45,407 nt of DNA, from positions 1-45,407 of the forward strand of contig JACRPT010000013.1 in assembly GCA_016223045.1 (NCBI GenBank), read 5' to 3'. The position numbers were made by a program, and so were the translations under genes. Shown here piece by piece: positions 1 through 45,407 of this stretch (positions are counted from its first letter, which is position 1; each line of letters opens with the position of its first letter). Source of the DNA: Candidatus Eiseniibacteriota bacterium. Lineage in GTDB: Bacteria; Eisenbacteria; RBG-16-71-46. The notes under the pieces are model-generated. The model worked only from the letters and a program-made list of their open reading frames with translations. It did no database searches and was not told the origin of the DNA.

Positions 1-208
1 GGTGCCGGGTGGCGCGCCGGGTGCCGCCGGCGCGGGGGTCGCCCTGCCGGGAGGCGGCGGAGCAAGCGCTTAGCGGGTTCGGGTCGCGCCGGGCCGCGCG
101 CGCGCCGGGCGCATCGCGACGCGGAGAACCGGGAGCGGACGGGGGGCTCTGGCCCGGCTCACCCAGCGCGGTGGGGGATTCTCCGCGGCGGGCCGGGAGG
201 CGCCGCGC
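1..208. other. Non-coding stretch downstream of oppF
   Basis: This is very GC-rich sequence between the window edge and the oppF stop codon. I see no convincing gene on either strand: the open frames here have low-complexity Arg/Ala/Pro/Gly composition typical of antisense or intergenic frames in GC-rich DNA. A weak inverted pair near 128-163 (GAACCGGG with CCCGGCTC, one wobble) lies downstream of oppF on the minus strand but has no T-rich tail, so I do not call a terminator. Confidence 0.4.
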
Positions 209-1080
209 TCAGGTGCGCGCGGAGCCGGCGCCGTCCCCCGGCCCCGCCAGCGTCCCCGGCGGGATGACGCCCGGGTCGGCGAGCCGTTCGGCGAAGTGAC
301 AGGCGGCGCGGTGGCCGGGTCCCACGTCGCGCAGTGGCGGCTCCGCGTGCGCGCAGACCTCCTGCGCGAGGAAGCAGCGCGGGTGGAAGCTGCATCCCGA
401 GGGCGGAGATGCCGGGCTCGGCACGTCGCCCTTCAGCACGATGCGCGCGCGGCGGCGCTCCGGATCGGGCACCGGGATCGCCGAGAGCAGCGAGACCGTG
501 TAGGGATGGCGCGGGGCGCGGTAGAGCGTCTCGCTCGCGGCCAGCTCGACGATCTTCCCCAGGTACATGACCGCGACGCGGTCGCTGATGTGCTCGACCA
601 CCGAGAGGTCGTGGGCCACGAACAGGTAGCTCAGGCCCATGCGCTGCTGGAGCTCACGCAGCAGGTTGACGATCTGGGCCTGGATCGACACGTCGAGCGC
701 AGAGACCGGCTCGTCGGCCACGATCAGGCGCGGGTTGACCGCCAGCGCGCGTGCCACGCCGATCCGCTGGCGCTGCCCGCCCGAGAACTCGTGCGGGTAG
801 CGCCGCGCGTGGGCCGCAGCTCGCGGCGCGGCAGATGCGTGACCTCGCGTCCGGCGAAGCGGATGCTCCCCGCGGTGGGCTCGATCAGCCGCAGGATGCA
901 GCGCCCGGTCGTGGTCTTGCCGCAGCCGCTCTCCCCCACCAGTCCCAGCACCTCGCCCGCGCCGACGTCGAACGACACGCCGTCCACCGCGCGCAGCTGG
1001 CCGACGGTGCGCGAGAGCAGCCCACGCCGGATCGGGAAGTGCTTGCACAGCCCGCGCACCTCGAGCAGCGGCTCAGGCAC
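209..1080 (-). pseudogene. oppF: Peptide ABC transporter ATP-binding protein, OppF/DppF type, internally deleted and frameshifted
   Basis: This would be the second ATPase of the dpp/opp importer. The N-terminal part (from the ATG at 1080) carries Walker A (GESGCGKTT) and runs to the PRRELRP stretch. The C-terminal part, in another frame, starts at [14 protein letters not shown] (signature) and continues through Walker B (LIVADEP), the H-loop (VAHD) and the oligopeptide-transporter C-terminal zinc-type tail (CSFHPRC). The segment that normally joins them, with the Q-loop (VFQDP-like) and helical domain, is missing. By comparison with the neighbouring dppD paralogue about 50-60 codons are gone. 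The 872-nt span is not a multiple of three, and the junction lies near 810-825 in a GCGCGGCGC tract. The start overlaps the dppD stop by 8 nt. It is either a true deletion or an assembly collapse. Confidence 0.8.
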
Positions 1081-2095
1081 CTTCGGCCTCCCTCCCGGAC
1101 ACCGGATCGAGCGTGCCGGCGGCGATCTCGGCGGCGCGCCAGCAGCGCGCGAGGTGGCCGCCGTCGAGGTCGGTGAGCGGCGGGTCGGCGGTGCGGCAGC
1201 GCTGCTCGGCCACCGGGCAGCGCGGATGGAAGCGGCACGCCGCGGGGAAGCGCGCCGGGTTCGGCACGGCGCCCGGGATGACGCGCAGCGCCTGGCGGGG
1301 CGCGCCCAGGCGCGGCAGGGACGCCAGCAGCCCGGCGGTGTAGGGATGGCGCGTGCGCCGGAACGCTTCCGGCGCCTCGCACGCTTCCACCACCTGCCCG
1401 GCGTACATCACCGCCACGCGGTCGGCGGTCTCGGCCACCACGCCGAGGTCGTGGGTGATGAGCAGCACCGCCATGCCGAGCTCCTGCTGCAGGCGCTTCA
1501 GCAGCTCGAGGATCTGCGCCTGGATGGTGACGTCGAGCGCCGTGGTGGGCTCGTCGGCGATGAGCAGCGACGGCCGGCACGCCAGCGCCATCGCGATCAT
1601 GACGCGCTGGCGCATGCCGCCCGACACCTGGTGCGGGTACTCGTCCACGCGCTGCCCGGGCGACGGGATGCCGACCCGTCCCAGCATCTCGACGGCGCGG
1701 CGGCGCGCCTCGCGGCGGTCCACGCGCTCGTGGAGCACGATGGCCTCGATGATCTGCTCGCCGCAGGTGAACACCGGGTTCAGCGAGGTCATCGGCTCCT
1801 GGAAGACCATGGAGATCTCCTTGCCGCGCACGCGCCGCATCGCGGCCGGTGGGAGCCCCAGCAGGTCGCGGCCCTTGAAGATCACCTGGCCGCCCACGAT
1901 GCGGCCGGGTGGCTCGGGCACCAGGCGCAGGATGGAGAGCGAGGTCACGCTCTTGCCGCTCCCCGACTCGCCCACCAGGGCCAGGGTCTCGCCCGCGCGC
2001 ACGCTGAACGACACGCCGTCCACCGCGCGCACCACGCCGTCGTCGGTGAAGAAGTGCGTCCTGAGGTCGCGCACCTCGAGCAGCGGCTCGCTCAT
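1073..2095 (-). CDS. dppD: Peptide ABC transporter ATP-binding protein, DppD/OppD type
   Basis: This is the intact cytoplasmic ATPase (340 aa) of the dipeptide/oligopeptide importer. Walker A (GESGSGKS), Q-loop ([12 protein letters not shown]), signature (VSGGMRQR), Walker B ([12 protein letters not shown]) and H-loop (LITHD) are all in order. They are followed by the family C-terminal extension with the CRFHPRC motif (CxFHPRCP type) seen in OppD/DppD proteins. The ATG at 2095 is chosen over longer in-frame extensions because it gives the canonical [11 protein letters not shown] start and a 4-nt ATGA overlap with the dppC stop. Substrate class cannot be read from the ATPase alone. Confidence 0.93.
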
Positions 2096-3240
2096 CCCGC
2101 CCGCCCTCCCTGGACCCGGCGCGGATCGAGCGCGTCGCGCAGCCCGTCGCCGAGGAAGTTGAACGCCATCACCGTGAGGAAGATGGCCGTGCCCGGAGCG
2201 TACAGCAGCCACGGGAAGGACGTGAGCACGCGCAGGCTCCGCGCCTGCGCCAGCATGTTCCCCCACGAGGCCGCGGGCTCCTGGACGCCCACGCCCAGGA
2301 ACGACAGGAACACCTCGCCCAGGATGTATCCCGGGATCGCGATGGTGGCCGCCACGACCACGAACGACAGGGTGTTGGGCAGGATATGGCGCGCGATGAT
2401 ACGCAACCGCCCCATCCCCAGGGCCTCGGCCGCCGCCACGAAGTCCTGGCGCCGGATGGAGAGCACCATGCCGCGGATGATGCGGGCCAGCGCCGCCCAG
2501 CCGATCAGGGCCAGGATGGCGACGATGGCCAGATAGACCTGCTGGCTCGGCAGGTCGGAGGGGAACACCGCGCGCAGCGCGATGATCAGGTAGAGCCCGG
2601 GGATGCTCAGCAGCAGCTCGGTGGCGCGCATGATGACGGTGTCCACCCAGCCGCCGAAGTACCCCGAGACGCCGCCCAGGAGCAGCCCCAGCGTGAACGA
2701 GATCGCGATGCCCAGGATCCCCACGGTGAGCGAGACCTGGGCGCCGAACAGCAGCCGCGAGAGCTCGTCGCGGCCGAAGGCGTCGGTGCCCATGACGTAG
2801 ACGCGCGCGGGCGGCTGCGCGCCGAACAGGTGGCGGTCGGTGCGGAGCACGCCGAGCAGGCGGTAGGGGGCGCCGTGCACGAAGAAGCGCAGCGGCACGG
2901 CCCGCTGGCGCTGCTCGCGGTACTCGAAGCCCGCCTCCGCGGCCCGGGTGGCGTAGACGAACGGCCGGAGGTGGACCCGCCCCGCGCCGTCGCGCCAGTG
3001 GAGCCGCTGGGGCGGATGGAAGAAGCGCATGCGGTCCATCTCGTCCTGCGGGTAGGGGGCGACGAAAGGCGCGAGCAGCGCGGCCGCGTAGAACGCCGCC
3101 AGCAGCGCCGCGCCCGCCACGGCGAGCGGACTGCGGCGGAACGCGCGCCAGAAGAGCCGCGCCGGCGACCGCGGCGGGAGCGCCGCGCCGCCCTCCTCGA
3201 TCGCGGCCGGCGGCGGGCCGCAGGGCGCGCGTTCAGTCAT
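2092..3240 (-). CDS. dppC: Peptide ABC transporter permease, DppC/OppC type
   Basis: This inner-membrane permease (382 aa) has an N-terminal OppC-type segment with one transmembrane helix (about residues 38-60). A roughly 110-residue periplasmic insert follows, then the BPD_transp_1 core. The EAA loop is visible as [18 protein letters not shown], and the conserved [20 protein letters not shown] block precedes the core. It overlaps dppB by 8 nt and dppD by 4 nt, so the five dpp genes are translationally coupled or nearly so. The insert between the first helix and the TDAFGRD block is longer than in classic DppC (about 300 aa total), which accounts for the extra length. This is common in environmental lineages. 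Confidence 0.92.
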
Positions 3241-4201
3241 GGACGATCCGCGGGTCGGCGACCGCGAGCAGCAGGTCGGCCACCAGGTTGCCGAGCACGA
3301 GCACCACCGACGCCATCAGCACCGAGCCCATCACCAGGTACTGGTCCTGGGATTGGATGGCCTCGTAGGTGATGCGCCCCAGTCCCGGCCAGGAGAAGAT
3401 GATCTCGGCCACCAGCGAGCCCGAGACCAGCGAGCCCAGGGTGTAGCCGAACAGCGTGATGAGCGGGTTGACGGCGTTGCGCAGCGCGTGCTTGAACACC
3501 ACCGTGCGCTCGTCGAGCCCCTTGGCGCGCGCGGTGGTGACGTAGTCGAGCTGCAGCACGTCGAGCAGGTTGGCGCGCATCTGGCGCATGCGCCCGGCAA
3601 GCGGCGTGAGTCCCACCACCAGCGCCGGGAGGGCGAGGTGCCGGAGCAGGTCGAGCGCCTTGCCCGCCGCGTCCAGCTCGGACCAGGCCAGCGAGCGCAT
3701 CCCGCCCACCGGGAACCAGCCGGTGCGCGCGGCGAGCATCAGCAGCAGCAGCCCGGAGAGCACCTCGGGCACGGAGAGCCACACGAACGCCAGCAGCGAG
3801 AGGCCGCGGTCCACCGCGCGGTTGTGCCGCATCCCCGCCCACACGCCGAGCGGGATGGCGAGCCCCCAGGTCACGATTGCCGCGGTGGCGGCGAGCAGCA
3901 GGGTGTTGAGCAGTCCCTCGCGCAGCACCGTGAAGACCGGCTGCTGGCGCGAGAACGACTCGCCGAAATCGAGATGGAGGAACAGGTTCCTGAGGTAGAG
4001 CGCGTACTGCACGAACCACGGGCGGTCGAGGCCGAAGCGGTGGCGCATGGCCTCGAGCGTCCGGGCGGAGACCTGCGGGTTCTCCGCCACGGTGTTCATG
4101 AAGTCCCCCGGCGCCAGCTGCAGCAGCAGGAAGGTCAGCGCCGAGATGCCGAGCAGGAGCGGGAGGAGCTGGAGCAGGCGCCGGAGGACGTAGGTGCGCA
4201 T
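3233..4201 (-). CDS. dppB: Peptide ABC transporter permease, DppB/OppB type
   Basis: This inner-membrane permease has 322 aa. It begins with the family-typical MRTYVLRRLLQLLPLLLGIS first helix, followed by the periplasmic segment with FGLDRPWFVQYALYL and DFGESFSRQQPV. The core has the EAA-like loop (DYVTTARAKGLDERTVVFKHALRNA) and a last helix ending in the usual ADPRI. Its ATG lies 10 nt after the dppA stop. It pairs with dppC to form the translocation channel. Confidence 0.93.
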   Translation of the reverse strand: MRTYVLRRLLQLLPLLLGISALTFLLLQLAPGDFMNTVAENPQVSARTLEAMRHRFGLDRPWFVQYALYLRNLFLHLDFGESFSRQQPVFTVLREGLLNTLLLAATAAIVTWGLAIPLGVWAGMRHNRAVDRGLSLLAFVWLSVPEVLSGLLLLMLAARTGWFPVGGMRSLAWSELDAAGKALDLLRHLALPALVVGLTPLAGRMRQMRANLLDVLQLDYVTTARAKGLDERTVVFKHALRNAVNPLITLFGYTLGSLVSGSLVAEIIFSWPGLGRITYEAIQSQDQYLVMGSVLMASVVLVLGNLVADLLLAVADPRIVHD

Positions 4202-4211
4202 CGGCGCGGGT

Positions 4212-6029
4212 TCAGGTCCTGCGGGTGCCCGGCTTTGCGAAGATGCGATCGCTGTTCCAGAGCAGGCGGTGCGGGATGACGCTCGGCTGGATGTTCCCGA
4301 ACCCGTTCCGCACCGGGAGCTTCACGCGGATGGTGGGCAACATGACGGACCAGCACTGCTCGCCCATGATGCGCTCGATCCCCTCCAGGGCCGCGCGGCG
4401 CCTCTCCATGTCGGTGGTCGAGACGAGCTGGTCGAACAGCGAGTCCACGTGCGCCTCCTCGGGCGTGCCGGGCGCCGGCTGCCTCATGTGCCAGTAGTGC
4501 GTGGCCCCGCTGGAGCGGAAGAAGTTCGGACCCATGCCCGGGTCCGGCGGGATCGCCGCGCCCAGCCCGCCCAGGATGGCGTCGTACTGGAAGTCTCCGC
4601 GGATGTTGCTGATCAGCGTGTTGAAGTCCACCCCCGCGGGGACGCAGCGGATGCCGACCCTGGCGAGGTCGTCCTTGATGAAGTTCGCGATCGCGATGCG
4701 GACCACGTTGTCGCCGTTGGTCTTCAGCGTGAAGCTCACGGCGTGTCCGCCGGCGTCCTCGAGCACGCCGTCGCCGTTGCGGTCGCGGAAGCCGAGCTTC
4801 GCGAGCAGCTGCTTCGCGCGCGCCGGGTCGTAGTCGTAGGGCGAGACGTAGCCGGTGTAGAACTGCCGGTACCCCGGGGTCATGATGGACCAGTTCTTCA
4901 CTGCGTCGCCGAAGAACACGCTGCGGATGATGGCATCGCGGTCCACCGCCATCGAGACCGCGCGGCGGAAGTCGGGGCTCGAGAACCAGGCGTACTTGAC
5001 CGGGCCCACCACCGGGCTCCCCGCCCGCTTCCCGCGCTTCGCGTCCTTCACGGTGTTGAGGTTGAACCAGAAGAAGTTGCTGGTGAGCCCGGGGCCCAGG
5101 TCGTAGAGCGTGAAGTCGCCCCGCTTCTGGTTCGCGGCGTAGCGCTCGTAGTCCTCGGGCTTCACGTTGTCGAGCCCGTCCACGTCGCGCGACTCGAACT
5201 TCAGCACGGCCGTGTTCTGGTCCGGCACCACCACCCACACCAGCTCGTCCAGGTAGGGCAGCCGCCGGCCCTTCGAGTCCACGCCGAACCAGTACGGGTT
5301 GCGCACCAGGACGGTCTTCTCCTTGGCCACGAACTGGCCGACCCGCCACGGCCCGCTGGTCACGATGCTGTCGGGCGGCGCGCTCACGCCGTAGGCCGAG
5401 GCGAAGCGGCCCGCGCGGTACGCGGGCTCCAGCACGTGCCGGGGCATGATGCGCAGCGACCCCACCGCCGGGATCACGAGCGCGTAGGGCTTCGGGATCG
5501 TCGTCACCACGGTGAAGGAGTCGGGCGCCGAGACCTCGATCTTCTCCCCGTCGATGGTGAGCAGGTCCTGCACCGAGGGATGGAGCGTCGAGTCGTAGGC
5601 CACCTCGAAAGAGAACAGCACGTCCGCGGAGCTGATGGGGTGGCCATCCGAGAACGCCGCGCCACGCCTGAGGTGCCAGGTCCACGTGAGCCCGTCCGGG
5701 CTCACCTCCCAGCGCTTCGCCAGCATCGGGGTGATGCTCTGGGTGGCGTTGTCGAACTCGGTCAGGCTGGTGAACAGGCGGTCGTCCACGTCGGTGGACG
5801 AGGTCTCGTTCGCGAGCATCACGTTGAAGGTCTTGGGATCGGTGGTCTGCCCGAGCACGAAACGGCCGCCGTAGCGGCCGGTCTCGGGCATCGCGAACGT
5901 CATGGTGTCGGGGGGCAGCGGGTGGGTGTCGCGGAACGCTCCCGCGGAGCCGGACGGGCCACCGCAGCCGGCCGCGGCGAGACCGAGGCCCAGCGCGGCG
6001 CAGGTCAGATACACGGCCCTTCGATTCAT
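4212..6029 (-). CDS. dppA: Peptide-binding lipoprotein of ABC transporter (SBP family 5)
   Basis: This is the extracytoplasmic substrate-binding protein (605 aa, SBP_bac_5 family) that feeds the permease pair encoded downstream. The N-terminus MNRRAVYLTCAALGLGLAAAGC is a lipoprotein signal peptide with lipobox AAGC (Cys22). The family body is recognisable in stretches such as PDGLTWTWHLRRGAAFSDGHP, VAYDSTLHPSV and RRAVSMAVDRDAIIRSVFFGDA. A near-consensus promoter at 6080-6109 and a strong AGGAGG-type ribosome site just before the ATG make this the first gene of the operon. A family-5 protein of this size usually binds peptides, but some members bind nickel, opines or sugars, so the ligand is inferred. 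Confidence 0.92.
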   Translation of the reverse strand: MNRRAVYLTCAALGLGLAAAGCGGPSGSAGAFRDTHPLPPDTMTFAMPETGRYGGRFVLGQTTDPKTFNVMLANETSSTDVDDRLFTSLTEFDNATQSITPMLAKRWEVSPDGLTWTWHLRRGAAFSDGHPISSADVLFSFEVAYDSTLHPSVQDLLTIDGEKIEVSAPDSFTVVTTIPKPYALVIPAVGSLRIMPRHVLEPAYRAGRFASAYGVSAPPDSIVTSGPWRVGQFVAKEKTVLVRNPYWFGVDSKGRRLPYLDELVWVVVPDQNTAVLKFESRDVDGLDNVKPEDYERYAANQKRGDFTLYDLGPGLTSNFFWFNLNTVKDAKRGKRAGSPVVGPVKYAWFSSPDFRRAVSMAVDRDAIIRSVFFGDAVKNWSIMTPGYRQFYTGYVSPYDYDPARAKQLLAKLGFRDRNGDGVLEDAGGHAVSFTLKTNGDNVVRIAIANFIKDDLARVGIRCVPAGVDFNTLISNIRGDFQYDAILGGLGAAIPPDPGMGPNFFRSSGATHYWHMRQPAPGTPEEAHVDSLFDQLVSTTDMERRRAALEGIERIMGEQCWSVMLPTIRVKLPVRNGFGNIQPSVIPHRLLWNSDRIFAKPGTRRT

Positions 6030-6079
6030 GTGCTTCCCCCCTCCTCAGGATGGCGCCCGGAGTCCGAAGCGGTGCGGCG

Positions 6080-6109
6080 AGTATAGGAACCGCTTTCCGG
6101 CAGGGTCAA
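6080..6109 (-). promoter_or_regulatory. Sigma-70-type promoter of the dpp operon
   Basis: On the minus strand, TTGACC (6109-6104) is followed after 18 nt by TATACT (6085-6080). Each hexamer matches the sigma-70 consensus at five of six positions. The expected start is near 6073, giving a 5' leader of about 45 nt before the dppA ATG. No operator is evident. Confidence 0.7.
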
Positions 6110-6150
6110 CCCTCGCGGCGCGGCCGCGGCGACCGCGCGACCGGCGCGCT

Positions 6151-6936
6151 TCAGGACGCGGCGATCGCGTCTCCGAGCAGGACGAGCCCGGCGGCGCCGG
6201 CGAGCCGCCGGGTCCCGGGTGGAAGCTCCGCGGCGAGCGCGTCGGCCCAGCGCTCGAGCGGCGCGTCGGCGCCCAGCCACGCCCCGGCGTGCGCGGAGGC
6301 CAGCCGCAGCTCCTCGCGCACCCGGGCGCGGGCCTCCCCGGCGGACGCCAGGTACCCGGCGAGCCGCAGGTGGCCCTCACCGAGCAGCACGCTCCCCTGC
6401 TGGAGGAGCGCGCGGCCGGTGCGCCGCTGGGCACTCCCCACCAGCTTGCGACCGGCCAGCACGATCTCGTGGCGCGCGGTCGAGGCGAAGCAGGGCGCCG
6501 CCGCGTCGCCGCTCAGGCGCGGGGCGAGGCCGCCGCGCGCGCCAGAGGCGCGGGCCAGCTCCGCGGGCACGCCGAGCCGCACCAGCGACGCCACCAGCAG
6601 CCGCGACACGCGGTCGTAGGCCTCGGTCAGGCTCCCGCCCCACCCGGGGTGGTCGAGCGGCGCGGCGAACGCGCAGGTCCATTCCTCGGCGTGGAAGATG
6701 GCGCGGCCGCCGGTGGGGCGCACCGCCCACGGCACGCCGTCGCGGCGGCAGCGCTCGAGGTCCAGCTCCCGGTCCGGCCGCTGGGCGTGGCCCAGGGTGA
6801 TGCCGTGCGGCGCGAAGCGGAACAGGCGGAGCACCGGCTCGCCGGCGCCGGCGTCCGAGCCCGCCGCGGCGAGCAGCGCCCGGTCGCGGCGCATGTTCTC
6901 GCCCGGGTCGTGCGCCCCATCGCACCAGAGGATCAA
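6151..6936 (-). CDS. lipM: Octanoyltransferase / lipoate-protein ligase family protein, LipM-like
   Basis: The protein (261 aa) belongs to the BPL/LplA/LipB fold. It has the RPTGGRAIFH loop that contacts the acyl-adenylate or acyl chain, then PCFAST (Cys149) and AGRKLVGSAQRR (Lys164), then LLQQGSVLL. A cysteine at this place is the hallmark of the LipM/LipL transferases, rather than the ATP-dependent LplA ligases, so I favour octanoyl transfer from acyl carrier protein to lipoyl domains. The TTG start at 6936 has GGAG six bases upstream, and the gene follows the 224-aa membrane gene by only 28 nt, so it is likely co-transcribed with it. The obvious client in this window is GcvH (17157-17546). 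LipA is not seen here. Confidence 0.78.
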   Translation of the reverse strand: MILWCDGAHDPGENMRRDRALLAAAGSDAGAGEPVLRLFRFAPHGITLGHAQRPDRELDLERCRRDGVPWAVRPTGGRAIFHAEEWTCAFAAPLDHPGWGGSLTEAYDRVSRLLVASLVRLGVPAELARASGARGGLAPRLSGDAAAPCFASTARHEIVLAGRKLVGSAQRRTGRALLQQGSVLLGEGHLRLAGYLASAGEARARVREELRLASAHAGAWLGADAPLERWADALAAELPPGTRRLAGAAGLVLLGDAIAAS

Positions 6937-6964
6937 CGCCTTCTCCCGCGCGCGCGGTCCCGGG

Positions 6965-7639
6965 TCAGCGGAGCCCCAGCCAGTCCCCGATCAGGTACTG
7001 GAAGCGCCCGATGAGGAGCGAGACGCGCGACATCACGGTGTAGCCGTAGCCGGCGCCGAAGGAGACCATGAGGAACACGATGCCGACCCGGGAGACCGCG
7101 CCGAGCGCGCCCTTGTGCTCGCGGCTGAAGAAGAAGAACAGCAGCGAGGCGATGAGCCCCACGGTGAAGACGATGGCGCTCAGGTCGGCGCCCGGGCCGT
7201 GGCCCCACAGCGGCCGGAGACTGCCCTGCAGCTGGGCCACGAAGTCGCCCTGGGCGAACCCGGTGGTCTTGAGCCCGGCGTAGACGCCGATGATGACCGC
7301 CAGCGACCAGCGCGACAGCCAGCCGATCCGACGGATCAGGCGGGTGAAGAGCAGCAGCCCGAGCAGGCCCGGCAGCAGCATCCAGCCGCGGTAGTCGCCG
7401 AGCGAGGCGGCGAACGGCGGGCCGGCCTTGCCGCTGAAGGCGTGAACCAGCGGATCCCACAGGTTCGGCACCACCACGGTCCAGAAGTTCAGGATGATGT
7501 AGTAGCCCGCCGACACGCCCACGAACAGGTGCTCGGCGAACTTGTAGAACGGGTTGTCCTTGTAGAGGAAGCTGAAGATGAAGAGCGTGAGCAGCGCCGC
7601 CACCCACACGCCGAAGTCGTGGCTCACGTGGAGGCTCAC
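6965..7639 (-). CDS. Uncharacterised polytopic membrane protein (fourth gene of membrane cassette)
   Basis: This 224-aa protein has about six predicted transmembrane helices, at roughly residues 11-28, 32-54, 86-105, 108-126, 150-170 and 183-203. Short soluble loops include YKDNPFYKFAEHLFVG between the first two helices. The GTG start at 7639 overlaps the previous stop (GTGA); an internal GTG at 7627 is an alternative. I do not recognise a named family with a function. The EHLFVGVSAGY region and the conserved aromatic/charged loops suggest a genuine conserved family. Its fixed place behind three other unknown membrane genes suggests a subunit of a multi-protein inner-membrane complex. Confidence 0.78.
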   Translation of the reverse strand: MSLHVSHDFGVWVAALLTLFIFSFLYKDNPFYKFAEHLFVGVSAGYYIILNFWTVVVPNLWDPLVHAFSGKAGPPFAASLGDYRGWMLLPGLLGLLLFTRLIRRIGWLSRWSLAVIIGVYAGLKTTGFAQGDFVAQLQGSLRPLWGHGPGADLSAIVFTVGLIASLLFFFFSREHKGALGAVSRVGIVFLMVSFGAGYGYTVMSRVSLLIGRFQYLIGDWLGLR

Positions 7640-8463
7640 GCCGCGTCCCTCCGGCGCCGCGTCCACTGGACGACGTTGCCGAGCACGATGCACAGGGCGA
7701 TGAACACGTGGGCCATGGACTGGGCGTCCATGCCGTGCGTCGCCGTTCCCTGCTCGTGGCGCAGCTTCTCGTACTCGGCGGCGCCCGCCATGCCGCCCAG
7801 CAGCCCGCGCAGCTGCCCGCTCTGCAGGTACGGGTAGAACTCCGGCGCGCTCACCGCGGTCACGCCCGCCACGATCGGGATGTGGAAGCGGCCCTGGACC
7901 TGCTGCACGTACTCCTTGGTGCCCGGGTAGCCGGCCGAGATGCTGATCAGCAGCGGGAAGCTCGAGTAGTCGCGCACCTCGCGCATGATCGGGAAGCTGC
8001 GCGTGGGGAGCCCGCCGTTGTCGCGCGGGAACGCGTTCGCGATGCCCTGGCCCATGAGCACCATGACCGCCTCGTTGCCCGCTTTGTAGCCCAGGTTGAT
8101 GTAGTCCACGCCGTAGACCCGGTGCTTCTCCTGCCCCACGCCGCGCAGCACCTGCTCCACCAGGCCGGCCCCGCCGTTCCACAGCACGGTCGCCACGACC
8201 TTGCAGCGCTTGTCGAACAGCTGGCGCAGCGTGGTCTCGGTCATCGGCACCAGCTCGGGCCGCGAGGCCGGGTCGTAATCGCACGACATCAGCACGGTGC
8301 AGCCGTCCGGAAGCTGCGCGATGGCGTCGTGGTAGCCCCGCACCGGGGGCGACACGTAGAGCGGCAGGCCGAGCGGCCAGAGCAGCGGGATGAGCACCAG
8401 CAGCCCGACGCCCAGGAAGATCCAGCGGCGATCCAGCTTCTCCAGCGACGGCAGCGGGCTCAT
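7636..8463 (-). CDS. Uncharacterised membrane-anchored protein with extracytoplasmic or cytosolic alpha/beta domain
   Basis: The protein (275 aa) has an N-terminal helix (about residues 14-37), a soluble domain of roughly 200 residues and a C-terminal helix (about 245-265) followed by RRRR. By the positive-inside rule both termini are cytoplasmic and the domain is outside. The domain has ordered alpha/beta character with notable blocks: LMSCDYDP, YINLGYKAGNEAVM, FPRDNGGLPTRSFP, GVTAVSAPEFYPYLQSGQLRGLLGG. None is a catalytic motif I can name. The start lies 3 nt after the 216-aa gene, and the stop overlaps the next start by 4 nt. Confidence 0.8.
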   Translation of the reverse strand: MSPLPSLEKLDRRWIFLGVGLLVLIPLLWPLGLPLYVSPPVRGYHDAIAQLPDGCTVLMSCDYDPASRPELVPMTETTLRQLFDKRCKVVATVLWNGGAGLVEQVLRGVGQEKHRVYGVDYINLGYKAGNEAVMVLMGQGIANAFPRDNGGLPTRSFPIMREVRDYSSFPLLISISAGYPGTKEYVQQVQGRFHIPIVAGVTAVSAPEFYPYLQSGQLRGLLGGMAGAAEYEKLRHEQGTATHGMDAQSMAHVFIALCIVLGNVVQWTRRRRDAA

Positions 8464-8466
8464 GGC

Positions 8467-9117
8467 CTACTCCTCCCCGCTCAGGTAGGAGCGCTCGATG
8501 CCGAGGATGACGCGCAGCCCGGTGGCCATCACCCCGAGCGCGGCCCCGATCAGGATGGCGCGCTTCGCCGCATTCTGCGGGACGTCCATGATCCACTCCT
8601 GGATCCCCTGCAGGCGCAGCGGCTCGGGCAGCCAGTGGGTCCACGCGTTGCCGATCGGGACGCGGCCCAGCATCACCAGGATCGCCGCGAGCGCCAGCAA
8701 CCCGGCCTCGAGCGTGCGGATGCGGAAGGCGCGGAACGCGGCCGAGGCGATGAAGAACGCCAGCAGCGCGAACATGGTGGCGGACATCGGCGAGTAGACC
8801 TGGTTGTAGATCCACATGAAGCGCGTGCCCTCGGACTGGAAGCCGCGCCCCTCGATCGCGCCGATGGCCAGCGTGGCGAGCAGGCTCGCCGCCAGCACGA
8901 GCTTGTACGGCCAGTCGGGCCGGCGCCGGTAGATGCCGTCGAAGTTCACGCGCAGCACGTTCGCGCCGCCCAGCACGTAGCCGAACGCGACGACGATCAC
9001 GGCGCTCTGCTGTAGGAAATCGGCGGGCACGCTGACCGCCTGGTGCGGCACGAAGAACGACAGGATCATGAACAGGCCGATCGCCGCGGTGACGAACAGC
9101 GGGAGCTCGCGCTTCAC
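8467..9117 (-). CDS. Uncharacterised six-helix membrane protein (second gene of membrane cassette)
   Basis: The protein (216 aa) has six predicted transmembrane helices, at about residues 5-25, 38-58, 68-90, 108-130, 136-154 and 183-206. The loops carry ADFLQQS, RVNFDGIYRRRPDWPYK and MWIYNQVYSPMSATMF. No transporter or enzyme signature is visible. The first and last loops suggest both ends are cytoplasmic. It begins 13 nt after the FN3/DUF6754-type gene and ends 3 nt before the next start, so it is firmly part of the cassette. Confidence 0.8.
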   Translation of the reverse strand: MKRELPLFVTAAIGLFMILSFFVPHQAVSVPADFLQQSAVIVVAFGYVLGGANVLRVNFDGIYRRRPDWPYKLVLAASLLATLAIGAIEGRGFQSEGTRFMWIYNQVYSPMSATMFALLAFFIASAAFRAFRIRTLEAGLLALAAILVMLGRVPIGNAWTHWLPEPLRLQGIQEWIMDVPQNAAKRAILIGAALGVMATGLRVILGIERSYLSGEE

Positions 9118-9130
9118 CGGCGTCCCCCCG

Positions 9131-10333
9131 TCATTGCGTGATCATCCAGCGCGTGAGCTCGTGGACGCCGAAGGACTCGAGCACGCAGCCCGCGAGGATG
9201 ATGGCGACCAGCACGATCTTCATCAGGTCCGCCCCCTTGAGGCTGCCGACCAGCTTGGGCTCGCCCGACAGGTAGGCGCTCGCGGCGTAGAGCTCCTCGC
9301 CGATCAGCGTGTAGTCGCACGCCACCACGAAGAACGGGAGCTGGTGCACGTTCGCGGTGCCCGCGACCTGGATGGCGCCGGTCGCGAACCCGGTCTCGGC
9401 GAGCAGCAGCGACTCGGCGAAGAACGAGCCCATGAAGATGTGCGCGGCCGGCTGGTCGCGCATCATGATGCCGGTGATGGAGGCCACGTACGCGAACTGC
9501 TCGGGCGACACGAACTGGACGCTGTCCGGGTCGTAGCGGTCGGGCCGGCCGGCGTGCAGGTAGCCGCCGCGCACCATCTCCTCGGCGATTGCGAAGGGGA
9601 TCGGGTAGGTCACCGGCACCTTGAGCGGGGTCTCGTACTTCGCGGTGAGCCTGGCGACGCTCTCGAGGATGATCAGGGCCTGGACGGTCTGGATCTCGTC
9701 GATGTCCTGGATGCCCGGCACGTAGAGCACCGAGCGCCCCATCTCGGTGGCGCGTCCGATCGCCTCCTCGATGGCGTCGATGCCGGGGATGCGGCGCACG
9801 AACGGCTTCTTCCCCGACTGCGCGCTGGCGATGTAATAGAGCACGAAGCCGAAGAACAGCATGGTCAGCACCAGCACGCTCCAGCGCGTGCCGTTGAACC
9901 ACTGCGAGGTGGCCACCACCGGTCCGGTCACGCTGCCGGCCGGCGTGCGCCCGCCGGGCCCCGCCGCGATGACGCGGTAGAAGTACTCGATGCCGCGCAG
10001 CAGGGTCTGGTCGCTGAAGCTCGTGACACCCGCGGCGACCGAGTCCACCACGGTCCACGGGCCGCCCGGGTTGAGCGAGCGCTCGATCTGGTAGCCGCGG
10101 ACCACCGGGTCTCCCCGGCGATCGTCCGCGGAGGGCTCCCAGTCGAGCTCCACCGCCCGCCCCGCGTCGTTGGGGACGTCGCGCCACACCAGGCCCGCGG
10201 CGGGCCGGGGCGCGGGAGTCGCCGGCGCGGCGGCGGCGGCGGGGGGATCGGCCGCGCCCGCGGGCGACGCCGGCCCGACGAGCGCGAGCGCCAGCAGCGC
10301 GGCCGCGCTCAGCCCCGCCACGGGGTATCGCAA
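9131..10333 (-). CDS. Secretory FN3-domain membrane protein with DUF6754-like core (first gene of membrane cassette)
   Basis: The protein (400 aa) has these parts in order: a signal peptide (about 1-27, ending AGAA), a proline/alanine linker, a fibronectin type III-like domain (about 47-145, with VVRGYQIERSLNPGGPW and IEYFYRVIAAGPGG), a transmembrane helix (about 151-169), a roughly 200-residue domain (RRIPGIDAIEEAIGRATEMGR through LVGSLKGADLM), and a second helix (about 371-387). The core resembles proteins annotated DUF6754, recalled rather than searched. The TTG start at 10333 is supported by GGAGG six bases upstream and by the signal peptide. Its own promoter lies at 10449-10478. Function is unknown. 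The FN3 module suggests contact with other extracytoplasmic parts. Confidence 0.82.
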   Translation of the reverse strand: MRYPVAGLSAAALLALALVGPASPAGAADPPAAAAAPATPAPRPAAGLVWRDVPNDAGRAVELDWEPSADDRRGDPVVRGYQIERSLNPGGPWTVVDSVAAGVTSFSDQTLLRGIEYFYRVIAAGPGGRTPAGSVTGPVVATSQWFNGTRWSVLVLTMLFFGFVLYYIASAQSGKKPFVRRIPGIDAIEEAIGRATEMGRSVLYVPGIQDIDEIQTVQALIILESVARLTAKYETPLKVPVTYPIPFAIAEEMVRGGYLHAGRPDRYDPDSVQFVSPEQFAYVASITGIMMRDQPAAHIFMGSFFAESLLLAETGFATGAIQVAGTANVHQLPFFVVACDYTLIGEELYAASAYLSGEPKLVGSLKGADLMKIVLVAIILAGCVLESFGVHELTRWMITQ

Positions 10334-10448
10334 CCCAGCCCTCCGCTCATTCGCGTCCTCGCTTCCCTGGGACGGCCCGGACCGTCGCGGTCGGGGCCGG
10401 GTGGCCTTTCCGTGGGCCGTCGGCCGGAGGTGCGCAACGTCGCCGCGG

Positions 10449-10478
10449 ACCGTAAGCCCGGCCGCGCGGGTGTGTCAA
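10449..10478 (-). promoter_or_regulatory. Sigma-70-type promoter of the membrane cassette
   Basis: On the minus strand, a perfect TTGACA (10478-10473) is followed after 18 nt by TACGGT (10454-10449, three of six matches). The predicted leader before the TTG start is about 105-110 nt. It lies between the KOW-domain gene and the FN3/DUF6754-type gene, so the cassette can be transcribed separately from the gcv/glmL operon. Confidence 0.5.
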
Positions 10479-10512
10479 CGGGTTTGCGGCTCCGCGACCC
10501 CGCCCGCGCCGA

Positions 10513-11634
10513 TCACGAGGCGATGATCTCGACGTTGGCGCGCGGCACCACGGCGACCGCGTCGCCCTCGACGAAGCGGACCACCAGCACCCGAACCAGC
10601 GCCTCGGTGTCGAGGCGGCGCAGCTCGCTCGGCAGCTCGACCACCTTGCCGATGCGCCCGAACCACGGCTCGCGGATCACGCGCAGCAACGAGCCGACCT
10701 CGAGGCCCGCCACGGATTCCTCGTGCGTCGCGGCCGGCTCGCCGCCACCCGGGATGATGATCTCGGGCCGCAGCACGCCGGCGCGGATCTGGGTCGCCCC
10801 GCTCACCGAGGCGAGCCGCCCCTGCCGCGCGGCCAGCAGTTCCCAGGTGCGCTCGGCCATGCGGATGCGCCCGAAGCCCTCGGTGAGCACCAGCGTGAGG
10901 CCGATCTCCTCGGAGCCGGTGACGGCGACGCCGAGGTCGCGGCCCAGCAGGCGGCGCAGGTCGGCGTCGTCGAAGCCACCCGCCACCACCGCGGCCACGC
11001 CCAGCTCGCGCGCGCGCGCCAGCGCGTCGAAGGACACGTGGCAGCCTCCCACCACCACCATGCCGCGGTGCTCCGGGCGCAGCCGGTACGGCGTGAGCTC
11101 GTCTCCCGGGCTTTCGACCGCCGCGACCAGCTCGCCCCAGGCCTCTCCACCCACGCCGAAGATGCCCTGCACCAGCGCGCCGCGCGCTTCCACCACCACG
11201 CCCTCCCCCGGCAGGACCGCGGTCACCACGCCCCGCAGGTAGGCGCAGACCTCGACCGGGAGCGGCGGTTCGCGCAGGATGAGCTGCCCGGTGACGCGCG
11301 AGACGCTCTCGATGGTGCCGTCGGCGGGCGCGGCCACGGTGTGGCGCGCCAGGCCGAACAGGCCGCGGGCGGTGGCGATCGGCTGCCCCTTGCGCACCGC
11401 CGCCCCCACCGGGCACGCCAGCGTCTCGGGCACCTTCGCCGGGTCCACCGCCAGCCGCGCCGCCAGGTTCACGGTCTGGACGTTGCCCGGCAGCCGGGTG
11501 CGCGCCACCACCGTGCAGGGCTCCACGGCATCCCCCACGGCGGCCAGCACGTCGCCGCGCAGCGGGAGGCGGCGCTCGCGATGGATCAGCGCGGACCCGG
11601 TGACGCGCAGGCCGGGCGTGTATCCGTGGGCCAC
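10513..11634 (-). CDS. Uncharacterised protein with barrel-sandwich-like N-terminus and C-terminal KOW motif, glmL-linked
   Basis: The protein has 373 aa. Residues about 85-120 (VGAAVRKGQPIAT and VAAPADGTIESV) look like a barrel-sandwich hybrid of the RnfC/lipoyl type, but without a lipoylation lysine in the usual turn. The middle has VVVGGCHVSFDALARARELGVAAVVAGG. The C-terminal part has a KOW-like stretch, GSLLRVIREPWFGRIGKVVELP. The GTG start at 11634 is chosen because a GGGGAGGTG ribosome site precedes it and it lies 2 nt after the glmL stop; the longer frame (from 11676) would overlap glmL. KOW motifs often bind RNA or ribosomal proteins, but nothing here proves that. I do not know a function. 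Its strict coupling to glmL suggests they act together. Confidence 0.8.
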   Translation of the reverse strand: MAHGYTPGLRVTGSALIHRERRLPLRGDVLAAVGDAVEPCTVVARTRLPGNVQTVNLAARLAVDPAKVPETLACPVGAAVRKGQPIATARGLFGLARHTVAAPADGTIESVSRVTGQLILREPPLPVEVCAYLRGVVTAVLPGEGVVVEARGALVQGIFGVGGEAWGELVAAVESPGDELTPYRLRPEHRGMVVVGGCHVSFDALARARELGVAAVVAGGFDDADLRRLLGRDLGVAVTGSEEIGLTLVLTEGFGRIRMAERTWELLAARQGRLASVSGATQIRAGVLRPEIIIPGGGEPAATHEESVAGLEVGSLLRVIREPWFGRIGKVVELPSELRRLDTEALVRVLVVRFVEGDAVAVVPRANVEIIAS

Positions 11635-11636
11635 CC

Positions 11637-13451
11637 TCACACCTCCCCGGGGTAGACGCCGAGCGCGTGGTTCCACGCGCGCAGGCGCCCCCTGCGCTCG
11701 TCCGGGTCGGCGGGCAGGGCGAACGGCTGACGGCCTCGGCAGTCCACGATCAGCCCCACCACGCCGCCCGGCAGCTCGGCCTCGAGCGGGCGGCCGCGCC
11801 CGTGGCCCAGGTCGAAACCACGCTCGGGAGTCGCGGTGAGCCGGGCCGCGGCGCCCGGCGGCGGCAGCGGCAGCAGCACCAGCTCGCCGAAACGCACGCG
11901 CCGCATGAGCGAGGGCTCGCCGGGCGCGTGCAGCTCGGCCGTCAGGCAGTGCTGCCGCGCGTTGCCCGGGCCCACCGGGGCGAGGACCGCGCCAAGGCGC
12001 ACCAGGCAGTCGCGCTCGAACACCTGGGCGGCGGCCGCCTCGTGCACCTGCGAGAGCACGCCCAGCTGGGGCATCATGAAGATGCTGTCCACCGCGAGCT
12101 GCGTCAGCCCCTCGGGCAGGAACGCGTCCACCATCATGAGTGCCGCCTGCACCCGGCGCGGCGCGTGCGACAGCACGCCCCCCGAGCCCACCAGCAGGCC
12201 CAGCTCCGCCAGGTCCACCAGGGACGCGCCGGTCTCGGTCTGCGCCATCACGTCCGAGATGGTGCGCTGGCTCTGCACCCCCTTGAGGCCGACCGCCAGC
12301 GCCTTGTGCTGCTCGAAGGCCAGGCGCAGCGCCTCGCGCGCGATGGCCTGCTCGATCACCAGGTCCTCGAGCTGCTGCGGGACGGTGGTCGGCCGGATCA
12401 TCTTGTTCTTGATCCGGTTCCGCAGGTCGGTCTCCTCCACCGCGAACGGCACCCAGCGCAGGATGTTCTCGATCCCGGTCTCGGCCATGACGTTCGACAC
12501 CGAGTAGCTCATCCCGAGGTTGGCCGAGACCGTGCGGTTGAACACGCCCCGGAACACCGAGAACACGTCGGTGGTGGCACCGCCGATGTCCACGCCCACC
12601 ACCGACAGGCGGGCGCGCCGCGCCACCTCCTCGATGATGAGGCCGACCGCGCCGGGCGTGGGCATGATGGGGACCGGCGACCAGGTCATGAGCTTCTTGT
12701 ACCCGGGCGCGTGGGCCATCACGTGCTCCATGAACAGCTCGTGGATGGCATCGCGGGCGGGCTTGAGGTTCTCGCGCTCGAGCTCGGGCCGCAGATTCGG
12801 CACCGCGGTGAACGCGGTGCGCTGCGCCAGCAGCCCGCTCACCACCGGGGTCGCGTCCTGGTTGCCGGCGTAGATCACCGGCAGCTGGTAGCCGGCGCCG
12901 AGCCGCGCCTTCGGGTCGGCCGCCACCAGCATCTCCGCCAGCTCGGCGACGCGGCGCACCTCGCCGCCGTCCGTGCCGCCCGAGAGCAGGATCATGTCGG
13001 GTCGCAGCTGGCGCAGCCGCCGGATCTTCTCGTGCGGGCGGCGCCCGTCGTTCAGGGCGATCACGTCCATCACGATGGCGCCCGCGCCGAGCGCCGCGCG
13101 CTGCGCGCTCTCCCCCGTCATCTGGAGCACCAGGCCGGTGACCGCCATCTGCAACCCGCCGCCGGCGCTCGAGGTGGACAGGTAGAGGTCCACGCCGGCG
13201 TCGCCGCGGCGCGGCGTGAGGATGCGTTCGCCGTCCAGCAGGCGGCGGCCGGCCAGCTCCTCGACCTCGCGCACCGCGTTCAGGACGCCGCGCGTGACGT
13301 CTTCGAACGGGGCCTCGACGGTGGTCGGAGCCTCGCCCCGCGCCACCAGCCGGTAGCCCTCCGCGCGCTGCTCGATGAGGATGGCCTTGGTGGTGGTGGA
13401 ACCGCAGTCGGTGGCGAGGATCGAGTGGATGCTCTCGGGCCGGATCTCCAT
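11637..13451 (-). CDS. glmL: GlmL/MutL family ASKHA ATPase
   Basis: The protein has 604 aa and belongs to the 'glutamate mutase L' family of actin/Hsp70-like (ASKHA) ATPases. Phosphate-1 is at residues 14-22 (TDCGSTTTK) and phosphate-2 at about 286-298 (VGVDIGGATTDVF). Other family landmarks are STSSAGGGLQMAV, LLSGGTDGG, YAGNQDA, TPGAVG and GSGGVLSHAP. Glutamate mutase L is named for its place beside the B12-dependent mutase subunits and is thought to be a chaperone or reactivase. No glutamate mutase S/E or other B12 mutase gene is present in this window. The gene starts 11 nt after the 128-aa gene and ends 2 nt before the KOW gene, in an operon with glycine cleavage genes. Confidence 0.88.
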   Translation of the reverse strand: MEIRPESIHSILATDCGSTTTKAILIEQRAEGYRLVARGEAPTTVEAPFEDVTRGVLNAVREVEELAGRRLLDGERILTPRRGDAGVDLYLSTSSAGGGLQMAVTGLVLQMTGESAQRAALGAGAIVMDVIALNDGRRPHEKIRRLRQLRPDMILLSGGTDGGEVRRVAELAEMLVAADPKARLGAGYQLPVIYAGNQDATPVVSGLLAQRTAFTAVPNLRPELERENLKPARDAIHELFMEHVMAHAPGYKKLMTWSPVPIMPTPGAVGLIIEEVARRARLSVVGVDIGGATTDVFSVFRGVFNRTVSANLGMSYSVSNVMAETGIENILRWVPFAVEETDLRNRIKNKMIRPTTVPQQLEDLVIEQAIAREALRLAFEQHKALAVGLKGVQSQRTISDVMAQTETGASLVDLAELGLLVGSGGVLSHAPRRVQAALMMVDAFLPEGLTQLAVDSIFMMPQLGVLSQVHEAAAAQVFERDCLVRLGAVLAPVGPGNARQHCLTAELHAPGEPSLMRRVRFGELVLLPLPPPGAAARLTATPERGFDLGHGRGRPLEAELPGGVVGLIVDCRGRQPFALPADPDERRGRLRAWNHALGVYPGEV

Positions 13452-13462
13452 GGGTCTCCGCT

Positions 13463-13849
13463 TCAGGGAGTGCGGGGGGCCCGCCGCGCGGCGCCTCGGG
13501 CCACGGGCGGGGTGTTCGCCGCCTGCCGCCCGGGGCCCGCGCCGGGCGCGCGTTCGCGGCGCCTCGCGCGCGCTTCGTCGGCCTGCGTCTCGATCAGGCG
13601 GGCCAGGGTCTCGAGCGCATCGCGGCGCTCGAGCAGCAGCGCCAGCCGCCGGTACTCGGTGAGCCGCAGCAGCGACTGCGCCAGCGGCTCGAAGAAGATC
13701 ATGGCCTGGCTCGCCAGCAGCGAGAGCGGGCGGCAGCTCTCGAGCGTCAGCACCGCCGGGACCTCGAGCCTCAGCTCGACCACGCGGGCGGCCACGCGCT
13801 CGAACAGCGCGAGGTCCGCGGGGGCGAGCGCCGGCTCGCTAGAGGCCAC
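13463..13849 (-). CDS. Small uncharacterised helical protein preceding glmL
   Basis: The protein (128 aa) is predicted to be almost entirely helical. The core runs from LALFERVAARVVELRLEVPA through TLESCRPLSLLASQAMIFFE to YRRLALLLERRDALETLARL, with a disordered Arg/Pro/Ala tail. It is amphipathic rather than clearly transmembrane, although the SLLASQAMIFFEPLAQSLL stretch is hydrophobic enough to touch a membrane. The GTG start at 13849 overlaps the previous gene by 11 nt; the longer frame upstream is only a shadow of that gene. The patterned conservation-like core argues that it is real. No function is known to me. Its position suggests an accessory factor for GlmL. Confidence 0.7.
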   Translation of the reverse strand: MASSEPALAPADLALFERVAARVVELRLEVPAVLTLESCRPLSLLASQAMIFFEPLAQSLLRLTEYRRLALLLERRDALETLARLIETQADEARARRRERAPGAGPGRQAANTPPVARGAARRAPRTP

Positions 13850-14309
13850 GGCGCGCCAGCCTCGGCTCGAGCTCCGATCGCAGCCGCTCGCTCTCGCCGA
13901 GCGGGAACGGCAGGACGAGCGCACGCCAGGGGTCGAGCCAGTGCGGCCGCGCGTGGGGTGAGAGCAGCAGCCCGGCGCGCCGGCGCACCGCGCGGCGGAC
14001 CTCGCGCCAGGCGCGGCGGTCGCGCCCGAACGGGCCGCTGCGGGCCGCGCCCTGTTCGTCCACCCGGCACCGCGCCGGGGCCAGCAGCGGCGAGAGCGAG
14101 GCGAGCGCGGCCAGGCACAGCGCGAAGGTCAGGAGGACGGGTTCCCGGAGGCTCGCCAGCGCCGCGCACATGGCGAGACCGAGCGCCGCCGCCAGCGCCG
14201 AGCGCGCCGGGCGCTCCCGCCAGGGGTTGAAGGACCACTCGACCGGCGCGTCCGCCGACGGCGCCGGCGCGGGCCGGGGGCTGGTGTCCGGCCGCGCGGT
14301 CAGCGGCAA
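13839..14309 (-). CDS. Small two-helix membrane protein downstream of gcvPB
   Basis: The protein (156 aa) has a proline-rich N-terminus, the phrase EWSFNPWRERP, two adjacent transmembrane helices (about residues 38-57 and 59-78) and a soluble tail of about 70 residues (CRVDEQGAARSGPFGRDRRAWREVRR, then SPHARPHWLDPWRAL and FPLGESERLRSEL). The tail layout resembles small bacterial PH-like domains fused to two helices, but this is only an impression. The likely TTG start at 14309 overlaps the gcvPB stop by 10 nt. Another alternative start downstream is possible. The function is unknown. Confidence 0.65.
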   Translation of the reverse strand: MPLTARPDTSPRPAPAPSADAPVEWSFNPWRERPARSALAAALGLAMCAALASLREPVLLTFALCLAALASLSPLLAPARCRVDEQGAARSGPFGRDRRAWREVRRAVRRRAGLLLSPHARPHWLDPWRALVLPFPLGESERLRSELEPRLARRGL

Positions 14310-15801
14310 GTCGTGGACTCCCGTGCCGCGGGCGCCTCGCCGCGCGCCCCCGGATCCCACTTGAGCCGCAGCTCCCGCGCGGCGCGCCCCTCGTCGAGCC
14401 GGCCCACCGGCGTGGTGTGTGGCGCGTCGCGCAGGAGCTGCGGGTGGTCGCGCGCCTCGGCCGCGATCCGCTCCATCACCCCGGCGAAGTGGTCGAGCCG
14501 GTCGAGGGTCTCGGTCTCGGTGGGCTCGATCATCAGCGCCTCCTCGACGATCAGCGGGAAGTAGACGGTGGGAGCATGCACGCCGAAGTCGAGCAGCCGC
14601 TTGGCCACGTCCAGCGTCCTGACCCCGTGCTTCCTGAGCCCGCGGCCGGAGAGCACGAACTCGTGCATACAGGGCTCGGGGTGCGGCAGCTCGTAGGTCC
14701 CGGCGAGGCGCCGCATCAGGTAGTTGGCGTTCAGCGTCGCGACCTTGCTCACCTCGCGCAGCCCCGCCGGGCCGAGCGTGAGGATGTAGGCCAGCGCGCG
14801 CACCAGGATGCCGAAGTTGCCGTTGAAGGAGTGGACCCGGCCGATGGACTGCGGCCGCTCCCAGTCCAGCCGCATCCGCCCGTCGGGTCCGGTCACCGCC
14901 AGCGGCACCGGCAGGAACGGCTCGAGGTGCCTGGCCACCGCCACCGGTCCGGCGCCCGGGCCGCCGCCGCCGTGCGGGGTGGAGAAGGTCTTGTGCACGT
15001 TGATGTGCATGACGTCGAAGCCCAGGTCGCCCGGACGCACCCGGCCCACCAGCGCATTGAGGTTGGCGCCGTCCATGTAGCACTGCGCCCCGGCCCGGTG
15101 GGCCAGCCGCGTCACCTCGAGCACCTGCGGCTCGAACAGGCCGAGCGTGTTCGGCACCGTCAGCATGACCGCCGCGGTGCGGTCGTCGAGCGCCTGCTCG
15201 AGCGCCTCCAGGCTCACCGTGGCGTGGTCGCCGGAAGCGACGACGACGGTCTCGTAGCCCACCAGGTTCACGCTCGCCGGGTTGGTGCCGTGCGCGGAGT
15301 CGGGGACGATCACGCGGCGGCGCCGCTCCCCTTCGCCGCGCGCGCGGTGGTGCGCGCGGATCAGCAGCAGGCCGGTCAGCTCGCCGTGCGCTCCCGCGGC
15401 GGGCTGCGTCGTGACCGCGGCGAACCCGGTGATCTCCGCGAGCAGCCGCTGCACCGTGGCCATCACCCTGAGGCAGCCCTGCGTCGCCCCGTCCCCCGCC
15501 AGCGGGTGCGCCTGGGTGAAGCCCGGCAGCGCGGCCAGCTCGTCGTTGATCCGGGGGTTGTGCTTCATGGTGCAGGAGCCGAGCGGATAGAAGCCGCGGT
15601 CCACGTGGTGGTTGAGCGTCGAGAGCTCGATGAAGTGCCGCACCACCTCGGGTTCGGTCACCTGCGGGAAGCGCAGCTCGCCCCGGAGCGGGACGCCGGG
15701 CAGCAGCTCGGCCAGCGGGCGCGCCGGCACGTCGCAGGCGGGCAGCGCCGGGCCGCGGTGCCCGGGTCCGCCCTGCTCGATCAGCAGTCTGCGCTCCGCG
15801 C

Positions 15802-15805
<4 letters not shown>
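14300..15805 (-). CDS. gcvPB: Glycine dehydrogenase (decarboxylating) subunit 2
   Basis: This is the PLP-binding half (501 aa) of the two-subunit P-protein of the glycine cleavage system. With GcvPA it decarboxylates glycine and passes the aminomethyl group to lipoyl-GcvH. The PLP lysine is Lys272 in NVHKTFSTPHGGGGPG. Other hallmarks are YPLGSCTMKHNPR, QPAAGAHGELTG, PDSAHGTNPAS and MDGANLNALVG. The ATG at 15805 overlaps the gcvPA stop (ATGA). This subunit is complete, but its partner carries an in-frame stop. Confidence 0.95.
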
Positions 15806-17156
<1,351 letters not shown>

Positions 17157-17160
<4 letters not shown>

Positions 17161-17546
17161 GCGTGCTGCTCCTCCACGAGCTTCTCGTAGTCCACGCTCG
17201 ACAGGAGCTTCTCCAGGTCGTGCGGGTTCGCGGGCTTGAGCCGGATCATCCAGCCCTCGCCGAACGGGTCCTGGTTCACCAGCGCCGGGTTGTCGGCGAG
17301 CGCGGCGTTCACCTCGAGCACCTCGCCGGCCAGCGGGGCGAACAGGTCGCTCACCGTCTTGACCGCCTCGACCACGCCGAAGGCCTTCCGGGCCTCGAGC
17401 TGCTTCCCCGCCTCGGGCAGCTCCACGAACACCACGTCCCCGAGCTGGTCGGTGGCGTAGCTCGTGATGCCGACCGTCACCACCCCGCCCTCCAGGCGGG
17501 CCCACTCGTGCTCCGGCGTGTAGCGGACGTCATCGGGGAAGGCCAA
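17157..17546 (-). CDS. gcvH: Glycine cleavage system H protein
   Basis: This small lipoyl-carrier protein (129 aa) shuttles the aminomethyl group between the P and T proteins. The start region DDVRYTPEHEWARLEGG, then GITSYATDQLGDVVFVELP, and GVVEAVKTVSDL with the lipoylated Lys63, are textbook GcvH. The TTG start at 17546 is supported by a GAGGAGG ribosome site five bases upstream and by the usual length. It lies 11 nt after the gcvT stop and overlaps gcvPA by 4 nt. It is the probable substrate of the LipM-like enzyme at 6151-6936. Confidence 0.95.
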
Positions 17547-17557
17547 GCGAACCTCCT

Positions 17558-18667
17558 CTAGGAGCGGCGCGAGCCGCGCGTCCAGAACGGACGTGGCACG
17601 ATGCGCGCGCTCAAACGCGCCCCGCCCGCGATCACCTCCAGCGTGCCGCCGGGTCGGTCGAGGGCGCTCTCCACGTAACCCATGCCGAGCGGACGCTCGA
17701 GGCTCGGGCTGAACGTGCCGCTCGTCACTCGTCCCGCCGGACGTCCGCCGGATTCGATCGGCATCCCATGGCGCGGCACGCGCCGGCCGTCGAGCTCGAA
17801 GCCCACGAGCCGGCGCGCGAGCCCCTGCTCCTTCTGGCGGAGCAGCGCGTCGCGCCCGGTGAAAGCCTCCTTCTTCAGCTTCACGGTCCAGCCCAGCCCC
17901 GCCTCGAGCGGCGTGGTGGTGTCGTCGATGTCGTTCCCGTAGAGCATGTAGCCCATCTCCAGCCGCAGCGTATCGCGCGCGCCCAGGCCCACCGGCTCGA
18001 GTCCCGCCGCCGCCCCCGCCCGCACGATCCCCTCCCACACCTGCGCGGCGAAACGCGGGTGGAAGTAGAGCTCGAAGCCGTCCTCGCCGGTATAGCCGGT
18101 GCGGGAGATGACAGCCGGGGCGCCGAAAGCGGGGCCCTCCATGAAGCGGTAGAAGCCGAGCTGGAGCGCGGCCTCGGGCAGGTGGCCCTTCAGCGCCTGC
18201 TCCGCCTTCGGACCCTGGATCGCGAGCAGGGCGGTCTCGTCCGAGAGATCGGTGAGCGCGACGCCCGGCGGCGCCTGTTCCCTGAGCCAGGCGAGATCCT
18301 TCGCGGTGGTGGAGGCGTTCACGACCAGCATGAAGTGGTCGGCGAAGCGGTAGACCAGCAGGTCATCCACGATGCCGCCATCGGGGCGGCACATCGGTGT
18401 GTAGATGGCCTGCCCGACCTCCATTCCCAGCACGTCGTTGGTGACGGCGCGGTGGATGAACTCAGCCGCGCCGGGTCCGGCGACGCGGAACTCGCCCATG
18501 TGCGTGATGTCGAACATCCCCACGGCCTCGCGGACGACCCGATGCTCGTGCACGTCTCCGGTATACCGCAGGGGCATCTCGAAGCCGGCGAACTCCACCA
18601 GCTTCGCTCCGGCCGCGCGGTGGAAATCGTAGAACGGGGTGCGCTTCGAGGTGGTGGTGGGTTGCAC
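17558..18667 (-). CDS. gcvT: Aminomethyltransferase (glycine cleavage T protein)
   Basis: This tetrahydrofolate-dependent T protein (369 aa) releases ammonia and forms methylene-THF from aminomethyl-GcvH. It has FAGFEMPLRY, MFDITHMGEFRV, NDVLGMEVGQAIYTPMC, GGIVDDLLVYR and ISRTGYTGEDGFELY in the family order, and the C-terminal barrel with TSGTFSPSLERPLGMGYV. The GTG start at 18667 gives the normal N-terminus (TPFYDFHRAAGAKLVEFAGFE). Only a weak ribosome site is visible. It is the first gene of the gcv/glmL operon, behind the promoter at 18697-18725. I looked for a glycine riboswitch in the leader and did not find one. Confidence 0.95.
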   Translation of the reverse strand: MQPTTTSKRTPFYDFHRAAGAKLVEFAGFEMPLRYTGDVHEHRVVREAVGMFDITHMGEFRVAGPGAAEFIHRAVTNDVLGMEVGQAIYTPMCRPDGGIVDDLLVYRFADHFMLVVNASTTAKDLAWLREQAPPGVALTDLSDETALLAIQGPKAEQALKGHLPEAALQLGFYRFMEGPAFGAPAVISRTGYTGEDGFELYFHPRFAAQVWEGIVRAGAAAGLEPVGLGARDTLRLEMGYMLYGNDIDDTTTPLEAGLGWTVKLKKEAFTGRDALLRQKEQGLARRLVGFELDGRRVPRHGMPIESGGRPAGRVTSGTFSPSLERPLGMGYVESALDRPGGTLEVIAGGARLSARIVPRPFWTRGSRRS

Positions 18668-18696
18668 GCTCAGCTCCCGGGTGGCGAAACGTGCGG

Positions 18697-18725
18697 AACG
18701 TATCGGATGGCCCGGAGGTGGTCAA
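18697..18725 (-). promoter_or_regulatory. Sigma-70-type promoter of the gcv/glmL operon
   Basis: On the minus strand, TTGACC (18725-18720) is followed after 17 nt by TACGTT (18702-18697). The leader to the gcvT GTG would be only about 25 nt, too short for a riboswitch. Confidence 0.5.
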
Positions 18726-18764
18726 GGCAACCGGGCCCGCACGACCTCGCGCGGAGCGCCGGCA

Positions 18765-18905
18765 TCACGGTGCGAGGACGAGCTTGCGCGTGGCGGTGCG
18801 AAGCGGGCTCTCGAGCCGTACGCAGCAGAGCCCGGGCTGCGCCGCGCGCGCGTCCCACGCGAGATGATGGCGGCCTGCGGGGAGCCTGCCGTCGTGAAGA
18901 CCTGC
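18765..18905 (-). pseudogene. Relic of a T9SS/FlgD-like C-terminal sorting domain
   Basis: A minus-strand frame ending in a stop at 18765 reads HDGRLPAGRHHLAWDAR, then PGLCCVRLE, then TATRKLVLAP. This matches the last beta-strands of the FlgD-like / Por secretion tail (G-LPAG-H---WD-R ... PG-Y-VRLE ... T-KL-L). No start codon, ribosome site or matching upstream body accompanies it. It follows the terminator of the full-length sorting-domain gene at 18990-21848. I read it as the 3' remnant of a deleted secreted-protein gene. Whether the upstream GEVQVF residues in another frame belong to the same relic is uncertain. Confidence 0.5.
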
Positions 18906-18929
18906 ACCTCCCCATCCTGCGCACGCCCG

Positions 18930-18970
18930 GCGCAACAACACAACGGCCGGCACCCGTGAGCGCCGGCCGT
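18930..18970 (-). terminator. Rho-independent terminator after the secreted Asp-box protein gene
   Basis: A perfect 9-bp stem (18943-18951 with 18962-18970) encloses a 10-nt loop. On the minus strand it is followed by TTGTGTTGTTG, a reasonable T-rich tail. It lies about 20 nt past the stop codon at 18990. Confidence 0.7.
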
Positions 18971-18989
18971 CGGTGCCCCGCCTGCCGCG

Positions 18990-21848
18990 TCAGCGGACCA
19001 GCGTCGCCTTCATGGTCAGCGTGCGGCCGCCCTGGGTGAGCCGCACCGCGTAGATCCCCGCGGGCAGGTGCGCCATCTCACGATCGAGCGGGAGCACGTG
19101 GAAGCCCGCGCCCAGGCCGCCCACCTCGCGTTCCATCACCCGCCGGCCCGAGAGGTCGATCAGCTCGAGCGTCGCGGGGGCGCCGCTCGCCAGCGAGAAC
19201 GAGATGCTGATGGACCCCACCGACGGGTTGGGGCGTGCGCCGTGCAGCGCGAACACCGCCGTCGCCGGGACGTCCAGCCAGGTCTCGCCCGCGGTGGCCT
19301 CGCGGCCGCCCACCGGGATGCCCAGCCGGTAGCCGTAGCGCTGCCCGGCCGTCACCGCCGCGTCCTCGTAGGCCACGCGGCTCGTGCCATCGGGCGTCAG
19401 CGTGGCGATGCGGTCCCAGCCGCGGCCGTCCTGCGTCCGGTACAGCGTCACCGGAGTGGCCACGCCCAGCGCCCACGAGAGCCGCACCCGGCCGGCGTCC
19501 GCGCTCGCGCTCACCAGCGAGGCCAGCGCGGCGGTGGCGAGGTTGAACACGTTCAGGTTGCTGCAGCAGGAGAGCGACCGCGCGCCGTTCGCCTGGCTCG
19601 CCGTGAAGCAGAGCTGGACGATGCCGTTGGCGGCCGAATCGGGGATGCCGATCGTCAGCGGCAGCGCGCCCGTCGCCGCGGCCGCGACGGTGGTCGAGCC
19701 GCTCATCGGGAAGCCGGGCCAGCTCCGGTTCGCGGTCAGCGTCCAGTTGAGCGGAGCGCTGAAGACCACGTTGTTGTTCTGGATCTTCTCCGCGAAGCTG
19801 TACGTGGTCCCGGTCGTCACGGTCACCGTGGTGTCGGCCGCGCAGATCGGCAGGTACGTGGCGGCGAGCTTCGCGGTGAAGACGTCCGCGTCACCCAGGC
19901 GCCCGTCGGCCCATGCCATCGCCACGACCCCGTCGCCGCCGTACATGCCGTTGTAGTCGCCCTGATTCGGGATGATGTTGCTCGACGTGGTGGTCCACGC
20001 GGTCTGCGCGGTGGTGGCGACCTGGTTGGCCTCCCACGCCGCGCCGCCGTTGGTGGAGCGGGTGACGTAGACGTGCGAACGCCCGCCGCAGTAGGAGAGC
20101 GCGTCCCGCCAGTCGTACCACATGGCGTAGGCGTACCCCTCGGCCGTGACCGAGACCTCGGGCAGCCACTCCTGGTAGAGAGCCGACGCGTCGTTCACCC
20201 GCAGCGGACCGGTCCAGCTGGTGCCGTTGTCCGAGTAGATGACCATGATGTCCCGGCTGTCACGTCCGTGGATCGCGTCGTTGACCACCCCGAGCCCGGT
20301 CTGGATGCGGTAGCCGCCGGTGCCCGTGCCGCCGCTGGTGTAGGACATCCGCAGGTAGTAGGTGGCCGTGGTCGGCGCGGTGAACACGATGAAGCCGTTC
20401 CCCCCCGCGGGCGCGCTCTGGTCGCCGGTGTAGGCGAGCTGCGTGGTGCCGTCGCTGCAGTAGATGCGGCACTGGTAGAGCGGCCGCGGGATCGAGTCCA
20501 CCCAGAACACGTAGTTCTGCCCGGCGGTGGCGCTCCACTTGAACCAGTCCAGGTCGCTGGTCGAGCTGAACGCGCCGCGGACCTTGTTGCCGATCGTGAA
20601 CAGGTTGGCGGTGGCGGACGTGTTGTTGCTCTCGACCTCGGTCTTGGCGCCGCTCCCGCCGAGCGCGTCGTCGTACCAGTTGAAGGTCTCGTTGTAGGTG
20701 ACGTAGACCCGCCCGCGGTTCGAGCCCGTGCTGCGGTCCACGGCGATGCCCGGCATGTCGATCCCGCGATTGCGATTGTACCCGGGGGCGCCGGTGCCGA
20801 AGTTGGTGAACCAGCTGGCCGCCGTCACCTCGCTGGCGAAGGAGCTGCCGGCGTTGGTGGACTTGCGCAGCTTGACGTAGTCGGCGTCCACCGGGCCGAT
20901 CTCGTACCACACCACGTACACCTCGCCGCTCGGGCCGGGCGCCGGGCGCGAGCCCTGCACGTAGCCGGTCGAGCCCGCGAGGTTCATGGTCTGGGCCGCG
21001 CTCCAGGTGACGCCGCTGTCGGTCGAGCGCTGGACCTTGATGTCGCCGGTGGTGGCGGTGAACAGCGTGTAGGTGACGTAGAGGTTGCCGTTCAGCGAGT
21101 CCACCGCGCACCAGGGTTTGTCGTACGCCACCGTGGAGTTGGACCCGGACGCCACGATGCGCGGCGTGCCCCAGGTGAAGGTGCTGCCGGAGAAGGTGCC
21201 CCTGACCACGCCGATCCCGTTGGTGGTGCTGGTCGGGTAGAGGATGCCGCAGTACCAGAACTCGCCGGTCTTCTCGTTGAGCGTGATGATCGGGTCGCTG
21301 AGCCAGCATTGCGTCGGGGCGCCGCTCGGGTGCGGCGGCGAGCCGATGTCGGTCCAGGTCGCGCCGCCGTCGGTGGTGACGCCGACGCCCTGCGTATCGC
21401 CGCCGCTGGTGAATCCCTGACCGTCGTTCCAGGCGCACGCGCCGTAGTTGCCGTTCATCGCCAGGCTCTGCTCGGCCTGCCCGGCGGTGGCGCCGTCGCC
21501 GGTCTTGTCATTGGCCTTCACGTTGCCGGGCACCGCCAGCGCGCCGAGCGCACCGAGCTCCGACGCGGGGCGGATCTGGATCGGCGTCCCCGGCGTGACC
21601 GCCTGCTCGGCGGGGTTCTGGCGCACCCTCTGGCCTTTCCCGGGGCGGGCGCGGTGCTGGGTGCTGGCCCGGACGATCCGCTTCCTCGCGCCTTCCAGCA
21701 CGCGCTCGATCTTGGCGTCGTGCATGCCCTGGCTGCCCTGGGCATAGACGGGCGGCTCGTCCTGGGCGCGCGCGGCGGGAACGATCAGGAAGAGGATGGG
21801 GAGTGCGAAGAGGAAGCAGCGGCGAACGGAGGGGTAGTTGCGGCGCAT
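18990..21848 (-). CDS. Secreted Asp-box (BNR/sialidase-like) protein with PPC domain and T9SS-type sorting tail
   Basis: The protein has 952 aa. A signal peptide covers about residues 1-28 (cleavage after ARA). Several Asp-box-like turns (at about 159-165, 275-282, 330-337, 539-545 and 598-605; for example TTDGGATW and STDSGVTW) indicate a beta-propeller as in sialidases and exo-alpha glycosidases. A bacterial pre-peptidase C-terminal (PPC) domain lies at about 403-518 (EVESNNTSATAN, DLDWFKW, YYLRMSY). The C-terminal ~85 residues (ARPNPSVGSISISFSL, LELIDLSGRRV, LPAGIYAVRL) form a Por/T9SS type A-like tail. The ATG at 21848 has GGAAGGAG upstream and begins the signal peptide. Catalytic residues of sialidases are not evident, so it may be a binding or structural surface protein. 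Confidence 0.85.
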   Translation of the reverse strand: MRRNYPSVRRCFLFALPILFLIVPAARAQDEPPVYAQGSQGMHDAKIERVLEGARKRIVRASTQHRARPGKGQRVRQNPAEQAVTPGTPIQIRPASELGALGALAVPGNVKANDKTGDGATAGQAEQSLAMNGNYGACAWNDGQGFTSGGDTQGVGVTTDGGATWTDIGSPPHPSGAPTQCWLSDPIITLNEKTGEFWYCGILYPTSTTNGIGVVRGTFSGSTFTWGTPRIVASGSNSTVAYDKPWCAVDSLNGNLYVTYTLFTATTGDIKVQRSTDSGVTWSAAQTMNLAGSTGYVQGSRPAPGPSGEVYVVWYEIGPVDADYVKLRKSTNAGSSFASEVTAASWFTNFGTGAPGYNRNRGIDMPGIAVDRSTGSNRGRVYVTYNETFNWYDDALGGSGAKTEVESNNTSATANLFTIGNKVRGAFSSTSDLDWFKWSATAGQNYVFWVDSIPRPLYQCRIYCSDGTTQLAYTGDQSAPAGGNGFIVFTAPTTATYYLRMSYTSGGTGTGGYRIQTGLGVVNDAIHGRDSRDIMVIYSDNGTSWTGPLRVNDASALYQEWLPEVSVTAEGYAYAMWYDWRDALSYCGGRSHVYVTRSTNGGAAWEANQVATTAQTAWTTTSSNIIPNQGDYNGMYGGDGVVAMAWADGRLGDADVFTAKLAATYLPICAADTTVTVTTGTTYSFAEKIQNNNVVFSAPLNWTLTANRSWPGFPMSGSTTVAAAATGALPLTIGIPDSAANGIVQLCFTASQANGARSLSCCSNLNVFNLATAALASLVSASADAGRVRLSWALGVATPVTLYRTQDGRGWDRIATLTPDGTSRVAYEDAAVTAGQRYGYRLGIPVGGREATAGETWLDVPATAVFALHGARPNPSVGSISISFSLASGAPATLELIDLSGRRVMEREVGGLGAGFHVLPLDREMAHLPAGIYAVRLTQGGRTLTMKATLVR

Positions 21849-22164
21849 GGGGGAAGCTCCTTCCGAGGGGTGAGTGGGCCGGAGGTGCGGCACGCTTCCG
21901 AAGTCCTTGGATTCTCCGCCCCGCCCGCGACCGGCTTCAAGGGGAAACCACGCGACGAGGTGGCGGAAGCGGGCCCTCGGGGGCCGGAGCATCCGGGCCG
22001 GGGGTGGCGGAAGGGATGGGAAGCGGGGCGCGTCAAAGAGGCGAGCCGGAGCTCCGACCGCAAAGCGCCCTGCTACCAGGCCGCGCGTGTGTCCAAAAGG
22101 AGCCGGGCCGCCCCGCGCAAGCGGAGTGGCCCGGGGATCGTCCGGCATCCCGCAAGGCGCAGGG
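21849..22164. other. Intergenic region between kbl and the secreted-protein gene
   Basis: It holds the kbl terminator (22095-22134) and the leader of the 18990-21848 gene. A weak candidate promoter for that gene on the minus strand is TTGAAG (21952-21947) with GAGAAT 18 nt downstream (21928-21923). I see no gene here. The open frame extending upstream of the ATG at 21848 lacks a ribosome site and would bury the signal peptide. Confidence 0.4.
22095..22134 (-). terminator. Rho-independent terminator after kbl
   Basis: A 14-bp stem (22103-22116 with 22121-22134; one mismatch and one G-U) closes a GCAA tetraloop. On the minus strand a CTCCTTTTGG tail follows. It ends the uvrA-tdh-kbl transcription unit about 30 nt past the kbl stop. 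Confidence 0.75.
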
Positions 22165-23382
22165 TCAGGCGCGCGCCTCCCGCATCCCCCTGAGCACTCC
22201 CAGCTCGCGCCCGACCCGGGTGAACGCGGCGACCGCGCGGTCCAGGTGCGCCGGCTCGTGGGCCGCCGAGATCTGGACGCGGATGCGCGCCTGGCCCTGG
22301 GGCACCACCGGGTAGGAGAAGCCGATGACGTAGACGCCCTGGTCGAGCAGCCGCCGCGCCATCTCGTGCGCCAGCTTCTCGTCGTAGAGCATGATCGGCA
22401 CGATCGGGTGGTCCCCGGGCCTGATCTCGAAGCCGGCCGCGGTCATCTCCGAGCGGAACTTCCGGGTGCTGGCCTCGAGCCGGTCCCTGAGCTCGGTGGT
22501 GCGCGAGAGCAGGTCGAACACGGCGATGCTGGCGCCCACCACCACGGGCGGCAGGGTGTTCGAGAACAGGTAGGGCCGCGAGCGCTGGCGCAGCATCTCG
22601 ACGATCTCGGCGCGCCCGGTGGTGAAGCCGCCGATCGCTCCGCCCAGCGCCTTGCCCAGTGTGCCGGTGACGATGTCCACCCGCCCCCGCACGCCGGCTT
22701 GCTCGACCGAGCCGCGCCCGGTGCGGCCGACGAAGCCGAGCGCGTGGGAGTCGTCCACCATGACCAGTGCGTGGTGGCGTTCGGCCAGGTCGCAGATCGA
22801 CTTCAGGTCGGCCACCGTGCCGTCCATGCTGAACACCCCGTCGGTGGCCACGAGCTTCTGCCGGCAGCCCTTCGCGTCGGCCTCCTTCAGGCACCGCTCG
22901 AGCTCGGCCATGTCGTTGTTCGCGTAGCGCCAGCGCTGCGCCTTGCACAGCCGCACGCCGTCGATGATCGAGGCGTGGTTCAGGGCGTCCGAGATGATCG
23001 CGTCCTCTTCGCCCAGCAGCGGCTCGAACACCCCGCCGTTGGCGTCGAAGCAGGCGGCGTAGAGCAGCGTGTCCTCGGTGCCGACGAATTCGGCGATCCG
23101 GCGCTCCAGCGTCTTGTGCAGGTCCTGGGTGCCGCAGATGAAGCGCACCGAGGAGAGCCCGTAGCCGTGGCTGTCGAGCGCGCGATGCGCGGCGGCGATG
23201 ACCTCGGGATGGCTGGAGAGGCCGAGGTAGTTGTTGGCGCAGAACACCAGCACCTCGCGCCCGTCCGCCAGCCGCACCACCGGCCCCTGCGGCGAGGTCA
23301 GCACGCGCTCGTCCTTGTAGAGCCCGTCCTCGCGGATCCTCCCCAGCTCGGCCTGGAGCCGGGGCTTCAGCGTCGCGTCCAT
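22165..23382 (-). CDS. kbl: Glycine C-acetyltransferase (2-amino-3-ketobutyrate CoA ligase)
   Basis: This PLP enzyme (405 aa) of the alpha-oxoamine synthase family cleaves 2-amino-3-oxobutyrate with CoA into glycine and acetyl-CoA. Landmarks are [45 protein letters not shown] and the Schiff-base Lys244 in [10 protein letters not shown]. The ATG at 23382 is preferred over the one at 23394 because it has GGGAGG four bases upstream and gives the usual MDATLKP start. It follows tdh, its pathway partner, but a 183-bp nested palindrome lies between the two and ends only a few bases before this ribosome site. Confidence 0.94.
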
Positions 23383-23395
23383 CGCCCCTCCCATG

Positions 23396-23578
23396 GTGTC
23401 CTGAGTCAGAGATTCGCCTGCATTCGGCCGCCCGACCCACGCTTCGCGCGGGTACCCCGCCCGCCCCGCGGCGTTACTCCTCCTCGACGACTCTCCTGGA
23501 GTCGACTTCGTCGTCGCGCCTTGCGGGGCGGGCGCAGCGACGCCCTCGGTGCGACGGCGAACCTCTGACTCAGGACAC
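23396..23578. repeat. 183-bp nested palindrome (MITE-like) between tdh and kbl
   Basis: The outer arms are 23-bp inverted repeats with one mismatch (23396-23418 and 23556-23578, beginning GTGTCCTGAGTCAGAG). Inside lies a second inverted pair (CGCCCGCCCCGC near 23458-23475 with GCGGGGCGGGCG near 23523-23535) and a central hairpin (GACTC with GAGTC, flanked by CGACGA and TCGTCG). The whole would fold into one long interrupted stem-loop in RNA or single-stranded DNA. No open frame fits inside, and no clear target-site duplication is visible. The first base of the right arm supplies the G of the tdh TAG stop codon. No second copy is in this window. Confidence 0.75.
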
Positions 23579-24683
23579 TACGCGCTCTGGCCCCAGGGCA
23601 CGAGCACGACCTTGCCCGCGCTCCCCGAGCGCAGGAGCGCGATGGCCTCGGCGAACTGCTCCATCGGCATGACGTGGGTGATGGCCGGGCGGATGTCGAG
23701 GCGTCCCGAGCCCAGCAGGTTGTCCATCTGGTACCAGGTGTCGTACATGCGCCGGCCGATCACGCCGTAGAGCGTGATCCCCTTGAAGATCACCAGCCGG
23801 TTCCAGTCCAGCTCGAACGGCTCCTTGGGCAGCCCGAGCAGCGACATGCGGCCGCCGTTCCGCAGCGCCGCCAGCCCGTCGCGCATCGCCTGGGGGCTGC
23901 CGGACATCTCGAGCACGCCGTCCAGACCCCTGCCGTCGGTGATCTCCGAGACCCGCGTGACGAAGTCCTCCTTCGCGGCATCGATGACCGCGTCGGCGTT
24001 CATGCGGCGCGCCAGGTCGAGCCGGTACGGCGAGACGTCGCTGGCGATCACGCGCGCGGCGCCCGCCGCGCGCGCCACCCCCACCGCGAACAGGCCGATC
24101 GGGCCGCAGCCGGTGACCGCGATGTTGCAGGCGGCGAGCGGCCCGGCGAAGGCGGTGTGCACGGCGTTGCCGAGCGGCTCCATCACCGCCGCGACCTGGA
24201 TCGGGATGCTGGCGGGCGCACGCCAGGCGTTGGTGGCCGGCACGGTGACGTACTCGGCGAAGCCGCCGTCCACGTCCACGCCCAGGATCTTCGTGTTCTG
24301 GCACACGTGCCCGTTGCCGGTGCGGCAGGCCAGGCAGTGGTTGCAGACGATGTGGCTCTCGCACGAGACCCGCTCGCCCGTGCGGAACTCCGTCACCCCG
24401 GGACCCAGCGCCAGGATCTCGCCGACGAACTCGTGGCCCAGCGTCACCGGCGGCCGGAGGCGGCCCTGCGACCAGCGGTCCCACTCGAAGATGTGCAGGT
24501 CGGTGCCGCACACCCCGGCGCGCAGCACGCGGAGCAGCAGTTCGCCCGCCCCCACGGTCGGGACGGGCACTTCGCGGATCTCGGCGCCGGGCCCCGCCTG
24601 CGCCTTGACCACCGCCCTCATGGTGCGCTGCGTGAGCGGGCTCGACGTTCGGGGAATCTCGGTGGGAACAGGAGTGATGGGGT

Positions 24684-24687
<4 letters not shown>
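23578..24687 (-). CDS. tdh: L-threonine 3-dehydrogenase
   Basis: This zinc-dependent medium-chain dehydrogenase (369 aa) oxidises threonine to 2-amino-3-oxobutyrate with NAD. It shows the catalytic-zinc Cys in AGVCGTDLHIFEWD, GHEFVGE, the structural-zinc cluster CNHCLACRTGNGHVC and the nucleotide-binding VTGCGPIGLFAVG. EWD and NTKILGVDVDGGFAEY are typical of threonine rather than alcohol dehydrogenases. The ATG at 24687 overlaps the uvrA stop by 4 nt. An internal ATG at 24621 (MRAVVKAQ) is where shorter homologues begin, but it lacks a ribosome site. The product is the substrate of Kbl, encoded next. Confidence 0.93.
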
Positions 24688-27560
<2,873 letters not shown>

Positions 27561-27569
27561 GACGCGCGG

Positions 27570-27578
27570 ACTATAGCA
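27570..27578 (-). promoter_or_regulatory. Extended -10 promoter of uvrA, leaderless transcript likely
   Basis: On the minus strand TGCTATAGT (27578-27570) is an extended -10 element (TGn plus TATAGT, five of six matches). The start site would fall about 7 nt downstream, within two or three bases of the uvrA ATG at 27560. There is no Shine-Dalgarno sequence. No good -35 is seen, as expected for an extended -10. Confidence 0.55.
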
Positions 27579-27629
27579 GGGCGGGCGAACGAGCGGGTCG
27601 CGTGCTGCGGGGGACTCGCGACGCTTCGA

Positions 27630-27772
27630 GCTCCCGGCACCCGGCAGCACTCGGCGAGACTCGAGTCGAGCGCGGAGGGCAGGATGCCCGGAGCGCTTCG
27701 ACGAGGAGCTGCCGCGCCGTCAGGATGACGGCGCGCAGCGGGTCTCGCAGAGTGCTGCCGGGTGCCGGGAGC
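27630..27772. repeat. 143-bp nested palindrome upstream of uvrA
   Basis: The 30-bp arms (27630-27659 and 27743-27772, beginning GCTCCCGGCACCCGGCAGC) are inverted repeats with a single mismatch. Within lies a perfect 10-bp hairpin with a GGA loop (27713-27735). The element fills the gap between the end of the efflux operon and the uvrA promoter. Its arm sequence is unrelated to the palindrome at 23396-23578, but the architecture is the same: long near-perfect arms, inner hairpins, no gene. It could serve as a terminator-like barrier, a MITE, or a nucleoid-protein or repair-protein site. Confidence 0.75.
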
Positions 27773-27808
27773 AGCAGGCACGGCCAGGTCTTCAATGGCT
27801 CGTGGGAC

Positions 27809-29079
27809 CTACTCCCAGCGCAGCGCCTCGACCGCATCGAGACGCGAGGCGCGCACCGCGGGGTACATGCCGAAGAACACCCCGACCGCCACCGAGAAGC
27901 CGAAGGCCACGAACACCGACCACCACGGCGTGTAGGCCGGGAGGCCCGAGAGCGCGCGCACCAGCTGCCCGGTGCCGGCGCCCAGCGCGACGCCGGCGAT
28001 GCCGCCCGCGCCGGTCAGGGTGGCCGCCTCCTGCAGGAACTGGAGCAGGATGGAGCGCCGCGGGGCGCCGCCCCCCTTGCGCAGGCCGATCTCGCGGCTG
28101 CGCTCGGTCACCGCCACCAGCATGATGTTCATCACGCCGATGCCGCCCACCAGCAGCGCGATCGAGGAGATCAGGAACATCACCAGGTAGGTGGCGCCGG
28201 TGAGCTGGTTGTAGAGGTCGGCGAGCGCGTCCTCGGTGAACACCGCGAAGTCGTCGGAACCGCGCGGCGGCACGTGGCGGCGGCGGCGCAGCACCTCGAG
28301 GATCTCGTCCACCGCCGCCGCGGTGCGCTCCGGCGCGACCGCCACCGCGTTCAGGTAATACTCGCCGCGCCGGGGGACGTAGAACGGCGCGTCGTCGGGC
28401 GGCGGGAAGTACTTCTCCAGCGTGGTGTAGGGGACGGTGATGACCTCGTCCGGGTTGAAGAACAGGCTGCGGCCCTTGGGCTCGAGCTCCCCCACCACCC
28501 GGAACGGCACGCGGTTGATGTGCACCGTCTTGCCGATGGGATCGCCGCCGCTCATCAGCGCCTGGCGGATGTCCCGGCCCAGCACCACCACCTGGGCGCG
28601 ATGGAGCACTTCCTCCTCGGTGAAGAAGCGTCCCAGCCAGGGATCGTAGCGGTTCACCACCTGGACCTTCGGGTCGGCGCCGATGATCTGCACGCCCCGG
28701 GTGGTGCGGCCCCGGTACGCGAGCGTCACCGCGTCCAGGAAGCCGATCACCGAGACCTCGCGCACGTCGGGACACAGCCGGCGGATGGCGTCGGCGTCCT
28801 GCGGGCTGAAGGCGTGGCGGCGCCGCAGGCTGTCGGGGAAGCCGCCGGTGAAGAACCCCGGCTTGAACTTGCGGACGTAGATGGTGTGCGAGCCGAACGA
28901 CGAGATCGAGGTCTCGACCGTGCGGTTGAAGCCCTGGATGATGCTCGCCATCGCCACCACGGTAGCCACGCCGATGACCACGCCGAGCGTGGTCAGGCCG
29001 GAGCGCATGCGGTTGGCGCGCAGCGAGCCCAGGGCCATGCGCACGATGGACGGGACGAGCGCCCGCAGCGAGGCCGCGC

Positions 29080-29083
<4 letters not shown>
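27809..29083 (-). CDS. MacB-type ABC permease B2 (FtsX domain, 424 aa)
   Basis: This inner-membrane permease of the MacB/LolCE type has an N-terminal helix (LTTLGVVIGVATVVAMASI), a large periplasmic MacB core domain and three C-terminal helices. The FtsX hallmark VAVTERSREIGLRKGGGAPRRSILLQFL lies between helices 2 and 3. Its length equals that of the gene at 30304-31578 (also 424 aa), and the two align throughout (NTIYIRR/HTIYVRK, VPYTTLEKYF/VPYTVIDKYW), so they are duplicates. The usual RKALGA in the FtsX loop is RKGGGA here, a small deviation in the coupling region. The start overlaps the previous stop by 4 nt. It is the last gene of the operon. Confidence 0.9.
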
Positions 29084-30297
<1,214 letters not shown>

Positions 30298-30303
30298 GCG
30301 GGG

Positions 30304-31574
30304 CTATTCGTAGCGCAGGGACTCGACCGGGTCCAGGCGGGAGGCGCGCAGCGCCGGGTACAGCCCGAAGAACACGCCCACCAGGGCCGAGAACCCGAGC
30401 CCCACGATCACCGACCACAGCGAGACGTAGGTCGGCAGCGGGCTCACCGCCTTCACCAGCGCCGAGATCCCCGCTCCCAGCGCCACCCCGACGGCCCCGC
30501 CGGCCGCGGTGAGCACCACGGCCTCGACCAGGAACTGCGCGAGGATGGCGCGGCGCGGGGCGCCCAGCGCCTTGCGCACCCCGATCTCGCGCGTGCGTTC
30601 GGTCACCGCCACCAGCATGATGTTCATCACGCCGATGCCACCGACCACCAGCGCGATCGACGAGATCAGCGTCATCAGCGCCACGATGCCGCCGGTGACG
30701 GTGTTGTAGAGCTGCAGGAACGCGTCGTCGGTGAACACCACGAAGTCGTTCCGCTTGTTGCTCGGCAGGTGCCGGCGGACGCGCAGCACCTCGCTGATCT
30801 CGCGCTGCGCCTCCTCGCTCCGGTCGGGCGACACCGCGATGGCGTCGAGGAACAGCTCGCCGCGCTTCGGGAACCACGGCGGCGCGCTGGGCGGGGCGGC
30901 CCAGTACTTGTCGATCACGGTGTAGGGCACGACCGCGACCTCGTCGAAGTTGTTCCCCAGCAGCTTGCCCTTCGAGGTGAACTCGCCGACCACGGTGAAC
31001 GGGATGGTGCCGACGTGCACGGTCTGGCCGATCGCATTCCGGTTCCCGAACATCGCGTCGCGCGTGTCCCTGCCGATCACCACCACGCTGGCGCGGCGCT
31101 CGACCTCCTGGTCGGTGAAGAAACGCCCGCGCTCCAGTTCGTAGCCGTGGGTGAGCAGGTGGTCGTGGTTGGTGCCGTAGACGAAGGTGAGCTTGGTCTT
31201 CTTCTCGCGGTAGCTCAGGCGCAGGTCGTCGAACGGGAACTTCCACGGAGAGATCGCCTTCACCGCCGGGCTGTGCGCCAGGATCGCCTCGGCGTCCGCC
31301 ATGGTGAAGGCCCGGCGCTGCTTGAGGCTGTCGGGGACGCCGAAGCTGAACTGGACGCCGGGCCGGATGCGGCGGATGTAGATGGTGTTGCTCCCGAGCG
31401 AGCGGATGCTCTGCTGGAACGAGCGCTGGAAGCCGTTGATGAGCGACACCATGCCGATCACGGTGGCCACGCCGATGACGATGCCGAGCAGCGCGAGCAG
31501 CGTGCGCAGCCGGTTCGCGACCAGCGCGAGCCCTGCCATGCGGAAGGTCTCGAGGAGCAGGCCGGCGTTCACGT

Positions 31575-31578
<4 letters not shown>
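30304..31578 (-). CDS. MacB-type ABC permease B1 (FtsX domain, 424 aa)
   Basis: This MacB-core/FtsX permease has a first helix LLALLGIVIGVATVIGMVSL, a periplasmic core with SLGSNTIYIRRIRPG and GRFFTDQEVERRASVVVIG, and a C-terminal FtsX block with VAVTERTREIGVRKALGAPRRAILAQFL. The GTG start at 31578 overlaps the preceding stop (GTGA) and yields a 424-aa protein identical in length to its paralogue at 27809-29083. It is the second permease after the ATPase gene and probably forms a heterodimer with permease A1. Confidence 0.9.
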
Positions 31579-33496
<1,918 letters not shown>

Positions 33497-33503
33497 CGGT
33501 CCC

Positions 33504-34793
33504 TCACGTGCCCTTCTTCGCCGCGGCCGCGGTCTCCCGGCGCACCTTCGCACCGGGCTTGAGCTCGCGCAGCGCCTTGTACGGCCCGGCCACCACCACG
33601 TCGCCCGGCCTGACGTCGCCGAAGATCTCGAGCTCGGTCTCGCTGGCGATGCCGGTGCGCACCGGGAGGAACTTCGCGACCCCATCCTTGACGACGAACA
33701 GCCCGGTGATCTCCTTGTCCTTGCGGCCCACCGTGTCGTCCTCGGCGCTCACCAGCGGGTCGGCCCCGCGCGCCGGCTTCGGCGGCGTCTTGCGCGCGGC
33801 GCGATCGAGTTCGCGCTGGGTGCGCACCACCACGGCCTGGATCGGCACGCCGGACGCGCGCGCGTGGGTCGCGGTGGCGATCTCGACGTCGGCGGTCATG
33901 CCCGGCCGCACCTGCGGCACGTTCTCGTCGAACACCACCTTGACCTCGAAGTTGGTCTGCCCCTCGACCGAGGACGTGATCGAGCGCTTCGCGGTGTTGC
34001 CGATCTCGGTCACCGTGCCGGCGAACGAGGTGTCGGGCATGGCGTCCACCGTGATCTTCGCCTTCTGCCCGATCTTCATCTCCACCACGTCGGTCTCGTC
34101 CACGTCGGCCTTGACCAGCATGCGCGAGAGGTCGGAGACCGTCATGATCTCGGTCCCGGGGTTGTTCATGGTGCCGGTGATGACGATCTCGCCCCGCTCC
34201 ACGTTGAGCGCGCTCACCACTCCGTCGAACGGCGCCAGGAAACGGGTCTTCTCCAGGTGGTCCTGAGCGCCGGAGACCGCGGCCACCGAGCGCGCCACCT
34301 CCTCGCGGGCGGCCTGGGCCGCGACCCGCGCCGACTCCACCACGTTCGTGGCCTGGTCCCACTCCGCCTGCGAGAGCAGCTTCTGGTCGTAGAGCGCGCG
34401 CTGGCGCCGGTAGTTCGACTCGACGACGGTGAGCGCATGTTCGGCCTCGCGCAGCCGGGCGCGCCCGCTCGCCGCGGTGGCGCGGACCTGGTCGAAGGCC
34501 GCGCGGTACTGGGTGTCGTCGAGCTGGAGCATGAGCTGGCCGCTCTTCACGTGATCGCCCTCCTTGACGGGTAGGCGCACGATCTTCCCGACCACGTCCG
34601 CGCTGATCTTGACCTGGATCCTGGGCTCGATCTTGCCGGGGGCGCGCACGCGCGAGGTGATGTCCTCGAGCCGCACCCGGGCGAGCTGCACGGGCTCGAC
34701 ACGGCCGCGCGCGGAGCGCACGACGTTCGCCACCACCAGCAGCACGACGACGGCCGCCGCGATCCCGATCCACAACCACTTCTTGCCTTTCAT
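33504..34793 (-). CDS. Periplasmic adaptor (HlyD/MacA-type membrane fusion protein)
   Basis: The adaptor (429 aa) is anchored by one N-terminal helix (about residues 7-25). It has the split lipoyl-like domain ([31 protein letters not shown] and later [20 protein letters not shown]), an alpha-helical hairpin between them (about 95-180) that would contact TolC, and beta-barrel and membrane-proximal domains ([29 protein letters not shown]). It bridges the inner-membrane permeases and the outer-membrane TolC-family protein encoded 25 nt upstream. Substrate (antibiotic, peptide, lipid or siderophore) cannot be told from sequence. Confidence 0.92.
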
Positions 34794-34818
34794 GCGCGCC
34801 CCGCTCCTTCCTTCCGGC

Positions 34819-36195
34819 TCACTCGCTCCGTCCGCGCACCCGGTCCAGCGTCGCCTCGGCGACCCGGATCGCCGCGAGGGCGGAGACCTGGTCGCTCTGC
34901 GCGCGCTGGAGCTGCACCTGGGCGTCGATCAGCTCCAGGATGGTGGCGGAGCCCACGTTGTATTTCTGCTGCGTCAGCTTGACGTTCTCGGCGGCCGACT
35001 CGAGCGCGCGGCGCGCCACGCGGTCCTGCACCAGTCCCGCCTGGTAGCCCAGCAGCGCCTCGTGCACCTCCGCCGCCAGGTTGCGGCGCAGCACGTCACG
35101 CGCGTCCTGCGCGCGCCACAGCCGGGCCCGGGCGCTGGCCACCCGCGAGTCGGTGGACAGCCCGTCGAACAGGTCCCAGTTCAGCGCGATCTGACCGCTG
35201 AACAGCCGGTCGGTCTTGCTGCGGGTGGACGAGGTCCCGGGGTTGATGAACCCGGGGAGGCCGGGCGGCAGGATGGTCGAGGTCGAGCGCGAGCTCGGAT
35301 TGATCTGGTACGACGCCGAGGCTGTCACGTACGGCAGCCGGGTGAAGCGTGCGCTGCGCAGGGAGGCCCGGGCCGCCGCCAGCTCGCCCTCCGCCGCCAT
35401 CAGGTCGGGGCGGCCCTTCCCCGCCTCGGCCACCCGTGCCGCCCCGTCGTAGACATGCGGCTCGAAGGTCAGCAGCGTGTCCACCTCGCCCATGCGCGAC
35501 TCCTCGACGCCGAGCAGCCCGGCGAGGGTGACGCGCTGCACGACCACCGCCTGCGACGCGGTGAGCGAATCGAGCTCGCTCTGCGCCGTGCGCACCTGGG
35601 CCTTGAGCAGGTCGCTGCGCGACACCGAGCCGACCTCGAACAGCGCGTGGACGCGCCGCTCGTCGTCACTCGCCAGCCGCAGGGCGTTCTCCGCCACCGC
35701 GGCCAGGCGCACCGCCTTCACCACCTCGTAGAACTGGCGCCGCGCGCTGAGCGCCACGTCGTTGCGCGTCGCCACGCGCCGCTGCTGCGCCGCCTTCAGG
35801 CCGGTGCGCGCCGCGGACCACGCGCTGAGCGAGGAGAGGTTCAGGAATCCCCACGAGCCCGAGAGCGCGGGAGCGGTGCCGTGCTGCTCGAAGTCGCTCG
35901 AGATCGGGCTGGTCAGCCCGCCGCCGACGTTGCGGCCGCCGGTCTGGTTGCGGACCACCGTCTGGCTGCGCGTCAGGTCCGCGCTCAGGCGGGGCAGCAG
36001 GCCGGCGTACGCGCCGTACAGTCCGCTCCGCGCCTCCAGCACTCCGGCGTTCGCCCCGACGACCTGGGAGTTGCGCTCGAGCGCCATCTGCACCGCACGG
36101 TCCGCGGTGAGCGGCGCGGCGCCGGCGGTCGCGGCGGCGAGGCCGGCGGCCAGCGCGAGCGCCATCCCCGCGATCGTTCGCCCCATCCTCCTCAT
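34819..36195 (-). CDS. TolC-family outer membrane efflux protein
   Basis: The outer-membrane factor (458 aa) has a signal peptide (about 1-27, ending TAGAA) and two OEP repeats with the usual long helices. It starts at LTADRAVQMALERNSQVVGAN; the second repeat contains QIALNWDLFDGLSTDSRVASAR and ends with YNVGSATILELIDAQVQLQRAQSD. The ATG at 36195 has GGAGG six bases upstream; the longer frame has neither ribosome site nor signal peptide. As first gene of the efflux operon it sits behind an ECF-sigma-like promoter. Confidence 0.93.
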   Translation of the reverse strand: MRRMGRTIAGMALALAAGLAAATAGAAPLTADRAVQMALERNSQVVGANAGVLEARSGLYGAYAGLLPRLSADLTRSQTVVRNQTGGRNVGGGLTSPISSDFEQHGTAPALSGSWGFLNLSSLSAWSAARTGLKAAQQRRVATRNDVALSARRQFYEVVKAVRLAAVAENALRLASDDERRVHALFEVGSVSRSDLLKAQVRTAQSELDSLTASQAVVVQRVTLAGLLGVEESRMGEVDTLLTFEPHVYDGAARVAEAGKGRPDLMAAEGELAAARASLRSARFTRLPYVTASASYQINPSSRSTSTILPPGLPGFINPGTSSTRSKTDRLFSGQIALNWDLFDGLSTDSRVASARARLWRAQDARDVLRRNLAAEVHEALLGYQAGLVQDRVARRALESAAENVKLTQQKYNVGSATILELIDAQVQLQRAQSDQVSALAAIRVAEATLDRVRGRSE

Positions 36196-36247
36196 GCATG
36201 TCCTCCGTCGGTGACGCACACGGGGTCCCCCCCGGCGTGCGAGTGTC

Positions 36248-36275
36248 TCTACGAGGTGGCCTGCGAAAGGTTGCA
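36248..36275 (-). promoter_or_regulatory. ECF-sigma-like promoter of the efflux operon
   Basis: On the minus strand TGCAACCTTT begins at 36275, and CGTAGA lies at 36253-36248, 16 nt after the AAC. The AAC...CGT spacing and the GCAAC/CGTA words fit the ECF sigma-factor class (AAC -35, CGT -10) rather than sigma-70. The leader before the tolC-like ATG is about 45 nt. No ECF sigma gene is in the window. Confidence 0.5.
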
Positions 36276-36328
36276 CGCGCCGCTCCCGCCTCCCCGGGAT
36301 CGCGCCGACGGTCGTTCCGCGCGGGCGG

Positions 36329-37090
36329 TCAGGCGCCCGGCGTTAACATCGCGGCGAGCGCCGCGAACAGGATCACGAACACCAGGTACAGACCCGACAG
36401 CGTCCAGGCCACCGACCTGCGGGGCGCGCCCGACAGCGCCGCCGTGCCCAGGATCAGCACCGCCAGGTACCAGACGTAGAACGGGCCGATGCCGTAGTCC
36501 AGGAACACGCCGAGCCCGTTCATCAGCTTCGATGGCGGGTCGCCCGCGGGCAGCAGCACGCCGAAGCCGATGTGGATCCCCGTCATGGTCTGGTTGACCC
36601 AGGCGAGCACGTACACCAGGACCTCGGCCGGGATCCGCACCAGCCCCGCCCAGGCGGTCACGTTGAAGGCGTCGCGGTAGCTGAACGGGCGCCCCAGCAT
36701 GAACCCCGCGGCGAGCCACGGCAGCAGCGCCGTCACCGCCAGGAGCAGCGGCAGCACGATCACCAGGGAGCCGACGTTGAAGGCCTTCATGACCGGGCTG
36801 GAGAGCTGCCGCTCGACGCGCTCGAGCGCCTCGGCCGGCATCTCCCCGCTCTCCACCTGGCGCTCCATGTGCTGGCGGATGGTCGGGACCTGGGCGCGCT
36901 CGTAGGTCAGCGCGTAGCCCGCCAGGGTGACGATCAGGCCCAGCAGCAGCGGGAACCACCACTGTCCGCGCTCGTGCAGGCCCACCCACGCGCTGCCCGG
37001 ACGCGCGAACACCGCGACCGTGCGCTGCCACAGCGAAGGGGCCGACGGCGCGCCCGCCGCCACGCCTCCGGACTCGACCAGCACGCTCAT
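36329..37090 (-). CDS. Yip1-family integral membrane protein
   Basis: The protein (253 aa) fits the bacterial Yip1 family. It has an N-terminal soluble segment with SLWQRTVAVFARPGSAWVGLHE followed by five or so transmembrane helices, WFPLLLGLIVTLAGYALTY among them, a charged linker (RQHMERQVESGEMPAEALERVERQ) and the LGVFLDYGIGPFYVWYLAV region. The ATG at 37090 has GGAGG six bases upstream. It lies 133 nt before the efflux operon with its own putative promoter, so they may be regulated separately. The family's bacterial role is not established. Confidence 0.85.
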   Translation of the reverse strand: MSVLVESGGVAAGAPSAPSLWQRTVAVFARPGSAWVGLHERGQWWFPLLLGLIVTLAGYALTYERAQVPTIRQHMERQVESGEMPAEALERVERQLSSPVMKAFNVGSLVIVLPLLLAVTALLPWLAAGFMLGRPFSYRDAFNVTAWAGLVRIPAEVLVYVLAWVNQTMTGIHIGFGVLLPAGDPPSKLMNGLGVFLDYGIGPFYVWYLAVLILGTAALSGAPRRSVAWTLSGLYLVFVILFAALAAMLTPGA

Positions 37091-37134
37091 CGGCAACCTC
37101 CGGGACCCGGGTCCATGGACGCTCGATCCGCCGC

Positions 37135-37163
37135 AGGGTAGGAACTCCCCGGGCGCAAGGCAA
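37135..37163 (-). promoter_or_regulatory. Weak candidate promoter of the Yip1 gene
   Basis: TTGCCT (37163-37158) is followed after 17 nt by TACCCT (37140-37135) on the minus strand, with four and three matches to the sigma-70 hexamers. It is plausible by position only. Confidence 0.3.
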
Positions 37164-37316
37164 ACCGGCCCCTACCGGCGCGGCGAATGCACGCCCGGGC
37201 GCGGGCGGGCCGGCGCGGCCGCGGTGGCGGACGGCCCGTCCGGAGCGATGGGCGGTGGTGGTGAGCGGGGATCGAGGGGTGGGTGCTGCGCCCGCGCGCC
37301 GGCGCAGCCCGCGGAC

Positions 37317-37348
37317 GCGGCCGGAGCGCGCGCGCGCTCCCCGGCCGC
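37317..37348 (-). terminator. Strong hairpin after tonB, possible terminator without T-tract
   Basis: GGAGCGCG pairs with CGCGCTCC, and GCGGCC with GGCCGC across a two-base bulge, just past the tonB stop at 37356. No T-rich tail follows on the minus strand, so termination may be Rho-assisted, or the hairpin may protect the 3' end. Confidence 0.4.
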
Positions 37349-37355
37349 GCCGGTC

Positions 37356-38075
37356 CTAGTGCAGCGTGAACCTCACCGGCACGGCCACCCACACCGCGAC
37401 CGGCTTGTTGTTGGAGAGCGCCGGCTTGAACACCCACTGCCGGACGGCGGTCACCGCCGCGGCGTCGAGCATGGGGATGGACTTGACGACCCGGGTGTCC
37501 TTGACCCGGCCATCCTTGCCCACCAGCGCCTGGACCATGACCGTGCCGTCCACGCCCGCTTCGCGCGCGAGGTCGGGGTACAGCGGCGGCACCTTGGTGA
37601 TCGCCTCGGGAAGCTCCTCGACGTAGACGTAGTCGCCGAACTTCGGGAGATCCTCGTCGCTCGGCGGGGCGACCACGATGTTGTCGCCCTGCGACTCGCT
37701 CATGCTCGGCGTCGCCTGGGCGATCTCCTCCTGGGACTGGATGGTCTGCTCGGGGGGCGCCTCGGCGTCTGGCACCGGCACCGGCACCGCGGCCGCCGGC
37801 GGGGCCACGGCCGTCTGCACCCTGACCTGCGGCGGAGGCTCGTTGCCCGACAGCGGCGGTGGCGCGGCCAGCTCGCGGTAGGGGACCACGATCACGCTGG
37901 TCTCCTTCGGCCGGTGCGCCAGGAACGCGCTGGTCCCGAACGACAGCAGGAAGACGGCGATCCAGCCGGCCGACGCCACCCCCACCGCCCGCAGCATGTA
38001 CTTGCGGGCGACCTCCTGCAGCTCGGGCGCCCCGTAGGGCATGAACTCGAACAGGCTGACGATGGGAGAGGTCAT
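37356..38075 (-). CDS. tonB: TonB-family energy-transducing protein
   Basis: The protein (239 aa) has a cytoplasmic N-terminus of about 28 residues and one transmembrane helix (about 29-52). A Pro/Ala/Val-rich periplasmic spacer follows (about 70-115), then a C-terminal TonB domain (about 150-239) with YPDLAREAGVDGTVMVQALVGKDGRV and AAVTAVRQWVFKPALSNNKPV. This C-terminal form is the one common in Bacteroidota-like and related phyla. It should carry proton-motive-force energy from ExbB/ExbD to an outer-membrane receptor, though none is encoded in the window. The start overlaps the ExbD2 stop by 4 nt. Confidence 0.92.
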   Translation of the reverse strand: MTSPIVSLFEFMPYGAPELQEVARKYMLRAVGVASAGWIAVFLLSFGTSAFLAHRPKETSVIVVPYRELAAPPPLSGNEPPPQVRVQTAVAPPAAAVPVPVPDAEAPPEQTIQSQEEIAQATPSMSESQGDNIVVAPPSDEDLPKFGDYVYVEELPEAITKVPPLYPDLAREAGVDGTVMVQALVGKDGRVKDTRVVKSIPMLDAAAVTAVRQWVFKPALSNNKPVAVWVAVPVRFTLH

Positions 38076-38566
38076 AGCGTCTCGACCTCCGCGCGGTCCT
38101 TGCCTTCGAGGGTCTGCAGCGAGAACCGGGTCAGTCGCGCCAGGTCGAGCTCGTCGATGATGTGCACCATGTGGTTGAACCTGGCCTTGCGGTCGATCTT
38201 CACGATCACGACCTTGGCCTTGTCTCCCGCGAAGCGCGTGAAGACCTTGGTGAGGTCCTCCACGCTCGAGCGGGCCCAGGGATCGGCCGCGTTCCGCCAG
38301 TACGCGCGGTCGTCCTGCAGCACCCGGATCTCGAGCACCTTGGACAGTCCCACCGGCACGGTCTGCTGGTTGCTCGGCGGCAGGTTGATCTCCAGGGCCT
38401 GGGGTGTCCGGAAGACCGTCGTCACCATGAAGAAGATGAGCAGCAGGAAGGCGACGTCCACCATCGGCGTCATGTCGATGCGGATGCCGACCCGCCGCTT
38501 CGGCCGGCCGAAGCCCTTGCCCTTCTTCTTCCCTCCTCTGGCCTGAGGGGTGTCTACGGCGCCCAT
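38072..38566 (-). CDS. exbD: ExbD/TolR-family proton channel subunit 2
   Basis: The protein (164 aa) has a basic N-terminus (GGKKKGKGFGRPKRR) and one transmembrane helix with the proton-carrying Asp37 in DMTPMVDVAFLLLIFFM. A periplasmic domain of about 100 residues contains the unusual WRNAADPWARSSVEDLTKVFTRF insert, and KVVIVKIDRKARFNHMVHIIDEL. It is a paralogue of the ExbD encoded upstream. Two ExbD subunits per locus are usual in this type of system and probably form a heterodimer in the ExbB pentamer. Confidence 0.92.
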   Translation of the reverse strand: MGAVDTPQARGGKKKGKGFGRPKRRVGIRIDMTPMVDVAFLLLIFFMVTTVFRTPQALEINLPPSNQQTVPVGLSKVLEIRVLQDDRAYWRNAADPWARSSVEDLTKVFTRFAGDKAKVVIVKIDRKARFNHMVHIIDELDLARLTRFSLQTLEGKDRAEVETL

Positions 38567-38594
38567 GGAGTCTCACCTCCTCGAAGGGCCGGGG

Positions 38595-39083
38595 TCATTT
38601 GGCTTTCCCCTTCCCGAACAGCCCGCCCTTCTGGCCGAGCTCGGTCATCACGTTGAACCGCGGCGCGTTGACGGTCTGCAGCGCCTCCATCATGTCCGCC
38701 ATCACACCGTACTGCGCGTCCTTGTCCATCTTGACGATGATGCGGGCGCTGGGGTTGTTGGTGCGGGCGTCCCTGAGCCAGCCGGCCAGGTCGGCCTTGA
38801 GATCCGCCGTGCCGACGAGCTGCTCCACCGCGTCGCCGTGTTTCCGGTAGAGCACCTTGACCGCGGACTCCCCGGTGCTCGCCTGCGGCGCCGTCACCGC
38901 GATCGTGATGATCTCGCTCTCGGGGGCCTTGGCCTCCGAGTTCGACTCCGGCAGCGTGATCTTGTCGCGCTCGGGCGGCTTGAACTGCGTAGTCGTCATG
39001 AAGAAGATGAGCAGCAGGAACGCGACGTCGACCATCGGCGTCATGTCGATGCTGATGCCGATGCGGCGTTTCTTCTTGAGCAT
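38595..39083 (-). CDS. exbD: ExbD/TolR-family proton channel subunit 1
   Basis: The protein (162 aa) begins MLKKKRRIGISIDMTPMVDVAFL, with the channel aspartate at Asp19. A single helix is followed by a periplasmic domain containing DKITLPESNSEAK and ARIIVKMDKDAQYGVMADMM, and the C-terminus is a Lys/Gly tail. It starts 12 nt after the exbB stop. Its periplasmic region differs from that of ExbD2 far more than the helix does, so the two probably have different periplasmic contacts. Confidence 0.92.
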   Translation of the reverse strand: MLKKKRRIGISIDMTPMVDVAFLLLIFFMTTTQFKPPERDKITLPESNSEAKAPESEIITIAVTAPQASTGESAVKVLYRKHGDAVEQLVGTADLKADLAGWLRDARTNNPSARIIVKMDKDAQYGVMADMMEALQTVNAPRFNVMTELGQKGGLFGKGKAK

Positions 39084-39095
39084 CCACGCGCTCCT

Positions 39096-39836
39096 TTACT
39101 TGCGCTCGGTCGCCGACGATGCGAGCAGCTGGACCGCCTCGTACGAGGCCTCGTCCATCATGTAGTTGAAGTTGTCCACCCGGGTCACGAACACGTTGTA
39201 GGTGACGATACCGGTGATCGCGATGAAGAGACCGCCCGCGGTGTTGATGAGCGCCTCGGAGATGCCGATGGCGAGCTTGGACGCGTCCACCGCGCCGGTG
39301 TGGCCGAGCGCTGCGAACGAGCGGATCATGCCGATCACCGTCCCGAGCAGCCCCACCATGGTGGCGATCGAGGCGATCGTGGAGAGCGCGATCAGGTTGC
39401 GCTCGAGCAGCGGCACCTCGAGACCGTTGGCCTCCTGGATCGCGGCCTGGGTCTCGGCGACGATCTTCTCCTTGTTGGCGCCTTCGGCCCGCGCCTGCTG
39501 GTAGCGCTCGAGGCCGGCGCGGATGACGTTCGCCGCCGACCCGCGCTGCTGGGCACAGAGCTTGACGGCGCCGTCCACGTCGCCCGTGTGCAGCCGCTTG
39601 CGCACGTTGTTCAGGAAGTCGGGCAGCGAGCCCCTGCCCTGGGCCTTCCGGAGACTCCAGATGCGCTCGACGATGAAGGCGGTCTCGAGGATGGTGAGCA
39701 GGATGAGCATGGCGACCAGCGGGCCGCCCTTCTTCATCTGGTCACCCACGTCGCCCAGGTGGGGGAGGTTCCACCACAGGACGATCGAGATGGCCAGTGC
39801 TGCGATGAAGGCCAGAGGGACGATGAAACGGCTCAT
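39096..39836 (-). CDS. exbB: ExbB/TolQ/MotA-family proton channel protein
   Basis: The protein (246 aa) has an N-terminal hydrophobic segment, a second helix at about 39-58, a cytoplasmic stretch (LRKAQGRGSLPDFLNNVRKRLHTGDVDGAVKLC), and the paired channel helices with IASIATMVGLLGTVIGMIRSFAAL and ISEALINTAGGLFIAITGIVTYN. This is the scaffold of the Ton motor. A GGAAGGA ribosome site precedes the ATG at 39836. It lies 173 nt after the first STAS gene, so it could belong to the same long transcript or have its own promoter; I see none that is convincing. Confidence 0.93.
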   Translation of the reverse strand: MSRFIVPLAFIAALAISIVLWWNLPHLGDVGDQMKKGGPLVAMLILLTILETAFIVERIWSLRKAQGRGSLPDFLNNVRKRLHTGDVDGAVKLCAQQRGSAANVIRAGLERYQQARAEGANKEKIVAETQAAIQEANGLEVPLLERNLIALSTIASIATMVGLLGTVIGMIRSFAALGHTGAVDASKLAIGISEALINTAGGLFIAITGIVTYNVFVTRVDNFNYMMDEASYEAVQLLASSATERK

Positions 39837-39988
39837 GCGTAATCCTTCCTCTTGATGGCCGGTCCGGGGGTCGGTGGACGCCCTGGCCCGGGTGGTTCAC
39901 GTGTGCAGGCAGGCCCGCGTCGCGCTGCCCGTCCCGCCGCCGCTCCTCGGGAGACGCGGCGGACCCTGTGATGTGTCCGCGACATCGG

Positions 39989-40009
39989 CTCCGGCCCGGT
40001 CCGCCGGAG
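39989..40009 (-). other. Hairpin directly after the 116-aa STAS gene
   Basis: A 7-bp stem (CTCCGGC with GCCGGAG) and 7-nt loop adjoin the stop codon at 40010. There is no T-tract downstream on the minus strand. It may attenuate readthrough into exbB or protect the upstream mRNA. Confidence 0.3.
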
Positions 40010-40360
40010 TCACTCCACGCCGACCGCGAACGCCGCGAGGGCCTCGTCCTCGGTCTCGTGATGATCGAACACCATGATCAGCTTGGTCATGGTGAACAGG
40101 TCCTTGATCCGCTTGCCCAGGCCGCAGAGCTTGATCTCACCGCCGCGACCCTTGTAGTTCGCGTAGCCGCGCATCAGCACGCCGATCGCGATCGAGTTCA
40201 GCGCCTGGCATTCCGCCAGGTTCAGGACGAGCCGCGTGTTGCCCGCCCCCGCCTCGTCCATGATCGCCTTCTGGAGATCGTCCGTCTCGGTGTCCCCGAA
40301 GAAGCTGCCCCTGGGGTACAGCACCACGATGCTCCGGACCTGCTTGCGGCGTACGCCCAC
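40010..40360 (-). CDS. STAS-domain anti-sigma factor antagonist (1)
   Basis: This single STAS domain (116 aa) is of the SpoIIAA/RsbV type. A beta strand RSIVVLYPRGSF is followed by LVLNLAECQALNSIAIGVLM, where Ser56 aligns with the serine phosphorylated by anti-sigma kinases, and then IKLCGLGKRIKDLFTMTKL. No RsbW/SpoIIAB-type kinase or PP2C phosphatase gene lies in the window, so the partner is unlinked or absent. It is a close paralogue of the next upstream gene, 31 nt away. Confidence 0.88.
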   Translation of the reverse strand: MGVRRKQVRSIVVLYPRGSFFGDTETDDLQKAIMDEAGAGNTRLVLNLAECQALNSIAIGVLMRGYANYKGRGGEIKLCGLGKRIKDLFTMTKLIMVFDHHETEDEALAAFAVGVE

Positions 40361-40391
40361 GATGGCACCTCCGACCCGTCCACCCGGCGGG

Positions 40392-40739
40392 CTAGACGGA
40401 CTCCTTCTCGGCGAAGCTCGCGATCGCCTGTTCCTCGGACGTGTAGACGTCGAAGACCAGCGACAGCTTGGTGATCACGAAGATGTTCTCGATGCGCTTG
40501 TCGACGCAGCAGAGCTTCATCTGGCCGCCGCGCCGCACGTAGTTCGAGTGCGCCGAGATCAGCACGCCCAGCGCGGTCGAGTTCAGGTGCTGCGTCTCGC
40601 CCAGGTTGATGACCAGGTGCTTGTTCCCCGCCTCGCTGAGCGTCTTGATCGCCTTCTCCAGCTCCTCGGTCTCGTCGCCCCCGGTCAGGTAGCCCCGGGG
40701 CGTCAGGACGGCGATGCTCCCCACCTGGCGCTGCTTCAT
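40392..40739 (-). CDS. STAS-domain anti-sigma factor antagonist (2)
   Basis: This single STAS domain (115 aa) starts MKQRQVGSIAVLTPRGYL. The phosphorylation-site region is LVINLGETQHLNSTALGVLI (Ser54, with adjacent Thr55) and the C-terminal part is MKLCCVDKRIENIFVITKLSLVFDVY. It overlaps the TPR gene stop by 4 nt, so its synthesis is coupled to that of a periplasmic TPR protein. This is odd for a cytoplasmic partner-switching protein. A role in a non-sigma complex, for example membrane-protein regulation, is an alternative. Confidence 0.88.
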   Translation of the reverse strand: MKQRQVGSIAVLTPRGYLTGGDETEELEKAIKTLSEAGNKHLVINLGETQHLNSTALGVLISAHSNYVRRGGQMKLCCVDKRIENIFVITKLSLVFDVYTSEEQAIASFAEKESV

Positions 40740-42565
40740 GGAGCTCCTCCCTGCTTGGCCCCGACCTCGAGGCTCTTCAGTCCCTTCAGCGCTTCCTGGT
40801 TCTTCGGGTCGAGCGCGAGCACCCGCTTGTAGTTTTCGATCGCCTTCGCGCGGTTCCCCGAGTTCTGCCACGCCTGCGCCAGCCACACCCAGGCCTGCAC
40901 GTCCTTGTCGTTGCACTCGACGGACGACTCGAGCAGCCGCGTCGCCTCCGGATAGTCCTTGCCGACCAGGCGGAAATAGCCCAGCGAGCGCAGCGCCAGC
41001 GCCTTGTTGGCACTGCACGTCGTGTCGAGCTCCACCGCTCGCTCGAACTCGCCACGGGCCTGGGGCAGCGAGTCGAGCTGCTGGTACATGATACCGAGCC
41101 AGAAGTGCCGGTCGGCCCGGGCGTCCGCCAGCGTGGCCGCCTGGCGCAGCGCCTCCAGCGCCGCCGGGTACTGCTTCATCTCCTTGTATGACAAACCGAT
41201 GTAGTAGTAAGCCTCGTCGCTGTTCGGGTCAAGCGCGATTCGCCGCTGGAACAGCGTCACCGCCTGCGCGTACAGGAGCGTGTCCCGGGTCTGCGCGGCC
41301 GCCCGGAAGCGCAGCTTGCCCAGCTCGCCGAGGGAGAACACGGCCGACCGCGTCGTCGAGTCCTGGGCCACGATCGCCTGGTAGAGGGACTCCGCCTTCG
41401 CCGTGTTCTTCTGGAACACCATCATCTGCGCCATCCGCAGCATGTCCTCGGGCGCCATCTCGCTGCCGCTCCGGGCGTAGTCGGCCGACGCCGCGTCGAA
41501 CTCCCGCCGCTCGACGTGGAGTCGCGCCCGGATCGTGAACAGCTCCTTGGTCCTGTCCCCCAGCGTGTCGGCCCGGTCCATCGCTTCGAGCGCCGGGTCC
41601 TTCTGCCCGAGGAAGTACAGGGTCCGGCCGAGCACGCTCCAGCCCTTGGGGTCGGCCGGCGCGAGTTGGACGTACCGGTCGAGCGGCTCGCGGGCCTCGG
41701 CGTAGCGTCGCGGATCGGCCTTGCCCGAGCGATAGAGCAGATCGCCGAGCGCGAGCTGCCCCGGCGGGTAATCGGGGTCGTGGTCCACCACCCAGCGGTA
41801 CTCCTCGAGCGCGGAGTTGTACCGCTGGCCGTAGTAGAGCGCCTGGCCGAGCGCGAAGTGCAGCTCGACGTCGCTGGTGTCACGCGCCACCGCGGCCTGG
41901 TACTCGGGGTACGCGAGCTCGAACGTGCCGCGCTTCACGTAGAAATCGCCGAGCGCGCGGTGAGTGGCCGGGTCCTCCGGCGACTCCTGCACCGCGGTCG
42001 TGTACCAGATGCTCGCGTCGCGCAGCGAATCGCGCGCCGCCGAGATGTTGCCCAGCGCGATCAGGAACTTCGGCCGCCAGCGGCTCCCCCACCCCAGCCC
42101 GCGGTTCGCGGCCGCGATCGCCTCGTCGTAACGCCGGAGCCGGGTCAGGCAGTCCGCCAGGCTCAGCTGCGCCTCGGGGAACTTGCGGTCCAGCTCCACC
42201 GCCCGCTGCAGCGGCTTCACCGCCTCCCCGCACTGGTCCTGCTGGCGCAGCACCTCGCCGGTGCCGTAGAAGCCCAGGGCGAGGTTGGGGTCCATCCTGA
42301 GGGCCAGCTCGAAGGCCTCGGTCGCCCTGGCGTAGTGGTGCCGTTTGAGCCACACCAGGCCCGTGCCGGCGCGGCCTTCGGCGAGTCCCTGCCCCGCCGC
42401 CTTCTCGAAGAGCCGCGTCGCCTCGTCCAGCCGTCCCTGCTGCAGCGCGGCCCGGGCGTCCCTGAGTTCGTCGGCGCCGGCCGCGCCGGACGACGCCAGC
42501 AGCGCCACGCAGAGGACGGCGGCGGTCATCCGGAGGTTCGGTCTCGTGATCATGGAGGTTCTCAT
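40736..42565 (-). CDS. Periplasmic TPR-repeat protein
   Basis: The protein (609 aa) has a signal peptide (MTAAVLCVALLASSGAAG, cut before ADEL) followed by about a dozen tetratricopeptide repeats through the whole mature part. Examples are HYARATEAFELALRMDPNLALGFYGTGEVL, RYNSALEEYRWVVDHDPDYPPGQLALGDLL and AKAIENYKRVLALDPKNQEALKGL. It is likely a periplasmic scaffold for the PstS-like lipoprotein and the Exb/Ton components encoded in the same operon. The first ATG (42565) is used; a second ATG (42553) is equally possible. Confidence 0.9.
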   Translation of the reverse strand: MRTSMITRPNLRMTAAVLCVALLASSGAAGADELRDARAALQQGRLDEATRLFEKAAGQGLAEGRAGTGLVWLKRHHYARATEAFELALRMDPNLALGFYGTGEVLRQQDQCGEAVKPLQRAVELDRKFPEAQLSLADCLTRLRRYDEAIAAANRGLGWGSRWRPKFLIALGNISAARDSLRDASIWYTTAVQESPEDPATHRALGDFYVKRGTFELAYPEYQAAVARDTSDVELHFALGQALYYGQRYNSALEEYRWVVDHDPDYPPGQLALGDLLYRSGKADPRRYAEAREPLDRYVQLAPADPKGWSVLGRTLYFLGQKDPALEAMDRADTLGDRTKELFTIRARLHVERREFDAASADYARSGSEMAPEDMLRMAQMMVFQKNTAKAESLYQAIVAQDSTTRSAVFSLGELGKLRFRAAAQTRDTLLYAQAVTLFQRRIALDPNSDEAYYYIGLSYKEMKQYPAALEALRQAATLADARADRHFWLGIMYQQLDSLPQARGEFERAVELDTTCSANKALALRSLGYFRLVGKDYPEATRLLESSVECNDKDVQAWVWLAQAWQNSGNRAKAIENYKRVLALDPKNQEALKGLKSLEVGAKQGGAP

Positions 42566-42587
42566 GGTGTCTCGCGCGAATCTCCTG

Positions 42588-43529
42588 TCAGTGGCTCCCC
42601 AGCATCGGGGAGCGCCTCACGAAGCGCACCGGCACCGTGGTCGGCACCAGGCCGCGCTCGCGCACCAGCTCCTGCCCGTCGCGGCTCGTCACGAAGGTGA
42701 TGAACCCGGCCGCGAGCCGCGGACCGGAAGTCCTCTCGTACAGGTTGAAGAACCGGGTCATCGGGTATTCCCCCCGGTACACCGCCTCCAGGTCAGGCTT
42801 GCGATACGGCAGGCCGGTGAGCGACGCGAGGCTCAGCACCTTCGCGCCCCGCTCCGCCGCCGCCAGCGTCACGTAGCCGATCGCTGCCGGATCCCGCTTC
42901 ACGCGAGCCACGACGCCCGAGTCCGAGTCCTCCGTGTAGACCCGGGCGCGGATCGGCTCGCCTCCCATCACCTGCTCTACGAAGAACTCCGTGACGTCCG
43001 ACGCGACCGGCTGGAGCACCGGATGGATGGGTCCGCTGCCACCCGCCAGCGCCGGCCATGCCCCGGCCTCTCCTGCATACACTGCACGCAACTGCGGCAC
43101 CGACATGTTCTCCACCGGGTTCGACTCGTGGACCACCGCCAGCAGGGCGTCCCGCGCGAACCGATAACCCTCGAGCGCCAGCCGGCCCCTGACCGCGGCT
43201 TCGCGTTCCTCCTGCGTCAGCTCCCGGGTGATGACCGCCAGGTCGCATTCCGCCGCGAACAGCGAGCGGACGGCCTCCCGCGAACTGCCTGGCCGCACCG
43301 TGATGCTCGCCTGGGGGTAGAGCGCCTGGAAGGCATCGCGCTCGCGGGCGATCAGACCGTAGGCTTCCTGAGCACTGACGACGGTGATACGCCCGCTGGT
43401 CTGGGAGTCTTCCACCGGTCCGGGGCGTGACTGTGGGGAGCAGCCGCCGAGGACCTGCACCGCGATGAGCAGTGGAAGGATAGGCCGGTCGCACCGCCAC
43501 CGGCCGGCACCCCGGACGCCGAAGTGCAA
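42588..43529 (-). CDS. PstS-like phosphate-binding family lipoprotein
   Basis: This is a periplasmic binding protein of the PstS-like (PBP-like) class, 313 aa from the TTG at 43529. A lipoprotein signal (ILPLLIAVQVLGGC, Cys30 in this numbering) precedes the binding domain, which has PGSSREAVRSLFAAECDLAVITREL, VENMSVPQLRAVYAGE and VKRDPAAIGYVTLAAA. No pst permease or ATPase is nearby. In this gene setting (TPR, ExbBD, TonB) such proteins are probably not import receptors. The open frame reaches 43565, but a sigma-70 promoter (43532-43561) lies inside that extension and the shorter start gives a normal signal peptide. Confidence 0.85.
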   Translation of the reverse strand: MHFGVRGAGRWRCDRPILPLLIAVQVLGGCSPQSRPGPVEDSQTSGRITVVSAQEAYGLIARERDAFQALYPQASITVRPGSSREAVRSLFAAECDLAVITRELTQEEREAAVRGRLALEGYRFARDALLAVVHESNPVENMSVPQLRAVYAGEAGAWPALAGGSGPIHPVLQPVASDVTEFFVEQVMGGEPIRARVYTEDSDSGVVARVKRDPAAIGYVTLAAAERGAKVLSLASLTGLPYRKPDLEAVYRGEYPMTRFFNLYERTSGPRLAAGFITFVTSRDGQELVRERGLVPTTVPVRFVRRSPMLGSH

Positions 43530-43531
43530 CG

Positions 43532-43561
43532 AGTGTAAGAAGCGCCTGAGCGGATTGTCAA
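43532..43561 (-). promoter_or_regulatory. Sigma-70-type promoter of the PstS-like/TPR/STAS/Exb locus
   Basis: On the minus strand a perfect TTGACA (43561-43556) is followed after 18 nt by TACACT (43537-43532, four of six). Transcription would start near 43525, at the edge of the coding region, giving a very short or leaderless mRNA. Confidence 0.6.
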
Positions 43562-43565
43562 TCAA

Positions 43566-44087
43566 TGTCGTCCCGCGTTCTCCGAAATCGGCGTCCCGGC
43601 CGCCCCGCCCCGGCGGACAAAGCAGGCGGGCACACTAGTGAGCGCTGGCGGGCGTGTCAAGAATCGGTGCCTCCGGCGCCCGGGGACCACCCGGACCTTG
43701 CAACACCCGGGCGCCACGTTCTAGACTGCGCCCCGCGTCACGCCCGGCCGCGGGTGTGGCGCGAGACGGAGCATTCAGGGGAGTCCCCGCGGACGCTCAC
43801 GCACGCATCCAGGCGAAGTCCGCATCGTTGAAGCCGCGTGGGCTGCCGACTGCCTCTCGCTGGGGCGATGACGGACTCCCCTACCTTCCTCGCCGCCGTC
43901 CCTGCGCCGGCCGGCCAGGCCCGCACAGGGAGCGGGAGGCCGGGGCCGGCCGCCGCGATCGGAGTCGTCCTGGCGAAGCCCATGGGCATGACGTGCGCGC
44001 GACCCGCCCGCTGAAAGCCCGCTTCCCGGCAACGTACGGGCCACCTCCGGGTGGCCCGCGGCGCACCACCGCCTGCCGCGTCCCGCG
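43566..44087. other. 520-base divergent intergenic region / long leader of the glycosyltransferase-like gene
   Basis: I see no supportable gene; frames on both strands are low-complexity Arg/Ala/Pro. A possible plus-strand promoter is at 43698-43727. It would give a leader of about 350 nt. Inverted sequences in it are GGGGAGTCC (43778-43786) with GGACTCCCC (43873-43881), and a perfect 8-bp hairpin with TCCG loop (44038-44057). No known riboswitch core is recognised. Confidence 0.4.
43698..43727 (+). promoter_or_regulatory. Candidate promoter for the plus-strand glycosyltransferase-like gene
   Basis: TTGCAA (43698-43703) is followed after 18 nt by TAGACT (43722-43727). Each hexamer matches consensus at four of six positions, and the 18-nt spacing is the same as in three of the other promoters in this window. 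Confidence 0.35.
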
Positions 44088-45407
44088 ATGAAGCCGCCCT
44101 CCGCCGACCGCCCGGCGCCCCGCGGGCCTGACGCGCGCCCCCGATCCCGCCCGCCGCTGCTGCCAACGCCCCGCGAGCTCGTCGATCCGCGCGGGCCGTT
44201 CCTCGTCCCGCTCCTGCTGCTGCTGGCCGCGCGCCTCTGGGCCTGGATGCTCCTGCCGCTGGCCTCGGAGGACGCCTACATCACGTTCCGCTACGCCCGG
44301 AACCTGGCGGCCGGGCACGGCCTGCTCTACAACCCCGGCGCCCGCATCATGGGTTTCTCCTCCCCGCCCTGGGCGCTGTGGAGCGCGCTCGGATACGGGC
44401 TCCTGCGCGACCCGGTGGCGTGGGCCCGCTGGACCAGCCTGGCGGCGGACGCGCTGACCCTGCTGCTGGTCGGCACGATGCTGGCGCGGCGGGCGTCCGC
44501 CGGGGCGCGCGCCGGCGCCTGGTGCTTCACGCTCTTCTTCGCGGCCTGGCCCTTCTTCGCGGTGGTGTCCGCCTCCGGGCTCGAGAGCGCCTCGATGCTC
44601 TGTCTGGTCGCGCTGGCGGCCACGCTGACCGGCCGCGGGAGCGCGCTCGGCGGACCGGCGCTCGGGGCGCTCGCGCTGTGGCGGCCCGAGGGGATGGCGG
44701 CGGCGCTGGTGCTCGGGATCGGCGCGCGTCCGCGCGAGCGCGTGGTCGCCGCCCTGCTGGCCGCGGCGGGCCTCACCGCGCTGGCACTCTACTTCGGCTC
44801 GCCGGTGCCGCAGAGCGTGCTGGCCAAGTCCGCGCTCTACGGCACGCCGGGGCCCTGGAGCGGGCGAGTCTGGTGGCGCTGGCTGGTGCCGGTGCTGCCG
44901 GGCGGCAACGCGTTCTCCGGCGAGGGCGCGCAGCTGTTCCCGCTCGCCGTGGTCCTCGCGCCCGCGCTCGCCGCCGGCGCCCGGGCGCTGTGGCGCGAGC
45001 GCCGCGACCCGCTCGCGCGCACCGTGGTGGCCGCGCTGGTGGTGTGGTTCGGCTACGCCGCTCTGGGGGTGGCGTACTTCTGGTGGTACCTGGCGGTGCC
45101 GCTCGGCGGGATCGCCGCGCTCGCGGCGGTCGGGTTGCCCGCGATCGTGCGGGGCCGCGGCCTCTACGCCGCCGTCGCGCTCTACGTGCTGACCGCGTGG
45201 CTCGCCGGCCGCACGTTCTACCTGGGGCGGGCGCAGAACGAGTACTTCGGCTTCGCCCGGGCCGGCAGCTGGCTCGCCGCCCACGCCGGCCCCGGCGAGA
45301 AGGTGATGCTCGAGCCCATCGGCATGGTGGGCTACGCGGCCCCGCTCGTGGTGGTGGACGAGATCGGGCTGGTCTCGCCCGCGGTGGCGCGCCGCCGCCT
45401 GCGCGGC
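44088..45407 (+). CDS. Polytopic glycosyltransferase-like membrane protein (GT-C type), partial at the window edge
   Basis: This is an open frame of 440 codons with no stop before the window ends. A Pro/Arg-rich N-terminus is followed by many hydrophobic helices. The first periplasmic loop, ASEDAYITFRYARNLAAGHGLLYNPG with GFSSPPWALWSAL, is typical of GT-C polyprenyl-phosphate-sugar transferases of the arabinofuranosyltransferase/mannosyltransferase kind, where the acidic pair (ED) is catalytic. The end of the visible part (EKVMLEPIGMVGYAAPLVVVDEIGLVSP) is also a common phrase in these proteins. The ATG at 44088 lacks a clear ribosome site. It is the only plus-strand gene, transcribed away from the PstS-like operon. 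Substrate unknown. Confidence 0.8.
   Translation, partial: MKPPSADRPAPRGPDARPRSRPPLLPTPRELVDPRGPFLVPLLLLLAARLWAWMLLPLASEDAYITFRYARNLAAGHGLLYNPGARIMGFSSPPWALWSALGYGLLRDPVAWARWTSLAADALTLLLVGTMLARRASAGARAGAWCFTLFFAAWPFFAVVSASGLESASMLCLVALAATLTGRGSALGGPALGALALWRPEGMAAALVLGIGARPRERVVAALLAAAGLTALALYFGSPVPQSVLAKSALYGTPGPWSGRVWWRWLVPVLPGGNAFSGEGAQLFPLAVVLAPALAAGARALWRERRDPLARTVVAALVVWFGYAALGVAYFWWYLAVPLGGIAALAAVGLPAIVRGRGLYAAVALYVLTAWLAGRTFYLGRAQNEYFGFARAGSWLAAHAGPGEKVMLEPIGMVGYAAPLVVVDEIGLVSPAVARRRLRG

What the first reader, a model, noticed from the sequence alone, without database searches (positions are those of the whole stretch)
6965..10333. Four-gene membrane cassette of unknown function with an FN3-bearing lead protein
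Four consecutive genes encode an exported FN3 plus DUF6754-like protein, a six-helix protein, a protein with a ~200-residue domain between two helices, and another six-helix protein. Spacings are 13 nt, 3 nt and a 4-nt overlap, behind a TTGACA promoter, so the products are probably one stoichiometric inner-membrane complex with a large extracytoplasmic face. None of the four shows a transporter, secretion or enzyme signature that I know. Next to a GlmL-type ATPase operon on the same strand, it is the best candidate here for an undescribed machine.
Basis: partly seen in the sequence, partly recalled or inferred. Interest (0 to 1): 0.75.

Follow-up and report, generated by a model that had tools for sequence, protein, structure and literature searches.

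The report
Undescribed four-protein bacterial membrane complex
Four neighbouring genes make parts of one inner-membrane machine that is kept, always as a set, across many little-known bacterial phyla and has no known relative, so it is probably an unstudied basic piece of their cell biology.

Summary
The quartet is real: A (FN3 + DUF6754), B (6 TM), C (TM–domain–TM) and D (6 TM), at the stated coordinates and spacings. I found no described relative; only A's DUF6754 (PF20539, unnamed function) and its FN3 match anything. It is widespread: in 45 of 47 genomes of its phylum (Ca. Eisenbacteria relatives) and in many other uncultured phyla plus Planctomycetota and Marinimicrobia, with 1–7 paralogous quartets per genome, and retained in genomes below 1 Mb. 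I recovered 226 complete A-B-C-D sets. Among 244 planctomycete-phylum genomes A and C occur in exactly the same 83, even where the genes lie megabases apart. Coevolution gives a clear B–D helix contact, so a physical complex is well supported. The unit is larger than reported: a MutL/GlmL-family ATPase, a partner protein E (single full-length copy in every genome checked; fused to MutL in some) and a small protein F belong to it. A's domain is predicted cytoplasmic and C's periplasmic, so 'a large extracytoplasmic face' is only half right. Best guess: a two-sided membrane complex, probably a transporter, assembled or activated by the MutL–E ATPase. Complex: well supported. Transport: inference only.

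The parts
9131..10333 (-). A: signal peptide + FN3 (out) + TM + DUF6754 Rossmann-like domain (predicted in cytoplasm) + C-terminal TM; 400 aa
   Evidence: PF20539 E=5e-113; AF2 mean pLDDT 91; FN3 by PDB profile and fold; homologues in 45/47 genomes of the phylum
8467..9117 (-). B: six-TM protein, predicted N-in/C-in; 216 aa; TM3 start contacts D
   Evidence: alignment A2; positive-inside counts; coupling B74-D34
7636..8463 (-). C: TM + ~205-residue Rossmann-like domain (predicted periplasmic) + TM; 275 aa; invariant E70, D120, Q217, E232, H252, N263
   Evidence: AF2 mean pLDDT 95.8, pTM 0.91; no PDB match by sequence or convincing match by fold; conservation
6965..7639 (-). D: six-TM protein, predicted N-out/C-out; 224 aa (GTG start, 4-nt overlap with C)
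   Evidence: alignment A4
10513..11634 (-). E: barrel-sandwich-hybrid (weakly RnfC_N/NqrA_N-like) + Rossmann-like + KOW-like protein; start corrected to the GTG at 11634 from homologues
   Evidence: alignment A7; Pfam on a relative; one full-length copy in 33/33 genomes
11637..13451 (-). MutL/GlmL-family ASKHA ATPase, 604 aa
   Evidence: PF13941 E=4e-125; next to E and A-B-C-D in many phyla; MutL-E fusions
13463..13849 (-). F: small conserved protein, ~128 aa, no Pfam family
   Evidence: alignment A8, 18 sequences; same place in 24 of 28 clustered loci
13839..14309 (-). Small conserved ~156-aa protein upstream of F; a protein at the matching place in L199 is weakly bacterial-PH-like (below cut-off)
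   Evidence: family of 17 loci at the same place; Pfam on L199 protein; window copy has no Pfam hit
6151..6936 (-). Lipoate-protein ligase (neighbour, conserved position in Eisenbacteria and several other phyla, probably not part of the machine)
   Evidence: PF21948 E=5e-24; 23 loci
14300..18667 (-). Glycine cleavage genes gcvT, gcvH, gcvPA (in-frame stop), gcvPB (neighbours)
   Evidence: Pfam

Best explanation
A, B, C and D form one obligate inner-membrane complex. B and D, predicted to sit in the membrane with opposite orientations, pack against each other as the helical core (contact shown by coevolution). A holds a Rossmann-like domain on the cytoplasmic side plus an optional outside FN3 domain; C holds a domain of very similar layout on the periplasmic side. 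The MutL-type ATPase and protein E act as one cytoplasmic unit (fused in some lineages); E is present in a single full-length copy however many quartets a genome has, so they most likely use ATP to assemble, activate or reset all the quartets, as related ASKHA ATPases do for their partner enzymes. The most likely job of the membrane part is passing a small polar solute or ion between the two binding-domain faces; different paralogous quartets would handle different solutes. Shown: conservation, obligate co-occurrence, B-D contact, MutL-E fusion, copy numbers. Inferred: topology, ATP coupling, transport, substrate class.
For: Fixed order A-B-C-D in 226 recovered sets. A and C in the identical 83 of 244 genomes; D in 81 of these (the two misses have A near a contig end); E in 78 of the 83. 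In G084, G165 and G190 the genes are dispersed, e.g. A at 294 kb, D at 2,303 kb, C at 3,526 kb of one contig, yet all are kept. Coevolution: B74-D34 z=15 against null maxima up to 7.7, with ladder B71-D30, B78-D38, B82-D42, recovered in four half-samples; C-D, C-B and A-C clusters also exceed six null runs each. One full-length E in 33/33 genomes holding 1-7 quartets. MutL-E fusions. Invariant D/E/Q/H residues; in C conservation concentrates at strand C-termini, p=0.03.
Against: No transporter signature and no convincing fold match for C; the A model's fold search was swamped by FN3, so a known fold for DUF6754 is not excluded. Sequence profiles do not link A with C or B with D. The test whether couplings of A and C favour same-side loops of B and D was negative (p = 0.6-1). 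A-B coupling is within the null. About half of the collected loci have no MutL/E near the quartet, and five planctomycete-phylum genomes have A and C but no detected E.
Confidence: 0.4

Rival explanations
1. A signalling or sensor complex: FN3 and C's domain bind an outside ligand or partner, B and D relay the change across the membrane, and A's cytoplasmic domain passes it to E-MutL.
For: Domains on both faces; FN3 optional (missing in many Marinimicrobia-phylum homologues); many paralogues per genome; varied neighbourhoods.
Against: No output domain known from signalling; single-copy retention in genomes below 1 Mb, where sensors are usually lost; 12 membrane helices in B and D are more than a relay needs.
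Confidence: 0.2
2. A redox-driven ion pump related to Rnf/Nqr: E as the RnfC/NqrA-like peripheral subunit, B and D as an inverted six-TM pair like RnfA/RnfE.
For: E of relatives has weak RnfC_N/NqrA_N barrel-sandwich hits (E=2e-4 and 0.03, below cut-offs; TIGR01945 E=0.014); B and D each six TM with opposite predicted orientation; neighbours include NADH- or flavin-yielding enzymes.
Against: Only one conserved Cys (A C339) in all four proteins and none in B, C or D; no flavin, Fe-S or haem motif; no Pfam/NCBIfam hit of B or D to Rnf/Nqr.
Confidence: 0.08
3. A secretion, surface-assembly or motility machine energised by the MutL ATPase.
For: FN3 is common in exported surface proteins; some loci lie next to TonB-type, ExbB/D-like or large exported proteins (read from sequence, not from family searches); B of one planctomycete group carries a ~350-residue insert between TM3 and TM4.
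Against: No pore, pilin, outer-membrane or chaperone-like partner recurs; neighbourhoods of quartets without MutL are unrelated to each other.
Confidence: 0.12
4. A membrane accessory of glycine cleavage/lipoate metabolism, as the window's neighbours suggest.
For: gcvT-H-PA-PB, F, MutL, E, A-B-C-D, lplA recur in that order in Eisenbacteria and, in part, in Fermentibacteria, Aegiribacteria and other loci.
Against: Most quartets elsewhere, including Planctomycetota and Marinimicrobia, are not near these genes.
Confidence: 0.08

Closest known systems
DUF6754 (Pfam PF20539)
   Same: A matches it over its full length, 377 bits against a cut-off of 27.
   Different: The family has no function, and no paper in the held library names it; nothing there describes B, C or D or the set.
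MutL/GlmL family ATPases (PF13941; GlmL, Or-4)
   Same: The window's 604-aa protein covers the whole PF13941 profile, E=4e-125.
   Different: Well below the GlmL and Or-4 equivalog cut-offs (223 of 475 and 208 of 600 bits); partnered with E and a membrane quartet; no B12 mutase among its annotated neighbours.
Rnf / Na+-NQR complexes
   Same: Peripheral subunit with a barrel-sandwich domain; six-TM pair of opposite orientation (analogy).
   Different: No conserved cysteines or cofactor motifs, no sequence match of membrane subunits.
FN3 domain
   Same: A's outside domain folds as FN3 (titin FN3 TM 0.79-0.81 by target).
   Different: Optional: missing in many Marinimicrobia-phylum homologues.

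Membership tests
DUF6754 family (PF20539) | Full-length domain match above the curated cut-off | tested here: met
   376.8 bits vs 27, profile 2-255 of 257
MutL/GlmL family (PF13941) | Full-length domain match | tested here: met
   418.6 bits vs 27
GlmL (methylaspartate mutase accessory) | Score above the NCBIfam equivalog cut-off | tested here: not met
   223.5 vs 475 bits
GlmL (methylaspartate mutase accessory) | B12 mutase in the same genome | not tested
   Only the annotated neighbours were looked at; no genome-wide search
Rnf/Nqr complexes | RnfC/NqrA peripheral subunit above cut-off | tested here: not met
   RnfC_N 21.5 vs 25.6 bits in a relative of E; TIGR01945 14 vs 246 bits
Rnf/Nqr complexes | Conserved Cys in the six-TM subunits binding an Fe-S centre | tested here: not met
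   No conserved Cys in B or D
Anti-phage defence systems (PADLOC) | Match to any model | tested here: not met
   No hits for A-E or MutL
Any solved structure | Sequence or fold match to A's DUF6754, B, C, D or E | tested here: inconclusive
   Sequence: no significant hit. Fold: C best TM about 0.35; the A search is dominated by FN3; B, D and E were not modelled
ATP-dependent transporter | ATP-coupled solute movement | not testable with these tools
   Needs biochemistry

The most novel reading that the evidence does not exclude
A new class of membrane machine: an inverted pair of six-helix proteins carrying similar ligand-binding-type domains on opposite faces of the membrane, serviced by an ASKHA-fold ATPase, ancestral to much of the FCB/Planctomycetota region of the bacterial tree and unnoticed because common model bacteria lack it.
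Probability: 0.4. Interest if true: 0.85.

Novelty: categorically new. Interest (0 to 1): 0.64.

Why it matters
A membrane complex kept as a set across a dozen or so phyla, amplified up to seven-fold per genome and still retained in sub-megabase genomes, is probably a core function that the biology of common model bacteria has missed. Because it also occurs on long single-contig chromosomes in the planctomycete phylum, at least some carriers are likely to be cultured and open to genetics. It also gives GlmL-type ATPases a possible role away from B12 enzymes.

Tried and rejected
A/C and B/D homology by profile comparison: none, although the helix/strand order of the A and C models matches one to one. 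PDB sequence searches with profiles: only FN3. Foldseek: C nothing convincing, A only FN3. Same-side coupling test for topology: negative. Common neighbours as a clue to function: glycine cleavage/lipoate ligase in some phyla, otherwise varied. Defence and phage libraries: nothing (one weak PHROG hit in A's FN3 region). Papers naming PF20539, DUF6754 or PF13941: none in the held library; the supplements of novel-family catalogues were not checked. A lipoylation role for E's barrel-sandwich domain was dropped: the window's E has no lysine at the hairpin (inference from alignment).
Full report
OBSERVATION. The four minus-strand genes exist as described: A 9131–10333, B 8467–9117, C 7636–8463, D 6965–7639, with 13-nt and 3-nt gaps and a 4-nt overlap. 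A is full-length DUF6754 (PF20539, 377 bits) behind a signal peptide and an FN3 domain that Pfam misses but PDB profile and fold searches show. B, C and D match no family in Pfam or NCBIfam above cut-off. The TTGACA box is real but TTGACA is not above chance in number in the window, and the box has no scored partner.

DISTRIBUTION. The nearest named relatives are Candidatus Eisenbacteria MAGs. PF20539 occurs in 45 of 47 genomes of the phylum, once in the own family and usually 2–7 times elsewhere, and in none of 14 control genomes. One of the two exceptions has C near a contig end (G024) and the other, 82% complete, has neither A nor C. A scan of GTDB contigs gave at least 566 relatives; the best 79 loci are from Eisenbacteria, Zixibacteria, Stahlbacteria/WOR-3, Latescibacterota, Edwardsbacteria, Poribacteria, Coatesbacteria, Fermentibacteria, Hyd24-12, Celaenobacter, Marinimicrobia, Gemmatimonadota- and Planctomycetes-labelled MAGs. 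In the phylum of L138 (Planctomycetaceae label) 83 of 244 sampled genomes carry it, including single-contig chromosomes of 7–8 Mb; in the phylum of L171 (Neomarinimicrobiota label) 97 of 149, including genomes of 0.7–1.0 Mb.

A SET. Own gene calls and profile searches show A-B-C-D in this order in nearly every complete locus, 226 complete sets in all; some loci hold two or three quartets in tandem. Lone A copies (L115, L141, L152) exist, but the genomes of L141 and L152 hold further A and C copies elsewhere. The strongest evidence is in the planctomycete phylum: the genomes with A and the genomes with C are the same 83 of 244; D is found in 81, and in the two misses (G186, G223) the locus runs into a contig end. 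In several of these the genes are unlinked: E-A at one place and B-C-D or C-D at another, and in G084 A, D and C lie at 294, 2,303 and 3,526 kb of one contig. Shared inheritance of an operon cannot explain this; a shared function can. The sampled genomes are related to each other, so these counts are not independent events.

PHYSICAL CONTACT. From 213 non-redundant paired quartets (effective number 175) I ran mean-field direct-coupling analysis per protein pair, with within-clade shuffled pairings as null. B74–D34 stands at z=15; null maxima for this pair were up to 7.7. It forms a ladder with B71–D30, B78–D38 and B82–D42, and was first or second in four random half-samples. This is the pattern of two parallel packed helices, the start of B's TM3 and of D's TM2, with size-compensating residue pairs (V–F, F–I, A–L). 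Parallel packing of an odd helix of B with an even helix of D requires their N-termini on opposite sides, in agreement with positive-inside counts (B N-in; D N-out, less clear-cut). Weaker clusters exceed all six null runs for C–D (C187–D128), C–B (C267–B133), A–C (A384–C86) and, narrowly, A–D; A–B does not. A broader same-side test was negative, so only B–D is claimed as shown.

STRUCTURE. AlphaFold2 models are confident: C mean pLDDT 95.8, A 91.3. Both hold a six-stranded alpha/beta domain between two TM helices, with elements in the same order and similar spacing, though sequence profiles show no relation. By flanking charges A's domain is cytoplasmic (signal peptide, outside FN3, TM, then KKPFVRR) and C's periplasmic (DRR before its first helix, RRRR at its end): this corrects the 'large extracytoplasmic face'. 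C has no convincing fold match in the PDB (best TM about 0.35). Strictly conserved polar residues include A R180, R194, E197, E307, E313, Q322, D340, E346, E347 and C E70, D120, Q217, E232, H252, N263; in C, conservation is higher at strand C-termini (p=0.03), in A it is not.

THE MODULE IS LARGER. Upstream lie E, a MutL-family ATPase, F and a ~156-aa protein. The run MutL-E-A-B-C-D recurs in Eisenbacteria, Marinimicrobia-phylum and planctomycete-phylum genomes. E (59% mean column identity) has an N-terminal barrel-sandwich domain weakly like RnfC_N/NqrA_N, a middle part that looks Rossmann-like by sequence and a KOW-like end (on a relative). MutL and E are one gene in L171 and L195, and a second, diverged MutL–E fusion stands alone in several genomes. 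Every one of 33 genomes holding 1–7 quartets has one full-length E: E, and by its linkage MutL, look like a shared service unit rather than a fixed subunit; MutL copies themselves were not counted genome-wide. About half of the collected loci show no MutL or E close by, as expected if one unit serves several quartets.

MECHANISM. Steps shown: the set, its co-retention, the B–D contact, the MutL–E link, the copy numbers. Steps inferred: ATP-driven assembly or activation by MutL–E, by analogy with ASKHA reactivases (general knowledge of the family), and transport of a small polar solute, from two binding-type domains on opposite faces around a 12-helix B–D core with conserved charged residues near or in the membrane (C H252, D E36, B R129/R132). 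I give the complex about 0.85, the MutL–E partnership about 0.7, transport about 0.35. A redox pump is unlikely: one conserved Cys in the whole quartet.

KNOWN VERSUS NEW. Only A (PF20539) and MutL (PF13941) belong to named families; neither accession nor 'DUF6754' occurs in the held papers. MutL is not GlmL proper by cut-off. I file the quartet with no known system. Catalogues of novel families from uncultured taxa (PMC10849945, PMC9727166) may list the proteins without function; their supplements were not searched.

Noticed in passing
window 16342-16344 (-): gcvPA carries an in-frame TGA (GSPV*FGGPLLGFF); alignment to an intact relative runs through in one frame. Sequencing error, pseudogene or recoding not decided.
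   Followed up: partly
window 2092-6029 (-): Dipeptide/oligopeptide ABC transporter genes (solute-binding protein, permeases) follow lplA; also in several Eisenbacteria relatives.
   Followed up: no
L292, L294-L297: In one planctomycete group B carries a ~350-residue insert, repetitive in look, between TM3 and TM4.
   Followed up: partly
L304-L307, L309-L311: A second, diverged MutL-E fusion of ~820-990 aa (one copy cut to 664 aa by a contig end) standing alone in several genomes.
   Followed up: partly
L188, L193: In two planctomycete-phylum genomes E-A lies directly downstream of an FtsY-like gene.
   Followed up: no
A model residues 183-387 and C model residues 39-274 (window 9131-9787 and 7639-8349): One-to-one match in the order and spacing of helices and strands between A and C without detectable sequence similarity; possible ancient duplication with opposite topology.
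   Followed up: partly
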